Assembly: GCA_027078745.1 (NCBI GenBank)
Contig: JALWWO010000019.1
Coordinates: 1-64,000 of the forward strand
Reading direction: 5' to 3'
Source: Chromatiaceae bacterium
GTDB taxonomy: Bacteria > Pseudomonadota > Gammaproteobacteria > Chromatiales > Chromatiaceae
Length of the DNA: 64,000 nucleotides
In this document: piece by piece, positions 1 to 64,000 of the stretch
Position numbering within the stretch: the first letter of the stretch is position 1
How the letters are laid out: every line of letters begins with the position of its first letter
Position numbers and translations under genes: made by a program
Notes under the pieces: model-generated
What the model saw: only the letters and a program-made list of their open reading frames with translations
What the model was told of the DNA's origin: nothing
Database searches by the model: none

Positions 1-432
1 TGCGTCGGGCTTCTTCTCGGGCTTTGCGCTCAGCCGCTGCCTTGCGCTGGGCTTCTTCTCGGGCTTTGCGCTCAGCCTCTGCCTTGCGCTGGGCTTCTTC
101 TCGGGCTTTGCGCTCGGCCGCTGCCTTGCGCTGGGCTTCTTCTCGAGCTTTGCGTTCGGCCTCTACCTTGCGCCGGGCTTCTTCTCGGGCTTTGCGCTCG
201 GCCGCTGCCTTGCGCTGGGCTTCTTCTCGGGCTTTGCGCTCGGCCGCTGCCTTGCGCTGGGCTTCTTCTCGGGCTTTGCGCTCGGCCGCTGCCTTGCGCC
301 GGGCTTCTTCTCGGGCTTTGCGCTCAGCCGCTGCCTTGCGCTGGGCTTCTTCTCGGGCTTTGCGTTCGGCCTCTGCCTTGCGTCGGGCTTCTTCTCGGGC
401 TTTGCGTTCGGCTTCTGCCTTGCGCTGGGCAG
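1..432 (-). repeat. 42-bp tandem coding repeat inside tolA, about 10 copies
   Basis: A near-perfect 42-bp unit recurs about ten times from the left edge to roughly base 430. It encodes 14 residues of the TolA helix per unit. Copies differ at a few positions (for example AAAER or AEAER, and EEAQ or EEAR). Such near-identity at DNA level suggests recent expansion and possible copy-number variation. The array may continue left of the window. Confidence 0.9.
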
Positions 433-772
433 CCAGGGCGGCGAGGCGCTTTTCCTCGGCTTTGCGCTGCTGTTCCATGGCTTCCTGCTCCCTGCGGAGC
501 TGGGCGAGTCGTTCCTCCTCCGCACGCCGGCGAGTTTCTTCCTCTGCCTTGCGCTTCACCTTCTGTGATTGATGCAGCTTTTCCGCCGGAGCTGTCCCCA
601 CGCTCACCGCAGTTTCTTCGACTAAGGTTGCCTGAATCACGCGGGGCGCTCTCAACTGTTTCCGCTCCCCTGCAAACCAATCCGCACTGACCAAGGTCAT
701 CCCCAGCAAGAAAAGATGCAGCAGCAAGGCGGCGAAAAAAGCTCGGGGGTTGCGGTGCAGGATCTGCCACAT
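1..772 (-). CDS. tolA: TolA, cell-envelope protein (C-terminal part beyond the window edge)
   Basis: TolA links the inner-membrane TolQR motor to TolB/Pal and supports outer-membrane constriction during division. The ATG at 772 lies one base past the tolR stop. The protein begins MWQILHRNPRAFF, followed by one hydrophobic segment (about residues 11-27), a short linker, and then a long Ala/Lys/Glu/Arg-rich helix made of a 14-residue repeat of the type QRKAAAERKAREEA. This is the classic TolA domain II. The frame stays open to base 1, so the C-terminal Pal/TolB-binding domain is outside the window. Identity rests on this architecture and the ybgC-tolQ-tolR context. Long antisense frames across the repeat are artefacts of its composition. 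Confidence 0.93.
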   Translation of the reverse strand, partial: MWQILHRNPRAFFAALLLHLFLLGMTLVSADWFAGERKQLRAPRVIQATLVEETAVSVGTAPAEKLHQSQKVKRKAEEETRRRAEEERLAQLRREQEAMEQQRKAEEKRLAALAAQRKAEAERKAREEARRKAEAERKAREEAQRKAAAERKAREEARRKAAAERKAREEAQRKAAAERKAREEAQRKAAAERKAREEARRKVEAERKAREEAQRKAAAERKAREEAQRKAEAERKAREEAQRKAAAERKAREEARR

Positions 773-773
773 C

Positions 774-1211
774 TCAGGGTTCTTGCGTCTCTGGCAACGG
801 CACAGTGATCAGGCCCACACTCGGGGCCCCTGCCTTCTGTGCCAACACCATGGCTTGCACTACCCGTCCGTATTCCACCGATCGATCACCTCGCACCAGG
901 ATCGGCGCGCTGGGATTGTAGCGGAGCAGGGTGCGAAGTCTTTGAAGTAATTCCTGGGGGGTGACTGCCTGGTTCTTTTCCTCCCCTAGATCTAAGTAAA
1001 GGTCGCCGAACTGGTCTACCGTGATGACGACCGGTTCCGCCGCTTCCGCGCTGATGACCTCAGCTTCCGCCTGGGGAAGATCTACCTTCACACCCTGAGT
1101 GATGAGGGGTGCCGTCACCATGAAGATGATGAGCAGTACGAGCATCACATCGATATAGGGCACCACATTGATTTCCGCCATGGGACGGCGGCGCGAGCGG
1201 GTTTTTCGCAT
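774..1211 (-). CDS. tolR: TolR, inner-membrane Tol-Pal component
   Basis: An ExbD/TolR family protein of 145 residues, the normal length. A basic N-terminus precedes a single transmembrane helix (about residues 17-38) with the conserved proton-pathway Asp in the YIDVMLVLLIIF motif. A periplasmic domain follows, ending near LPETQEP. It forms the proton-driven motor with TolQ. It sits 4 bp after tolQ and 1 bp before tolA, so all three are probably cotranscribed. Confidence 0.95.
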   Translation of the reverse strand: MRKTRSRRRPMAEINVVPYIDVMLVLLIIFMVTAPLITQGVKVDLPQAEAEVISAEAAEPVVITVDQFGDLYLDLGEEKNQAVTPQELLQRLRTLLRYNPSAPILVRGDRSVEYGRVVQAMVLAQKAGAPSVGLITVPLPETQEP

Positions 1212-1215
1212 GGGA

Positions 1216-1896
1216 TCAGCCCCGGCCCTGACGCTGGAGCAGGCTAGAAAACTCTTCCATAAATTCCTCGTACCGATTGTGGAGGCGTTCCACCTGATAG
1301 GAATAGCGGTTATAAGCGATCACCGCAGGAATGGCCGCAAACAATCCGACCGCAGTGGCGATCAGAGCTTCAGAGATGCCAGGAGCTACCAAAGCGAGGG
1401 TGGCTTGCTTCACATTGCCCAGCGCATGGAAGGACTGCATGATGCCCCAGACGGTGCCAAAAAGGCCGATATAGGGGCTGGTGGAACCCACGGTGGCGAG
1501 GAAGGAGAGGTTGGTTTCCAAGCGGTCAATTTCTCGGCTCAGGGCAACTCGCATAGATCGCTCCGAACCTTGCACGATAGCGAGCGGATCGTTCTCTTCC
1601 ACCTTGCGCAATCGGATGTATTCCTTGAAGCCAGATCGGAAGATAGATGCCAAGCCGGTCAAGGCCCGTTCATTTTGGGTGAGATCCCGATATAGAGTGC
1701 TGAGATCTCCTCCCGACCAGAACCGCTGTTCGAAGGCATCCGCTGCCCGCCACGCTTGCTTGAGCACCCGGGATCGGTCAAAGATCATGGTCCAGGAGAT
1801 GAGGGAGGTGAGGAGCAGAAAGAACAACACGAGCTGTACGACGAAGCTCGCCTGAAGAACGAGGTCTAGAATGGAAAGTTCAGCATACATGGGCAA
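1216..1896 (-). CDS. tolQ: TolQ, proton-channel subunit of the Tol-Pal motor
   Basis: A MotA/TolQ/ExbB family protein of 226 residues. An N-terminal membrane helix (about residues 14-36) is followed by a cytoplasmic loop and two further helices. The second contains the family pattern TSPYIGLFGTVWGIM, and the last runs through the ALIATAVGLFAAIPAVIAYN region. Two candidate starts lie close together (1896 and 1890). Its start overlaps the end of ybgC by 17 bp, indicating translational coupling. Confidence 0.95.
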   Translation of the reverse strand: MPMYAELSILDLVLQASFVVQLVLFFLLLTSLISWTMIFDRSRVLKQAWRAADAFEQRFWSGGDLSTLYRDLTQNERALTGLASIFRSGFKEYIRLRKVEENDPLAIVQGSERSMRVALSREIDRLETNLSFLATVGSTSPYIGLFGTVWGIMQSFHALGNVKQATLALVAPGISEALIATAVGLFAAIPAVIAYNRYSYQVERLHNRYEEFMEEFSSLLQRQGRG

Positions 1897-2308
1897 TCTC
1901 CGCCAGCAATACGTCGGGCAAGGGTTTGGGACGCAGGCTGTCCGTAGCGACGCAGGCCACCTTTACCAAGCCTCGGCAGCAGAGAATGCCATCCGGTTCG
2001 CGGACGATTTCTTGGGAGAATTCCAGGCTCGCCGGTCGCTGCTGCACCAGGAAAAGCCGAACGGTCAAGCGATCGTCCAGCCGTGCGGGGTGGTGATAAT
2101 CCAGGCTGATGCGCCGTACGACAAAGGTCCGATTCTGCTCATTCAGCAGGTAGTCATGCCCAAAACCTAGAGAACGCAACCATTCAGTGCGGGCACGCTC
2201 CATAAACTTAAGGTAATTTGCATAGAAAACGACGCCCCCCGCGTCTGTATCCTCGTAATAGACCCGCACCGGCCAGACGAACAGGGGCTTTTCCTTCTCA
2301 GAGGTCAT
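1880..2308 (-). CDS. ybgC: YbgC, acyl-CoA thioesterase of the tol-pal operon
   Basis: A 4-hydroxybenzoyl-CoA thioesterase-type hotdog protein of 142 residues. The family active-site segment YYEDTDAGGVVFYANYL, with its Asp, lies at about residues 17-33, followed by FMERARTEWL. Members hydrolyse short- or medium-chain acyl-CoA or acyl-ACP and are the usual first gene of tol-pal operons, as here. Upstream lies a divergent intergenic region of about 220 bp shared with the GGDEF/EAL gene, where both promoters should be. Confidence 0.92.
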   Translation of the reverse strand: MTSEKEKPLFVWPVRVYYEDTDAGGVVFYANYLKFMERARTEWLRSLGFGHDYLLNEQNRTFVVRRISLDYHHPARLDDRLTVRLFLVQQRPASLEFSQEIVREPDGILCCRGLVKVACVATDSLRPKPLPDVLLAEIAHVC

Positions 2309-2529
2309 GAGCGTTCCAGAACGTTGGATCGGAATCTATGGGATCGAGGCTTAGGAAAGGCTGATGAGTATGATTTTATTGCAATTTTGTCCTATAGTGC
2401 ACAGAAGTTCGTTCACCAAGCCAGTGTTGAGAACGAGAACCACTGCCAAGGGACCACGGGGGGGAGAATGCAAACTGCGATGCAATGTCGTGACGGCGAG
2501 CCCAGCTTTTTGAGAGAGTGGATGACACC

Positions 2530-4791
2530 ATGAGCGATGAGAAACTGCCCTCACAGGCAGGCGCTCGGATTCTGGTGGTAGATGATGCCCTGGAGAGTCT
2601 GCAATTCCTGACGAGACTGTTGGATGCTGCCGGCTATGAAGTACATCCCACCGCCAATCCAGAACTCGCCCTCGCCGACGCTCGAACGGATCCACCGGAT
2701 CTCGCCCTGTTGGATGTGCAGATGCCTGGCATGGATGGCTTCACACTCTGCCGCCTGCTCAAGCAAGACCCAGCTATACCTGATTTTCCCATCCTTTTCA
2801 TCAGTGCGCTGCAGGATGTGAACAAGCACTTGCATGGCTTCGAGGTGGGCGGGGTGGATTTCATCACCAAACCCATCGAAGAACGGCTTGTATTGGCCCG
2901 GATCGAAACCCATTTGCGCTTGGCTAGAACGCAACAGGCCCTGGAAGAACAGCGGAAACGCCTGGAACAGCGAGTGCGGGAGCGCACCCGAGCGCTTCAG
3001 ATCGAACTCAGCCGCCGGAAGGAGAGTGAAGCGCGACTGCGCAAGAGCGAGGAGGAAAGACGGCTCGCAGCTAGCGTCTTCGAGCACACGAATCAAGGCG
3101 TCATCATCATGGACGCCTCCCTTCGCATCATCGCGGTCAATCGGGCCTTCACAGAGTTGAGCGGCTTTCATCGGGAAGAACTGTTGGGCAAAAATCCCTG
3201 TCTTTGGCAGGTCTGCCAGCGGAACGATGCGTTCCAGCGCGCCATTCATAACGCCTTGGATACCAGCGGTTGCTGGCAAGGGGAGATTCTCAATCGGCGC
3301 AAGGATGGGGGCACCTATCCCGCTTGGCTGACGATCAATTCGGTCTACGACGAACAGGGCAATCGCACCCATTTCATCGCCCTGTATTCGGACATCACTA
3401 GCATCAAGGAATCCCAGGAACGCCTGCATTTCCTCGCTCATCACGATTCCCTCACCCATCTGCCCAACCGCTTGCTCTTCACCGCTCGACTGGAACATGC
3501 CATCCATGTGGCGGACCGACAGCGAACCTCGGTGGCGGTGCTGGCCCTGGATCTGGACAACTTCAAACAGGTCAACGATGGATTAGGCCATCCCATCGGG
3601 GATCGGGTGTTGCAGGAGGTGGCTAGGCGGCTACAAGCCCAGGTGCGCAAGAGCGACACGGTGGCCCGCTTCGGGGGAGATGAATTCGCGGTGCTCATCG
3701 AAGATGTGCGAGGGCCTCGAGAAGCCGCATTGCTCGCCCAAAAGTTCCTCTCCGCTTTCCGGGAACCCATGGAGATTGAGGGCCATTTGCTCCCTATCGG
3801 TCTCTCCATCGGCATCTGTCTCTATCCGGGAGATGGGAAGGAAGTGACCACCCTGCTCAAACATGCGGATTCTGCACTCTACCGTGCCAAAGAAAACGGA
3901 AAAGACCAGTACGCTTTCTATACTCAGGATCTCACCTTGGCTGCCCTCCATCGCTTGCAGATGGAGAATGATTTGCTCAGCGCCCTCAAGAATGAGGAGC
4001 TTGCGGTCTATTACCAACCCCAGTTTTCCCTGATGGATGGGCGCTTGACAGGGATCGAAGCCCTGGTGCGCTGGCATCATCCCCGGCAAGGTTGCATTTC
4101 TTCAGAACAATTTCTCTCCCTAGCAGAGGGAAACGGCTTGCTCGTTCCCATCGGCAACTGGGTGCTGGAACAGGCGTGCAGACAATATCAGAGCTGGCAG
4201 GCAGCGGGTCTGGCAATCGGGCATCTTTCCGTGAACCTCGCGGGGCAACAGGTGCGCAGCAAGGCGTTCCTGAAAACCATTCATGAGGCCCTCGCCCGCA
4301 GCGGTCTTGCCTCCTGTCATTTGGAGTTGGAGATCACCGAACAGTTCATCGCCCAACAGGCAGAGATGGCTCATCCCGTGCTACAAGATCTGTATAAATT
4401 GGGCATCAGCTTGACTGTCGATGACTTCGGCGTCGGTTGTTCTTCCCTGGCCAGCCTCAAACGACTGCCCATTCGCAAGCTCAAGTTGGCCCGCACCTTC
4501 GCTCAGGAGATCCTGCGGGATGAAGAGGCGAAGACCGTCGCTCGAGCACTGGTGAAACTCGGCAGTAACCTAGGTCTGTGCACGGTGGTCAAGGGCATCG
4601 AAAACGACGAACAACGCGCGTTCTTTACCCAAGCAGGCTGCGAGCTTGCCCAGGGCTTTCTGTACAGCCCACCTCTCCCCGCGCGGCAGTTCGAGCGCTT
4701 TTTGAAAGGCCTCAGCCTCCAGAAGGCGGGCTATTTTTGGTCTCAATCCCCGAATCTTCCCCGAAAAGCACGGAATAAAATGGTCTCATGA
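2530..4791 (+). CDS. Response regulator with PAS, GGDEF and degenerate EAL domains
   Basis: A cyclic-di-GMP signalling protein of 753 residues. Domains in order: REC (about 12-130, phospho-acceptor Asp62 in [11 protein letters not shown]), coiled coil (130-175), PAS (180-300), GGDEF (310-470) and EAL (480-735). The GGDEF active site is intact (RFGGDEF), and an inhibitory-site RxxD (RKSD) lies five residues before it, so it should make c-di-GMP with product feedback. The EAL domain keeps EAL, NLAG, ELEITE and DDFG, but the usual KID motif reads KLA and the usual AEGVE reads VKGIE. It is probably a weak or dead phosphodiesterase. ATG 2530 is preferred over an in-frame GTG at 2518 because a GAGAGAG stretch lies about 10 nt before it. 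The stop overlaps lipA (ATGA). Confidence 0.93.
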
Positions 4792-5747
4792 AGGTGCTCA
4801 CAGCCTCTCGCACAACGCCGGATACCCACCAGCGAGGGGAAGCTAAGGTTGCCCGTCTGTCGGTGGAAATTCCTGTAACGAAGAAACCCTTGCGCAAGCC
4901 GTCTTGGATCCGTGCCAAAGCCCCCTTGGGGGCGGGGGTGGCAAGGATTCGGCGGCAACTGCGGGCAGCCCAGCTGGCCACCGTGTGCGAGGAAGCCCAG
5001 TGTCCTAACTTGGGGGAATGCTTCCACCGAGGCACGGCGACTTTTTTGATTCTGGGGGATCGCTGCACCCGCCGATGTCCCTTCTGCGATGTGGCCCACG
5101 GTCGTCCGCTGCCCCCCGATCCCCAGGAACCGGCACAACTCGCCGATACCGTGGCGCGCTTGGGTCTGAGCTATGTGGTCATCACCTCCGTCAATCGGGA
5201 CGACCTACGGGACGGGGGTGCGGGACAATTTGCCGATTGTTTAGCAGCGGTGCGAATGCGCAGTCCAGGAGTCCAGGTGGAAATCCTGGTGCCGGATTTC
5301 CGAGGTCGGCGGGAAATCGCCCTGAAGGCCTTTGCAGCGCAGCAACCCGATGTGTTCAACCACAACTTGGAAACCGTGCCGCGCTGCTATTCCCAGGTGC
5401 GTCCTGGCGCGGATTATCAGGAATCCCTGGCGCTGCTACGGGCATTCAAGGCTCGCTATCCCCAGGTGCCCACGAAATCCGGTTTGATGCTGGGTTTGGG
5501 AGAGACGAAAGAAGAAGTATTGGGCGTGTTGGCCGATCTGCGGGAGCAGGGCTGCGACATGCTCACCCTGGGGCAATACCTACAGCCCAGCCGCTATCAT
5601 CTGCCGGTGCAACGCTACTGGACACCGGAGGAATTCGAGGCGCTGGGAGCAGAGGCCAGGGCCCTGGGGTTCCGCGCTGTGGCCAGCGGTGCTCTGGTTC
5701 GCTCCTCCTATCAGGCGGATCAACAGGCGCAGGGTGTTCTAGCTTAG
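4788..5747 (+). CDS. lipA: Lipoyl synthase
   Basis: A radical SAM enzyme of 319 residues that inserts two sulfurs into octanoyl groups on lipoyl domains. The auxiliary cluster motif [12 protein letters not shown] precedes the radical SAM motif CTRRCPFC, and the C-terminal RSSYQA motif carries the serine ligand of the auxiliary cluster. The N-terminal extension of about 45 residues is longer than in many homologues, so a later start cannot be excluded. The ATG overlaps the stop of the GGDEF/EAL gene. No lipB is present in the window. The 3' end overlaps the convergent PfkB gene by 9 bp. Confidence 0.96.
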
Positions 5748-6725
5748 CTGGCGCAGGATAGCTTGGGCCTCCTCCGCTTGGAGACGGGGCCCGAATCGGG
5801 AAACGAGTTTAGCAGCGCTAGCCGCAGCCAGGGCGCCTGCCCGCCTGTAGGTCCAACCCTGGGTTAAGCCGTAGAGCAGGGCGCCGGCGAACAGATCGCC
5901 CGCCCCCACGGTGTCCACCGCCTGCACGGGCACGGGATCGATCTCTAGCAGTTGCTCGCCGTCGTAGAGCAGCGCACCCTTTGGCCCTCGAGTGAGGGCG
6001 AAGGCTCGGGCAATGCTCTTGAGATAGGTAATGGCCTCTTGTAGATCCTGGGTGTTTGCCATCCCCTTGGCCTCCGCCTCATTGGCGAAGAGCAGGTCCA
6101 CCCCTGCCCCGATCATCTCCAACAGGCCTGCTTTGAAATAGGTCACCATGTTGGGATCGGATAGGGAAAGGGCGATGCGGGCGCCGGCGGCTCGTGCGAT
6201 CTCCCGACCCCGTACTGCAGCAGCGAGAGTATTCGCCGAGGTGACCAGATAGCCTTCCATATAATAGTATTCGGAAGCTCGGATGGCCTCCGGCACCAGA
6301 TCTTGTTCCGATAGCGCGCTGCTGACGCCCAGATAGGTTACCATGGTGCGGTCTGCATCCGGCGTGACCAACACCAGGCAACGCCCCGTATCGCCCGTTT
6401 CTCGCTGGCAGTGCAGGTTGGTGTTCACCCCGCTTGCGATGAGGTCTTCCAGATAGAATTGGCCCAAAGCATCATCGGCCACCTTGCAGGAATAGAATCC
6501 TCGGCCCCCGAACTGACTCAGGGCGATGATGGAATTCGCTGCCGATCCACCGGAACCCCGCTTAGGGGGATGATCCCGCAGATGAGCCATGATCTCGCTT
6601 TGGTGCGCCCGATCCACCAGGGTCATCACCCCTTTGGGAATGCGCAGCGTTTCGAGATCGTCCGCAGCGACCTGGTATTCCATATCCACCAGCGCGTTGC
6701 CGATGCCGTAGACCTGATAGTTCAT
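5739..6725 (-). CDS. PfkB-family carbohydrate/nucleoside kinase (adenosine kinase-like)
   Basis: A ribokinase/PfkB family protein of 328 residues. It shows the GGSAANSI substrate-binding segment near residues 58-65 and the C-terminal signature [13 protein letters not shown] with the catalytic Asp and anion hole. The N-terminus (YGIGNALVD) is typical of the adenosine-kinase-like subgroup common in proteobacteria. The actual substrate (adenosine, a sugar or another nucleoside) cannot be fixed from sequence. It lies 18 bp downstream of tyrS on the same strand. Confidence 0.85.
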
Positions 6726-6743
6726 GTACTCGTCGCTAGAAAA

Positions 6744-7958
6744 CTAGAAACTGGCCTCTAATACCTGTACCCGAGCGAATCGACGCTTGCCCACCTGAAA
6801 GACTTGCCGGGTGCCCGGCTCGATCATCAGGCTTCGGTCCTCGATCCGCTGGCCGTCGATGCGCACCGCACCTTGCTGAATCATGCGAATCGCTTCCGAA
6901 GTGCTCTTCACCAAGCCCGCTTCCTTGAGCAGGTTTGCGACGGGTACCCCCCTTTCGTCCCGCGCCTGCACCGTGCAGTTCGGGATCTCATCGGGCAGGG
7001 CACCCTGCTGAAACCGTGCGATGAATCGTTCCTTCGCCTGCTTCGCCGCAGCAACACCGTGGAAACGGCTCACGAGTTCTTCCCCCAGCCGGAACTTGAT
7101 GTCCCTGGGATTGGCCCCTTCCGCAACGGCTTGTTTCCAGCGCTGGATCTCTTCTAGAGGGACTTCGCTCAGAAGTTCGAGATAGCGCCACATCAGGGTG
7201 TCGGAGATCGACATGAGCTTGCCGAACATTTCATCCGGTGGATCTCCGATGGCGATGTAATTGCCCAGGGACTTGGACATCTTTTGCACCCCATCCAGCC
7301 CTTCGAGCAGGGGCAGGGTGATGACCACCTGGGGTTCCTGCCCGTAAGCAGCTTGCAGTTGCCGGCCCACTAGCAGGTTAAATTTTTGATCCGTGCCGCC
7401 CACTTCTACATCCGCCTTGAGGACGACGGAATCATAGCCCTGGATCAGGGGATAGAGGAATTCATGGATGGCGATGGGCTGGTTGGCGCGAAAGCGTTTT
7501 GAAAAATCGTCCCGCTCCAACATGCGCGCCACCGTGTGCTTGGCGGTGAGGGCGATCAGATCCGCTGCCCGCATATTCTCCATCCACTGAGAGTTGAACA
7601 GGATCTGGGTTCTCTCGGGATCTAACAAGGGAAAGATCTGATCTGCATAGGTGCGGGCATTTTCCTGCACTTCCTCTCGGCTCAGGGGCTTCCGAGTGGC
7701 GCTCTTTCCCGTGGGATCTCCGATCATGCCGGTGAAGTCCCCGATCAAAAACAGTATCTCATGGCCGAGCTGCTGAAATTGACGGAGCTTGTTGATGAGC
7801 ACCGTGTGCCCCAGATGCAGATCCGGTGCAGTGGGGTCAAAACCCGCCTTGATCCGCAGGGGACGATCCTGAGAGAGCTTCTTCTTCAGCTCTGATTCCA
7901 ATAGAACCTCTTCTACACCCCGAGTGATCTGCGCGAGCGCCTCTTCCAAGCTGTGCAT
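6744..7958 (-). CDS. tyrS: Tyrosyl-tRNA synthetase
   Basis: A class I aminoacyl-tRNA synthetase of 404 residues. The HIGH-type motif is HLGHT (near residue 49) and the KMSKS motif is intact. A C-terminal S4 RNA-binding domain begins around residue 340. Length and the [14 protein letters not shown] pattern match the TyrZ-type bacterial enzyme. It charges tRNA-Tyr. It is divergent from a small membrane-protein gene, with about 80 bp between them. Confidence 0.96.
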
Positions 7959-8039
7959 GATGTTTTTCCTTGTCAGACGGCGAGGGTTACCGCTATATAG
8001 AAAAGGATCTATTTTGCCCTCCCAAAAAGACGATCACAA

Positions 8040-8255
8040 ATGTACGATTACAAATTCCGACAGAACACCATTTCTTTCCGCAAGCCAAAGCGACGGCTGC
8101 GAAGATTCATCTTCGCCCTCTTGCTCTTCTTCGTGGCTTCGGGAACCCTGTATATGCTGATTGGCTGGGGATTGGAAGGACTGAAAAGCGCAACTGAGGG
8201 AGATCAGGACGGGAACATCATCCCGTTGGCCCTGCCTCCCGAAGGAGGCAGTTAA
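8040..8255 (+). CDS. Small single-pass membrane protein, possible remnant of the usual tyrS-adjacent M23 peptidase
   Basis: Encodes 71 residues: a basic stretch (about 14-23, RKPKRRLRR), one hydrophobic helix (about 24-46) and a short hydrophilic tail ending PPEGGS. No family is recognised. In many gammaproteobacteria the gene divergent from tyrS and before anmK-erpA is a membrane-anchored M23 endopeptidase (MepM type) whose N-terminus looks similar: basic residues, then a helix. Here the frame stops 6 bp before the end of erpA, and neither the peptidase domain nor anmK is present. It may be a real small protein or a truncated relic. Start choice is uncertain. Confidence 0.45.
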   Translation: MYDYKFRQNTISFRKPKRRLRRFIFALLLFFVASGTLYMLIGWGLEGLKSATEGDQDGNIIPLALPPEGGS

Positions 8256-8261
8256 TCCAGA

Positions 8262-8612
8262 TCACACAGAGAAGGAAGAGCCACAACCGCAAGTAGTGGT
8301 GGCGTTAGGATTGCGGATGACGAACTGGGCACCCTGCAAGCCTTCTGTATAATCGATCTCTGCTCCCATGAGGTATTGCATGCTCATGGGATCGATGAGC
8401 AGCTTCACCCCATCGGTCACGATCTCTGTGTCTCCTTCTTGGACCTGTTCGTCGAAGGTAAAGCCATACTGGAATCCGGAGCAGCCTCCGCCTTGAATAT
8501 AGACCCGCAGCATGAGCTTCGGATTGCCCTCTTCCTCGATCAAACTAGCTACCTTGGCGGCAGCTGCTGGGGTGAATACCAGGGGGGCTTGTTCAGTCTG
8601 TGCCTCGGTCAT
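8262..8612 (-). CDS. erpA: ErpA, A-type iron-sulfur carrier
   Basis: An A-type [Fe-S] carrier of 116 residues that delivers clusters to apoproteins. The three conserved cysteines are present: one in [10 protein letters not shown] and two in the C-terminal CGCGSSF. The N-terminal extension rich in Thr/Glu/Gln and the PMSMQYLMG segment are typical of ErpA. It is followed 110 bp upstream by argC on the same strand. Confidence 0.93.
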
Positions 8613-8722
8613 GGGTAAAAACCTGATTCAAGCTCGTTGACGGAAGTTCGTTGAGAACACGCGCAAACACCTGCGAGGGTTCTCGATGGAAAATGGGTCT
8701 CGAGAAAAGAGATTCAACCGCA

Positions 8723-9754
8723 TTAGGGAAGGAGCGCAGGAGATCGCAGCGCGGTAGTCTCCTCGAAGCCCAGCATCAAGTTCATGTTCTGAACCGCTTG
8801 CCCCGCCGCTCCTTTAACCAGATTATCAATCACTGACTGCACTACCACGGTGCCCTGTGCTCCGGGTTCCGCGATGGCCAGGCGACAGGTATTGCTACCC
8901 CGCACGGTGCGAGTGTCCGGATGGGCCCCTGCGGGCATCACATCTACAAAGGGTTCTTCGGCATAGCGTTCTTCATACAAGGCCTGTAGATCCCGTACAG
9001 GCGTCCGGAGCTGCGCGTAGAGCGTGGCTTGAATGCCGCGGATCATGGGCACCAGATGGGGCACAAAGGTCAGCCCGACTGGCGTACCCGCTACCTGAGA
9101 AAGGTTCTGCACGATCTCGGGATGATGGCGATGACCGTTCACTCCATAGGCTCGAAAGCTTTCCCCCATCTCTGCCATGAGCAAGTGCAAGCTCGCCTTG
9201 CGGCCTGCGCCGCTCACGCCGGACTTTGCATCGGCGATCAGGGAATCGGTAGCGATCAGCCCCTGTTCGAGCAAGGGCAGAAAGCCCAGGGTGATAGCGG
9301 TGGGATAGCAGCCTGGATTAGCGATCAAACGCGCTTGTCGGATAGCTTCCCGATGGCATTCGGGCAAGCCGTACACGGCTTCTCCGAGCAGTTCAGGACA
9401 GGCATGAGGCTGGCCGTACCATCGTTCCCAAAGCTGGGCATCCTTCAGGCGGAAATCAGCGGCTAGATCGATGACGCGCACCCCCGCCCGCAAGAGATCC
9501 GGCACCTGTTGCATGGCGGTGCCGTTCGGCGTGGCGAAGAAGACGAGATCACAGCGGCTGAGCTGTGAGAATTCCGGTGCGGAGAAATGCAGATCGAGCT
9601 GCCCCCGCAGATGGGGAAAGAGATCGGCAACCGGCTTTCCCGCTTCCCCCCGAGAGGTCACCACCTCTAGAGAAACCCCGGGATGCCGTACCAATAGGCG
9701 CAACAGCTCGGCACCGGTGTAGCCGGTGCCGCCCACAATCCCAATCTTCACCAT
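8723..9754 (-). CDS. argC: N-acetyl-gamma-glutamyl-phosphate reductase
   Basis: The third enzyme of arginine synthesis: NADPH-dependent reduction of N-acetylglutamyl phosphate. 343 residues. The N-terminal Rossmann motif is [17 protein letters not shown], and the active-site cysteine is in the ANPGCYPTA motif. Length is normal. It is separated from the IscA-like gene by a strong terminator, so it probably has its own promoter in the short gap at 9755-9767. Confidence 0.96.
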
Positions 9755-9767
9755 GACATTCCCTTAG

Positions 9768-9790
9768 AAAAAAAGCGGCGAGCGCCGCTT
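9768..9790 (-). terminator. Rho-independent terminator of the IscA-like gene
   Basis: Read on the minus strand: a 7-bp stem AAGCGGC/GCCGCTT with a 4-nt loop, running into seven T residues. It starts 14 bp after the IscA-like stop codon and ends about 13 bp before argC. Confidence 0.85.
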
Positions 9791-9803
9791 GATCCGGCCC
9801 GGA

Positions 9804-10166
9804 TCAGGCGCAGCCGCCGCCGCTGGAACCACAGCCGCCACAGCCGCCCCCCATCTGGGGCAAATTGTTGAACACAAAGGTAGAACCGGATTCCCCTCGA
9901 TCGATGAAATCAATCTCCACCCCGCGGAGATATTGCAAGGTGTCCTCATCTACGATGACCTTGAAGCCCTGGTATTCGAGCACCCCATCGTTTTCATTGA
10001 TGCGGTCGGTGAAACTCATGCCGAAGCTGATGCCGCTGCATCCACCCGGCGTCGCAAACACCCGCACGCCCTGAATGTTCTCCTCTACCTGAGAGAAGAG
10101 TTCATCCATCTTCGCCTGTGCAGCTTTCGTCAGGGATAGATCCTGTTCGGTCAGAGTAGCCAACAT
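9804..10166 (-). CDS. IscA/HesB-like iron-sulfur carrier protein
   Basis: An A-type carrier of 120 residues. The first conserved cysteine lies in GGCSGISFGM. The C-terminus is unusually Gly/Cys-rich (GGGCGGCGSSGGGCA), with three cysteines rather than the usual CxC pair. The start at 10166 (MLATLTEQD) is preferred because GAGGAG lies just upstream; a longer frame reaching 10277 has no family similarity. It probably binds a [2Fe-2S] cluster and passes it on. Target proteins are unknown. It is one of three A-type-fold proteins in this window, with ErpA and DsrR. Confidence 0.85.
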   Translation of the reverse strand: MLATLTEQDLSLTKAAQAKMDELFSQVEENIQGVRVFATPGGCSGISFGMSFTDRINENDGVLEYQGFKVIVDEDTLQYLRGVEIDFIDRGESGSTFVFNNLPQMGGGCGGCGSSGGGCA

Positions 10167-10218
10167 GGCAGGTCTCCTCAATGGCTGAGTGTATCGCTCA
10201 AGAATAGCAGAACGTTGC

Positions 10219-10686
10219 TCAAGCCAGCAAACGCCCCTGGGCTGCCAGGCGAGCGAGATGCCGTTGGGCATCCGCAAGATGCTGTCCCCAGTGATAGTGG
10301 AATCCCCTGCGCCATTCCTTTAACACCTGCTCCGGAGCAACTTCCGCAAACCGCAAGCCATGCTTTAACTCGCAATAGATATCCGTCAGATCATCCGCTA
10401 AGCTGCCGGTGATCTCCGTGTCTCCGGGTTCATCGAGCTCCAACGGGTAGCCATCTCGATCGCCCAGGAGTTTTCGAAGATGTGTGTAGAGCTCAAAACG
10501 GGCGTCCAGATCGGGAAACAGACTGGGTTCTGTATCTGCCTTTAGCTGCTGCAAGGATTGGATAGAAGCCTCCAGTCGAGGCAAAAGTCGGGCGATTTCC
10601 TGCAACCAATGGGGCTGATCTTCTCCCGAAACATCGATCCAACGGCAATAGCGTTCTGCCAAGTCGAAGAGTTCCAGTTGGTTCAT
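10219..10686 (-). CDS. DUF5063-type protein
   Basis: Encodes an acidic, helical protein of 155 residues that I assign to the DUF5063 family from its ELFDLAERYCRWID start and the ADDLTDIYCELKHGL and WRRGFHYHWGQHLADAQRHL segments. The function of this family is not known. The ATG at 10686 is preferred over an in-frame upstream start at 10752 because it has an AGGG ribosome-binding stretch and leaves a 71-bp divergent promoter region with thiD. Confidence 0.7.
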   Translation of the reverse strand: MNQLELFDLAERYCRWIDVSGEDQPHWLQEIARLLPRLEASIQSLQQLKADTEPSLFPDLDARFELYTHLRKLLGDRDGYPLELDEPGDTEITGSLADDLTDIYCELKHGLRFAEVAPEQVLKEWRRGFHYHWGQHLADAQRHLARLAAQGRLLA

Positions 10687-10757
10687 GGCCCTGTACCCTT
10701 GCAGATCCTCACCACATGCTTCAGTGTAGATCATGGGTTGAAACATGAGCACTGAAC

Positions 10758-11555
10758 ATGCAGGATTCTGCGCTACAACCGATTCTCCTCTGCATCGGCG
10801 GTCATGATCCCTGCGGCGGGGCGGGTATTCAGGCGGATCTGGAAGCCGCGCGGGCCGCGGGCCTGTTCTCCGCCTGCGTCATCAGCTGCTTGACCACCCA
10901 GGACACCTGCGGGCTGCGGGCCTATTGGCCTCAGCCGGAAGCGCGCATCGAGGCGCAATGCCGCCTGATCTTTCGGGAAAGCCGGGTGGGGGCGGTGAAG
11001 ATCGGACTCTTGGGCAGTTCCCGCATCAGCCGGATGCTGGTGCAGCTCGCCGACGAATACAGGGAGATTCCCTGGGTGCTGGATCCCATTCTGAGCCCCA
11101 GTTTGGGAGAGGGTTTTTTGGATGCCGCTCTCCTCAATCAGATCCGCAAGCATCTCTTGGGACGCTGCACCCTCATCACGCCCAATCTTTCGGAAGCCCG
11201 TTTGCTCAGCGGTGCCAAAGATCCAAAAGCCTGCGCCCAAAAACTGCTGGAAACCGGTTGCCGGTGGGTCCTCATCACGAGCGCCCAAGAGACGGAGGAA
11301 GAAAGAGTCGTCCATCGCCTCTACGGGCAGAACAGAGAGGCATGGGAATGGCACTGGCCCCGACTGCCGGGCCACTATCATGGTTCCGGCTGCACCCTGG
11401 CTAGTGCTGCCGCCGCTCGGTTGGCCTTGGGCATGGAGATGGTCCAGGCAGTGGAAGAAGCGCAGCGTTACACCTGGGAAAGCCTGCGCCAAGCCCTGCG
11501 CACTGGCCGTTGTCAGCTCACGCCCAACCGATTCTATTTTCTCAACCGCCCGTGA
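10758..11555 (+). CDS. thiD: Hydroxymethylpyrimidine (phosphate) kinase
   Basis: A ribokinase-fold enzyme of 265 residues that phosphorylates HMP and HMP-phosphate for thiamine synthesis. It shows the substrate-binding GHDPCGGAGIQAD near the N-terminus and GHYHGSGCTLASAAAA near the C-terminus. The canonical start of this motif is usually SDPSGGAGIQAD. It is the first gene of a thiD-thiE-hemL run and overlaps thiE by 4 bp. No TPP riboswitch was seen in the 71-bp upstream gap. Confidence 0.92.
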   Translation: MQDSALQPILLCIGGHDPCGGAGIQADLEAARAAGLFSACVISCLTTQDTCGLRAYWPQPEARIEAQCRLIFRESRVGAVKIGLLGSSRISRMLVQLADEYREIPWVLDPILSPSLGEGFLDAALLNQIRKHLLGRCTLITPNLSEARLLSGAKDPKACAQKLLETGCRWVLITSAQETEEERVVHRLYGQNREAWEWHWPRLPGHYHGSGCTLASAAAARLALGMEMVQAVEEAQRYTWESLRQALRTGRCQLTPNRFYFLNRP

Positions 11556-12175
11556 ATTTGCGCGGCCTCTACGCCATCACGCCGGATCGTTTCGCCCGCC
11601 CTCGCCCGCTAGAAGAACTCGTGGAAGCGGCACTCGCAGGAGGAGCCGTCCTGATCCAATATCGGGACAAGGGGAAAGATACCAGGCGGCGGGAACGGGA
11701 AGCGCGGTCGCTGCTGCACCTGTGCCGAGATTTCGGCGTGCCCCTCCTCATCAATGACGATCTGGCCCTCGCCCGCCGGATCTCGGCCCAGGGGGTCCAC
11801 CTGGGCCGAGGCGATGCGGACCCCCGAGAAGCGAGAAGGCTGCTCGGTGCAGAGGCCCTCATCGGATTTTCTTGTTACAACCAATTCCAGCGTGCTCAGC
11901 AGGCGAAGGCGTGGGGACTCGATTACCTCGCCTTCGGGCGGTTTTTCCCCTCCCGCACCAAGCCACAAGCCGCGCAGGCGGACCCGGCCTTGTTGGTGCG
12001 CGCCAAGCGGGAACTGGGCTTGCCTTTGGTTGCCATCGGTGGATTGACGCCGGAAAATAGCCCCCCGCTCATCGCCGCCGGCGCAGATCTGCTCGCCGTG
12101 GTGGACGGGGTGTTCGCCGCGCCGGATGTGCAAGCCGCTGCCCAAGCCTTTACCGACCTTTTCCAGGAGCATTGA
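11552..12175 (+). CDS. thiE: Thiamine-phosphate synthase
   Basis: A TIM-barrel enzyme of 207 residues that couples HMP-PP with the thiazole phosphate. It shows the phosphate-binding QYRDKGKD, a [10 protein letters not shown] segment, and the C-terminal [16 protein letters not shown] at 11552 overlapping the thiD stop (GTGA) is chosen; it begins [12 protein letters not shown], the usual family N-terminus. An in-frame TTG at 11510 would only add residues overlapping thiD. Confidence 0.92.
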
Positions 12176-12179
12176 GACC

Positions 12180-13463
12180 ATGAGCCGATCCCAAGCACTC
12201 TACGCCGCCGCCCAACGGCACATTCCCGGCGGTGTGAATTCCCCCGTGCGGGCGTTTCGCAGCGTCGGGGGGGAACCGATCTTCTTCGAGCGGGGAGAGG
12301 GAGCCTATCTCTTCGACGTGGACGGCAAAGCCTACATTGATTATGTGGGTTCCTGGGGTCCCCTGATCCTGGGTCATGCGCATCCCCAAGTCCTGGAAGC
12401 CGTGATCCGGCAGGCCCGTCAGGGATTATCCTTCGGCGCGCCCACCGCCTTGGAGGTGAAGATGGCGGATTTGGTCTGCACGCTGATGCCCTCCATGGAG
12501 CTGGTGCGCATGGTCAACTCTGGTACCGAAGCCACCATGAGCGCCATCCGGCTGGCTCGAGGCTACACGGGGCGGGATCGCATCGCCAAGTTCGAGGGCT
12601 GTTATCACGGCCACAGCGATGGGCTGCTGGTCAAAGCGGGTTCCGGTGCTCTGACTTTAGGGGAACCCAGCTCCCCCGGGGTGCCCGCTGTCCTCGCCGA
12701 ACTCACCCTCACCTTGCCCTATAACGATCTGGAAGCGGTGCGCGCCGCCTTTGCCCGATGGGGGAAGGAAATCGCCTGCCTCATCGTGGAACCGGTGGCG
12801 GGCAACATGAACTGCATTCCCCCCCAGCCGGGCTTTCTAGAAGGCCTGCGCGCTCTCTGCGATCAGTACGGCATCGTGCTGATCTTCGATGAGGTCATGA
12901 CCGGCTTTCGGGTGGCGTTGGGGGGGGCCCAAGCCCATTACGGGGTGCAGCCAGATCTGACCACCTTAGGCAAGGTGATCGGCGGCGGGATGCCTGTGGG
13001 AGCCTTTGGAGGGCGGCGGGCTATCATGGAACAGATTGCACCCCTGGGGCCCGTCTATCAGGCGGGCACTCTGTCCGGCAATCCCATCGCCATGGCGGCG
13101 GGACTGGAGACCCTGAGACTGATCTCAGCGCCAGGCTTCTACGAGCAGCTCACCGCCCAAACCGAACGCCTGATGACTGGCTTATTGGAACGGGCAGCAG
13201 CCCAGGGGGTGCCGCTCACCGCCAATTGGGTGGGGGGCATGTTCGGGCTGTTCTTCACGGAAGCGGATCAGGTGACGGATTATGCAGGTGCCACTGCCTG
13301 CGATCAGCAGCGATTCCGCGCTTTCTTCCAAGGCATGTTGGAACGGGGCATCTATCTGGCTCCCTCCGCTTTCGAAGCGGGTTTCGTTTCCGCCGCCCAC
13401 GGTGAACAGGAAATCCAGGCAACCCTAGACGCAGCGGAAGCCGTCTTCCGAACCCTGAGTTAA
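12180..13463 (+). CDS. hemL: Glutamate-1-semialdehyde 2,1-aminomutase
   Basis: A PLP enzyme of 427 residues that makes 5-aminolevulinate in the C5 haem/sirohaem/corrinoid pathway. It shows [12 protein letters not shown] at the start, [16 protein letters not shown], and the PLP-lysine in [17 protein letters not shown]. The ATG at 12180 lies 4 bp after the thiE stop. Its product feeds sirohaem, the cofactor of the DsrAB enzyme that the dsr genes at the other end of the window serve. Confidence 0.96.
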
Positions 13464-13479
13464 CTCAGCCTGGGATGCA

Positions 13480-15167
<1,688 letters not shown>

Positions 15168-15204
15168 TGAATGATTGCCCCACAGCACAGGAAACGAAAT
15201 CCTT

Positions 15205-15627
15205 ATGTATCCTCCCAAACGAAATCTAGGTTTTACCCTGGTAGAACTCTTGGTCGTGCTCGCCATCCTCGGCCTGCTGGTGGGCTTGGTGGGTCCCCAA
15301 GTCATGAAAGCCTTGGGTTCTTCCAAGACCAAAACCGCCCGCATTCAAATCGAAAACCTGGCGGGCACCTTAGACATCTACCGCTTGGACGTGGGCCGCT
15401 ATCCCACCACAAGCGAAGGCCTGCAAGCCTTGGTGGAAAAGCCCAGCGGGGTTGACAATTGGAACGGACCCTATCTGAAGAAATCCAAGGTGCCAGAAGA
15501 TCCCTGGGGATATCCTTATCACTATCGTTCCCCGGGGGAACATGGCCCCTTCGATCTGTGGAGCCTGGGGGCGGATAATCGGGAAGGGGGTGAAGGAGAA
15601 GATCAGGATATTTTGAGTTGGGAATAA
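15205..15627 (+). CDS. gspG: GspG, major pseudopilin of type II secretion
   Basis: 140 residues. The prepilin peptidase site is RNLG|FTLVELLVV with Glu at +5 of the mature protein, followed by the hydrophobic helix. The C-terminal half shows the family PTTSEGLQALVEKP, DPWG.PY and SLGADN regions, including the acidic calcium-binding part. The start at 15205 gives a short basic leader (MYPPKRNLG). It is the first gene of a T2SS cluster. Confidence 0.95.
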   Translation: MYPPKRNLGFTLVELLVVLAILGLLVGLVGPQVMKALGSSKTKTARIQIENLAGTLDIYRLDVGRYPTTSEGLQALVEKPSGVDNWNGPYLKKSKVPEDPWGYPYHYRSPGEHGPFDLWSLGADNREGGEGEDQDILSWE

Positions 15628-15637
15628 ATCCTCCTCG

Positions 15638-16114
15638 ATGACCGCCCGAGGCCCTAAATCTTCCCGCCGTGCCGACGGGTTTACCTTGCTGGAATTGGTC
15701 GTCGTCCTCGCCTTGGCCGTCCTGTTGGTCGCCATCGTGCCGCCCCTACTGACCGCCGCCCTGCCCGGCGCAGAGCTGAAATCCGCGAGCCGACGCATCG
15801 CCGCCAGCCTGCGCCTCGCCCGAGAGGAAGCCATTCGCAAGGGCCATGATGTGGCCTTCATTCTGGATCTGGAAAAACATCGTTATCGAGTAGAAGGCCC
15901 TTTCCGCACCGTGCAACTACCAGCAGATCTAGATCTAACGCTCATCGCCGCAGCTTCCGAAATGCAGGGAGAAGAGCGGGGGGCGATCCGTTTTTTTCCA
16001 GACGGCAGCGCCACCGGCGGCCGCATCCTCCTCAGCCGAGGGGGGAAGGGTTGGCAAGTGGGCGTGCAATGGCTATCCGGTCATGTCCAGTTAGCTCCCT
16101 GGGAAGAACCGTGA
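15638..16114 (+). CDS. gspH: GspH, minor pseudopilin
   Basis: 158 residues. Cleavage site ADG|FTLLELVVVLAL, then a hydrophobic N-terminal helix. The second half is rich in beta-strand residues (AFILDLEKHRYRVEGPF). It lies between gspG and gspI, as in most T2SS clusters, and its stop overlaps the GTG of gspI. Confidence 0.88.
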   Translation: MTARGPKSSRRADGFTLLELVVVLALAVLLVAIVPPLLTAALPGAELKSASRRIAASLRLAREEAIRKGHDVAFILDLEKHRYRVEGPFRTVQLPADLDLTLIAAASEMQGEERGAIRFFPDGSATGGRILLSRGGKGWQVGVQWLSGHVQLAPWEEP

Positions 16115-16509
16115 ATCCAAGGATGCAAGAGGGTTTTTCCCTGCTGGAAGTGCTGGTCGCCTTCTCCATTCTCGCCCTGAGCCTGGGCATTCTGATCCAG
16201 ATCTTTTCCCGAGCCATGACGGCTACCGCCCTGAGCGGTGCCTACCAGCGGGCCATCACCTTGGCAGAAAACAAGCTCAGCTCGGTAGGACTGGAGATTC
16301 CGTTGGAGCTCAGCACGGAATCAGGAGAAACAGAGGACGGCTTCTTTTGGCAGGTGGTGATTGAGGATTATCCCCTGCCGGATACGAGCTGGGAAACCGC
16401 TTCATCCCTCTACGAGATCCGCGCACAGGTTTCCTGGAAGACGGCGGAAGGCACTCGTCAGGTCGTCCTGCGCAGTCTGCGCCTCGTCCCCAAATCCGAA
16501 TCCCCATGA
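16111..16509 (+). CDS. gspI: GspI, minor pseudopilin
   Basis: 132 residues. Cleavage site MQEG|FSLLEVLVAFSILAL, followed by the family segment AYQRAITLAENKLSSVGLE. The GTG at 16111 has a good GGAAGA ribosome-binding site and overlaps the gspH stop; ATG 16123 would give a shorter but workable leader. GspI nucleates the pseudopilus tip with GspJ and GspK. Confidence 0.9.
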   Translation: MNPRMQEGFSLLEVLVAFSILALSLGILIQIFSRAMTATALSGAYQRAITLAENKLSSVGLEIPLELSTESGETEDGFFWQVVIEDYPLPDTSWETASSLYEIRAQVSWKTAEGTRQVVLRSLRLVPKSESP

Positions 16510-17270
16510 ACCGACCAACAGCCAAGGGCTTCACTCTAGTGGAGCTGCTCATTGCCTTCGCCCTCATCGGTCTCATGGCTCTCTTGCTCTTTTCTGGTCT
16601 CCGATTGGGGATGCGCGCCTGGGAAGGGGTGGATGCCTTGATCGCCCGAGAGGCGGAACAGCGGATCACCCGCAATCTGATCCAGCGCCTCTTGCTACAG
16701 GCAAGACCCATCCGCCTGACCTGGGAAGCGAAATCCGTGCTTCTGTTCTCCGGTGATGCAGAACATCTGGAATTCGTCGCCCCCCTGTCGGACCATGTGG
16801 GCATTCCCGGGCTCTATATCCTGCGCTTTGGCCTGGCAGAGGAGCAGGGACTGTTGCTGACCCGCTGGCTGCTGCATCCCGATGTGTTAGCGGGTACGGA
16901 TGAGATTCCCGCATGGGAACCCTTTGAAGAAGGAGATTCGTTCCCGGCCTTTCCCGAGGAAGATCAGGATCTCGCCGAAGGTGCTTTCGGCATGACTCGC
17001 TTGGTGGAAAAGCTGACGAGCTTTGAAATCGCTTATTTCGGCCCAGCTGAGCAGGCCTTGAATCCCAAGGAAGATCCTGCGGTGGGAACATGGCAGGAAA
17101 CATGGCTGGATCGCAAGGAACCACCCTATGCGGTCCGCATCCATCTGGAAACTCCCGGCAGCGCTTGGCCGGATCTCATCGTCCGCCTCCCGGAATCCGA
17201 GGAGAGGCGCTTGGGGAACGGCTTGACGATCGGTCCCGGCCCAGGCCAGGTTCCCTTCACAACCCGTTGA
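16506..17270 (+). CDS. gspJ: GspJ, minor pseudopilin
   Basis: 254 residues. Cleavage site AKG|FTLVELLIAFALIGL. The C-terminal part shows the usual GspJ pattern of an acidic middle and ends with an RLPESEERR...GPGP tail. Part of the IJK tip complex. It overlaps gspI by 4 bp. Confidence 0.88.
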   Translation: MNRPTAKGFTLVELLIAFALIGLMALLLFSGLRLGMRAWEGVDALIAREAEQRITRNLIQRLLLQARPIRLTWEAKSVLLFSGDAEHLEFVAPLSDHVGIPGLYILRFGLAEEQGLLLTRWLLHPDVLAGTDEIPAWEPFEEGDSFPAFPEEDQDLAEGAFGMTRLVEKLTSFEIAYFGPAEQALNPKEDPAVGTWQETWLDRKEPPYAVRIHLETPGSAWPDLIVRLPESEERRLGNGLTIGPGPGQVPFTTR

Positions 17271-17281
17271 GCACTGGAACT

Positions 17282-18181
17282 ATGGGTTGTCCTCCTTCAC
17301 AGCCGACCCAACGAGGAATCGCCCTGATGCTGGTGCTCTGGATTCTGGTTTTGCTGACCCTGATCGCCCTCGCCCTGACCAGCAGCCAGCGCACAGAAAC
17401 AGCTTTGGCAGCTAACCAGCTAGCCCAGGCCCGCTTCCGGGCCCACGCAGAGGCGGCGATCCAATACGCGCTCTTCCGGCTGTTCGCGAGTACAGCGATC
17501 CAAGATGAGGAGGAAGATTGGTTGCCTGACGGGCAGGCCCATGTCTGGCGCTTCGATGAAACCGAGCTGTACCTCCGCATCTTCAACGAAACCTCCCTCA
17601 TCAATCTGAACTTAGCGAACCGGAGCCTGTTGGACAATCTGTTCTATGCCCTGGGCATCGAGGGACAGGAAGCCGATGCTCTGGTGGATGCGATCTTGGA
17701 TTGGCGGGATCGGAATGATCTCCACTTGACCTATGGGGCGGAAGATCCGGAATACGAAGCAGAGGGCTATCCCTATGGCGCCAAAGATGGGCCTTTTGAC
17801 AGCACGGAAGAGTTGCTTCAGGTCATGGGGTTTGACCGAAGTTTATACGAACAGATCGCACCCGTTCTCACAGTGGCTTCCGGTCGGGCCACAGTGATTC
17901 GAGAATTTGCCCCGACGCTGGTGCGGGCGGCCCTGGCAGGCATCACCCTGGAAGAAATGGAAGCTCGGGAAGAGGCTGAAGAAGGGGATGCCGGGCGGTT
18001 TAGCAAGAATAGCAGTGGTCCCCTCTATCGGATTCAGGTCATCCATCGGAATGATCGCGGGGTGGAAAGAAGCTTGACTGCCCTCGTCTACCAAAAGACC
18101 GGAAGGGCTAAGCCTTTGGTCTACTGGCGGCGCTATCGCTCAGGCCGGATTCCGGCGGAATCATCGGGAGGAACAGAATGA
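17282..18181 (+). CDS. gspK: GspK, large tip pseudopilin
   Basis: 299 residues. The N-terminus QRG|IALMLVLWILVLLTLIA is the GspK-type leader, in which Glu at +5 is not kept. It then shows the SAM-like domains with LINLNLANRSLLDNL and DAILDWRDRNDL. The start at 17282 follows the gspJ stop by 11 bp; an earlier in-frame start lies inside gspJ and is unlikely. Caps the pseudopilus. Confidence 0.88.
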   Translation: MGCPPSQPTQRGIALMLVLWILVLLTLIALALTSSQRTETALAANQLAQARFRAHAEAAIQYALFRLFASTAIQDEEEDWLPDGQAHVWRFDETELYLRIFNETSLINLNLANRSLLDNLFYALGIEGQEADALVDAILDWRDRNDLHLTYGAEDPEYEAEGYPYGAKDGPFDSTEELLQVMGFDRSLYEQIAPVLTVASGRATVIREFAPTLVRAALAGITLEEMEAREEAEEGDAGRFSKNSSGPLYRIQVIHRNDRGVERSLTALVYQKTGRAKPLVYWRRYRSGRIPAESSGGTE

Positions 18182-18208
18182 AAAAAATCTTTACAAAGTT
18201 TTGTTAAC

Positions 18209-18233
18209 TCCTCAGAATCCCGAGGATTTTTAT
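18209..18233 (+). terminator. Weak terminator-like hairpin between gspK and gspL
   Basis: A 5-bp stem TCCTC/GAGGA with an 8-nt loop is followed by TTTTT. It lies in the only sizeable gap (69 bp, AT-rich) of the secretion cluster. It may reduce transcription from gspGHIJK into gspLMCD, or it may be chance. Confidence 0.3.
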
Positions 18234-18250
18234 TGCATCGCTAAGACCGC

Positions 18251-19327
18251 ATGCGCGCATCTCTATCTTCCGCAGATACCGCAGGCTTTGAACTATTCCG
18301 GCAGGGGCAGGAAATCCTTTCGCGCTGCTTGCCCACTGCCCTAGGCCACGTCCTCTTCCGGAAACCCTATTTGCAACTGCAGGTTCAGGGAGATCGGGCC
18401 GATCTCTATCGCTGTGCAGGGGAAGCACGGGAATTGTTGGGTCATCTCGACCGCCACACACCCGGCAAGACCCTAGCAGCGATCTTAGCCGAGGTCGGTG
18501 GAAAGGAGGCGCGGCATCTCCGCATAGAGATCCCTGAGGATTATTTGCTCCTGCGCCGGGCAGTCTTTCCCGCTCAGGTGCGCAAGAACCTGCTGCAGGT
18601 CATCACCTATGAGATCGATCGCTTGACCCCCTTCCAGGCGGATCAGGTTTATTTCGATTTCCGTCTGTTGGGAACGCCGAACCCAGGGGGCAAGATCCAG
18701 GTAGAAATCGCTCTCTGCCGGCGGGATCTCATCCGGCACTGGGTGGAGCAGTTGCAGCAAGCCGGTGCGCTGGTGGAAGCGATCCGCTGGTCAGGTGCTT
18801 GGCCTGGTGCGAATCTGTTGCCCTCGGGAGAACGGCCCAAGCGAAAGATCCGAATCTTCACCCTCAACCGATTCCTAGGACTCCTGCTGGTTCTCTTGGG
18901 CAGCGCCGTTCTCATCAGTCCCCTATGGCAAAGGGAGCAGATCCTGCAGCAGCTCGATCGGCAGATAAAAAAACTGCGGGTTCAGGCAGAGGAAGTCCAT
19001 CAGGTGCAGGCAGCGATCGAACGCGCCCGCCAGGGTAGCTTAGTGGTCTTGCAGCAGAAAGCTGAGCACCCTCGGATGATCGATCTGTTGCGGGAACTCA
19101 CGGATCGTCTACCAGATGACACCTGGATTCAAAACTTGGAATATCGGAACGGGGAAGTGCAGCTTCGGGGAGAGTCCGCCCAGGCTGCTGCTCTCATCGG
19201 CCTGCTTGAACAAGCACCTGGGGTAGAAAATGTGACCTTCCGCTCGCCGGTGGTGCGGTTGGCGAACAAGGATCGGGAACGGTTCTATCTAGTCTTTCAA
19301 TATCGCCGGAAAGCGGAGAAGCCATGA
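18251..19327 (+). CDS. gspL: GspL-like/PilN-domain assembly protein
   Basis: 358 residues. A cytoplasmic part of about 205 residues, shorter than classical GspL, contains a region that resembles the actin-like pilus-assembly proteins. One membrane helix (about 204-223) and a PilN-type periplasmic domain with an initial coiled coil follow (LLRELTDRLPDDTWIQNLEY). Assigned GspL by position before GspM. Links the pseudopilus platform to the ATPase GspE, which is not in this window. Confidence 0.78.
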   Translation: MRASLSSADTAGFELFRQGQEILSRCLPTALGHVLFRKPYLQLQVQGDRADLYRCAGEARELLGHLDRHTPGKTLAAILAEVGGKEARHLRIEIPEDYLLLRRAVFPAQVRKNLLQVITYEIDRLTPFQADQVYFDFRLLGTPNPGGKIQVEIALCRRDLIRHWVEQLQQAGALVEAIRWSGAWPGANLLPSGERPKRKIRIFTLNRFLGLLLVLLGSAVLISPLWQREQILQQLDRQIKKLRVQAEEVHQVQAAIERARQGSLVVLQQKAEHPRMIDLLRELTDRLPDDTWIQNLEYRNGEVQLRGESAQAAALIGLLEQAPGVENVTFRSPVVRLANKDRERFYLVFQYRRKAEKP

Positions 19328-19932
19328 GCGCCCGGCGGCGAGCACGTTCCTGTATTTTCGTCTGGTTTCTCGTGCTGTCGGTGCCCCTAGGACTTTTAGC
19401 AGGCATCGGAGGGCCTTGGTGGCAGCGGATGCAAGTGCTGGAAGAACAGATCGAAAACCGCAAGGCCCAGATCCAGCGCTATCAGGCGCGGATCGCTGCA
19501 CTTCCGCAGCTCCGTGCCCTCCTCAAGCAGGAACGCAGCAATCAACTGTTCAAGACGTTTTATTACCGAGCCAAGACGCCCGCCCTGGCCGGCGCCCAGC
19601 TCCAGCGGAGTTTACAACAAATGGTGAGCGATGCCGGTGCTCGGCTGATCAATACCCAATTCCTACCCGCCCGGAAGGAAGAACAACCGCCTCGCGTGCA
19701 CATCCGCACCCAGATCCAGGGAGATACCCGCGCGCTGCGCGATCTGTTGCTCGCCATCGAGAATGCCAAACCGTTCTTATTCATCGATCAAATGTCCGTG
19801 CGTTCCTCTGCCCGACGAGTTTCCAGTCGACGCACCCTTGGGAAAAGGCGTCGTGCTGCTGAAAGAAAGATTCAATGGCAACTGACTGTCCGATTGGATC
19901 TGTTCGGGTATGTCCTCGAGAACGCCCAATGA
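19324..19932 (+). CDS. gspM: GspM-like (type b/PilO-like) secretion protein
   Basis: 202 residues: a basic N-terminus, one membrane helix (about 11-28), a coiled coil (35-75) and a ferredoxin-like periplasmic domain with AGAQLQRSLQQMV and the FLFIDQMSVR strand. This matches the GspM type b pattern. Overlaps gspL and gspC-like by 4 bp at each side, so the trio is cotranslated. Confidence 0.78.
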   Translation: MSARRRARSCIFVWFLVLSVPLGLLAGIGGPWWQRMQVLEEQIENRKAQIQRYQARIAALPQLRALLKQERSNQLFKTFYYRAKTPALAGAQLQRSLQQMVSDAGARLINTQFLPARKEEQPPRVHIRTQIQGDTRALRDLLLAIENAKPFLFIDQMSVRSSARRVSSRRTLGKRRRAAERKIQWQLTVRLDLFGYVLENAQ

Positions 19933-20633
19933 GCAAGGTCATTCTGTTTTCCTGTATTCTCGCCCTGGGGACCCTCCTCTTCTTTCAGTGGCGCCATTGG
20001 CCCCCCGAACTGCCGGCGGAGCCTCCCCGATCTGGAACCGTAGCGCCCTGGGCTCCCTCCCTCGCAACAGGGGAAAAGAACCCCCTGGATCTCCTCAGCC
20101 CGCCGCTTCACGAGGCAGACTATGCCAGCATCGTGGAGCGTCCTTTGTTCCGCCCGGATCGCCGTCCGCCTGAGAAGGAACCAGAAACCCAACCGGAGCC
20201 CGCCCCTGAACCAGGATCGATCGTTTCCTTGGATACCATGGATCTCGTCGCCGTGCTCATCACGCCAGGAACCGCCATCGCCTGGGTGCGCACCCAGGCC
20301 GATCCCACCCCCAGGCGATTTCGGGTTGGCGATACGATTGAGGGATGGCGGCTCAAGGCGATTCATCCTAATGAACTCGAACTGAGCCAGGGAGGGAAAA
20401 CGGACTGGCTGGTGCTGCGCAACTATGCCCAGCCCTTCCAGCCCAAACTTTCATCTCGTCAGCGGTACAATCGCCGTTCGACCCCGGCGAGTCGTCCTCG
20501 GCGGAGACCAAGGCCACCCGCGCGAGGTCGTCCATCCCCGAAATCTCAGAAGCACCCACAATCTAGAAACCCGGCATCCAAACCTTCCGGGCCGCACTTG
20601 GGTCCAGGTCCCAGCCTAGGCCCAGGACCATAA
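19929..20633 (+). CDS. GspC/GspN-like protein with a Pro/Arg-rich tail
   Basis: 234 residues. A short N-terminus with one membrane helix (about 3-19), a linker with a RPLFRPDRRPPE motif, and a homology-region domain (about 100-165) with LVAVLITPG and RFRVGDTIEGWRLKAIH. This is the GspC inner-membrane connector that contacts the secretin. Instead of a PDZ or coiled-coil domain it ends in about 60 residues rich in Pro, Arg, Ser and Gly. Called GspN in some systems with the same gene order. The tail shows the low complexity typical of disordered regions. Confidence 0.75.
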   Translation: MSKVILFSCILALGTLLFFQWRHWPPELPAEPPRSGTVAPWAPSLATGEKNPLDLLSPPLHEADYASIVERPLFRPDRRPPEKEPETQPEPAPEPGSIVSLDTMDLVAVLITPGTAIAWVRTQADPTPRRFRVGDTIEGWRLKAIHPNELELSQGGKTDWLVLRNYAQPFQPKLSSRQRYNRRSTPASRPRRRPRPPARGRPSPKSQKHPQSRNPASKPSGPHLGPGPSLGPGP

Positions 20634-20637
20634 GCCG

Positions 20638-22755
20638 ATGATGAAGAAAAAGTGTCTGCACGTTCCTTTTTTCGCCTTGCTCAGCTTGGGTTTGAGCGCC
20701 TGCAATCCTGTGCATTGGGATCCAGCGCTGCGCATGGGTCCCCCCAAAGGGCATATCACTGACCAGGAGTCCCCAGGACCTGTGGGAAACCGGCGCCCAG
20801 GGAACACGAGCATCGCTCTGTCTGAGCAAAACAAGCATTTGACACCGCCAAAGGATCGAGAGGTGTCTGGCACAGGCACCTTTGTGCGCAAAGTGCAAAG
20901 GCCCTCTGTGAACACCAAACCGGGGAATATCACCCTCAACTTCGATGGCACGGACATTCGGGAAGTGGTCAAGGTGATCTTGGGGGACGTGCTCCAAGAG
21001 AACTACATCCTAGATCCTCAGGTGTCTGGCACTGTTTCCTTACAAACAGGCCGTCCCCTGCGGCGGAAGGATCTCATTCCTACTCTGGAAACCCTGCTGC
21101 GCATGAATGACGCGGCCTTGGTCTACAATGCGGGCACCTACGAGGTAGTTCCCCTGAAAAACGCGATTCGGGGCCGCTTAGTCCCCCAGCTTGGCGGAGC
21201 AGCCACCCCTTTGCCCCACGGTTACAGCGTTCAGGTAGTGCCCCTGCAATACATCGGGGCAGATGAGATGAGCAAGATCCTTCAACCGCTGGCACCAGAA
21301 GGCAGCATTATTCGGGTCGATAGCCTGCGCAATATCCTGGTGATCGCAGGCACCAGCCCAGAGCTGAGCAACCTGTTGGATACAATCCGAGTCTTCGACG
21401 TGGATTGGATGGCGGGGCTTTCTGTGGGGTTCTTCTCCCTGGAGTATGCCGCTGTCAAAGATGTGGTCAACCAGCTGGAAAACCTCTTGGCCGATGAGAA
21501 CGGCAATCCCTTCAAAGGGCTCTTCCGCTTCATCCCCATCGAGAGCGCTAACAGCCTGTTGGTGGTTTCCCCGAAGGAGGCCTATCTCAAACAGGCCAAG
21601 CGATGGATCGAGCGTTTGGATCTCGCGGAAGCCACCGGCAATCGGGCGGAGCGCCTGTTCGTGTACCGGGTAAAACACGGGGATGCGGAGAACCTGGCCA
21701 AGATCCTCACGGATCTCTTTGCGGAGAGCAAGGCTAAGAGGAAAACCAAGGTAGGTTCCGTAGCCCCGGGGAAGAAAACCACTTCCGCCACGAGCCAATC
21801 GGGGACGGGCAGAGCGGTCAAGTCCACAGCAACGGCTATGACACTTTCTTCGGAAGTGAGCATCGTCGCGGATACGGTGAACAACTCTTTACTCATCCGC
21901 GCCAGTCCCCGAGACTACAAAAAGATCTTAGACGCCCTCAAGCAGTTAGATCTGGTGCCCTTGCAGGTGTTGGTAGAAGCGACCATTATCGAGATCACCC
22001 TGAGCGGCAGTCTTCAATATGGGGTGCAATGGCAGATCTTTGGGGGCAAGAAGGATTTGCGCAATGAGTTCTCCTTGGAGGGCACCCTGGACAGCACAGA
22101 AAGCTCTGGGATTGGGAAATCCTTCCCGGGCTTCAACTGGGCGGTGATCGTACCGCCAGAAACCGTTCGGGCCACCCTCAGCGCCCTGGCGGGGGATGGG
22201 CTGGTGAATGTGCTCTCTTCCCCTTCGGTCATGGTGTTGGACAATCAGGAAGCTTCCATGCAAGTGGGAAAGGAAGTGCCCATCGCCACCACCCAACAGC
22301 AATCTACCACTACTCCAGGTGCTAATATCGTCAATCAGATTGAATACAAATCCACCGGTGTGCAGCTGACAGTGAAGCCTCGGGTCACCCCGGGCGGCTT
22401 GGTGCAGATGGAAATTAAGCAGGAGGTGAGCACCGTATCTGCTACAGACACTTCTGCCCTCAATTCGCCCACCTTCCAAACCCGCAAGATCAGCAGCACA
22501 GTAGCAGTACGTTCCGGGCAAGCAGTGGTGTTGGGCGGCCTGATCCAGGATGTTCAAGAAGAAGGGCAGCAGGGCATTCCCGGACTGTATAACCTACCGG
22601 TGGTGGGGAGCTTGTTCGGCGAGCGTAAGCATTCCGCCGATCGCACAGAACTGGTCGTCGTCCTCACCCCTCGGGTGATCGCCAGCGATCGAGATCTGAG
22701 GTCAGTGACAGAGAGTTTCCGCAGCCGTCTCAAAGGGCTGGAGCATCGGTTCTGA
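20638..22755 (+). CDS. gspD: GspD, outer-membrane secretin (lipoprotein)
   Basis: 705 residues. A lipobox LSAC places the lipidated cysteine at residue 22. The N0-N3 domains follow (NLNFDG-type N0, the IRVDSLRNILVIAGTSPEL segment, two more), and the secretin core from about 440 carries VLSSPSVMVLDN, the VPI and GGL loops, and VVVLTPRVI near the end. A Ser/Thr-rich insertion lies at about 360-400. It forms the outer-membrane pore. Ends exactly against the convergent ypjD gene. Confidence 0.94.
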   Translation: MMKKKCLHVPFFALLSLGLSACNPVHWDPALRMGPPKGHITDQESPGPVGNRRPGNTSIALSEQNKHLTPPKDREVSGTGTFVRKVQRPSVNTKPGNITLNFDGTDIREVVKVILGDVLQENYILDPQVSGTVSLQTGRPLRRKDLIPTLETLLRMNDAALVYNAGTYEVVPLKNAIRGRLVPQLGGAATPLPHGYSVQVVPLQYIGADEMSKILQPLAPEGSIIRVDSLRNILVIAGTSPELSNLLDTIRVFDVDWMAGLSVGFFSLEYAAVKDVVNQLENLLADENGNPFKGLFRFIPIESANSLLVVSPKEAYLKQAKRWIERLDLAEATGNRAERLFVYRVKHGDAENLAKILTDLFAESKAKRKTKVGSVAPGKKTTSATSQSGTGRAVKSTATAMTLSSEVSIVADTVNNSLLIRASPRDYKKILDALKQLDLVPLQVLVEATIIEITLSGSLQYGVQWQIFGGKKDLRNEFSLEGTLDSTESSGIGKSFPGFNWAVIVPPETVRATLSALAGDGLVNVLSSPSVMVLDNQEASMQVGKEVPIATTQQQSTTTPGANIVNQIEYKSTGVQLTVKPRVTPGGLVQMEIKQEVSTVSATDTSALNSPTFQTRKISSTVAVRSGQAVVLGGLIQDVQEEGQQGIPGLYNLPVVGSLFGERKHSADRTELVVVLTPRVIASDRDLRSVTESFRSRLKGLEHRF

Positions 22756-23565
22756 TCACCGGTGCAGGATGAGTTCTAGCACTGCCTTGCTGCCAAAATA
22801 GGCCAAGATCAGGATGATGAAGCCGCTGAGCGTCCAGAGGATGGCGGTCTTGCCTCGCCAGCCGTAGCGCAATCGGCCGATCAACAGGCCTCCGAACACA
22901 AACCAAGCCAGGGTCGAGAGCACAGTTTTGTGAACCAGATGTTGGGCGAACATATCTTCCAGGAAGGCGAAGCCGCTGACCAGGGACAGAGTCAGCAGGA
23001 TGAAGCCGGCTCCGATCATCTCGAACAGCAGGGCTTCCATGGTCTGCAACGGCGGCAGGGCGCGGATGAAGCCGCCGGGGTGATGGGCATGCAGATGATG
23101 ATCCTGAATGGCCAGCAGGATGGCTTGGACGCTCGCCAAGGTTAACAAGCTGTAGGCGAGGAGGGAAAAGAGCACATGCACTTTGATCCCCCAACCTGTG
23201 GTAGGCAGCACAGCAGGTATCGCGAAGTGCGCCTCCAGATATAGGCTGAGAGCAGCCACGGGCAGCAACAGAATGCCCAGATTCTCCACGGGCTTCGTCA
23301 GACTGGACAGCAGGAGCAAGGCGATCACCGTCCAGGCGGTCAAGGCAAAGGCGTTGAAGAAAGCCAGGTTGAGCCCGGGCGGGCGGAAGATGGCATCGTA
23401 TAGCAACCAGCTGTGCAGCAGCAGGCCGAGAAAAGCGAGGACCAGGGGCACGGAACGGGGTAGAAACGGGCGTGCTCGGCGCTGTTGGAACAGGCGCAGG
23501 CTGATACCAGCGGTGGCAATCAGATAGCAGAGAATGGCGAGAAGCGCAAGCTGATCGTGGTGCAT
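22756..23565 (-). CDS. YpjD-type cytochrome c assembly (CcsA-like) membrane protein
   Basis: 269 residues with about eight hydrophobic segments. Members of this CcsA/CcmF-related family keep the haem-handling pattern in the middle; here TGWGIKVHVLFSLLAY and HKTVLSTLAWFVFGGLL carry conserved His residues. The gene is commonly found divergent from ffh, as here. A role in haem handling is expected for the family, but the exact function of YpjD is not settled. Confidence 0.85.
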   Translation of the reverse strand: MHHDQLALLAILCYLIATAGISLRLFQQRRARPFLPRSVPLVLAFLGLLLHSWLLYDAIFRPPGLNLAFFNAFALTAWTVIALLLLSSLTKPVENLGILLLPVAALSLYLEAHFAIPAVLPTTGWGIKVHVLFSLLAYSLLTLASVQAILLAIQDHHLHAHHPGGFIRALPPLQTMEALLFEMIGAGFILLTLSLVSGFAFLEDMFAQHLVHKTVLSTLAWFVFGGLLIGRLRYGWRGKTAILWTLSGFIILILAYFGSKAVLELILHR

Positions 23566-23646
23566 AATCTCAGATCATCGCACAAAGGTGAGGATACGGA
23601 AAGACAAGCCCCTCGTTCCTAGGGCGGGGAATCGCTAGGAGAATGG

Positions 23647-25029
23647 ATGATGTTTGAGAATCTTCAGGATCGTTTCGAGCAGGTCCTCAAAAAGCTGCGC
23701 GGTCAGGCACGGCTCACCGAAGACAATATCAAGGAGAGCCTCCGAGAAGTGCGCATGGCCCTGTTAGAGGCGGATGTCGCCCTGCCCGTGGTGCGGGATT
23801 TCGTCGACCAGGTGAGAAAAAAAGCCCTGGGAGAAACCGTATTAAAGAGCCTCACCCCGGGCCAAGTGCTCGTGAAGATCGTGCACGATGAGCTCGTAGA
23901 CCTCATGGGTCAGGCCAATGCACAGCTCAATTTGGCCACCCAGCCCCCAGCGGTGGTGCTCTTAGCAGGGCTTCAGGGCTCCGGTAAGACTACCAGCGTG
24001 GCCAAGCTGGCCCGCTGGCTTCAGGAGCGGGAAAAGAAAAAGGTCATGGTGGTGAGCTGCGATGTGTATCGCCCCGCTGCCATCGAACAGTTGAAAACCC
24101 TGTCCCAGGAGGTGGGCGCCCACTTCTTCCCCAGCCAAGGGCATCAAAAGCCCGTCGCCATCGCTCAGGCCGCGCTGGATGCCGCCCGCAAGGGCTTTTT
24201 GGATGTGCTCCTGGTAGACACGGCGGGCCGGCTGCATGTGGATCAGGCCATGATGGCGGAAATCCAGGCCCTGCATCAGGTTCTGCATCCCGTGGAAACG
24301 CTGTTCGTCGTGGATGCTATGACGGGTCAGGATGCGGCCAACACCGCCAAGGCCTTCGATGAAGCCCTGCCCCTGACCGGCGTGATCCTCACCAAGGCCG
24401 ATGGGGATGCCCGCGGCGGTGCGGCCCTCTCCATCCGTGCCATCACCGGCAAGCCGATCAAATTCCTCGGTGTGGGGGAGAAAACCACCGCTTTAGAACC
24501 CTTTCATCCCGACCGCATTGCCTCCCGCATCCTGGGCATGGGGGATGTGCGCTCCCTGGTGGAAGAAGTCCAGCGCAAGGTAGATCGGGAACAGGCGGAA
24601 AAGCTCGTCAAGAAGCTGAGGAAGGGCAGTAAGTTCGATCTCGAAGACTTTCGAGCGCAGTTGCAGCAGATGGCGAACATGGGGGGCATGTCCAGCCTGA
24701 TGGATAAACTCCCTGGCATGGGGCAGATTCCTGAAGCCGTGAAACAGCAAGTGAACGATCGGGAGTTGGGGAAGCTCGTGGCGATCATCAACTCCATGAC
24801 CCCCCAGGAACGCGCCTTTCCCGCCATCATCAAGGGCTCTCGCAAGCGGCGCATCGCCCAGGGCTCCGGTACCCGTGTGCAGGACGTAAACCGGCTGTTA
24901 AAGCAGTTCCATCAGATGCAGAAGATGATGAAAAAGATGAAGGGCGGGAATGTGGCAAAAATGATGCGATCCCTACAGGGACGTTTGCCTAAAGGCATGG
25001 GAGGGCCGCCGCGGGGTTTCCCCTTTTGA
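23647..25029 (+). CDS. ffh: Signal recognition particle protein Ffh
   Basis: 460 residues. N domain (1-85), G domain with P-loop GLQGSGKTTS (about 105-114), DTAGR and TKADGDARGG motifs, and a methionine-rich M domain from about 325 that ends with the RNA-binding helices GSRKRRIAQGSGT. Directs ribosomes making membrane proteins to FtsY. Two ATG codons are adjacent; 23650 has the better spacing to GGAG. Confidence 0.97.
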   Translation: MMFENLQDRFEQVLKKLRGQARLTEDNIKESLREVRMALLEADVALPVVRDFVDQVRKKALGETVLKSLTPGQVLVKIVHDELVDLMGQANAQLNLATQPPAVVLLAGLQGSGKTTSVAKLARWLQEREKKKVMVVSCDVYRPAAIEQLKTLSQEVGAHFFPSQGHQKPVAIAQAALDAARKGFLDVLLVDTAGRLHVDQAMMAEIQALHQVLHPVETLFVVDAMTGQDAANTAKAFDEALPLTGVILTKADGDARGGAALSIRAITGKPIKFLGVGEKTTALEPFHPDRIASRILGMGDVRSLVEEVQRKVDREQAEKLVKKLRKGSKFDLEDFRAQLQQMANMGGMSSLMDKLPGMGQIPEAVKQQVNDRELGKLVAIINSMTPQERAFPAIIKGSRKRRIAQGSGTRVQDVNRLLKQFHQMQKMMKKMKGGNVAKMMRSLQGRLPKGMGGPPRGFPF

Positions 25030-25055
25030 ATTTTTTCGGAAAACCGGCGTAAAAT
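25026..25055 (+). promoter_or_regulatory. Candidate sigma-70 promoter for rpsP-rimM-trmD-rplS
   Basis: TTGAAT and TAAAAT separated by 18 bp, just after the ffh stop and about 45 bp before rpsP. It lies in an AT-rich gap that contrasts with its GC-rich surroundings. Confidence 0.4.
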
Positions 25056-25100
25056 AAATCTTTTTCGCAGCTGGAATCGATCCGTTCTCAGGAGATCCCT

Positions 25101-25391
25101 ATGGTTAAGATTCGTTTAGCGCGGGGCGGTGCCAAAAAGCGTCCCTTTTACCATGTAGTCGTTGCCGATCAACGTCGCCAACGGGACGGCCGTTACATCG
25201 AGCGCATTGGCTTCTTCAACCCCATTGCCGCAGAAGGCGAGGTGAAGTTGAAGATCAACCGTGCTCGTGCCGATCACTGGATCCGTCAGGGCGCTCAGCC
25301 CACGGAACGGGTGCGGCAGCTGCTGAAAGTCGCGGCAAAACAGGCGGCTCAGGAGACTGCACCCACGGAAACGATCTCCATCAACGCCTGA
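25101..25391 (+). CDS. rpsP: 30S ribosomal protein S16
   Basis: 96 residues, starting [20 protein letters not shown], the family signature. It has an AGGAG ribosome-binding site. First gene of the universal rpsP-rimM-trmD-rplS operon. Confidence 0.97.
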
Positions 25392-25409
25392 AGATCGGAA
25401 TGATGCGCC

Positions 25410-25919
25410 GTGGCGGGTGATCCAGGGCGCAAGCTGATCGTCGGGAAGATCGTGGGCGCGTACGGCACCCGAGGGTGGGTTCGCATTTGGTCAGAAACCG
25501 ATCCCCGGGACAATGTGCTCCGCTATTCTCCCTGGTTCATCGGGGAAGAGACCGAGCCGCGGGCAGTGCTCAGCGGGAAGCGGCACGGCAAGGGCTTGAT
25601 CGCCCAGATCGAAGGCTGCTGGGATCGGGATCAGGCGGCAGCCTTGATCGGTCTTCCCATCCGCATCCGGCGCAGTCAACTGCCTCCGCCAGGTCCAGAT
25701 GCTTTCTATTGGGCAGATTTAGAAGGGTTACGTGTCCTCAATCGGGAAGGGATGGAACTGGGCCGCGTGGCTCGCGTGTTCGCCACCGCTGCCAATGATG
25801 TTTTGGTGGTGACCGGCAAGGATCGGGAACGGCTGATTCCCTTCCTCTGGGAACAGGTGGTGCAAGAGATCGACTTCCAAGGCGGTTGGATGCGGGTGGA
25901 CTGGGAAGCAGATTTCTAA
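25410..25919 (+). CDS. rimM: Ribosome maturation factor RimM
   Basis: 169 residues, GTG start. N-terminal beta-barrel with [16 protein letters not shown], then a C-terminal PRC-barrel with [11 protein letters not shown] and [14 protein letters not shown]. Acts in 30S head assembly around S19/S16. Context is decisive: rpsP before, trmD 4 bp after. Confidence 0.96.
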
Positions 25920-25923
25920 GTGC

Positions 25924-26670
25924 ATGCGTTTCGATCTCATCAGCCTGTTTCCCGCCATGTTCCAGAGCCTGGAGCGGGAAGGCGTCGTAGCCCGAGCGTT
26001 GGCCCAAGGGCTAGCGCAGCTGCATTACTGGAATCCCCGAGATTACGCCCAGTTGCCGCACCGCCGAGTAGATGATCGACCCTACGGGGGAGGACCGGGT
26101 ATGGTGATGCAGGTGGAACCCCTGCGGAAAGCCATTCGAGCCGCTCGGCGAGCGGCGCCCGCTAGCCCCGTCGTTTATCTCAGTCCCCAAGGACAGACCC
26201 TGACTCAAAGGGACATGCAGCGCATCGCCAGGGGGAAAGGTTGGATTCTGATCGCTGGGCGCTACGAAGGTATCGATGAACGCCTCACTGCAGACATCGA
26301 TGAAGAATGGTCTATCGGGGACTATGTGCTCAGTGGGGGCGAGCTGCCCGCCATGGTGATCTTGGATGCAGTGATCCGGTTGTTGCCCGGTGCCTTGGGG
26401 CATCGGGACTCCGCGCGGCTGGATTCCCATTCGGAAGGAATGTTGGATCATCCTCAGTACACCAGGCCCCCGAAGATCGATGGTCAATCCGTGCCCGAAG
26501 TGCTCTTGAGCGGGGATCATCAGGCCATCGCCCGCTGGCGGCGCAAGCAAGCCTTGGGCAGAACCTGGCTGCGCCGTCCCGATCTGTTACAGAATTGCAC
26601 CCTGACGCAGGAAGATCAGCGATTGCTCGCAGAGTTCATCCAGGCGCATACCGAACAGAAACAGGAGTGA
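25924..26670 (+). CDS. trmD: tRNA (guanine-N1)-methyltransferase
   Basis: 248 residues. Methylates G37 of tRNAs with G36, preventing frameshifts. The trefoil-knot SAM site is visible as [12 protein letters not shown] and [14 protein letters not shown]. Normal length, in the expected operon position 6 bp before rplS. Confidence 0.97.
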
Positions 26671-26676
26671 AGACGA

Positions 26677-27021
26677 ATGAATCTCATCGAAATGTTGGAA
26701 AAGGAACAGATGGCAAAGCGCCAGATCCCAGAATTCCATCCCGGGGATACCCTGGCGGTACAAGTCAAGGTGAAGGAAGGCAATCGGGAACGCCTCCAAA
26801 CTTTCGAAGGTGTGGTCATCGCCAAGCGGAACCGCGGGCTGAACTCCGCCTTCACGGTGCGCAAGATTTCCCACGGTGAGGGGGTGGAGCGGGTGTTCCA
26901 GACCTACAGCCCCCTAATCCATAAGATTCAAGTGAAACGGCGGGGGGATGTGCGGCGCGCCAAGCTCTACTACCTCCGAGGCCGCACAGGGAAGGCTGCT
27001 CGGATCAAAGAAAAAGTGTAG
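26677..27021 (+). CDS. rplS: 50S ribosomal protein L19
   Basis: 114 residues, with the family core [20 protein letters not shown] and [25 protein letters not shown]. Last gene of the operon. No clear terminator was seen in the 34 bp before serC, so readthrough into serC is possible. Confidence 0.97.
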
Positions 27022-27055
27022 GCGCATTGCCCTGGCTGTTCTGGAGTGAAGCCCC

Positions 27056-28141
27056 ATGTCGAGACCCTATAATTTTAGCGCGGGACCCGCCATGTTGCCG
27101 GAACCGGTCTTGCGCCAAGCGCAAGAAGAGATGCTCGATTGGCGGGGTACCGGCCAATGCGTCGCCGAGATGAGCCACCGTGGTAAGGCCTTTCTCCGCA
27201 TCGCCCAGGAAGCGGAAGCAGATCTGCGGGAACTGCTCGATCTGCCGGAGGAATACCAGGTCTTATTCTTGCAGGGGGGCGCTTCCAGTCAGTTCGCCAT
27301 GGTGCCCTTGAATCTCTTGCGAAAACAGGGCGATGCGGCGGATTATCTCTGCACGGGTTCTTGGTCGAAGAAGGCCATTGCAGAGGGGAAGCGCTACGGC
27401 GCAGTGCGGGTCATCGATGGATCGGTGGACGGCCGCTTTATCCGAGTGCCCGCCCAGGACAGCTGGGCGCCAAATCCAGAAGCAGCCTATGTTCATTACA
27501 CCCCGAACGAGACCATTCAGGGTGTGGAATTCCCCTATGTTCCGGAGACGGGTTCTGTGCCCCTGGTGGCAGACATGTCTTCCACCCTGCTTTCCCGCCC
27601 CTTAGACGTTTCCCGCTACGGGCTGATCTATGCAGGTGCTCAGAAGAACATCGGCCCTGCCGGCCTGACCCTGGTCATCGTGCGGGAAGATCTGCTAAAG
27701 GAACCCTTGCCGGGCACCCCTACCATGTTCCGATACAAGACCCACGCGGATGCCCAGTCCATGTATAACACCCCGCCCACCTATGCTTGGTATCTCGCGG
27801 GTTTGGTCTTTCGATGGCTGAAGGCGCTGGGGGGGTTGCAGGAGATGGCCCGGATCAACGAGCGGAAGGCCAAGCACCTCTATGCGGCGATCGATGCCTC
27901 CGATTTCTACGATAATCCGGTGGAACCCGATTGCCGTTCTTGGATGAATGTGCCCTTCACCCTGGCCGACCCTTCCCTAGACGAGCGATTCCTTGCGGAA
28001 GCAGCGGAAGCAGGCTTGCTCACCCTCAAAGGGCACCGCTCGGTGGGGGGGATGCGAGCGAGCATCTACAATGCCATGCCGGAAGCCGGTGTAAAGGCCC
28101 TAGTGGACTTCATGGCAGACTTTGAACGGCGTTACGGATGA
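27056..28141 (+). CDS. serC: Phosphoserine aminotransferase
   Basis: 361 residues. PLP enzyme converting 3-phosphohydroxypyruvate to phosphoserine. Starts YNFSAGPAMLPEPVL. The PLP-lysine is in GLIYAGAQKNIGPAGL. Ends GGMRASIYNAMP...F. Forms a serC-serA-pheA run. Confidence 0.96.
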   Translation: MSRPYNFSAGPAMLPEPVLRQAQEEMLDWRGTGQCVAEMSHRGKAFLRIAQEAEADLRELLDLPEEYQVLFLQGGASSQFAMVPLNLLRKQGDAADYLCTGSWSKKAIAEGKRYGAVRVIDGSVDGRFIRVPAQDSWAPNPEAAYVHYTPNETIQGVEFPYVPETGSVPLVADMSSTLLSRPLDVSRYGLIYAGAQKNIGPAGLTLVIVREDLLKEPLPGTPTMFRYKTHADAQSMYNTPPTYAWYLAGLVFRWLKALGGLQEMARINERKAKHLYAAIDASDFYDNPVEPDCRSWMNVPFTLADPSLDERFLAEAAEAGLLTLKGHRSVGGMRASIYNAMPEAGVKALVDFMADFERRYG

Positions 28142-28162
28142 CTTAGGAACAGATTGCGTACG

Positions 28163-29344
28163 ATGTTCAAGATTCTCACCCTCAATGCCATCTCGGTGGC
28201 CGGTCTCAATCGCCTGCCCCGGGATCGATACGAAGTCGCTTCGGAGATCCAGCGCCCGGATGCCATTTTGGTGCGCTCCGCCAACCTGCACGATTTGGAG
28301 ATTCCGGATTCTGTAAAGGCTATCGGTCGGGCCGGTGCGGGGGTCAACAACATTCCCGTGGATCGCTTATCCCAACGGGGTGTGCCGGTATTCAATGCGC
28401 CGGGGGCCAATGCCAATGCGGTCAAGGAACTGGTCATCGCCGGCATGCTGCTGGCAGCCCGCAACATCGTCCAGGCCTGGGACTTCACCCGAAACCTTTC
28501 GGGGGATGACCATGCGATCCATGGGGCGGTGGAAAGCGGTAAAAAACAGTTTGTGGGATTCGAATTACCCGGACGGACCCTGGGGGTGATCGGGCTGGGC
28601 GCCATCGGGGTGCGGGTCGCCAACGCCGCTCGCGCGCTGGGCATGCAGGTGATGGGCTATGATCCCACCATCACAGTACAGCGGGCTTGGCAACTGGCAT
28701 CCGATGTACAGCAGGCCCTGAGCGTGGATGATCTGCTGACGCGTTCCGACTTCGTCAGCTTTCATGTGCCCCTAACCGAGGAGACCCGGGGCATGATCCA
28801 TGCAGATCGACTGCGGCACATGAAAAAGGGTGCCGTGCTGCTCAACTTTGCCAGAAAGGGCATCATCGACGATGAAGCGGCCATCGCTGCCCTGGATTCC
28901 GGCCATCTGTACGCCTATATCTGCGACTTCCCCAGCAACCGGCTCAAGGATCATCCCCGAGTGGTCGCTTTACCCCATATCGGCGCTTCGACCAAGGAAG
29001 CGGAAGAAAACTGTGCCGTCATGGTTGTGGAAGAAGTACGGGGCTGGCTGGAAGAAGGCAATATCCGCAATTCTGTCAACTTCCCGGAAGTGCATCTGCC
29101 TAGGAACGAAGGCTATCGTATCGTAGTGGTGAACCGCAACGTGCCCAACATGGTGGGGCAGATCTCCACCAAGCTGGCGGAAGCTGAGCTAAACATTCTG
29201 GATATGCTCAACCGTTCCAAGGGGGAGATTGCTGTCACCCTGATCGATGTGAACCGAGCGGTGCCAGAAGAGACGGTACAGCAGGTTCGCAACATTCAGG
29301 GCGTCTTGTCCGTGCGTTGTCTCGGTTGCCCACAAGAACATTGA
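28163..29344 (+). CDS. serA: D-3-phosphoglycerate dehydrogenase
   Basis: 393 residues. Catalyses the first step of serine synthesis. Rossmann motif GVIGLGAIGVRVAN, catalytic Arg in the NAPGANANAV/LLNFARKG region and catalytic His in LPHIGASTKEAEEN. The C-terminal ACT domain (about 320-390) suggests feedback control by an amino acid, probably serine. The ATG at 28163 is preferred over an in-frame TTG at 28154. SerA next to serC supplies the substrate directly. Confidence 0.95.
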   Translation: MFKILTLNAISVAGLNRLPRDRYEVASEIQRPDAILVRSANLHDLEIPDSVKAIGRAGAGVNNIPVDRLSQRGVPVFNAPGANANAVKELVIAGMLLAARNIVQAWDFTRNLSGDDHAIHGAVESGKKQFVGFELPGRTLGVIGLGAIGVRVANAARALGMQVMGYDPTITVQRAWQLASDVQQALSVDDLLTRSDFVSFHVPLTEETRGMIHADRLRHMKKGAVLLNFARKGIIDDEAAIAALDSGHLYAYICDFPSNRLKDHPRVVALPHIGASTKEAEENCAVMVVEEVRGWLEEGNIRNSVNFPEVHLPRNEGYRIVVVNRNVPNMVGQISTKLAEAELNILDMLNRSKGEIAVTLIDVNRAVPEETVQQVRNIQGVLSVRCLGCPQEH

Positions 29345-29368
29345 ATCAGGGATCAAGCAGCGGGATCC

Positions 29369-30448
29369 ATGAACCAAGATCGGCTCAGCGCTGTGCGCCA
29401 ACAGATCGATGCCATCGATGGGGAACTGGTACGCCTCATCAGTGAGCGGGCAGCTTTGGCACAGCAGGTTGCAGAAATCAAACGGGAAGCGGGCGAAATG
29501 GATTTTTACCGACCGGAACGGGAAGCAGCGGTGCTGCGCCGCATTCGGGCACAGAACCCAGGACCTCTAGAGGGAGATACCCTGGTGCATCTGTTTCGGG
29601 AGATCATGTCCGCCTGCTTGGCCCTGGAAGAGCCTATCGCTGTCGCTTTCCTTGGTCCCGCAGGCACTTTTACCCAGGCGGCTACCCTGAAGCACTTCGG
29701 CCATGCGGTGAAAACGGTACCTTTAGAGGATATCGGGGACGTGTTCCGCGAGGTGGAATCCGGTGCTTGCCGCTATGGAGTCGTGCCTGTGGAGAATTCT
29801 ACTGAGGGGGTAGTGAACTATACCTTGGATCAGTTCCTCATCTCCCCCTTGCGGATCACTGGTGAAGTGAGCCTGCGTATCCATCAATATCTGCTCAGCC
29901 GGAGTTCCCAGCTAAAGGCGATCCAGCGCCTCTATTCCCATCAACAGTCGCTCTCCCAGTGCCGTGCCTGGTTGGATCGCCATCTACCCGATGTGCCGCG
30001 CCTGTCTGTGGGCAGCAATGCGGAAGCTGCCCGCTTGGCTGCAGAGGATCCCAAGGCAGGGGCGATTGCGAGCGGGGCAGCGGCGGAGATCTATGGTTTA
30101 CGGATTCTCGCCGAACGAATCGAGGATGAACCTCTGAACACCACCCGCTTTTTGGTGATCGGTCGGGAGGATGCGCGGCCCAGCGGACAGGATAAAACCA
30201 GTTTGCTGCTTTCCTGCCGCAACGAAGCGGGAGGACTGTATCAGCTGCTCAGCCCCCTAGCAGAGCATCAGATCAATATGACCAGCATCGAATCCCGCCC
30301 TTCTCGGCGGGGTATCTGGGAATACGTCTTTTTCGTGGATGTCCTCGGCCATCGGGAAGATGCGCCGTTGGGAAAAGCACTGGAAGCCTTGAGCAAGCGC
30401 GCTTCCCTGTTCAAAATTCTCGGTTCCTACCCTCAAGCAGCCCTATAG
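29369..30448 (+). CDS. pheA: Bifunctional chorismate mutase/prephenate dehydratase
   Basis: 359 residues. AroQ chorismate mutase (about 1-88, VRQQIDAIDGELVRLISER), prephenate dehydratase (about 92-270, AFLGPAGTFTQAA and NTTRFLVIG with the catalytic Thr), and a C-terminal ACT domain with GGLYQLL and the ESRP phenylalanine-binding motif. Makes phenylpyruvate and is expected to be inhibited by phenylalanine. Confidence 0.96.
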   Translation: MNQDRLSAVRQQIDAIDGELVRLISERAALAQQVAEIKREAGEMDFYRPEREAAVLRRIRAQNPGPLEGDTLVHLFREIMSACLALEEPIAVAFLGPAGTFTQAATLKHFGHAVKTVPLEDIGDVFREVESGACRYGVVPVENSTEGVVNYTLDQFLISPLRITGEVSLRIHQYLLSRSSQLKAIQRLYSHQQSLSQCRAWLDRHLPDVPRLSVGSNAEAARLAAEDPKAGAIASGAAAEIYGLRILAERIEDEPLNTTRFLVIGREDARPSGQDKTSLLLSCRNEAGGLYQLLSPLAEHQINMTSIESRPSRRGIWEYVFFVDVLGHREDAPLGKALEALSKRASLFKILGSYPQAAL

Positions 30449-30487
30449 GGGACAATCTCAGCTTTCAACCTGGATGAGTAAAGATCG

Positions 30488-31342
30488 ATGATCGAGATTA
30501 AACACAAGAATACCGGGGAAGTGCTAGCTACCATCGAAGCGGATACTTTAGTAGGGGCGGATCTGCGGGAAATGGAGCTATGTGAGGCAGACCTCCGAGG
30601 CATGGATCTCAGCTATGCCAACCTGGAATCCAGTGATCTGATCGAAGCAGATTTACAGGATAGTGTTTTGCGCCATGCTTTGCTCATCGGTGCTCATCTC
30701 AATCGAGCGCATCTCTGTGGGGCAGATCTCTCCCATGCACGTCTGGGTTCAGAAAATCCCTCCCGAGCGGCCAGCCTGAGCGGTGCGGATCTCTCCCATG
30801 CTCGGCTTAAGGATGCAGATCTGCGCTATGTGGATGCCCGAGATACCCGGTTCGTGCAAGCGGATCTCAGCCGAGCAGATCTGCGGGGCACGGACTTTCA
30901 TTCTGCCGATCTCAGTCAGATCACTGCGCATCATGCCCTCTTCATCAAGGCGAATCTGCGAGAAACCAATCTGAGCGGCGCCGATCTGCGCAACAGCCAT
31001 CTCAACGATGCCAATCTGATCCGGGCGGATCTGAGCTATGCAGATCTCTCCAGCATGCACCCGGATACCCTCACTGCTATCAATCTCGCCGTGCTTGAGG
31101 GAGCAAATTTGACTGGCGCCAATCTTCGGGGCATCTCAGCCCAGGATGCGAATTTCCGCAACGCAACGCTCCGGGATGCAGATCTCACGAATGCAGTGAT
31201 CGGCGGGGCGATCCTCCGGCGGGCGGATGTAGCCAATGCGGATTTCTCCGGCGTGGAACTCGCCACCGTGACCATGGATTTCGCCAATTTTTCCAAGGCA
31301 AAGAATGCGGTGATTCCCCCCTATAAAAAGAATCTCCGCTGA
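30488..31342 (+). CDS. Pentapeptide-repeat protein
   Basis: 284 residues. After a short N-terminus (about 1-22) almost the whole protein is made of A(D/N)LxX pentapeptides, such as ADLRG, ANLES and ADLSH, giving a right-handed beta-helix of about ten turns. No other domain is seen. Pentapeptide proteins range from DNA-gyrase mimics to structural proteins; this one gives no hint of its partner. It is 39 bp after pheA and ends at a strong terminator. Confidence 0.85.
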   Translation: MIEIKHKNTGEVLATIEADTLVGADLREMELCEADLRGMDLSYANLESSDLIEADLQDSVLRHALLIGAHLNRAHLCGADLSHARLGSENPSRAASLSGADLSHARLKDADLRYVDARDTRFVQADLSRADLRGTDFHSADLSQITAHHALFIKANLRETNLSGADLRNSHLNDANLIRADLSYADLSSMHPDTLTAINLAVLEGANLTGANLRGISAQDANFRNATLRDADLTNAVIGGAILRRADVANADFSGVELATVTMDFANFSKAKNAVIPPYKKNLR

Positions 31343-31347
31343 TCAAA

Positions 31348-31373
31348 AGGCCCGGCACTCTGATGCCGGGCCT
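31348..31373. terminator. Bidirectional terminator between the pentapeptide gene and sat
   Basis: A perfect 10-bp stem AGGCCCGGCA/TGCCGGGCCT with a 6-nt loop. It is preceded by AAAA (a T run on the minus strand) and followed by CTTAGTT. It sits between two converging genes. Confidence 0.85.
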
Positions 31374-31385
31374 CTTAGTTAGAGC

Positions 31386-32579
31386 TTATTGCTTCTTCAG
31401 GGACTGATAGTAATCCATGAGGATCTGAGCTACCTCAGGACGGGAAAATTCCTTCGGCGGGGCGATGCCGTTGGCGAGCATCTCCCGCACCTTGGTACCG
31501 GATAGCAGCACAAAGTCGTCCTTCGTGTGATCCGGTGCTTCCCGCATCATCACCACCTTGTTGAGCTTTTTAGACCAGGCGGTGTGATCCGCCTTGAAGA
31601 TTTCGATTTCCAGGGCACCTTCCGGCACTTCCTCATCGAAGATCTTCTGCGCGTCGAAGGCGCCGTAGTAATCGCCGACGCCCGCATGATCCCGACCCAC
31701 GATGAAATGAGTTGCTCCCATGTTCTGCCGGAAATAAGCGTGGAGCACGGCTTCTCGGGGGCCTGCATAGAGCATGTCGAACCCGTAACCCGTTACCATG
31801 GCGCTGTTCGGTGGGAAGTAGAGTTCTACCATCTTGCGGATGGCTGCATCGCGCACAGGGGCGGGGATATCTCCCGGCTTAAGCTTGCCCAACAACATAT
31901 GGATCACTAGTCCATCGGCGCCGGTGCGCTCCATGGCCATGTGGCAGAGTTCTTCATGGGCTAGGTGCATGGGGTTGCGGGTTTGGAAAGCTACTACTTT
32001 TTTCCATCCCCGCTCGGCGATCTCATGGCGGATCTCCACCGCCGTGCGGAAGGTATCCGGAAAATCATCCTGGAAATAGGAGAAGTGCAAGACCTGAATC
32101 GGTCCAGAGACGGCGAACCGGCCCTGACTGTTGAAGGCCTTGACCCCGGGATGCGCTTCATCCGTAGTACGGAAGATCTTCTCCGTCATGAAGGCCATTT
32201 GCTCATCGTTGATTTCCTCGATGTTTTCCACCTCCATGACCGCTAGCGCAGGATTGCCCTCCATGTTCGGATCCCGCAGGGCGATGCGCTTGGCATCTCG
32301 GATTGCGTCCACATTTTTCAACAAGCAGAGGATGGGCAGGGGGAAGAACTGACCGTTGCTCATGCGCATGTTCTCGCAGGTGCCCAGCGCATCGGTCAGG
32401 TTCATGAATCCTGGCAAAGGGGTGAAATAGCCGCCCCCGAGCATCACCGCATTGCCGGCAGCCTGGGAACTGATGACTACAGAAGGCAAAGATTCCGCTT
32501 CGTGCATCAGCTGATGGTGGGCATCCGGATCATAGACGAACAGTGGTTTGAGTTCATCAGAACCGATGGGTTTAATCAT
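31386..32579 (-). CDS. sat: Sulfate adenylyltransferase (ATP sulfurylase), dissimilatory type
   Basis: 397 residues, homo-oligomeric Sat type. Active-site motifs QTRNPMHLAHE and GRDHAGVG are intact. In sulfur oxidisers it works backwards, turning adenosine phosphosulfate (APS) and pyrophosphate into sulfate and ATP. It is monocistronic here, with no aprAB or aprM beside it, and 23 kb from the dsr genes. The first 30 bases upstream show a good AGGAG-type site on the minus strand. Confidence 0.95.
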   Translation of the reverse strand: MIKPIGSDELKPLFVYDPDAHHQLMHEAESLPSVVISSQAAGNAVMLGGGYFTPLPGFMNLTDALGTCENMRMSNGQFFPLPILCLLKNVDAIRDAKRIALRDPNMEGNPALAVMEVENIEEINDEQMAFMTEKIFRTTDEAHPGVKAFNSQGRFAVSGPIQVLHFSYFQDDFPDTFRTAVEIRHEIAERGWKKVVAFQTRNPMHLAHEELCHMAMERTGADGLVIHMLLGKLKPGDIPAPVRDAAIRKMVELYFPPNSAMVTGYGFDMLYAGPREAVLHAYFRQNMGATHFIVGRDHAGVGDYYGAFDAQKIFDEEVPEGALEIEIFKADHTAWSKKLNKVVMMREAPDHTKDDFVLLSGTKVREMLANGIAPPKEFSRPEVAQILMDYYQSLKKQ

Positions 32580-32786
32580 CTTCTTTTCGATCTCCTGCTT
32601 AGCGTGGTCCTAGGATGATATGGAACAGATCCAATATTCATGCGATCCCCGAGCCTACCCCCCACAGCCCGCTCTTCTGGCCCATACTAACAAAATCCCG
32701 TGGATTCGGGTATCTTGGAACCAGTGCTTAGCGATGACGGTAAAATTTAGCTACACTCAGCACGAACGATCTAATGGGCTCTTACC

Positions 32787-33005
32787 ATGCCTTATTTCGT
32801 CTATAAGATCACACCTCCCCTCACCCTTACCTACCTCGACACCAAGGATCGCTATCCCGAAGCCCGGGCGATGGTGCGCAGTCTCCGCCAGCAGCGGCCA
32901 GAAGGCGACTTGACCCAATACCGCCTGATCTTTGCTAAGAGTCAGCTTGAGGCGGAACGGCTCCTGTCCACGCCCCGAGATGAGCGGGTGATCGGTGAGG
33001 ATTAA
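32787..33005 (+). CDS. Small conserved-looking protein upstream of the DUF1631 gene
   Basis: 72 residues with no recognised domain. It is charged, with a beta-like start (MPYFVYKITPPLTLTYL) and a helical second half (KSQLEAERLLS). It lies 19 bp before the DUF1631 gene on the same strand and uses the same codon style as its neighbours, so it is probably a real gene in the same operon. Confidence 0.6.
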   Translation: MPYFVYKITPPLTLTYLDTKDRYPEARAMVRSLRQQRPEGDLTQYRLIFAKSQLEAERLLSTPRDERVIGED

Positions 33006-33024
33006 CCTCAGAGTCTAAGATCTC

Positions 33025-35271
33025 ATGGCTGACCTGATGAAAGCTCGATCCAAGGTCAAGGTACCTGCCAACGCCGCGAAGATTCTCGAACGATGCCGCG
33101 ATATCGTACTGATCTTCAGCGATTCCCAGATATCGGAAATGTTCGAGAACGTGGGCAATGCGCTCATGGAATTTGCAGAGCGCGCCGAGAACAACACGGT
33201 ACAGGGGCGCTTCTTCGAAGCCATGAACCTTATTCAACAGAAGCGTCCGGAGATCGAACACGAATTTCGCAGGCAGATCTCCTATGGATTCAACCGATTC
33301 GGTCAGGATCCAGGGGACGATCTGGACCAGGGGAGTTATTCCGAAGATTCCGGCCTTTCACTCGTCGAACAAGAAGAAGTAGAGGAAATGGTCGCTTCGG
33401 AAAACATCGTTCTCAAAGCGACGAATCATTTTTTCCAGGAACTCTACGCCCTGCGCCAGCGATTCACTGTGCTCAACGGAGGTAAGGAGCTCAAGGAAAA
33501 GCAGATCCCCGCCGGGCCCCATCATCTGACTAGAGCCTTCCGCTACGCAATTCGGGATCTGGAAGTAGATACTCAGATCAAGATCATCCTGTATGCCCTG
33601 TTCAATAAGTACATCATCCAGCAAGCGCAGGTGATCTACGATGAGATCAACAGCACCCTCAAGGAAGAAGGTATCCTGCCGGATCTCAAGCCCATCCCTC
33701 GGCCTACGCCTGTCGAAGGTGCGGGGCAACCGAAGGACAACAACTTACGGCTGCAAGAGAAGGAAGAGGCAAAAGAGGAGAAGAAACAGGATCCCCACGA
33801 AGAATTGCTGGACTCCATCGTCGATCTGATGTCGGCCCGCAAGGGAGGGGAAAGAAAAGAGGTCCCCCCTCAGGTGGCGAAGGAGAGCGCAGAAAAGCTC
33901 GTCGGGGTCTTGGATAACCTGCAATCCAGCACCAGCACCCAGGATATCACGGAGATCATCAAGACCCCAGGGGGGGTGCCCAACCTGGAAGTCGACCCAG
34001 AATTCCTGGAGAAATTGAAGAGTACCCTGGAGGTAGAGCGAGAAAAAGCCCTTTCCCAGATCGATCGGGACAAGCTCTCCCAGGTGGATTCCGATCTCAT
34101 CGACCTGATCGGCATGCTCTTCGAGTATATGCTCAACGATCCCGTACTGCCGAATATCGCTAAAGCACTCCTCAGCCATCTGCACACCCCCTATCTCAAA
34201 GTCGCTCTCATCGATCAACGGCTGCTCGTGGATCCCAAGCATCCGGCCCGGCGGTTACTCGATAATCTGGTGGAAGCGGGCAGCCTGTGGATCGATGAGG
34301 CCCATCCCGAGCGGGGCATCTTCCCCGCCATGCAACAAGTGGTGGATCGGGTACTGAAGGATTTCAGCAACGACATCTCCCTCTTCGAGGAACTGGTCAA
34401 ATCCTTCGAAGCGGAGATGGCAGAACAGCAACGCCGCACCACCACGATCGAACAGCGCACGCAGGAGGCAGCCCGGGGAAGAGAGAAGCTGCAGCTTGCC
34501 AAAAAGCGGGCCAACTATCAGATTCAATTGCTGCTGAAGAAGCACCCCTTGCCCGAGGTAGTCGTCACCTTTTTGAGCAAGACTTGGACGGATCAGCTGG
34601 TCTTCATCCTGCTCCGAGATAAACATGGGGAGCGGGGGGAGGCCTGGCAAAACGCCGTGAAGATCGGGGAAACCCTCGTTCAACTGTTTGATCCCAAACA
34701 GGATAAGGCGCAGCGCTTGAAGCGCATTCAAGCGATCCCAAAGCTCAAGGAAGTCATCCTGAAGGCAGTGCGCCAGACAGGTAGCTACAGCCGTTCCATC
34801 GTGGACGCACTGTTTGAATACTTAGAAGACCCGAACAGCTGGACGGGGCATGGAGCAGAGTTCAAGGCACCACCCGTTCAAGAAGAAACCGAACCAGAGA
34901 AAGAGGAAAGCTCCGCTCAAGCTGCTCAGGAAAACCTGACCGAGCAGGAACAGGCGGTGATCAAGCGCCTGCGCAAGATGAAGTTCGGCACCTGGTTTGA
35001 GTTCACCTCGGCAGCTGGGGTAGCACCCCGCCGGATCAAGCTCTCTTGGCTCAGCCCGCTGACCTCCACCTGCATGTTCGTAGATCGGGCAGGCCAGCAG
35101 GCGGAGATCAAAACCTTACAGGAACTCGCGCAAGAGATCCTGGCCGGTCATGCCAAGGTGATCCCCCGACCTAAGCATCCCTTCATCGAGCGAGCGATGG
35201 TTTCCATTCAAAAGATGTTGGGCAATGAGGAGCAGGAAGGGGGCCGGACGCACTCCTCGGCGAAACCCTGA
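33025..35271 (+). CDS. DUF1631 family protein
   Basis: 748 residues, mostly alpha-helical, with no signal peptide or membrane segment. The arrangement (KARSKVKVPANAAKILERCRD start, a long acidic low-complexity linker at about 235-300, and a C-terminal beta domain with GTWFEFTSAAGVAPRRIKLSWLSP) matches DUF1631 proteins. These are sometimes annotated thymidine phosphorylase without support. The C-terminal domain resembles PilZ-like folds found in such proteins, which would suggest cyclic-di-GMP involvement; this is inference. It ends against the convergent transglycosylase gene. Confidence 0.75.
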   Translation: MADLMKARSKVKVPANAAKILERCRDIVLIFSDSQISEMFENVGNALMEFAERAENNTVQGRFFEAMNLIQQKRPEIEHEFRRQISYGFNRFGQDPGDDLDQGSYSEDSGLSLVEQEEVEEMVASENIVLKATNHFFQELYALRQRFTVLNGGKELKEKQIPAGPHHLTRAFRYAIRDLEVDTQIKIILYALFNKYIIQQAQVIYDEINSTLKEEGILPDLKPIPRPTPVEGAGQPKDNNLRLQEKEEAKEEKKQDPHEELLDSIVDLMSARKGGERKEVPPQVAKESAEKLVGVLDNLQSSTSTQDITEIIKTPGGVPNLEVDPEFLEKLKSTLEVEREKALSQIDRDKLSQVDSDLIDLIGMLFEYMLNDPVLPNIAKALLSHLHTPYLKVALIDQRLLVDPKHPARRLLDNLVEAGSLWIDEAHPERGIFPAMQQVVDRVLKDFSNDISLFEELVKSFEAEMAEQQRRTTTIEQRTQEAARGREKLQLAKKRANYQIQLLLKKHPLPEVVVTFLSKTWTDQLVFILLRDKHGERGEAWQNAVKIGETLVQLFDPKQDKAQRLKRIQAIPKLKEVILKAVRQTGSYSRSIVDALFEYLEDPNSWTGHGAEFKAPPVQEETEPEKEESSAQAAQENLTEQEQAVIKRLRKMKFGTWFEFTSAAGVAPRRIKLSWLSPLTSTCMFVDRAGQQAEIKTLQELAQEILAGHAKVIPRPKHPFIERAMVSIQKMLGNEEQEGGRTHSSAKP

Positions 35272-35919
35272 TCAGGAACCTGCGGAAGCCCGTTCCGCCC
35301 ATAAGAATTGTAATACACGCCGCACATAGCGTTGGGTTTCGGGATAGGGTGGAATCCGGTTTCCATATTTCTTCACCGCATTTTCCCCCGCATTGTAAGC
35401 AGCTAAAGCTAAGCGCAGGTCATTGTTGAACCGGTCCAGCAGATCCCGAAGATAGCGGGCACCTCCGCGGAGATTTTCCACAGGATCCCAGATATTCTTG
35501 ACCTGATAGCGCTTGGCTGTCTGAGGCATAAGCTGCATGAGCCCGATGGCACCGGCGGAAGAAACCGCTTGCGGATTGTAGGCGGATTCTGTCCGCACTA
35601 CCGCGTGAAGCAGCTCGGGATAGAGATGATACTGGCGCGCGATCCGATGGATGACTCCCTCGTATTCTTTGCGGCGCTGGTCGAGGGAAGCGCCGGGCTT
35701 CTTCACTGCCTTGGAGGGGCTGCGCCCCCTGGCAATGATCTTCACCTCGCGCTCCATCACTTTAGCTGCCGTGCGCTTCCATGCCAACCGGTAGCCCTCG
35801 CCCTGTAAGGGTGCATCGGTGAAATAGATTTTTCCCTGAGCATCCACATACTTGAAGATATCCGCCTGGGCGATGGGGAGAACCCAGAACAACAGCAGTG
35901 CGAACCGATTGCATGCCAT
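35272..35919 (-). CDS. Lytic murein transglycosylase (SLT family) with an N-terminal DUF4124 domain
   Basis: 215 residues. Signal peptide (MACNRFALLLFWVLPIAQA), a DUF4124 segment (DIFKYVDAQGKIYFTDAP), then a soluble lytic transglycosylase domain with the catalytic Glu in VVRTESAYNP, SSAGAIGLMQLMP, and AAYNAGE. Cleaves peptidoglycan with formation of anhydromuropeptides. ATG 35919 has a strong GGAGGAAG site; a longer frame to 36315 runs through the tRNA gene and is rejected. Confidence 0.92.
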   Translation of the reverse strand: MACNRFALLLFWVLPIAQADIFKYVDAQGKIYFTDAPLQGEGYRLAWKRTAAKVMEREVKIIARGRSPSKAVKKPGASLDQRRKEYEGVIHRIARQYHLYPELLHAVVRTESAYNPQAVSSAGAIGLMQLMPQTAKRYQVKNIWDPVENLRGGARYLRDLLDRFNNDLRLALAAYNAGENAVKKYGNRIPPYPETQRYVRRVLQFLWAERASAGS

Positions 35920-36117
35920 GTTCTTCCTCCGTTCAGCCTGGGAAAAGACCGAAAACAGGGTACGCAATGGGATTCTACCCTGCAAATCTGCGCGCGCTGA
36001 GAATCGATCTTGGCTTTGCATCTTTGCAAGGATTTTGCTAAAATTTGAAAGGTTACACGGGAAAACTTTTCCCATCCTCCTGTGCAACCCCGAACCCATC
36101 CCCGGGTTTTCGACGAC

Positions 36118-36205
36118 GGAGAGGTGTCCGAGCGGCTGAAGGAGCACGCCTGGAAAGCGTGTATACGGCAACGTATCGAGGGTTCGAATCCCTCCCTCTC
36201 CGCCA
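36118..36205 (+). tRNA. tRNA-Ser (anticodon GGA)
   Basis: 88 nt with encoded CCA. Acceptor stem GGAGAGG/CCTCTCC. The anticodon stem-loop CACGC-CTGGAAA-GCGTG gives GGA. There is a long variable arm (TATACGGCAACGTATC) as expected for serine, and the T-loop is GGTTCGAATCC. Decayed restriction genes follow about 190 bp downstream. Confidence 0.97.
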
Positions 36206-36230
36206 TATCTCCAATGCTTCCGATCGCTTA

Positions 36231-36247
36231 CAGATGGCCGCCATCTG
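36231..36247 (+). other. Short perfect inverted repeat downstream of tRNA-Ser
   Basis: CAGATGG-CCG-CCATCTG, a 7-bp stem with a 3-nt loop 25 bp after the tRNA, without a T run. It may stabilise or end the tRNA transcript. Confidence 0.3.
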
Positions 36248-36397
36248 GTTATCCCGATTCGTCCGATACACCGAGATGACGAACAGGGCCCTGTAAACCC
36301 GCCTTTTCGGACCAACTTCTATTCGCCATTCCCTGCGTGCCCCTGCGCGCATTCCGCGTGATCTCAAGCAATTGGTGGGCGATCAAACCCTCACTGT

Positions 36398-36553
36398 GCC
36401 GAGAAGTACGGTCTCAACTGGTTCGGCAAGCGCCACGTCCGGCAACTGGTCCTCATCCCCAGCACCGGCCCCCTGCGCCCAGGGCCGGAAGCGAGCGAAC
36501 ATTGGGAAACCACCCGCAATATCTTCATCGAAGGCGACAACCTGGCTGGATGA
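36398..36553 (+). pseudogene. Fragment of a type III restriction-modification methyltransferase (mod)
   Basis: One frame reads AEKYGLNWFGKRHVRQLVL, then a P-S-T-G-x-L-R-P stretch and IFIEGDNLAG before a stop. This is the conserved region just before the catalytic DPPYNTG motif of type III Mod and related adenine methyltransferases. The catalytic motif itself and the rest of the gene (more than 500 residues in intact homologues) are gone. No start codon context is recognisable. Decayed remnant. Confidence 0.72.
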
Positions 36554-36972
36554 ACAGGAGATCGAATCGCCAGACCTGCTCACCGAACTCCAGGATCGCA
36601 CCCCAGCTGACCCGCCGCAGCCTCTTCAGAATGATCCGGAAAAGCGGTCGCCTAGATGATTTCAGGCGAAACGCAAGCTTTCATCGATCCGTCTGCGGAG
36701 ACGACCAATCAGGCCAAGCAGCTGGCGTTGGTGAGCCGACACCACTTGGCAGCGACAATCCAGATTGGGCAGTTCTGATGGATACTGGAACAGGCGAAAA
36801 ACTCTCGTGGTGGAAACCAAGGAGTCTGTTCCTACAGATGATCTGAGGTAGCATGAGGAAGCAAAGATAACCTGTGGGAAAAAGTATTTCGGGGCGCTCG
36901 GGTCCGCTCTATGCTAACCCGGCAAACTATGTTGTCGCGTCCACATGGGCGGATGTGCCGATCGGGGATTGA
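36554..36972 (+). pseudogene. Fragments of a type III restriction endonuclease (res), several frameshifts
   Basis: Directly after the mod stop, pieces in three frames line up in order with the C-terminal part of type III Res: LLTELQDRT (about 36580-36605), LTRRSLFRMIRKSGRLDDF (36604-36660), QAFIDPSAETTNQAKQLALV (36674-36735), LVVETKESVPTDDLR (36804-36848), EEAKITCGKKYFGALG (36855-36905), and YANPANYVVASTWADV before a TGA at 36970. At least three frameshifts and one in-frame stop interrupt it; the helicase part is missing. Clear relic of a once mobile restriction locus. Confidence 0.72.
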
Positions 36973-37247
36973 CTAGCGGGCGGGTCAGGGGATTGCTTGA
37001 TCGGCAGATTCCACAGGCATATCTTGTGTGCAGCCAGAATCCGCATAAGGATCCACCCGCGCACATTGGGCGAACGATATGGCTTCGTGGGCAAGTATCG
37101 GGATGATGTCTGAACCCGATGCGGCTTCCACGTCGTCCTGAGATTACCGCTACCCCTTTCCGGAAAGGGCCAGGAATAGTTGGTGGACTGATCGGCTAGC
37201 CTCTATACTTCTCCCCTCCTTCTAACTCATCCAGATCAGGCGGATCC
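36973..37247. other. Intergenic stretch after the res remnant
   Basis: No gene is supported. A short frame LGERYGFVGKYRDDV ending at about 37110 may be part of the same decayed element but is not recognised. The final 60 bases are the leader of the CheB-like gene. Confidence 0.4.
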
Positions 37248-38291
37248 ATGCCCCCTCGGAGCAGACTTTTAATCGTCGATGATTCCCCTTTCATGCGTCG
37301 AGCCATCGCGAATCTATTTTCGGATGACCCCAGCATCGAGATCGTGGGTGAAGCAGCCAACGGGCTGGAAGCCCTGAAGGCGGTGGAGCAGCTCAATCCT
37401 CAGGTCCTCACCCTAGATATCAACATGCCTATCATGGACGGACTGACAGCCCTCAAGCACCTGATGATTCGTTCCCCTCGTCCCACGCTGATGGTCAGCA
37501 CGCTCACCAAGGAAGGTTCCGCCATTACTTTCGACGCCCTGCGCTATGGTGCAGTGGACTTCGTGACCAAGCCCTCCAATCTGCCCGGCGAAGATCTAGA
37601 AAGACAGCGACAAGAGATCCGCCACAAGGTGCACCTGGCTGCTGCCATGCAAGTTTCCGCCATTCAGTACATTCGGGCCGTGCCTAAGCAGAAAAGAATC
37701 AGCCGAGAGACGCCCCAACGGGTGGTACTCTTGGGAGCTGCTGAGGGAGGTTATCACGCGCTCCTACGTATCCTGCCGCAATTGCGGGCAGACTTCACCT
37801 CCCAAACCGCCTACTTCGTCATGCTCTATGCAGAACCGGAGCACGTGCGCGCTTTTGCCCGCTATTTGGATCGCTACACAGCGGTTCAAGTGGTGGACGC
37901 TCAGGACGGGCAGACAGTGGAAAGCGGGGTTTGCTATCTCAGCTCTGGGGAGCACTATGTCACTTTCCTGCCGGAATCTGGTGGAGGGCTTCGGTTGCAT
38001 GTGACACCTGCGCCCTTTCCCTGGCGGCGGGGTTCTATCAACCGCTTGTTGTTCTCAGCAGCGGAGGTGCTCGGTGCCCGGGCGATCGCCCTGTTGCTCA
38101 CAGGTTCGGGAGAAGACGGAGCGGAGGGGTTGGTGGAGATCGCCTATGCGGGGGGTATTGTCCTGCTCCAGGATCCGGAAACCTGCTTCGACAAGGAAAT
38201 GGTGCAAAATGCGCTCTCTCTGGGAGAACCCAATTGGCTCGTCGTGCCCTGTGCAGATCTGGCAGCAACGATCAACGATTTGGTGGAATAA
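37248..38291 (+). CDS. CheB-like response regulator, methylesterase domain lacking catalytic Ser and His
   Basis: 347 residues. REC domain (1-125) with phospho-acceptor Asp57 in VLTLDINMPIMDGL, then a CheB-type C-terminal domain (about 160-345). Of the catalytic triad only the Asp survives (LLTGSGEDGAEG). The nucleophile region, normally GASTGG, reads GAAEGG. The histidine region, normally QHMPPxFTxSFA, reads LYAEPEHVRAFA. It therefore should not demethylate or deamidate receptors and may act as a phosphorylation-controlled binding protein. It is 109 bp before the PhnD-like gene and is the first gene of the chemosensory region. Confidence 0.85.
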   Translation: MPPRSRLLIVDDSPFMRRAIANLFSDDPSIEIVGEAANGLEALKAVEQLNPQVLTLDINMPIMDGLTALKHLMIRSPRPTLMVSTLTKEGSAITFDALRYGAVDFVTKPSNLPGEDLERQRQEIRHKVHLAAAMQVSAIQYIRAVPKQKRISRETPQRVVLLGAAEGGYHALLRILPQLRADFTSQTAYFVMLYAEPEHVRAFARYLDRYTAVQVVDAQDGQTVESGVCYLSSGEHYVTFLPESGGGLRLHVTPAPFPWRRGSINRLLFSAAEVLGARAIALLLTGSGEDGAEGLVEIAYAGGIVLLQDPETCFDKEMVQNALSLGEPNWLVVPCADLAATINDLVE

Positions 38292-38400
38292 CGGCGATTT
38301 TCACCCCCATGCACCAATCGGTGGAATAACCGCTATATTTTCCAAAGAAAGCGCGTGCTATGAAAGATGAATTTTCCCCGCCAACTGAAAGGAGAGTTCT

Positions 38401-39324
38401 ATGAAGAAGGGTCTATCGCTATTTCTCTTTTTGCTCGGTGCCTTATCCCTCTTTCTCTTTTTACTCAGCATGTTGTTGATCGTGCCCACGCAGGCCTCCG
38501 ACGAGATCCGCATCGGAGTGCTCGCTAAGCGAGGGGCGGCACGGACCCATCTTCGTTGGCTCGGCCATAGCTTGTTCCTGGAGCCGAAGATCGGGAAAAA
38601 GGTGGTCTTCGTACCCCTGAGTTTCATCCAAGTAGATCACGCTGCCGAGCAAAAAAGAGTGGATTTCTTCTTCGTCAACTCCTCTATGTTCATTGATCTC
38701 CAGGATAAGTATGGCGCAGAGGCTATCGCTACTGTGGTGAATCAAGGGCCATTCGGTAGAAAGACCACCCAGTTCGGGGGCGTCATCATCGCAAATGCCC
38801 AATCACCGGAGATCCAGACGTTGGAAGATGTGCGGGGCCGGCCGTTCTATGCGGTGAAGGAAACTTCCCTAGGAGGGTATCAGGCCGCGTTCAAGGAATT
38901 CCTAGATCATGGCATCGACTTGCCCAGAGAGGTGCAGGAACTGGCTTTTCGGGGCACTCATGATGCAGTGGTGCGGGTGGTGGGTGCACGTCCCGGTAGC
39001 TTGGGCACAGTGCGCACAGATATCTTGGAAAGGATGAAGCGAGAAGGAAAGCTCTTGGGTGGGCTGGTGAAAGTCATCAATCAGCGGCAGGAAGAAGAGA
39101 ACTTCCCCTTTCTTTTGAGCACTGCGCTCTACCCAGAATGGCCCATGGCGAAGATGCCTTGGACGAACCCTCAGGATGCAGACGCTCTGGCAAAGGCTCT
39201 GATGGAAATTCCTAGCAACAGCCTCGCTGCCCGCACGGCAGGAATCGCCGGTTGGGCAGCACCCGAACGCTATGATTCCGTGCGTCTGCTGCGCCAGGCT
39301 CTGCGCAACTATACAAAGCGTTGA
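38401..39324 (+). CDS. PhnD-type periplasmic substrate-binding protein
   Basis: 307 residues. Long hydrophobic N-terminus (about 4-30) ending at PTQA|SDEIRIGVLAKRG, a signal peptide or anchor. The rest is the PhnD-like fold (phosphate/phosphite/phosphonate binding family) with KRVDFFFVNSSMF and VRGRPFYAVKETSLGGY. No ABC permease is beside it. Such orphan binding proteins are often the sensing part of signalling systems, and here it sits inside a chemosensory block, so it may present a ligand to the MCP or a kinase. The ligand is unknown. It has an AAAGGAG site and a terminator right after. Confidence 0.8.
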   Translation: MKKGLSLFLFLLGALSLFLFLLSMLLIVPTQASDEIRIGVLAKRGAARTHLRWLGHSLFLEPKIGKKVVFVPLSFIQVDHAAEQKRVDFFFVNSSMFIDLQDKYGAEAIATVVNQGPFGRKTTQFGGVIIANAQSPEIQTLEDVRGRPFYAVKETSLGGYQAAFKEFLDHGIDLPREVQELAFRGTHDAVVRVVGARPGSLGTVRTDILERMKREGKLLGGLVKVINQRQEEENFPFLLSTALYPEWPMAKMPWTNPQDADALAKALMEIPSNSLAARTAGIAGWAAPERYDSVRLLRQALRNYTKR

Positions 39325-39335
39325 TCTCTACCTCC

Positions 39336-39362
39336 CCCCGCTGCAAAGCGGGGCGTCTTTTC
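39336..39362 (+). terminator. Terminator of the PhnD-like gene
   Basis: A 7-bp GC-rich stem CCCCGCT/AGCGGGG with loop GCAA, then CGTCTTTT. It lies 12 bp after the stop and directly before the end of the convergent CZB gene. Confidence 0.8.
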
Positions 39363-39365
39363 AGT

Positions 39366-39734
39366 TCAGTGCAGCCGATTGCCTAAAGCGTCCAAAAGGG
39401 CCATCAGCTCACCGGAATGCGCTTTGAGCTCTTCATATACCGCCCAAGCTTCCTTTGGTTTCCCTGATTGATAGAGCTCGATGATCCGATAGACGCGATC
39501 GTGGAACCGTTGGTGTTCTTGCTCCAACGCGCGCATTTCCGGAAACTCGCTATAGGTCGCCAGCCCCCCCCCGTACAGCCACTTTCCCAGATCGCAATCT
39601 CGATGGGAGATCGCTACGGGGACTTTTCCCCCGTTGAGGAAGGTGATGAGCTTATTCTTCCACATCTCGTGCCGCATTTTGATGAGGGGCAAGTTTAGGC
39701 TCTGTATGGTTGTTCGGCTCGCTTGCGTTGTCAT
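39366..39734 (-). CDS. Stand-alone CZB (chemoreceptor zinc-binding) domain protein
   Basis: 122 residues. It carries the CZB pattern: a first helix with MRHEMWKNKL, the core HRDCDLGKWLYGGG (His and Cys zinc ligands), and a third helix EQEHQRFHDRVY supplying two more His. CZB domains bind Zn with His3Cys and are usually fused to chemoreceptors or diguanylate cyclases, sensing zinc or oxidants such as HOCl. A free-standing copy next to chemosensory genes suggests a diffusible sensor. ATG 39734 is preferred since AGGAGG lies 7 nt before it. It is the only minus-strand gene in this block. Confidence 0.82.
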   Translation of the reverse strand: MTTQASRTTIQSLNLPLIKMRHEMWKNKLITFLNGGKVPVAISHRDCDLGKWLYGGGLATYSEFPEMRALEQEHQRFHDRVYRIIELYQSGKPKEAWAVYEELKAHSGELMALLDALGNRLH

Positions 39735-39740
39735 AGTCAT

Positions 39741-40257
39741 ACCTCCTGCGGCTTCCTTTCCGAAATACTGCTCGACGCGTTCCTTCGCCCATGGGTCGAA
39801 AACCCATATCCTTAGAATGACACTCGGTCTTTCTCCTGAACATGAAAAATGTCAATCGATTTGGGGAAAATAGGGAAGCATCAACTATGGCTGCAGCCGG
39901 AGCCTCTGCGCTCTCCGTGAAGACCTTTCGCTTTGCAGGGGGTACCTTGGCTCCTCGGAGGAAGTTCCATGGTAAGCTATCTGTGCGCCGTCGGGCAGGC
40001 GGAAATGCAAGGATAACCGATGCAGCAGGAACCGATGACCCGATGTGCGATGGATCGGCCGGTCGGAATCTCGGATGAGGAGGCCGTCAAGCTACGCAGC
40101 GTCGGACAAGGGCTGCAGGAACCGGCAGGCAACCAGCCAGTTCCTCTCTATCCGCTCTAGAAGGGCAGGGGCGTTGGGCTTTTAATAACCTGCGCCCCAT
40201 GCAGGAAGCGGATTGGGCAATGGGTTGTTTCAAAGAAATCCCGAGGAGGGAGTACAA
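39741..40257. other. About 500 bp without a confident gene before the MCP
   Basis: It holds the promoter region of the CZB gene and presumably of the che operon. A small candidate frame lies at 40020-40160, preceded by a 15-codon frame at 39969-40016 that has a strong GGAGGAAG site. No riboswitch was recognised. Confidence 0.5.
40020..40160 (+). CDS. Candidate small ORF (46 residues) in the MCP leader
   Basis: Starts MQQEPMTRCAM, has an AAGG site 7 nt before the ATG, and ends PVPLYPL. It lies in the same frame as a 15-codon ORF (39969-40016), from which it is separated by a single TAA and one codon. No family is recognised and the codon use is not decisive. It could be a leader peptide, a broken gene or chance. 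Confidence 0.2.
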   Translation: MQQEPMTRCAMDRPVGISDEEAVKLRSVGQGLQEPAGNQPVPLYPL

Positions 40258-43200
40258 GTGATCGCATGGTTTCAGAATCTCAGTCTCCGCTACAAATTGT
40301 TATGGGTCTTCCTGTTGGTAGGATTGGTCCCCTTCAGCATCCTGGGCTACCTGGCCATCAACGCCACTGAGTTGGCCCTCAAGGACCAGATCTTCCAGCA
40401 GCTGCGTTCTGTGAACGAACTCAAACGAGATCATTTGATCAGCTTGATGCGCAGCATCCATCAGGATATGGCGAGGCTGCGGGATTTCATCAAGCGGGTG
40501 GAAAATGCGGAGTTTGAGAAGCTCAGCGTTACAGAGAGTCTTAAAGCGGCCCAGCTCGAAGAGTATTTCCGCACCCGCTTCTCCATCATGAGCGACGTGC
40601 AGCAAAACTTGCGTTTCACCGATGGCTTGCCGCTCTTCATCGCCGCCTTTGATCGAGGGTTGGACAGCCCAGAATACAACCTGTTGCTCCAGGAACGGGA
40701 AGAAGGCTTGCTGACTTTCGCGGAGCAGTTTCATTTCACCGATATCCTGTTTATTTCCTCAAAGGGAGACATCGTCTACACCCTGGCGAAGAATGAGGAT
40801 CTGGGACAAAACCTGCTCGACGGCCCCCTGAACAATTCGAACCTCGCCCGTTTGTTCGCCAAGGCCCGCGGAAAAATCGCTGTCGAGGACTATTCTTGGT
40901 ACGAGCCGGCCAGTAGCTACACAGCCTTTATCGGTACCCCCATCAAGGATGCTAGCGGCAACTTCCAGGGGATCATTGCCTTTTCACTCAATCCCGATGA
41001 CATCAACGCCATCGTGCAGCAGCGGGAAGGTTTGGGTAAGAAGACGGAATCCTATTTGGTAGGCCGCTACCAGGGAAAGACCAGTCTTCGCAGTGATCGC
41101 ATTGTGAAAGTGGGTAAGATCGGCGACCCCAAGACCGGTCCGGACATCGAAGCTGCCCTCGACGGCAAATCCGGGCATATGATCAAGATCGGCTCTACCG
41201 GTGAATATGAGTTGTCTTCCTATCGGCCGTTGAATCTCCCCGCCGGGCTGAACTGGGTGATGATCACTACCGGTTCTGTGGAGGAGTTGCTGACCACCAG
41301 CGGCTTAGAGGCGAACGCCAAAGAGAATCAGGACTTGCTTCAGCAACATGCGGAAAGCTATGGCTATCCGGATTTCTACCTCGTCAGCCCGAGCGGATTC
41401 GTGTTCTACAGCACCCAGAAGCGGGCTGATTATCATACGAACCTCCTTAAAGGACAGTTCCGCTCCACAAACTTAGGGCAAGTGGTGAGCCGCGCCCTCG
41501 AGCAAAGATCCTTTGCTTTGTCTGACGTGGCAAGATATGCCCCGAATGACAACAAGCCCAGTGCCTTTGCAGCGGTGCCCGTGTTAAGTCAGCAAGGCCA
41601 GGTAGAAATGATCGTCGCCGCTCAAGTCCCTCTGTCTAAGATCAATGAGATCATGCTGGCCCGAACGGGACTAGGGGAAACCGGTGAGACCTATCTGGTA
41701 GGAGAGGATTTCCTCATGCGCTCAAATTCCCGCTTTAAAACGGAATCCTCCATCCTCTCCCTCAGGGTAGATACGCCCTCTTCCCGTCAGGCCTTCGAGG
41801 GAAAAACAGGTGTGGGCATCATTGAGGATTATCGCGGCGTCTCTGTGCTAAGTGCTTATGTGCCCTTAGGTCTGAAGGAAGCTTTGGGTACAGACTTCGA
41901 TTGGGCGGTGATCGCGGAAATCGATACTGCGGAAGCTCTGACGCCGATCACAGATTTCCAGAAAAACATGGCGATCCTCGCCCTGGTGATCCTCGTCTTG
42001 GTCGTCGGCGTCGCTCTACTGGTAGCCAATGGCATCGCGCTGCCTATCTTGCGCATCGCAGGCACCGTGCGTCAGATCGCAGAAACTCGCGACCTCACCT
42101 TGCAAGTGCCCGTTTCCTCTCAGGATGAGATCGGCAGCATGGCAGCTGTGCTCAACGAAATGCTGTTGAGCATTCACGATACCTTCAGGGATGTGCGCCA
42201 TGTGGCCCAGAAAGTGGCAGCGGGTGCCCGGGATATGGCAGATCGCGCTACAGCGAATCGGCAGCGGGCCGAAGAAGAAGTGAAGGTTTCCGCAGAAGCG
42301 GCACAGATCATTCAGCTGATGGGAGAGACCGCTGCCAAGGTAGCCCAAGCAGCGGAATCTCAGCGAGAGGCCGCAGCGGCTTCCAACGAGACAGTGGAAA
42401 ACATGGTGCAGATCATGACCTCTGTGGGAGATACGGCCACGGCCCAAACTCGTGAAGTAGATGAGACCCTCAACCGCGTGGCAGAGATGGGGGACACGGG
42501 CGCTAAGGTGGTGGCTACTGCCCAGAAGCAAGGGGAAATGGTGGTTCAGGTCTCCGCCTCTGTGAACGAGATGACCCAAGCGGTGGACGAGATGAACCAG
42601 GCAGTCGCCCAAGCCACGGAACAGGGCCGGTTAGCCCTGGCCGCTGCTGAAGAGGGCCGGCGCGCCGTGGGGTCTACGGTGGAGGGCATGCGGGCCATCG
42701 CCGAATCTTCCGAACAGATTTCCGAGATCATCGACGTGATCACGGAAATCGCTGAGCAGACCAACTTGCTCGCCCTGAACGCTGCCATCGAGGCTGCCCG
42801 CGCCGGCGCCCACGGAAAGGGCTTTGCGGTGGTTGCCGACGAAGTGGGCAAGCTGGCTCAACGATCCTCTGAAGCTGCCAAGCAGATCACCCAGCTCATC
42901 AAGGATTCCAGCAGTCGGGTGGCGGAAGGAACCAAGCTCACGGACGAATCCCAGAAAGCGCTCATCCGAATTGATGAAGGTGGCCGTGCCAACATCCAGG
43001 CCATCGAGTCCATCGCCCGCACGGCGAGCGCTATCGCCGACAGCACTCAACAGGTGCACGGCCTGATGACGGAGCTCAACCGGTTGGCCCAGGAAATCGC
43101 GGGCATGGCTGGCCAGCAGGGTGCCCGCCGAGAAGCAGCGGAAAAAGCCCTGCAAACCATGGTGCAGCTCACCGGTCGCATCACCGAGCTGCTCATGGAT

Positions 43201-43449
43201 GCGAACCATCAGACGGGCGAAATTGGAGAACGGATGCATCTAATTCTGGATCGGGTCGTGGAGATGAACGAGCTCACCGATGCCCAGAAAGAACGTTCCC
43301 GTCGGGTGCGGGCCATCGCGGAGGCAACCTTGGAAGGTGCCAAGGCAACTGCCGAACGCGCCGGTGTTGTGGTGGAAATCACGGGAGATTTGCAGCGCCT
43401 TTCCGACAACCTCCTGAAGGACGTGGAACAGTTCAAGATCGCGGAGTAA
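40258..43449 (+). CDS. Methyl-accepting chemotaxis protein with a duplicated Cache sensor
   Basis: 1063 residues from a GTG at 40258 with a perfect GAGGAGGG site 7 nt upstream; an in-frame ATG at 40213 lacks comparable support. Membrane helices at about 13-35 and 574-598 flank a very large periplasmic region of about 540 residues. This contains two related Cache-like units: [17 protein letters not shown]...[14 protein letters not shown], repeated as [17 protein letters not shown]...[19 protein letters not shown] domain (600-655) and the MCP signalling domain follow, with the tip [26 protein letters not shown]. No CheR-docking pentapeptide is at the C-terminus (ends VEQFKIAE). Confidence 0.92.
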
Positions 43450-43452
43450 CTA

Positions 43453-43478
43453 CAGGGCGCCCCCGTTCGGGGGCCCTG
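43453..43478 (+). other. Strong hairpin between the MCP gene and cheW
   Basis: CAGGGC-G-CCCCCGTTCGGGGG-CCCTG folds into a GC-rich stem of about 10 bp with one bulge. It lies 3 bp after the MCP stop and 20 bp before cheW, with no T run. It may block 3' exonucleases and so set different mRNA levels for the MCP and downstream che genes. Confidence 0.55.
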
Positions 43479-43498
43479 ACAACCCCTCGGAGAGCAAG

Positions 43499-44047
43499 AT
43501 GACAGAGTACTATGCGACGGAACGGGCCGAGCAGGAGGAAAAAGAACGCTTGATGCAGCTCGTCGGCTTCATCTTAGGCGGCGAACTGTTCGGGGTCGAC
43601 ATCCTCATGGTGCAGGAGATCATCCGTTCCACCGAGATCACCCATGTGCCCAATGCGCCGGATTTCGTGGAAGGGGTCATCAACCTGCGGGGCAATATCA
43701 TCCCTGTCATCGACCTGCGCAAGCGCTTGAATATGGCAGGAGAGATGCCCGTGCAAGAAAAGGATTGGATTTTGATTCTGAACATCGAGGGACGGACCAC
43801 GGGCTTTATCGTGGATCAGGTGACAGAGGTACTCAAGATCGAGGAAGCGGAGATCGAACCCCCACCGGAAATCATCGTTTCTGGGCTGGAAAGTCAATAT
43901 ATTCTCGGGGTTTGCGATATCGGCGAACAACTCCTGATCTTGCTCGATTTCAACCGCATCCTGATGGTGGAGGAGATCCGGAAGCTCAAAGAGGTGGATG
44001 TGGGTGCGAGAAATACCCCCGCTGCATCAAAGTCAGTGCCGGATTAA
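43499..44047 (+). CDS. cheW: CheW-type coupling protein
   Basis: 182 residues, single CheW domain (about 18-155) with QLVGFILGGELFGVDILMVQEI and GVINLRGNIIPVIDLR. It bridges the MCP and CheA. The short acidic N-terminus and the C-terminal tail (about 25 residues) are extra. First gene after the MCP, followed 51 bp later by the CheY-like gene. Confidence 0.93.
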   Translation: MTEYYATERAEQEEKERLMQLVGFILGGELFGVDILMVQEIIRSTEITHVPNAPDFVEGVINLRGNIIPVIDLRKRLNMAGEMPVQEKDWILILNIEGRTTGFIVDQVTEVLKIEEAEIEPPPEIIVSGLESQYILGVCDIGEQLLILLDFNRILMVEEIRKLKEVDVGARNTPAASKSVPD

Positions 44048-44098
44048 AGGAATCGGTACTCATGAATGCAGGGCAGTACCGGCATGGAGAAAGTAAGG

Positions 44099-44458
44099 AT
44101 GGGGAAAAGAATTTTGATCGTCGATGATTCTTCCATGATGCGCAAGCTGATCAAGCGCGTGCTAGTCAACGGCGGTCATCAAGTGATCGGGGAAGCCAAA
44201 AACGGTGTAGAAGCCCTGGACCTGTACAAACAGCTTTCTCCAGATCTGGTCACTATGGATATCACCATGGCGGAGATGGATGGATTGACGGCAGCAGGAG
44301 CTATCCTGGCCTATGATCCAAATGCCCGCATTCTCTTTCTTTCCAATCGGGAGGGGGAAAAGTTTCGCGGTCAGGCGGCAGAACTCAGCGGTATCCGTCT
44401 GATCAATAAACATAAAACGGAAGAATTGCTGAGAGCGATCGAAACACTACCCCGCTGA
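44099..44458 (+). CDS. CheY-like single-domain response regulator
   Basis: 119 residues, REC domain only: ILIVDDSSMMRKLIKRVL, phospho-acceptor Asp in LVTMDITMAEMDGL, switch Ser in LFLSNREG and the lysine in INKHK. The usual Pro after the phospho-Asp (MP) is Ala here. The start at 44099 (MGKRILIVDD) has GGAG about 9 nt upstream; in-frame ATGs at 44066 and 44084 are less well placed. Probable output or phosphate sink of the CheA below it. Confidence 0.88.
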   Translation: MGKRILIVDDSSMMRKLIKRVLVNGGHQVIGEAKNGVEALDLYKQLSPDLVTMDITMAEMDGLTAAGAILAYDPNARILFLSNREGEKFRGQAAELSGIRLINKHKTEELLRAIETLPR

Positions 44459-44508
44459 GGATGGGGAGTTCGTCTCCAGGTGGTTAGGCCCTGATCGAGG
44501 ATGAAGAT

Positions 44509-47133
44509 ATGGCTGAAATCGATACCTCTTTGATTCCAGATTATGTGGCCGAAGCTGCCGAGCATCTGGAGGAAATGGAGTCCAGCCTGCTTGCGCTGGA
44601 GGATGATCCGGGAAACGGGGAGCTTCTGGCAAATCTCTTTCGATGCTTCCACACCATCAAGGGGGCGGCGCAGTTCGTCGGGCTGGAGAAAACTTCTGTG
44701 CTTGCCCATCGCGCAGAAGATCTGCTGGACCTGTTGCGAGAGGGAGAACGCCCGCTGACCCCTGGGATCTTTGAAGTGCTGATCCAGACCAAGGACCGGC
44801 TGGAGAGCCTGCTCCAAGAGCTGGACAACCACCAGCGGGAAGAATCGGAAGTGCAAGACCTGGTCACCCGTCTGAGCGCCTTCATCGAAGGGGGTGAACA
44901 AGGCGCTGCTACTGCATCGGAAGCGACGGCAGAAACCGCACAGGCAAGTCCTCCCGAAGCCGCTTCGACCACCGAAGTGGAAGAAACTGAAGCAGCAGAA
45001 GATTCCCCGGCGCTGCCATCTGCAGATTGGGACAAAGAAGAAGAATACGATGAGGAATTAGATCCAGAACTCTTCCACATCTTTCAAAACCAGCTCGTGG
45101 AGGAATTGGTCACGCTGCGAGGCCTGTTCGATCAACTCGTGCTATCAGAAACACCGACAGTCCTACTGGCCGATGCAGCAGAGATCTTGGAACGGCTGCG
45201 CTCTGCAGCTAATTACATGGACTATGAATCTCTCGTCCATCTCTATGACCAATGGTTGGACTCTCTAGAGCTTGAACAAGAAAAGGCGGTAGAAGGGGAA
45301 GAAATCGAGGTCGAGCGCCTGAAGGAGTATATCGAACGCATTTTAGAACGATTCCCCCAGCTCGCGGATCGTATGGAGGAAGTGAGCCGCATCCGAGAGG
45401 AAGCCATCACGACTCCTGTTCCACAGGAAGCCGCTGAGACGAAACCGGAAGCCAAGACGCCGGAACCTGTACAACCGGAACCCACACCCCAAGAGGAAGG
45501 CCCGCCACCCCGAGAGCCAGCACCAGAGGCATCGGCTGAACCCCCCTTAATGGATGCGTTCACCACCGCCTTAGCGGAATCCCTAGAAGAGACGCCCACG
45601 AACACTGCCGATCCGCTGGAAAGCGTGTTCGACGAAATGTTAGTCGGGGACTTGGAGGCGCTGGAATCCTCCAAAAAGACGACTGCAAAGCCCTCTGCCC
45701 CTTCCCGACGAGAAGAACAGGCAAAGGGATCTGCGCCGACCCAACCAGCGGAATTACCTCCGAGGCAACCAACAGCGCCCTCCTCGGAAACCGCTAAAAA
45801 AGCTAAGAAGACTACAGGAATAGAACGCGCACTCAAGCGGAGCGTGCGCGTGGATGCGGAAAAAATCGATACCCTCATGAATCAGGTGGGGGAACTGATC
45901 GTACACCGCTCTTACTTCAATCAGATCTTCAACGAAACTCGCAGCCTACAGCAGCGTTTTGAAGCAGCAGGCCTTCCCGCACACGAACTCAAAGCCTTTC
46001 GAGCCCTTTCCTATCGCTTTAGCGAAGCGATCGTATCTTTGTCCCGTACGGCAAATGAATTGCAAGAAGGGGTGATGAAAGTTCGAATGTTGCCCATCTC
46101 CCAACTCTTCAACCGCTATCCCCGCTTGGTGCACGATCTAGTGCGCAACACAGATAAGCGGGTGCGCATCGAGATGCGAGGGGAGGATACGGAATTGGAT
46201 AAGATGATTATCGAGGAAGTTTCCGATCCGCTGATCCATATCATCCGCAATGCGGTGGATCACGGCTTCGAGTCCGTGGAAGAACGGCGGCAACAGGGGA
46301 AACCGGAGATGGGCACCCTGTTGTTGGAGGCCTATCACGAGAGCAATCACATTGTCATCGAAGTGAGCGATGACGGGCGGGGCATTGATCCCGATCTGGT
46401 GCGGAGAAAGGCCCTGGAAAAGGGTCTGATCACTCCAGAAGAGCTTGCCCGAATGCAAGAGCGGGATATTCTGCGCCTCATCATGGCCCCTGGCTTTTCC
46501 ACTGCTCAGACAGTGACCGATACTTCCGGCCGGGGGGTGGGCATGGACGTAGTGCGGAAGAATGTGGAAAAGCTCAATGGCACCATCGAGATCGACAGTG
46601 AGCCGGGAAAGCGCACTCGCTTCCGTCTCAAAATTCCTCTAACGCTAGCCATCATCTCCGCTTTGCAAGTACGGGTAGGCAATCATCATTTCACGATCCC
46701 CCTCGCCAATGTGGAAGAAACCCTGCGCGTGTTCAAAACGCAAACCACTCAGATCGAGGGCATTGAAGTCATCCATCTTCGAGGGCGCACCATGCCTATT
46801 TTCCGCCTCTCCGCTCTGTTTCATTTAGAGGGGCAGGCCCAGCAGGAAGAAAAATTCTTTGTGGTGATTGTGAACACAGGCGGTGACCAGGTGGGGTTGG
46901 TGGTAGATGAGTTGCTGGGACAGGACGAGGTAGTCATCAAGCCCTTGGTGGACTATCTCCAGGAAGGCAGTGGCTTTTCCGGCGCGACGATCATCGGGGA
47001 CGGTCGGATCTCTCTGATTCTAGATGTCTATGAATTAGTGAAGATGACAGCACTGCGCCAGGCGCGCATCCATCAGGAACTGGCGAAACAGCGCCGCCAT
47101 CAGATCCATGCCAATCCTGCTTCTCTGCACTGA
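44509..47133 (+). CDS. cheA: CheA-type hybrid-less histidine kinase with an extra degenerate HPT domain
   Basis: 874 residues. HPT domain (1-115) with the phosphorylated His48 in CFHTIKGAAQFVG. A second helical domain (about 180-290) resembles an HPT but has no His at the matching place (ILERLRSAANYMDY). A long Pro/Glu-rich linker (290-430), the dimerisation helices (VDAEKIDTLMNQVGELIV), the ATPase domain with N box IIRNAVDHGFES, G1 DDGRGID and G2 GRGVGMD, and a C-terminal CheW domain. No P2 CheY-docking domain is recognisable, although the second helical domain may serve that role. No C-terminal REC domain. Confidence 0.92.
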   Translation: MAEIDTSLIPDYVAEAAEHLEEMESSLLALEDDPGNGELLANLFRCFHTIKGAAQFVGLEKTSVLAHRAEDLLDLLREGERPLTPGIFEVLIQTKDRLESLLQELDNHQREESEVQDLVTRLSAFIEGGEQGAATASEATAETAQASPPEAASTTEVEETEAAEDSPALPSADWDKEEEYDEELDPELFHIFQNQLVEELVTLRGLFDQLVLSETPTVLLADAAEILERLRSAANYMDYESLVHLYDQWLDSLELEQEKAVEGEEIEVERLKEYIERILERFPQLADRMEEVSRIREEAITTPVPQEAAETKPEAKTPEPVQPEPTPQEEGPPPREPAPEASAEPPLMDAFTTALAESLEETPTNTADPLESVFDEMLVGDLEALESSKKTTAKPSAPSRREEQAKGSAPTQPAELPPRQPTAPSSETAKKAKKTTGIERALKRSVRVDAEKIDTLMNQVGELIVHRSYFNQIFNETRSLQQRFEAAGLPAHELKAFRALSYRFSEAIVSLSRTANELQEGVMKVRMLPISQLFNRYPRLVHDLVRNTDKRVRIEMRGEDTELDKMIIEEVSDPLIHIIRNAVDHGFESVEERRQQGKPEMGTLLLEAYHESNHIVIEVSDDGRGIDPDLVRRKALEKGLITPEELARMQERDILRLIMAPGFSTAQTVTDTSGRGVGMDVVRKNVEKLNGTIEIDSEPGKRTRFRLKIPLTLAIISALQVRVGNHHFTIPLANVEETLRVFKTQTTQIEGIEVIHLRGRTMPIFRLSALFHLEGQAQQEEKFFVVIVNTGGDQVGLVVDELLGQDEVVIKPLVDYLQEGSGFSGATIIGDGRISLILDVYELVKMTALRQARIHQELAKQRRHQIHANPASLH

Positions 47134-47139
47134 GGGATT

Positions 47140-48252
47140 ATGAGCTTGGCATCTTCAGAAGGCAGGGGTACAGAAAAAGATCCCATCCGAGTGCTGGTGG
47201 TGGACGATGCCAACTTCATGGTGAAGGCAGTCCAAGAAATCCTTTCCGAAGATCCGGGCATTCAGGTGGTGGGCGCGGCCAGGAATGGCCAGGAAGCCCT
47301 GGAGATGATTGAAAAGCTGCATCCCGATGTCATCACCCTGGACATCGACATGCCGGTGATGGACGGATTGCGCACCGTGCGCCACCTCATGATCAAATCT
47401 CCCGTGCCCGTGGTGGTGCTCAGCTCTCTGTTTCGGGACGGTGCCATCACTTTTGAAGCCCTGCGGCTGGGGGTCGTGGACTTTCTCGCCAAGCCTTCGG
47501 GGGCGGTCTCCCAAGATATTCACCGCGCCAAGCAACAGTTGATTGACCGAGTGAAGATCGCTGCGGATGTACAGCTGGATCAAGTGCGGCGGGTTCGGCT
47601 GAGACCCTGGAATCTGGAGGAAGTGATCCAACAGCGCTATGGCTACCGCACGCTGGATTACCTCATCGCCATAGGAACCACACTGGGGGGACCCAACACC
47701 GTGATCCGCCTGTTCATGGATCTGCCGCCGGATCTCCCCGCTGCGGTGGTCCTAGTGCAGGAGATCTCCCCTCAAATCCTGCCGGCCTTTGTCAAGAAAT
47801 TCGACGAACACGTGCCCTGGCGCATGGAAGAAGCTAAGGATGGGGTCATTCTGGAAACGGGCTGTTGTTACATAGGTTCCACGGAAACCACAGTTACCAT
47901 CACCCTCAACAGCAATCGAGAACCCTGTCTAGCCGTGGGTCCCCAAAGTGAATTTCCTCTGAATCAACTCTTTTCTTCCGCCGCCCACATCTTTGGCAGC
48001 AATACCATCGGGCTTTTGCTCACTGGTCTGGGCAGCGATGGGGCAGACGGCTTCGCGGAAATTCAGCGTATGGGAGGTACCACCCTGGCGGAAGACGGGG
48101 ATTGCTGTGTCTATCCCAACCTGACGGAATATGCGGTTCGCGCCGGGGTGGTAACCCAGGTGGTCGAGGAAAGGCAGCTGAGCAACAAGATTCAAGCACT
48201 CATCCTCGGAAAGCCAAAGCAAGGGGGGGAAGCGGAGGATGCGGAAGAATGA
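47140..48252 (+). CDS. Second CheB-like response regulator with a dead methylesterase domain
   Basis: 370 residues. REC (about 15-135) with Asp68 in VITLDIDMPVMDGL; CheB-type domain (180-350). The nucleophile motif reads IGTTLGG instead of IGASTGG and the His motif reads VQEISPQILPAFV, with Glu in place of His. Only the Asp motif LLTGLGSDGADG is preserved. It shares this loss with the protein at 37248, suggesting both derive from one ancestor. It lies 6 bp after cheA and overlaps the ParA gene (ATGA), so it is translated with them. Confidence 0.86.
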   Translation: MSLASSEGRGTEKDPIRVLVVDDANFMVKAVQEILSEDPGIQVVGAARNGQEALEMIEKLHPDVITLDIDMPVMDGLRTVRHLMIKSPVPVVVLSSLFRDGAITFEALRLGVVDFLAKPSGAVSQDIHRAKQQLIDRVKIAADVQLDQVRRVRLRPWNLEEVIQQRYGYRTLDYLIAIGTTLGGPNTVIRLFMDLPPDLPAAVVLVQEISPQILPAFVKKFDEHVPWRMEEAKDGVILETGCCYIGSTETTVTITLNSNREPCLAVGPQSEFPLNQLFSSAAHIFGSNTIGLLLTGLGSDGADGFAEIQRMGGTTLAEDGDCCVYPNLTEYAVRAGVVTQVVEERQLSNKIQALILGKPKQGGEAEDAEE

Positions 48253-49166
48253 TTATCCAATGTCCCCATTGCCAGACGCGATTCCGGCTCGATGCTAGGC
48301 ATCTCGCGGACCGTCTGGCAATCCGAGTGCGCTGCGCGCGCTGTCATCAAATCTTCACGGTGACCGCCCCCTCATCGGAAGAAGCACCGCTGAAACTGGA
48401 ACCCGCCCAGGAGGTGCGGGATGCTCAAGTCATCAGTTTCAGCAACCAGAAAGGCGGCGTAGCCAAGACTACCAGTTGCTTATGCATGGCCGTTGCCTTA
48501 GCCCGCCGAGGCCGTCGGGTTCTGCTGGTGGATTTCGATACTCAGGCGAATTTGACCACCTTGTTGGGTCAAAGGAAGGTACGTTCCTTTTACGATCTCC
48601 TCAGCGCGGAAGAACCCATCCGCGCGGGCATTGTTCCAGTGCAGGATCATTTGGCCCTGCTGGGGGCGAACAGCCGGATGAATCTGTTACCCAAGCGCTA
48701 TCTGAACACCCAAAACTATGAGCAGCTCTTGCACAAAGCGTTGGGCACAGTCAAAGCGGATTATGACTATATTTTCATCGATACCCCCCCTTCCCTGAAA
48801 TTCTTTGCCCTCAATGGATTGGTGGCGGCGGATCTAGTCCTGATTCCCACCCAATGCGCGTTTCTCTCCTTGCAGGGCGTTTCTCAGATGGAACAGGTGA
48901 TTCAGTCCCTGCGCAAGCGTCTCGGCCGTCCTGCTCAGCATCGATTGCTCATCACCCTGTACGATGCCCAAAGCACCGCTTCCCAGGCAGTCTACCGCAC
49001 GTTGCGGGAGCGCTGGTCTGAGCAGATCTTAGAACCGGCCATTCCCCTGGATAATGCGGTGAGCGAAGCGCAAATCCTCCAACGTTTCCTTTTCGACTAC
49101 GCGCCGACGGGAAAGGCAGCTCGCGCTTATCTCGCCGCAGCTGAAGCGCTGGAGTCCCTGCTTTGA
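48249..49166 (+). CDS. ParA/MinD-type ATPase with an N-terminal zinc ribbon
   Basis: 305 residues. Residues 1-40 form a MJ0042-type zinc ribbon (C5xxC8 and C29xxC32). Next comes a ParA ATPase domain with deviant Walker A NQKGGVAKTT (about 66-75), VDFDTQANLT and the FIDTPPS motif. ParA-type proteins position chemosensory arrays (ParC) or plasmids. A zinc ribbon on the front is more usual in gliding or secretion regulators; here it could bind nucleic acid or protein. The start at 48249 overlaps the CheB-like stop and the stop overlaps the permease start. Its place right after the che genes supports a role in placing the array. Confidence 0.85.
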   Translation: MIIQCPHCQTRFRLDARHLADRLAIRVRCARCHQIFTVTAPSSEEAPLKLEPAQEVRDAQVISFSNQKGGVAKTTSCLCMAVALARRGRRVLLVDFDTQANLTTLLGQRKVRSFYDLLSAEEPIRAGIVPVQDHLALLGANSRMNLLPKRYLNTQNYEQLLHKALGTVKADYDYIFIDTPPSLKFFALNGLVAADLVLIPTQCAFLSLQGVSQMEQVIQSLRKRLGRPAQHRLLITLYDAQSTASQAVYRTLRERWSEQILEPAIPLDNAVSEAQILQRFLFDYAPTGKAARAYLAAAEALESLL

Positions 49167-49921
49167 AAAGGGAATCCCTGTGGATGTCCACCATTGCTTT
49201 CGGTGGACTGCTCGCCTTCTGGGAACTCTCCATCGAGCTGGGGCAATGGGATGAACAAGTTCTCCCCAGTCCCCTGGAAGTGCTGAAAAGCCTGTGGGAA
49301 TTAACCGAGAACGGCACCCTGCTGCGCCATTCGGTGGCAAGCCTGTTTCGGGTGACCGCAGGCTTCTATCTGGCGGTGCTCTTCGGCATTCCCCTGGGTA
49401 TCTTCATCGGTCGCGTGAGAAAGGCGCGGTTGCTCCTCAATCCCCTGATTCAGTTCCTGCGGCCCATCTCCCCCTTGGCCTGGATTCCCCTCGCCATGCT
49501 CTGGTTCGGCATCGGCGATGCGCCAGCAGTCTTCCTCATCTTTTTGTCCAGTTTTTTTCCTTTGGTCGTCTCCACCTCTGTGGCGGTCTCTTCTATTAAT
49601 CCCATCTATTTTCAAGTGGCAGCTAACTTCGATTTCAGCCGCTGGGAAGTCATCAGCAAGATCATCATTCCAGCCATCCTGCCCGATGTGATCACCGCAT
49701 TGCGCATCTCCGTTTCCGTTGCCTGGCTGGTGGTGGTGGCGGCAGAAATGATCGCCGTGCAGTCCGGGTTGGGCTATCTCATCTTGGATTCCCGCAATGC
49801 CCTCCGCATGGATTATGTGATGGTGGGTATGATCATGATCGGCCTCATCGGGTTATTTCTCGACATGATGATGCGCCGCCTTTCCTATACCGAGGCTTCA
49901 GCCTGGGCTCGCCATCATTAG
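49163..49921 (+). CDS. ABC transporter permease (NrtB/SsuC/TauC type)
   Basis: 252 residues, about six membrane helices. The EAA-like cytoplasmic loop reads AANFDFSRWEVISKIIIPAILPDVITALR. Typical of permeases for nitrate, sulfonates or thiamine-precursor-like compounds. A TTG start overlapping the ParA stop is used; ATG 49184 is the alternative. Substrate cannot be deduced. Confidence 0.87.
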   Translation: MKRESLWMSTIAFGGLLAFWELSIELGQWDEQVLPSPLEVLKSLWELTENGTLLRHSVASLFRVTAGFYLAVLFGIPLGIFIGRVRKARLLLNPLIQFLRPISPLAWIPLAMLWFGIGDAPAVFLIFLSSFFPLVVSTSVAVSSINPIYFQVAANFDFSRWEVISKIIIPAILPDVITALRISVSVAWLVVVAAEMIAVQSGLGYLILDSRNALRMDYVMVGMIMIGLIGLFLDMMMRRLSYTEASAWARHH

Positions 49922-49953
49922 GGCTTCTTTCTCCTTAGTCTGAGGGGGGGCGT

Positions 49954-50745
49954 ATGAGTCAGATTGAGATTCAGCATCTTTATAAATCCTACCGGAACCG
50001 GAGGCATCACCGGAGGGGACCGAATGACTACGACCCTGGAGAAGAGATTCCTGTCCTGGAGGATGTGAATCTATGTGTTGAAAACGGGGAAATGGTCTGC
50101 ATTCTTGGTCCTTCTGGCTGTGGGAAGTCCACTTTGTTGCGCATGGTCGCCGGATTTGATCGCCAGACTTCCGGGGAAATCCTCATCGACGGGCAGCCCG
50201 TCACTGGCCCGACTTCGGATAACATTTTCGTGTTCCAGCAAAGCGGCCTGCTGCCTTGGATGACGGTCTGGCAGAACGTGGAACTCGGGCTGCGCCGTCT
50301 GACGGATCAGGCAGAGAAGACAGAACGCATTCAGGAGGCCATCAGTCTTGTGGATTTGGAAGGGGCAGAAACGCTCTACCCGCATCAGCTCTCCGGCGGT
50401 ATGAAACGGCGGGCAGAATTGGCGCGGGCACTGGTGGTGAATCCCAAGATTCTCATCATGGATGAGCCCTTCACTGGACTGGACTTCTTCACCCATCTGC
50501 GGATGCGGGAAGAAGTGGTCAACATGCACGAGTTTATCCGAAAGACCACTCTGATCGTCACTCATGACATCGATGATGCCCTGCTCATGGGGGATCGAAT
50601 CGTTGTCATGAGCGGCCGGCCCAGTCATGTCAAACTGGAAAAAGTGTTGGATTTTCCCCACCCACGCAATCTGGCGAAGCACCCTGAATTGAACAGCCTG
50701 CGGGAGGAAATTTTCTTCATGTTAGGGGTGAGCGATGCGGTTTAA
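49954..50745 (+). CDS. ABC transporter ATPase (NrtD/SsuB/TauB type)
   Basis: 263 residues. Walker A GPSGCGKST, Q-loop FQQSGLLPW, signature LSGGMKRRAELARAL (with an unusual K for Q) and Walker B ILIMDEPFTGLD. The end overlaps the start of the binding-protein gene by 11 bp. Confidence 0.93.
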   Translation: MSQIEIQHLYKSYRNRRHHRRGPNDYDPGEEIPVLEDVNLCVENGEMVCILGPSGCGKSTLLRMVAGFDRQTSGEILIDGQPVTGPTSDNIFVFQQSGLLPWMTVWQNVELGLRRLTDQAEKTERIQEAISLVDLEGAETLYPHQLSGGMKRRAELARALVVNPKILIMDEPFTGLDFFTHLRMREEVVNMHEFIRKTTLIVTHDIDDALLMGDRIVVMSGRPSHVKLEKVLDFPHPRNLAKHPELNSLREEIFFMLGVSDAV

Positions 50746-51763
50746 CCCTCGTGCGCTCATCGAAAAACCTCTGTGGCGGGTATTGAGCCTTTCCCTGGCC
50801 TGGCTGTTCCTGATTTCCGGACTGCACTATTGGTTGAATTACGATCACAGCCAGCGACGGATCATCAAGATGGGCTATATGCCGGTGATCACCAACCTTT
50901 CCGCCCCTATCTTGGATGCGGTGAGCGCTGAGGGGAATGGCGTTCGCTTCAAGGCCATCAAGTTTTCCTCCTTTGCAGAAATGGCGGAATCCCTGCGGAA
51001 CGATCATATCGAGGTGGCCTTCATCATCGCTCCCCTCTCCATCGTGCTGCGTCAGCAGGGCGAAGATGTGAAAGTAGTCTACATCGGCAACCGCCACGAG
51101 AGCACCATGGTAGTGCGTGCAGGCCTCGGTATCAAAACCCTGGCAGATCTGGCAGGGCACAAGGTCGCGGTGCCCATGCGCTATTCGGGACACAACATCG
51201 CCCTTCGGGGGCTGTTAGCCAAAGAGGGGTTGGAAGACCAGGTTTCCATTGTGGAGATGAATCCACCGGATATGGCAGCCGCCTTGGCGACAGGTGGACT
51301 GGATGCCTATTTTGTGGGAGAACCCTTTGCCGCTAAAACTTTGCAGACAGGTCAATCTGAACTCTTTTTCTATGTGGAAAAGATCTGGCCCAATTTCATC
51401 TGCAACCTAGTGATCGTGAAGCAATCGCTCATCGAGCGAGAGCCGGAAACGGTAGCAGCCTTTGTGGAGGGGGCGGCGCGGGCAGGGATCTGGGCCAGGG
51501 ATCATGTAGATGAAGCTGCCGAAATCGCGGCGAAATACTGGAACCAACCCGTGGATCTGGTGAAATATGCCATGACCAACCCGCCAGACCGCATTGTCTA
51601 TGATAGGTTTGTGCCCAAGGCAGAGGAACTGGGAGAAATGGCGCGGCGGATGGTCCAATACGGTCTTTCCGAGCATGCGGACATCGCGGGACTCATCGAA
51701 GATCGCTTTGCCAAGGGAGCAGATATTCAGGCGGTCAGGGATCGCAGTCAGATCCTACGGTAA
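50735..51763 (+). CDS. Membrane-anchored ABC substrate-binding protein (NMT1/NrtA-like)
   Basis: 342 residues. A cytoplasmic N-terminus of about 12 residues with a basic cluster, one hydrophobic segment (about 16-33), no lipobox and no clear signal-peptidase site, then the binding domain: IKMGYMPVITNLSAPIL, IEVAFIIAPLSIVLRQ, and MAAALATGGLDAYFVGEPFAA. It completes the transporter. An uncleaved anchor would keep it at the inner membrane near the permease or a receptor. The ligand (a sulfonate, nitrate-like anion or pyrimidine) is not decided by sequence. Confidence 0.85.
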   Translation: MRFNPRALIEKPLWRVLSLSLAWLFLISGLHYWLNYDHSQRRIIKMGYMPVITNLSAPILDAVSAEGNGVRFKAIKFSSFAEMAESLRNDHIEVAFIIAPLSIVLRQQGEDVKVVYIGNRHESTMVVRAGLGIKTLADLAGHKVAVPMRYSGHNIALRGLLAKEGLEDQVSIVEMNPPDMAAALATGGLDAYFVGEPFAAKTLQTGQSELFFYVEKIWPNFICNLVIVKQSLIEREPETVAAFVEGAARAGIWARDHVDEAAEIAAKYWNQPVDLVKYAMTNPPDRIVYDRFVPKAEELGEMARRMVQYGLSEHADIAGLIEDRFAKGADIQAVRDRSQILR

Positions 51764-51782
51764 TCAGAACATAAGCATCGCC

Positions 51783-53408
51783 ATGCCACAGCAACAGCCC
51801 GCCGTTTCGCTTGCCTCAATCATTTCCCAGTTGCAAGAATTTTGTAAGCATCAGCGCAATGGGATCTTGCAGATTTTGACGCCGGAAGGCAAGCAGGCGG
51901 AATTCCATCTGCGAAAGGGTACGATCGTTGCCCTTCGCTATGAAGATCTAGAAGGCATCGAAGCCCTGGTGCCCATCTCCGAGATTGCAGAAGGTTGGGT
52001 TCGTTTCCAAGAATCAGAAGTCAAAGGGTTTGGTCATGCTGCGCTTCCGCCTACGCCGGATCTGCTCTTTCTCTTGGGGGGACCGCTGGAACAGAACGAT
52101 GACGCCCCCTCCACTTTCTATGCGCCGGGGGAATGGACGCTGGAACGACTCCGAGCGGAAGCGGGGCGACTGCTACCTCGGCGGGATATCGTGGATATGC
52201 TGTATTTCGGGCACCGCAGCGAACTGTCCGCGGTGATCTTCCTGGTCACCACGGATCGGGAATGGTATGAATTTATCTTTAAAGGCGGAAACATCGTGGA
52301 TGTGGTGTCTCAGACAGCGGTTGGGTTTGAAGCAGTCTGGGCCTTCCGTCAGGTGCAGACCGCCAAGTATGGGATTCGCCTTCGGCGCTGTTCGAAACCC
52401 ACAGATTACAGCCACCGCCCGCCTCTGCCGACAACAAAGGAATTGCTGCATTTTCTGGAATCCCCAGAACAAATGCGCACAGCGACTCCTCCGGAGACCA
52501 CTGCTTCTTTTCCCGAAACCCCTTCCCTTCCCGAGGAGAAAGTTCTCTCTACGGACCAGAATGAGCCGGAAGTTCTGTCCAATTCCCCCGCGCCATCAGC
52601 CTCTTCTGCAGTCGCCCCCCAAAAAGCGGAGAGTGCTGTCGGAAACACCGGTTATCGAGAATTTCGACCCATGGTGGAAATTCTCCGGCACCTCCACAAG
52701 CTCTGTACGGAACATCAGACAGGCATCATGATTGTGGTTCGAGCAGACCGCCGGGGCCTGCTGGAATTTTTCCTGGATCAGGGCCGCATCTACGACATCG
52801 TTTGCCGTCGCCAGCATGGTCGAAAAGCCCTAGAGCTTGCTAAGGAAGTTACCGGCGGGCGCTATTCCTTCACCCCGCGGGATCATTTGCCCCGCCGCCA
52901 GATTCCGGAGGATCTTCCCACGAATGAAGAGATTCTTTATCAATTGGGATTGCCTTTGGAGGACCTGGGAATCAAACAGCAAACTCAATCCGAGCAGACC
53001 GCCGAAACGAAGGTGCAGCCCGCCCCTCCGCCCGGAAGGAAAATCCAAATTTTGGTAGTAGATGATAGCACCCTGACCCGAAAGGTAGTTGCTAAGTCTC
53101 TGTCAGAACAAGGCTATGAGGTCGTTGAGGCGGAAGACGGGGAAAGAGCAGTGGCCCGCATTCAAGACCATCCGCCTGATCTAGTTGTCTTGGATCTCAT
53201 CATGCCGGGCATCGATGGTTACGGCGTATTGAACTTCATCCGCAATCACAGCCGCCCTGAAATTCGGGAGATCCCCGTCATCCTATTGACCTCTCGGGAC
53301 AAACTCTTCAATCGAATTCGGGGAAAAATGGCCGGTTCTAACGAATACCTCACCAAGCCCTTCAAAGCAGATGAGCTGCTGAGCAAAATCCGAAAATATG
53401 TTCATTGA
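51783..53408 (+). CDS. PatA/PixG-like protein: DUF4388-type domains plus C-terminal REC
   Basis: 541 residues from ATG 51783; an upstream frame start lies in the ABC gene. Residues about 8-95 and 300-400 are DUF4388-like domains (NGILQILTPEGKQAEFHLRKG and TGIMIVVRADRRGLLEFFLDQ); the segment between (about 135-235) looks like a third, diverged copy. A Ser/Pro/Glu-rich linker precedes them. The C-terminal REC (about 420-541) has LVVDDST, phospho-acceptor Asp in VVLDLIMPGIDGY and lysine in LTKPFK. Such PatA/PixG-type regulators control motility, pili or heterocysts. Probable output of the CheA above. Confidence 0.82.
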   Translation: MPQQQPAVSLASIISQLQEFCKHQRNGILQILTPEGKQAEFHLRKGTIVALRYEDLEGIEALVPISEIAEGWVRFQESEVKGFGHAALPPTPDLLFLLGGPLEQNDDAPSTFYAPGEWTLERLRAEAGRLLPRRDIVDMLYFGHRSELSAVIFLVTTDREWYEFIFKGGNIVDVVSQTAVGFEAVWAFRQVQTAKYGIRLRRCSKPTDYSHRPPLPTTKELLHFLESPEQMRTATPPETTASFPETPSLPEEKVLSTDQNEPEVLSNSPAPSASSAVAPQKAESAVGNTGYREFRPMVEILRHLHKLCTEHQTGIMIVVRADRRGLLEFFLDQGRIYDIVCRRQHGRKALELAKEVTGGRYSFTPRDHLPRRQIPEDLPTNEEILYQLGLPLEDLGIKQQTQSEQTAETKVQPAPPPGRKIQILVVDDSTLTRKVVAKSLSEQGYEVVEAEDGERAVARIQDHPPDLVVLDLIMPGIDGYGVLNFIRNHSRPEIREIPVILLTSRDKLFNRIRGKMAGSNEYLTKPFKADELLSKIRKYVH

Positions 53409-53691
53409 GCCCGCGATGGCATCTTTGGAAATCTTCTCGCTACACCCTCAGGTACGCTATCGTCAGGTGGCGGACGAAGGGGTTTTGGTGCATCTAGCCC
53501 GTGGGCGGGTGCTGGTTCTCAACGCAGTGGGTCTACACATTGTCCAAACCCTGCGGCAACCTCAGACCAGGGAGACCTTGATGCGATCGATCTTGGAGCA
53601 CTTCGCGGTGGAAGAAGCCCAAGCCGCGGCAGATCTGGATGCTTATCTGCGAGCATTAGAACGGGAAGAAGTGCTCCTTCGGCAGGGGTAA
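53398..53691 (+). CDS. PqqD-like peptide-binding (RRE) protein
   Basis: 97 residues with the PqqD fold: three beta-strands (VRYRQVADEGVLVHLARGRVL), the LNAVGLHIVQTL helix and a C-terminal helical part. PqqD-type proteins bind leader peptides and present them to radical SAM enzymes. The start (53398 or 53416) overlaps the DUF4388-REC gene. Directly followed by a radical SAM gene, as in peptide-modifying systems, but no precursor peptide gene is seen nearby. Confidence 0.75.
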   Translation: MFIEPAMASLEIFSLHPQVRYRQVADEGVLVHLARGRVLVLNAVGLHIVQTLRQPQTRETLMRSILEHFAVEEAQAAADLDAYLRALEREEVLLRQG

Positions 53692-53695
53692 CCTC

Positions 53696-54703
53696 ATGTA
53701 TTTCAGTACCATCCTCCCAAAGATCCGCGCGCTGCGCATTCCTCATTCTGTCTCTTTAGAGCTGACATATCGCTGCAATCTCAACTGTTTCTATTGCTAT
53801 AACGATCGGGAGAGATCGGGAAAACCTTTGTCTCTCGCCCAATATGAAACCCTGCTGCGGGATCTAGCTCGGATGCAAACCCTGTTCCTCTTGCTTACAG
53901 GGGGTGAGCCCTTGATGCATCCTCATTTCTTCGCCATCGGGCGATTGAGTCGGGAGCTGGGCTTTGTGGTGCAGATCCGCACCAACGGCCACAGTCTGAT
54001 CCCCAGTGTGGCGAAACGAATTCTTCGAGAAGTGGAACCCTATTTGGTGGAGGTCAGCCTACACGGTGCCACGGCAGAAGTACACGATCGCCAGACCCGC
54101 GTGCCCGGTAGCTTTGATCGGCTTCTAGCCAACCTCAAATCCGCTCAGGCGCTCGGCCTGCGCCTTGGCGCCGTGATGACGCCCACTGCCTGGAACGAAC
54201 ATCAGATCGAGGACATGTTCCATCTATGCGATGATCTGGGTTTGCCCTTGCGGGTTCAGGGTCCCGTAGCCCCTCGGGATAACGGTGATCCCACACCCCT
54301 GCGCATCCGCCCTTCCGATGCCGCTTGGGATCGTGCGATGCAGGAGATGATGCGGCGGCGTACACCCAGCACTCGCAAAGCATCTGAAGAAAATCTCTCG
54401 GCAGAACCGTCTGCCCTGTGCAGCGTAGGGGTCGCCGGGTTGGACATCGATCCCTATGGCAATGTACTCGCCTGCATCCATTTGCGAACACCAGCGGGCA
54501 ATCTACACGAGCAGTCCATCGAAACCATCTGGCACCATTCGCCCATCTTTCAGCGCGCTAGGCAAGCATCCATCCAGGCCGCTCAGCGCTTTACCCAAGA
54601 ACCACCGCGACAGCTAGGGGCGCCGCTCTTCTGCATCGCCGTGGAAGAGAATTTGGCGAAGACCCCCTGCAATGCCTGTGCAAAATTCACAAAGCCTGAA
54701 TAG
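53696..54703 (+). CDS. Radical SAM/SPASM-domain protein
   Basis: 335 residues. The CxxxCxxC cluster motif lies at Cys27, Cys31 and Cys34 (YRCNLNCFYCY), GGE motif in LLTGGEPLMHP, and C-terminal auxiliary cysteines of the SPASM type (GLDIDPYGNVLACIH and, near the end, AKTPCNACAKF). This family modifies peptides, proteins or cofactors. It starts 4 bp after the PqqD-like gene, a common pair in RiPP and cofactor pathways. The substrate is unknown. Confidence 0.88.
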   Translation: MYFSTILPKIRALRIPHSVSLELTYRCNLNCFYCYNDRERSGKPLSLAQYETLLRDLARMQTLFLLLTGGEPLMHPHFFAIGRLSRELGFVVQIRTNGHSLIPSVAKRILREVEPYLVEVSLHGATAEVHDRQTRVPGSFDRLLANLKSAQALGLRLGAVMTPTAWNEHQIEDMFHLCDDLGLPLRVQGPVAPRDNGDPTPLRIRPSDAAWDRAMQEMMRRRTPSTRKASEENLSAEPSALCSVGVAGLDIDPYGNVLACIHLRTPAGNLHEQSIETIWHHSPIFQRARQASIQAAQRFTQEPPRQLGAPLFCIAVEENLAKTPCNACAKFTKPE

Positions 54704-54777
54704 CAGCCTGGCTTTTTGGTCTGGATCAGCTAAAATAATAGTACCTCCAAAGGATGCCAAAAATAACAGGTGTTGCC

Positions 54778-55032
54778 ATGCCAAAGGTCACCCTCTACAC
54801 CACTCAGATCTGCCCCTACTGTGTGCGCGCCAAGCATCTGCTCCAACGCAAAGGCGTGCCCTTTCAAGAAATCCGCATCGATCAAGACCGAGAACAGATG
54901 CGCATCATGGTAGAACGGAGCCATCGCCACACGGTGCCCCAGATCTTCATCGGCGACCGCCACATCGGTGGGTTCGATGACATGGCTGCCCTGGACGCCC
55001 GAGGGGAATTGGATTCCCTGCTAGAGCTGTGA
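54778..55032 (+). CDS. grxC: Glutaredoxin 3
   Basis: 84 residues. Active site CPYC (Cys12, Cys15), cis-Pro in TVPQIF and the GGFDDM glutathione-binding part. Reduces disulfides with glutathione. ATG 54778 is chosen; an in-frame ATG at 54754 (MPKITGVA, nearly repeating the start) lacks a useful ribosome-binding spacing. Followed by hslR. Confidence 0.93.
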   Translation: MPKVTLYTTQICPYCVRAKHLLQRKGVPFQEIRIDQDREQMRIMVERSHRHTVPQIFIGDRHIGGFDDMAALDARGELDSLLEL

Positions 55033-55046
55033 ATCCACCGGAATCC

Positions 55047-55415
55047 ATGCGCCTGGATAAATGGCTGTGGGCTGCGCGTTTCTTTAAGACCCGCCCCCTA
55101 GCTGCAGAGGCCATCAATGGGGGCAAAGTTCAGCTCAATGGCCAGCGCACCAAGCCGGGAAAAATCGTTCGGCCGGGGGTTCGCTTGCGCATTCAGAAGG
55201 GTCCGTTGCGCTGGGAGATCCGGATTCTCGCCCTCGCCAAGCAGCGCCGCCCTGCTTCGGAAGCTGCTCTGCTCTATGAAGAAGAAGCATCCAGCCGCCG
55301 AGAACGACAAGAGATCGTTCAGCAGCGTCGCCAGGCAGGCATCGCTCCACCGAGTCGGCCAAACAAGCGGGATCGGCGTAGGATTCAACAGCTCAGAAGC
55401 CGCGCAGCATACTAG
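55047..55415 (+). CDS. hslR: HslR/Hsp15-like S4-domain ribosome rescue protein
   Basis: 122 residues starting MRLDKWLWAARFFKTRPLA, the S4-domain signature of Hsp15. It binds stalled 50S subunits with nascent chains. The C-terminus is basic (PNKRDRRRIQQLRS). A GTG at 55029 overlapping the grxC stop is an alternative start. Confidence 0.92.
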   Translation: MRLDKWLWAARFFKTRPLAAEAINGGKVQLNGQRTKPGKIVRPGVRLRIQKGPLRWEIRILALAKQRRPASEAALLYEEEASSRRERQEIVQQRRQAGIAPPSRPNKRDRRRIQQLRSRAAY

Positions 55416-55423
55416 GTGCCGGC

Positions 55424-55879
55424 GTGGATAGCGAACGCTTTCGTCGTACCTATCGGGAAATCAACGAGCGGCTTTGCCCGTTCGAAAAAGTCCTGCTCAC
55501 CCAGCGTTGCCAATGTAAGCGTGCCCAGCGGTTTTGCATCGCAGAGCGAGAAGGCGTGTGTTGCAATCGAGGTGCAGCTCAACAGCGCTGTGTTCTACTG
55601 CTAGATCTGCTGGAGAAGAACGCACGGTTTGTGCTGAAAGTTACCCGGCAGAAAATTCTTCCCCATGGCAAAGCGCTGCGGGTGCAAGCGGGTGGGCTTC
55701 TGGGGCTATATCGGGCGCTCTATCCAGAAAAGGAATCCCTAGAAAAGATTCCAGATGTCGACGCCTTGATCGAGTGCGCCATCACCCGTTTCGGTGGAGT
55801 GGAAAACTTCCCCTTTCCAGCGATCCTCAGTTCGATCCGCACTGTTCAGGGCCGCCGCCCTAGGCGGAACCGGACTTGA
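55424..55879 (+). CDS. Cysteine-rich hypothetical protein
   Basis: 151 residues from GTG 55424. Not recognised. Eight cysteines, seven of them in the first 70 residues: LCPFE, RCQC, RFC, GVCC and QRC. The rest is helical. The spacing could hold an iron-sulfur cluster or zinc, but no known motif matches. It follows hslR by 8 bp and its 3' end overlaps the end of dsrS on the other strand by 34 bp, so the two are convergent. Confidence 0.7.
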   Translation: MDSERFRRTYREINERLCPFEKVLLTQRCQCKRAQRFCIAEREGVCCNRGAAQQRCVLLLDLLEKNARFVLKVTRQKILPHGKALRVQAGGLLGLYRALYPEKESLEKIPDVDALIECAITRFGGVENFPFPAILSSIRTVQGRRPRRNRT

Positions 55880-57012
55880 GTGTTCAGCGGCTTCTCACTC
55901 AAACATTCGATCTGGGCTAAGATCGGGATGAGGACAGGCTTCAGCTTGCGGCGCATGAGGCTGCCCGTGGCGGTGCTGTCCCGCAGATGGGGGCGCAGCA
56001 CGCCGTAACCGAGTCCAGAAAGCACCCAGAGAGCTTTTAGCACCGCTTTGAGATCCGGCCGCACTCGCAGGCATGCCGCTGCTTCTGGGGGCAGTCTGTC
56101 AGGTGATTCGAAGATCTCCGCCGATGCCAGCAAAGCTTCCCAGGTCTGATCCGGATCTCCCTGAGGCCTCAGGGCCTGAAGATGATTGCGCACCGTGTCC
56201 AAAGTTTCTTGAATGACATCCTGGGTGGGTGGATTGCTCAGTACCTTGGCGAGGAGCTGAAGATAGGTTTGTCCCGGTCCAGACCAGATCTGCAAGAGGA
56301 GCTGGGCATAGGCGTTGCCCTGCTGGAGAAGCGGGATGAGATCGGCGCGCAGTTGTTCAAAACCCAGTCGGGCTTTCCCTTGCTCCGGCAAGGATTGGGG
56401 GCGGCTCTGGAGAAATCCCAGTTGATAAGCAGGCCGCCGCTTGGCTTTTTGCCAAAGGGCCAGCACTTGATCCTCTTCCAGAAGCCCGGGTTGCAGGATC
56501 AGGCGCACTGAGGCAGCCATCTTCTCCGTTTCCGTTTCAAAGGGCAGGAAGTCCAAGAGAAATTGCGCCAGTACTCGCCCCATGCGCCCGGATACGATGG
56601 CTGGGTTTTCCAGCATCCGCCGCGCGTTCTCCGCATCTTCCATGGCCCACCAAGCGCGCCGCGCCAATTCATCCGTGAGGCCCGGAGAACAGACAGCCGC
56701 CACCACTGCTTCCGGTTCTCCAAGCAGCAGCAGGCGTTCTAAACTCTGATCCCGCATCTGCCCCATGCGTGTCCAACGCCGGATGTAGACGGGATAGCCG
56801 CCTGGCGATCCCAGTATCTTCCAGGAAATCAGTTCTCTGACTGCCTTCAGATAAAATTCCGGCTGTCCGGTCGGGTGGAGCACGACTTTAGCTTCCCCTT
56901 GTTCGGAGAGGCCGTACACAATCAGGCGGGATTCATCGATGCGGATCGCCTGGGGCTTGCTCGCCAAGAGCACTTGGAGCCGCAAGCTGTCCTCAGAAGC
57001 GAGCGCCACCAT
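55846..57012 (-). CDS. dsrS: DsrS, accessory protein of the dsr locus
   Basis: 388 residues, soluble, no recognised domain besides the DsrS family. It is assigned mainly by position (last gene after dsrR) and size. In purple sulfur bacteria DsrS is cytoplasmic and its role is not settled. Its start lies 2 bp after the dsrR stop. The last 34 bp overlap a convergent gene. Confidence 0.8.
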   Translation of the reverse strand: MVALASEDSLRLQVLLASKPQAIRIDESRLIVYGLSEQGEAKVVLHPTGQPEFYLKAVRELISWKILGSPGGYPVYIRRWTRMGQMRDQSLERLLLLGEPEAVVAAVCSPGLTDELARRAWWAMEDAENARRMLENPAIVSGRMGRVLAQFLLDFLPFETETEKMAASVRLILQPGLLEEDQVLALWQKAKRRPAYQLGFLQSRPQSLPEQGKARLGFEQLRADLIPLLQQGNAYAQLLLQIWSGPGQTYLQLLAKVLSNPPTQDVIQETLDTVRNHLQALRPQGDPDQTWEALLASAEIFESPDRLPPEAAACLRVRPDLKAVLKALWVLSGLGYGVLRPHLRDSTATGSLMRRKLKPVLIPILAQIECLSEKPLNTQVRFRLGRRP

Positions 57013-57014
57013 GG

Positions 57015-57329
57015 TTATTCCTGGTCAGGCGGGCTGTAGTTGGCATCCTGAGGATTGAGGAAGATAAAGTGAAATTTTCCGGGCTCCATCTCCACATAGT
57101 CCAAGGTCGCCTCATGCAGCAAGGGCACATATTCCGGCGCCATGACCACTTCGATGCCCTGGCTGTTCAGGGCAATATCCTCTTCTCTCTTTTGATCGAA
57201 CCCCATGCGGTAATCGATGGAGCCATCCGGCCTCTTCTGGGCTGCCAAGCGCAGGGCAAGTCCTTGGTTGTTTCCCTGTTCCGCGGATCGTCGCACTTGT
57301 TCTGCAGCTGCTTCTGTCAGCTTAAACAT
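57015..57329 (-). CDS. dsrR: DsrR, A-type carrier-like protein without cysteines
   Basis: 104 residues. It has the IscA fold pattern (FKLTEAAAEQVRRSAEQG...LALRLAAQ) but contains no cysteine at all, so it cannot hold an iron-sulfur cluster. This absence is the known hallmark of DsrR, which is needed for normal sulfur-globule oxidation and has been linked to control of dsr expression. Located between dsrN and dsrS. Confidence 0.88.
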   Translation of the reverse strand: MFKLTEAAAEQVRRSAEQGNNQGLALRLAAQKRPDGSIDYRMGFDQKREEDIALNSQGIEVVMAPEYVPLLHEATLDYVEMEPGKFHFIFLNPQDANYSPPDQE

Positions 57330-57380
57330 CAGTTTTTCCCCTTTCCGATGGCATCTCAGATGCGGGCGATTCCAATTTTT

Positions 57381-58757
57381 TCATCCCAGGATTCTGCGGA
57401 TCTGAGCCACAAATCGTTCTGTCCAAGCCACGCCGCCCACATGCCGCAGATGGGCATAGCCCGCCACTAGATTTTTGTAGAGCACAGCGTCTTGGCGACC
57501 ATTGATGCCCGTGCCCCGCAGCACCTCATAACCGTAGCGCCAACGGGGATCAGGATCTACGATGGCGGAATGGTGAAATTCATGGGCGCGGATTTCCGAA
57601 CGGGTGCCCCCTTTCCGCTGAGGCCAGGGAAAGGCTTCTGTCTCCCGCAAGCGCATGTAACCTCGTCCCTGGGGGCGACGGTGCATGGCTACCTCTGCAT
57701 CCAGTACCCCGCACATGGGACTGTACGCTTTTCCCCAGCGCAGACCTCGGCATAGATACATCAGTCCTCCGCATTCCGCATAGACTGGTCCGCCCCGCTC
57801 GATGAAGTCTCGGACAGCAGCGCGCATTTCCCAGTTCTCTGCGAGCCCTTGCATTCGGTACTCAGGAAAACCCCCTCCGATGAAGAGGGCATCCACTGGC
57901 GGCAGTTCAGAATCTTTCAGGGGACTGAATTCCACCAATTCCGCGCCTAAGCTGCGCAAGGATGCCAGGTCGTCGGGATAGTAGAAGCCGAAGGCTTCAT
58001 CTCGGGCCAAGCCGATGCGGAGATCCGGTGATCTGGGTGCGGAAGTTTGTTCCGACACTGCTTCCGCAGGCAGCATTGCCTTGGCACCCAGCTCGAACAA
58101 AGCTGGAATATCCACCTGCTCGGCGATGGCAGCTCGGATGCGTTCCACCTGGTCCCAAGCCTGATTGGTCTCATTGCTGGGCATCAGTCCGAGATGACGT
58201 TCTTGAATCTCAAGCGCAGGGTTGCGATGTACTGCGCCGAACACGGGAAGATCGGTGTAATGTTCCACGGCTCGGCGGAGATTGGCTTCGTGCCGACTGC
58301 CTCCCACTCCGTTCAGGAGAACGCCGGCGATCTGTAGATCGGGATCGAAGCGTTGATAGCCGAGCAGCAACGGAGCGATACCTCGGCTCATGCCCTGGGC
58401 ATGGACGATGAGCAAAACAGGTGCTTTCAGCAGCTTGGCTAGGGCGGCATTGCTCTGACGGCCCAGGAGATCCACGGAATCGAACAAACCCACATTGCCT
58501 TCGATCAAGCCGAAGGCTCCGTCCGCGAGGGCGTTGGCAAATCCTCGGCAGATTTCTCCCTCCGACATGGTGTGGTAGTCCAGGTTGAGACAGTCTCGGC
58601 CCGCTGCGAGGGATAGCCAGAGGGGATCGATGTAATCGGGCCCCTTTTTGAAGGGTTGCACTCGATGCCCCAGCCGCCGAAGTTCCCGGCAGATCCCGAT
58701 GGAAAGGGTGGTCTTACCGGAAGATTTTTGCGTGGCTGCGAGATAGAGAGCAGGCAT
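57381..58757 (-). CDS. dsrN: DsrN, CbiA-like sirohaem amidase
   Basis: 458 residues. P-loop QKSSGKTTLSIGI at the start and a glutamine-amidotransferase (class I type) domain with the nucleophile Cys in AECGGLMYLC. Homologous to cobyrinate a,c-diamide synthase, but in dsr clusters it amidates sirohaem for the DsrAB sulfite reductase. Followed on the same strand by dsrR and dsrS. The HemL product (12.2 kb) ultimately feeds this cofactor. Confidence 0.9.
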   Translation of the reverse strand: MPALYLAATQKSSGKTTLSIGICRELRRLGHRVQPFKKGPDYIDPLWLSLAAGRDCLNLDYHTMSEGEICRGFANALADGAFGLIEGNVGLFDSVDLLGRQSNAALAKLLKAPVLLIVHAQGMSRGIAPLLLGYQRFDPDLQIAGVLLNGVGGSRHEANLRRAVEHYTDLPVFGAVHRNPALEIQERHLGLMPSNETNQAWDQVERIRAAIAEQVDIPALFELGAKAMLPAEAVSEQTSAPRSPDLRIGLARDEAFGFYYPDDLASLRSLGAELVEFSPLKDSELPPVDALFIGGGFPEYRMQGLAENWEMRAAVRDFIERGGPVYAECGGLMYLCRGLRWGKAYSPMCGVLDAEVAMHRRPQGRGYMRLRETEAFPWPQRKGGTRSEIRAHEFHHSAIVDPDPRWRYGYEVLRGTGINGRQDAVLYKNLVAGYAHLRHVGGVAWTERFVAQIRRILG

Positions 58758-58790
58758 GGAGGAGATCGATTTCCGAAATACAAATGGAAA

Positions 58791-58817
58791 GGGGGATGAC
58801 GCGCAGCGCCATCCCCC
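58791..58817 (-). terminator. Hairpin between dsrP and dsrN
   Basis: An 8-bp stem GGGGGATG/CATCCCCC with an 11-nt loop, followed on the minus strand by TTTCCATTTG. It lies between dsrP (25 bp after its stop) and dsrN. It may be a partial terminator or mRNA-processing site, reducing dsrNRS relative to the upstream genes. Confidence 0.5.
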
Positions 58818-58841
58818 ATCTGCGGGCCATCCTGCAAACGG

Positions 58842-60059
58842 CTAGGTTTTTACCGAAAAATGCGGGTCTATTTCCTCATCTGCGAGAGACTCTGGCAGGA
58901 ACTGCAATACCCGAATGCCCACGGCAGTGATCAGCAGGGCGGTGGCAAACCCGCCGATGCCCAACAATAATTCGGGCAAGCTGGGGGCATAGGCGGCGAT
59001 GGAACCGTAGAAATCGGAAGTTAAAACCGTTTTGCCCGGGAAGATAGACATAGGGAAAGCCTGGCCCCCGATGATGATGACATAGATGCTGGCGAGCCCC
59101 CCCAAGATCACCAAGAAGCTAGCGGTTACGATCCATCGCCGTTCCTGACCCAGCACGGGATGAAACACCATGCCCAGGGGAGCCAGTAGACCCAGGAGGA
59201 TCCAACCTAACCAAAAGATGAGCGTATAATGCCCTCCCCCCAGTAAATAGAAATAGACTAGCTCATAGTTTTTCGCTTTGTAGAGCTTCGTGATGAAGTA
59301 GATTAGGACGAAGAACAGCACGGTAGCGGCGAAGATGCCTAACAGGTTCTTGAGCCGGTTGAGGATCGCTTGACCCACGGGGCGCTGATCCTGATCGGCG
59401 GCAAACAACAGCACGAGCAGGAAAATCGCCAAGCCATAGAGGAAAGACATAGCGATGAACAGAGGTGCTAAGATCGCTGTGTCGTAGGCTTGGCGGGCAA
59501 CGATGAACCCGAAGATAGAACCTGTACCCGTGGTGAGGATCAAGCGCCAGATGAAGGCGAAAAAGCCGAAGGGTTTGTAATAGCACCGCAGCTTGCGGTC
59601 CATCATGCTAGCCAAATAGGCGATGACGAGGAGTATAAAGCCCGTATACAGAAAAATATTCCAGGCGAAGATCGAACGGAAGTTATAGGTGGTCATGGCG
59701 ACGATTAAACGATCTGGACGGCCCAAATCCAGCACCAGCACCAGCAGACCGCCGATCAGCAAGGCCACTGCCAGCAAGCTGGACAAGCGCCCTAAGGGCT
59801 GATAGATCTTTCGGCCGAAAACTGTGCCGATGGAAGCGATGTTCAGGGCGCCGGAGGCTGCCACGATCAGGAACACGGCAAACACATGGGGTGTGCCCCA
59901 AATCACCTGATTGGTCATGCCGGTCACCCAGTGGCCATGATGCTCCATATACCAGGAAGCCAGCCCGCCGATAGCTGCGATGATGCCGAGAATAGCTAAC
60001 AATCCCCAATAGCGCTGGGGGGCCAGCTTCCATTCCCGATAAACAATTCTTTTCATCAT
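58842..60059 (-). CDS. dsrP: DsrP, NrfD-like membrane quinone-interacting subunit
   Basis: 405 residues with about ten membrane helices and no haem motif. Member of the NrfD/PsrC family. It exchanges electrons between the periplasmic DsrJO part and the quinone pool in the DsrMKJOP complex. Starts MMKRIVYREWKLAP, 9 bp after dsrO. Confidence 0.92.
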   Translation of the reverse strand: MMKRIVYREWKLAPQRYWGLLAILGIIAAIGGLASWYMEHHGHWVTGMTNQVIWGTPHVFAVFLIVAASGALNIASIGTVFGRKIYQPLGRLSSLLAVALLIGGLLVLVLDLGRPDRLIVAMTTYNFRSIFAWNIFLYTGFILLVIAYLASMMDRKLRCYYKPFGFFAFIWRLILTTGTGSIFGFIVARQAYDTAILAPLFIAMSFLYGLAIFLLVLLFAADQDQRPVGQAILNRLKNLLGIFAATVLFFVLIYFITKLYKAKNYELVYFYLLGGGHYTLIFWLGWILLGLLAPLGMVFHPVLGQERRWIVTASFLVILGGLASIYVIIIGGQAFPMSIFPGKTVLTSDFYGSIAAYAPSLPELLLGIGGFATALLITAVGIRVLQFLPESLADEEIDPHFSVKT

Positions 60060-60068
60060 GTTCCCCCA

Positions 60069-60839
60069 TCAAACGCCTGCGTAGCGAACACCTGTGTTCA
60101 GAGCTAGATCTTCTCGGAGCTGACGGCTTGCGATGCGCTCCAACGCCTTGACCAGCGGGCTGTTCGGGTCTTTCAGATCCCCGAAGAGAATCGCTTGATG
60201 CCCTTCCGCCGCACAGGCGTCCGCGCAGGCAGTGGATTCGATGCCGTTATCCCTGCGATGAACGCAGAGGTTGCAGCTTTCCACACATCCCTTGCCTCGG
60301 GGCGTTTGCGTGAGCTTCTTCTCCACCACCTGATGGATGAAAGAACGGGCCTTGTAAGGACAGGCCATCATGCAGTACCGGCAACCGATACAAATGTGGC
60401 GATCCACCAAAACAATGCCGTCGGCCCGTTTGAAGGAGGCGCCGGTTGGGCAAACATCCACACAGGGCGGGTGTTCGCAATGCTGGCACATGAGCGGCAG
60501 ATTGGTCCGCTTGCCCGTCAGGTTATCCTGGACTTGCACCTTGCGAATCCACTGGGCTTTTTGCAACGCCCACTTCCCATCCTCTGCCCCTTCGGGCTTT
60601 TCCTGCAGGTCGAGGCCGTTTTCCCGATTGCAGGCCTGGACACAGGCATCGCATCCTTCTGCACATCGGTTCGTGTCGATGAGCATTCCATAGCGGACGC
60701 TGTCATCTGCAGCTTCCGAGCGCGGTTCCGCCTGGGCTACTGTGCGCAACACCACCCCAGCGGCTAGAGCCGTGGCTGTCATGGCAGCAGTGCTGAGAAA
60801 TGCCCGGCGATCGGGCTGAACTTTGTCTTTCATCTTCAT
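60069..60839 (-). CDS. dsrO: DsrO, periplasmic iron-sulfur protein
   Basis: 256 residues. Tat signal with DRRAFLS near residues 8-14 and a hydrophobic stretch after it. Four cysteine-rich [4Fe-4S] groups: CAEGCDACVQAC, CQHCEHPPCVDVCP, CIGCRYCMMACPY, and CVESCNLCVHR...CADAC. ATG 60839 overlaps the dsrJ stop (ATGA); a frame reaching 60941 would overlap dsrJ and lacks the Tat context. Electron carrier between DsrJ and DsrP. Confidence 0.93.
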   Translation of the reverse strand: MKMKDKVQPDRRAFLSTAAMTATALAAGVVLRTVAQAEPRSEAADDSVRYGMLIDTNRCAEGCDACVQACNRENGLDLQEKPEGAEDGKWALQKAQWIRKVQVQDNLTGKRTNLPLMCQHCEHPPCVDVCPTGASFKRADGIVLVDRHICIGCRYCMMACPYKARSFIHQVVEKKLTQTPRGKGCVESCNLCVHRRDNGIESTACADACAAEGHQAILFGDLKDPNSPLVKALERIASRQLREDLALNTGVRYAGV

Positions 60840-61249
60840 CAGTTCGTTTCCCCCTGTGGCTGGCGGGGAAGGGCTGCGGATGTCGGCACCGTCGCATGGC
60901 AGCCGAAGCAGTCGGGACGCACGGCCATATAGCGATGACAAGCACCGCAGAACTGGTCCGGTCTATCGACGGGAATGGGCGTGCCATTGGAATCTCGGCT
61001 CACATGGCATTGAATACAACCTGCCAAGCTGTGTTTCGTCGCTCGGATACCGGAATGCACCGTCTCATCGCGCTGATGTTCGATTACTTCCATGTGATTG
61101 CGGCGCATGAATGCGGTGGGTTCTACACAGCTTTTCTCACTCGCAGCCTTTGACCCAGGCACTACAAAGGAGCCCCCAGCTGCCTGGGCGCTGAGCGCCC
61201 AGGCCAGGCTAGCGGAGATGAGGCAGCCTCTCACAAGGGCATTTGCCAT
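60839..61249 (-). CDS. dsrJ: DsrJ, periplasmic trihaem cytochrome c
   Basis: 136 residues. Signal peptide (ends ALSAQA|AGG) and three CxxCH haem sites: CIQCH, CGACH and CFGCH. An additional cysteine in KSCVEPTAFMRRNHM matches the rare Cys haem ligand described for DsrJ. Overlaps dsrO by 1 bp at the ATGA junction. Confidence 0.93.
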   Translation of the reverse strand: MANALVRGCLISASLAWALSAQAAGGSFVVPGSKAASEKSCVEPTAFMRRNHMEVIEHQRDETVHSGIRATKHSLAGCIQCHVSRDSNGTPIPVDRPDQFCGACHRYMAVRPDCFGCHATVPTSAALPRQPQGETN

Positions 61250-61270
61250 CGATCTCTCCTAAAGGATTCT

Positions 61271-63232
61271 CTATTCTCCAAGCCCCATTTTGATATAGCC
61301 GGTGGGACAGACATCGGAACAAATATGGCAACCGATGCATCGGGAATAATCGGTCGCCACATAGCGCCCCGTGGTCCGTTCTTCCTTCTTAACCCGATAG
61401 ACGGCGTCTTGCGGACAAAAGATCACGCAGTTATCGCATTCGAAGCACAGGCCACAGCTCATACAGCGCTTGGCTTCGTCGATGGCCTTGTCCTCGGGAA
61501 GGCCTTTCACCCGCTCCTTGAAGTGTCCCAGCACTTCTTCTGAGGTGGGCACTTCTTCCTCACGGCGGTTGCGGGGATGGTATTCGAAATGGCCGAGGAA
61601 CAGTTCTTCATGGGAAATGATCTCTGTCGCGGCCCGATCCTCAAAGTTGTGGATTGCCCAGTTGCCCGAAGAAGTGCCCCGCAGATCACCTCGGGTTGCC
61701 GGATCGAACTTCTCCGGTGCTAAGTGGGCTTCCTCCAGCTTTTTGAGCAGGTTGAAATGGTGCACATCTACCTTAGGCCGGCGTTTGTGTTCTTCCTGCC
61801 TGAGGTATTCATCGATGGTATCGGCGGCCACAGAGGCTTGTCCGATTGCAGTGGTGAGCAGATGGGGGCGGATGATATCGCCGGCGACAAAATGGCCTGG
61901 CTTGCCCGGCACCTGATAGAACTTGTCCGCATCGATGAGCCCTCGGCCGTTGTCGAGCTCTTCAATACCCGTCAGGTCGCCTCCCTGACCGATGGCAGAG
62001 ACGATGAGATCCGCCTCGATCACGCGCTCGGTGCCCTCCACCGGAATGGGGCGCATTCCATCCATGGTGCAATCCGCAATCTTCAATCCAATGGCCCGAC
62101 CGTTGGCATCTTTCACTAACCCGATGGGCATGACACCATCGAGGATGGTAACCCCCTCTTTCAAGGCATCCTGCACCTCGTGCTCCGAGGCGGTCATCTG
62201 ACCCCGAGGGAACAAAGAAGTCAGAGTTACCTGAGCGCCCTGGGCCGCCGCTGCTGCCGCCGAATCATGCACCATAAAGCCATCTCGGATGACGTCTTCC
62301 GGCATCTCAGAAGGTTTGGCGTGCTGGATATGCCCGATGCGGCGAGCGACAGAAACCACGTCGATGGAGGTATCACCACCCCCTACGCAGACCACCTTTT
62401 CCGCAGTGAACTTCATGCGGCCCTCGTTGAAGGCCTTGAGGAAAGCGACGCCGGAGACACAGTTGGGCGTTTCGTCCCAACCTTCTATAGGCAAGCCGCG
62501 CCCGCTCTGGCAGCCGATCGCCCAGAGGATGGCATCATAATCCTGCTCGAGTTCTTCGATCTTGATATCTCGACCGACTTTCACCCCGAGCTTCACATCC
62601 ACCAGCCCCATATCCAGAATGCGTTGAATCTCTGCGTCGAGCTTGTCCCGAGGTACCCGATAACCGGGGATGCCGAACTTGAACATGCCGCCTAGGCTCT
62701 GGTTTGCTTCAAAGATGGTGCAATGATGCCCTTTGCGCTGGAGCTGATAGGCCGCCGCCAATCCTGCAGGACCACCCCCCACGATGGCTACTTTCTTGCC
62801 CGTCGCCGGACCTGCTTGAAACTGGTACCCATTCGCGAGGGCTGTGTCCCCGATGAACTGTTCTACTGCGTTGATCCCCACATAGTCCTCCAGCTCATTT
62901 CGATTGCAGCCGTCCTGGCAGGGGGCGGGACAAACGCGCCCCATCATGGCTGGGAAGGGATTTGCATCCGTGGAACGGCGGAAAGCATACTCATGCCAAT
63001 CCACCCCTTCTGGGGGAAGTTCCTGCTGCCGGACAATGGCCAGCCATCCCCGAATGTCCTCACCAGAAGGACAGGAACCCTGACACGGAGGCGTTTTATG
63101 TACATAGGTGGGGCACTTGTAGGAAGTGTCCTGTACGAAGATCTTCTCCGTCAGGCTATCCCAAGTGTTCTTGCCATCTTGAAAGCGCCGCCAGGAAAGC
63201 TTGGTCTTCATCTCGTCGCTGGAAGTCGCCAT
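61271..63232 (-). CDS. dsrL: DsrL, NAD(P)H:acceptor iron-sulfur flavoprotein
   Basis: 653 residues. Cysteine cluster TPPCQGSCPSGED near residue 48, FAD-binding VAIVGGGPAGLAAAYQLQ, NAD(P)-binding VCVGGGDTSIDV and two C-terminal [4Fe-4S] ferredoxin motifs (CMSCGLCFECDNCVIFCP and CIGCHICSDVCPTGYI). DsrL couples DsrAB sulfite reductase to NAD(P). The C-terminal ferredoxin part fits the sulfur-oxidising type. A 209-bp gap separates it from dsrK, and 21 bp from dsrJ. Confidence 0.94.
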   Translation of the reverse strand: MATSSDEMKTKLSWRRFQDGKNTWDSLTEKIFVQDTSYKCPTYVHKTPPCQGSCPSGEDIRGWLAIVRQQELPPEGVDWHEYAFRRSTDANPFPAMMGRVCPAPCQDGCNRNELEDYVGINAVEQFIGDTALANGYQFQAGPATGKKVAIVGGGPAGLAAAYQLQRKGHHCTIFEANQSLGGMFKFGIPGYRVPRDKLDAEIQRILDMGLVDVKLGVKVGRDIKIEELEQDYDAILWAIGCQSGRGLPIEGWDETPNCVSGVAFLKAFNEGRMKFTAEKVVCVGGGDTSIDVVSVARRIGHIQHAKPSEMPEDVIRDGFMVHDSAAAAAAQGAQVTLTSLFPRGQMTASEHEVQDALKEGVTILDGVMPIGLVKDANGRAIGLKIADCTMDGMRPIPVEGTERVIEADLIVSAIGQGGDLTGIEELDNGRGLIDADKFYQVPGKPGHFVAGDIIRPHLLTTAIGQASVAADTIDEYLRQEEHKRRPKVDVHHFNLLKKLEEAHLAPEKFDPATRGDLRGTSSGNWAIHNFEDRAATEIISHEELFLGHFEYHPRNRREEEVPTSEEVLGHFKERVKGLPEDKAIDEAKRCMSCGLCFECDNCVIFCPQDAVYRVKKEERTTGRYVATDYSRCIGCHICSDVCPTGYIKMGLGE

Positions 63233-63373
63233 GAATTGTTCTCCGTATCAGTAGGAAACCGAAAGGTCGAAAGAGTTAACCCATGCTGCACCGCTACAGG
63301 GGATGCGCGCCGTTGGATTTTCGACATCCTCCCCATCGAATGAGGATTCCCGCACACAGCTTCTCAGATCTGA

Positions 63374-63389
63374 AGTGCTCTGAAGCACT
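63374..63389. other. Small hairpin in the dsrK-dsrL gap
   Basis: A 6-bp stem AGTGCT/AGCACT with a 4-nt loop, in a 209-bp gap between dsrK and dsrL where many relatives have none or a short one. It has no T run on the minus strand. Confidence 0.3.
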
Positions 63390-63441
63390 GAGCGGGCAAA
63401 CCGGACCTGTCTCGCCCTTGAAGTAAAGCGGATCCACCCGC

Positions 63442-64000
63442 TTAAGCCGCTTCATCCTCCGTGCGCTGCCCTGTCAGGATGATCGCATTGGAGACGAGTT
63501 GGTGAACGCTGACGATCTGATCCATCTCCATACCGTAATAGGGGAGTACCTTGGTAAACTGGCTTTTACAGATGGCGCAGATCGCCGCCATATGCGTTAC
63601 CTTTTTCTCCCGCATCACGTTGTTAAGGGCTTCGACCCGCGGCTTCGCACCCTTGACCCGCAACTCCATCAGGTCATCCGTGAGCAATCCGCCACCCCCT
63701 CCGCAGCAGAACGTGCGCTCCCGGATGGTCTCTTCGTCCATATCGTAGAAATGATTGCAGACCGCCTTGATGACGGCACGTGGAATGTCGAACTGCCCGC
63801 CAGGCCAAGAACCCATGCGAGAAGCCCGAGCCACATTGCAGGAATCGTGGAAAGTCAACACCTTGTCATCGTTCTGGGACTTATCGAACCGGAGTTTCCC
63901 TTGCTGAATCAGCTCATAGGTAAACTCACAAATATGCTGGGGCACCGGATAGCGAGGATCCAAGAAATCCCAGGGGCCTGCCAAAGTATTCAGAAAGCTA
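63442..64000 (-). CDS. dsrK: DsrK, catalytic Fe-S subunit of DsrMKJOP (5' part outside the window)
   Basis: Only the C-terminal 185 residues are in the window; the frame is open to base 64000 (FLNTLAGPWDFLDP). HdrD-like CCG domain with ERTFCCGGGGGL and AICAICKSQ. DsrK is thought to interact with DsrC trisulfide. DsrM, C and the other early dsr genes lie further right. Confidence 0.93.
   Translation of the reverse strand, partial: SFLNTLAGPWDFLDPRYPVPQHICEFTYELIQQGKLRFDKSQNDDKVLTFHDSCNVARASRMGSWPGGQFDIPRAVIKAVCNHFYDMDEETIRERTFCCGGGGGLLTDDLMELRVKGAKPRVEALNNVMREKKVTHMAAICAICKSQFTKVLPYYGMEMDQIVSVHQLVSNAIILTGQRTEDEAA

Follow-up and report, generated by a model that had tools for sequence, protein, structure and literature searches.

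A conserved chemosensory module carries CheB-like proteins without a complete catalytic triad and may signal without receptor methylation

Introduction

CheB, whose REC domain is ordinarily phosphorylated by CheA, forms with CheR the enzyme pair that gives chemosensory systems memory. PMC3447774 describes CheR as a core enzyme shared by all functional families. Here we analysed a window of 64,000 nucleotides from a Chromatiaceae bacterium (GCA_027078745.1, contig JALWWO010000019.1, positions 1 to 64,000), in which one chemosensory block encodes two CheB-like proteins, CheB1 and CheB2. An initial annotation, made from the sequence alone, had claimed that the catalytic Ser and His are gone from both proteins and that the block has no cheR. 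The question raised by this locus is what two CheB proteins can do when neither looks able to act as a methylesterase.

Results

CheB1 (37248-38291) and CheB2 (47140-48252) each consist of a REC and a CheB_methylest domain (Pfam) and, like all the genes of the block except one, lie on the + strand. Between them are encoded a PhnD-like periplasmic binding protein similar to the sensor part of TtrS (38401-39324; Pfam PF12974 and NCBIfam), a CZB (chemoreceptor zinc-binding) domain protein (39366-39740, - strand; PF13682), an MCP with dCache, HAMP and MCP signalling domains (40213-43449), CheW (43499-44047; PF01584), a CheY-like single REC protein (44066-44458; PF00072) and a CheA with Hpt, dimerisation, ATPase and CheW-like domains (44509-47133). 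CheB2 is followed by a ParA/MinD-type ATPase with an N-terminal zinc ribbon (48243-49166; PF13614, PF13717), an ABC transporter permease (49163-49921; PF00528), an ABC transporter ATPase (49954-50745; PF00005), an NMT1-like substrate-binding protein (50735-51763; PF13379) and a response regulator (51759-53408) with the DUF4388 (PF14332) and REC (PF00072) domains of PATAN-type response regulators, DUF4388 corresponding to the PATAN domain. Start codons are uncertain for the MCP, the CheY-like protein and the DUF4388 regulator.

Both CheB proteins matched PF01339 (E-values of 1e-33 for CheB1 and 8.7e-37 for CheB2). HMMER alignment to the solved CheBs 6ymz and 1a2o placed GAAEGG, LYAEP and GSGEDG of CheB1, and GTTLGG, QEISP and GLGSDG of CheB2, on the Ser, His and Asp motifs, respectively. 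The triad of 6ymz is given as S165-H191-D287 in PMC7698151; the triad positions are A165/Y194/D290 in CheB1 and T181/E208/D300 in CheB2. The catalytic Ser is thus replaced by Ala in CheB1 and by Thr in CheB2, the catalytic His by Tyr and Glu, respectively, and the Asp is kept in both. The open reading frames are real, and the alignment agrees with the claimed loss of Ser and His as well as with the further claim that the Asp motif and the REC phospho-Asp (D57 in CheB1, D68 in CheB2) are intact. When both proteins were compared with CheB structures, a check that the initial annotation had proposed, the predicted models kept the full CheB shape, REC plus CheB fold: the CheB1 model (pLDDT 92.8) matched full-length CheB 1a2o with a Z of 39.0 over 335 residues and the CheB2 model (pLDDT 85.4) with a Z of 36.4 over 333 residues. 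Hence, the domains and fold of a CheB methylesterase are present in both proteins and the Ser-His-Asp triad is absent from both. They also missed the cut-offs of the two NCBIfam CheB models scored, one protein (P0001) with 249.4 against a cut-off of 293 and 223.7 against 342, and the other protein (P0002) with 270.9 and 231.3. These results confirm the initial observation in a stronger form than was first stated.

A scan with the CheB2 pair returned at least 80 public loci, and among the matches listed 35 carry a close CheB2 relative (52-65% identity). In these loci a common module could be recognized, formed by a PATAN-type regulator, CheB1, MCP, CheW, CheY, CheA, CheB2, ParA and an ABC transporter. 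Gene order resembled that of the window in the listed loci with room for the gene in question, namely for CheA (31/33), CheY (27/27), CheW (23/24), MCP (19/22), CheB1 (16/16), ABC permease (29/32) and binding protein (22/27), and ParA adjoined CheB2 in 29 of the 34 listed loci with enough downstream sequence. The DUF4388 regulator lies directly upstream of CheB1 in most of the other module loci whose sequence extends to this point. The PhnD-like and CZB genes found between CheB1 and the MCP of the window (38401-39740) are unlike the arrangement of the other module loci, and their gene orders showed no relative of the PhnD-like protein at the equivalent position. The carriers are mostly Gammaproteobacteria and Desulfobacterota, and include Methylococcales, Competibacter, Desulfobacterales, cable bacteria (Electronema, Electrothrix), Polarisedimenticolaceae and a 'Synechococcaceae' MAG whose taxon label is doubtful. 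Within the class of the window genome, a CheB2 orthologue at E<=1e-100 was present in only 5 of 369 sampled genomes, the window's included, all with E-values near 1e-170, so the module is rare. Three loci found later (L134-L136) repeated, as read by eye, the gene order and the dead motifs of CheB1 and CheB2, and gave no CheR match; a fourth (L133) probably comes from the same genome as L055. In the Competibacter phosphatis locus (L075), CheB2 (10029-11054) and CheA (7469-9872) are each split in two open reading frames by a frameshift or a sequence error.

No complete triad was found in any of 36 CheB2 or 22 CheB1 sequences. Left out of these sets were L043, which duplicates L047, in both families, the fused form L058 in CheB1 and the split L075 protein in CheB2; some CheB1 rows end at contig ends. 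At the Ser position, CheB1 has Ala in 18 sequences, His in two and Ser in two, followed in 22/22 by Glu in place of Thr; at the His position it has Tyr in 20 and His in two, and Asp is present in all 22. Four further CheB1s from genomes without a CheR match read GYD, GYD, AYD and GYD at the triad positions. In CheB2, the Ser position is occupied by Thr (22), Ser (10) or Asn (4), the His position by Glu (34) or Asp (2), and the Asp is present in all 36. Because T181 of the window protein still has a hydroxyl group, and Ser occupies the equivalent position in 10 of 36 orthologues, the invariant change of the CheB2 family is that of His to Glu or Asp. Identical losses in all the orthologues examined are more than would be expected by chance, and the same block with the same breakage in distant relatives points to preserved non-enzymes and not to gene decay.

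Ordinary CheBs behaved differently in the same analysis. The control CheBs of relatives, taken as best-scoring matches, had a full triad in 30/30 rows (28 distinct, L037 being a repeat of L007 and L040 of L022), as did the 34/34 CheBs of other loci from the CheB2-pair scan. Of eight CheBs of relatives with low scores, six had the full triad, one (L152) was without the Asp and one (L155) without all three residues; thus, a low CheB score alone is no proof of a dead triad, and CheBs can be dead outside the module too. L155, a weak CheB match on contig C22 of genome G045, belongs to a relative without this module at the genome-sample search.

Sedolisins use a Ser-Glu-Asp triad, and the residues of CheB2 could in principle form a rewired enzyme in which Thr/Ser, Glu/Asp and Asp catalyse another reaction with Glu replacing His. 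The counts fit such a site (T/S in 32/36, E/D in 36/36 and D in 36/36), but Asn stands at the nucleophile position in four of the 36, the Met beside the Asp motif, conserved in 95% of canonical CheBs, is mostly replaced, and CheB1 has mostly Ala at the Ser position. We consider a new catalytic activity distinctly improbable.

The residues of REC phosphorylation have been kept. In the REC domain of CheB2, D, D, D, S and K are conserved in 36/36 sequences, and CheB1 retains the phospho-Asp in 20/20 sequences where the position is present and the Lys in 20/21. This full conservation, together with the presence of up to three extra REC-bearing CheBs beside one CheA, would also be expected if the CheBs acted only through REC as phosphate sinks, draining phosphate from CheA and shaping the CheY response while their C-domains stayed passive. 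Drift would be expected of a passive C-domain, but the fold is intact and family-specific residues are conserved in the old active site: among the positions at which CheB1 or CheB2 is fixed for a non-canonical residue are the His, the one that follows Ser, and those in loops 262-264 and 315-319 (CheB1 numbering). A role confined to the REC domain is on this evidence unlikely, although it deserves more weight than a new catalytic activity.

We then turn to the methyltransferase. No CheR was located in the block, as had been claimed, and the genome-wide search that the initial annotation had called for gave the same answer. In the window genome (2.18 Mb, 97.17% complete), neither Pfam PF01739 nor a profile built from eight CheR sequences, the latter at E<=1, returned a CheR match; the same profile gave five matches in genome G002 and one in G081 as positive controls. 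The PF01339 search of this genome found no CheB domain beyond those of the two dead window CheBs. The genome encodes three MCPs and gave three CheA dimerisation matches, one of them below the cut-off. As judged by eye, the gene order of its second chemosensory cluster (L130, contig C18) is Pil-Chp-like; alongside two REC proteins the cluster encodes CheW-like proteins, one MCP and one CheA, and Pfam searches showed neither CheR nor CheB nearby. The CheA of this cluster is split over two overlapping open reading frames (10040-16659). A third chemosensory locus (L131, contig C5, 969-9945) encodes, besides a hybrid CheA and an MCP, a periplasmic binding protein and several CheW-like proteins.

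CheR matches were likewise absent from all 35 listed module loci (555,258 bases) and from ten distant loci with three CheBs, as compared with their presence in 20 of 30 short canonical-CheB loci and in 29 of 35 other ordinary-CheB loci. Six module genomes, which may be incomplete, gave no CheR match at all. Four of these (G069, G072, G074 and G089) have just two CheBs, a dead CheB1 and a dead CheB2, and a fifth (G078) has a dead CheB2 as its single CheB; the sixth (G076) nevertheless has an extra CheB with an intact triad (L147, contig C59). The remaining 29 of the 35 module genomes encode a CheR elsewhere, which could in principle act in trans, and several module genomes have ordinary-scoring CheBs. 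The proposal that the block signals without ordinary methylation adaptation is therefore strongly supported for the window genome, with no CheR found, no intact triad and conserved losses; for the module at large, the CheRs encoded elsewhere count against it. The same CheRs, and a window genome in which 97.17% completeness leaves room for an overlooked CheR gene, lend something to the view that the CheBs are decaying relics of a lost methylation system, or that CheR is supplied in trans or from the missing part of the genome. Against it stand the intact open reading frames, the substitutions conserved across phyla and the six other module genomes that are also without a CheR match, and we judge it highly improbable, the least probable of the explanations considered.

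The CheR-docking pentapeptide of MCPs carries a Trp. The window MCP ends in ...DVEQFKIAE, without a Trp-bearing pentapeptide, so that its C-terminal residues agree with the claim that it lacks this motif. A strict consensus methylation motif was present in 5/24 module MCPs, scattered among them, versus 5/11 control MCPs, the two sets being of different receptor classes, and some conserved Glu/Gln pairs persist in module MCPs.

Dead CheBs extend beyond the two families. Desulfobacterota loci carry a third one, CheB3, and a complete triad was found in 0/13 CheB3 proteins and in 0/26 proteins of the three-CheB loci, with columns taken from a MAFFT alignment of distant sequences. In a quick, unrooted tree, CheB1 (19 rows), CheB2 (30) and canonical CheB (42) each formed one side of a branch (support 99, 99 and 97), the Desulfobacterota CheB3 grouped with the third CheB of the distant three-CheB loci (99), and the first CheB of those loci was placed beside CheB2 (91). 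DUF4388 was fused to a dead CheB in 3/3 CheB3 proteins tested (Pfam). A third degenerate CheB with DUF4388 and REC was seen at L071 16417-17808, L078 12157-13644 and L074 8153-9922. Between CheY and CheA, two Desulfobacterota loci encode a small membrane-type protein (L071 5633-6298 and L074 4651-5340), the L071 copy with a HAMP domain.

As regards the output, FlhA was not detected in any of the 17 module genomes searched, among them that of the window. In the same 17 genomes the PilT family gave a match in all and a match above its cut-off in 16; the pilT model also matched 13 of 14 control genomes with scores under the cut-off. PMC7690835 describes cyanobacterial PATAN-REC regulators acting on type IV pili, with PixE reported to bind PilB1. 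Together with the DUF4388 regulator of the module, these observations suggest that pilus-driven surface movement is probably the output. Genes for an MglA-like GTPase and a Roadblock protein adjoin 8 of the 10 three-CheB loci, the remaining two having short upstream sequence, and MglA-like genes were found in 0/35 listed module loci at E 1e-5; the link to polarity is therefore confined to the distant three-CheB loci. An example of the MglA-like/Roadblock genes lies at L078 7398-8413 (- strand), in a locus with three degenerate CheBs, CheY and CheA.

Discussion

We favour, at a probability of roughly 60%, the reading that this conserved chemosensory module works without receptor methylation and that its dead CheBs are phospho-gated feedback or output proteins. 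CheA would phosphorylate the REC domains of CheB1 and CheB2, and phosphorylation would open the interface between REC and C-domain, exposing the face of the old active site as a binding surface. The two proteins may then bind a partner, which could be the receptor bundle, CheA, ParA or a motility regulator, instead of cutting methyl esters, and in the bound state would exert feedback or serve as output under the control of phosphorylation. Their target would probably be the surface-motility machinery (type IV pili, polarity), reached by way of the PATAN-type regulator; for the distant three-CheB loci the route to motility might run through the MglA-like and Roadblock proteins. Both the conservation of the REC residues and the changes at the former active site fit the idea, and from them we infer that the CheB folds have been kept as phospho-switched binding proteins, as the initial annotation had suggested.

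P. aeruginosa Pil-Chp carries PilK (CheR) and ChpB (CheB). The module resembles Pil-Chp systems in its non-flagellated, pilus-bearing hosts, and a Pil-Chp-like gene order occurs in the second cluster of the window genome, but the module has its own CheA, pseudo-CheBs, ParA and ABC transporter. Compared with the CheB methylesterase/deamidase (6ymz, 1a2o), the window CheBs share the REC, linker and C-domain, the phospho-Asp and the catalytic Asp, and differ in having lost Ser and His, in falling below both NCBIfam CheB cut-offs and in coming from a genome where no CheR was found. Like cyanobacterial PixG, PixE and LsiR, the module places DUF4388 and REC proteins in a chemosensory locus, except that here a degenerate CheB accompanies DUF4388 or, in Desulfobacterota, is fused to it. 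Chemosensory genes next to an MglA-like GTPase and Roadblock, as in the polarity control of Myxococcus by Frz and MglA-MglB, were seen only in the distant three-CheB loci mentioned above and not in the 35 listed module loci. Among open-licence full texts, our searches yielded no paper that deals with inactive CheB families or with DUF4388 alongside CheB.

More tentatively, and with less confidence than in the favoured reading, the module may represent an ancient, undescribed class of chemosensory system in which two or three pseudo-CheBs replace methylation by phospho-gated binding, leading to methylation-free adaptation or to control of polarity in type IV pilus movement, with Thr/Ser-Glu-Asp of CheB2 perhaps forming a new active site. 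A dead-CheB module spread over large phylogenetic distances, with several genomes that gave no CheR match, amounts to a natural experiment in which what the CheB fold contributes to signalling is set apart from its chemistry, and in which methylation-free adaptation can be put directly to the test. Cable bacteria and methanotrophs are among the carriers of the module, which therefore bears on how non-flagellated bacteria steer.
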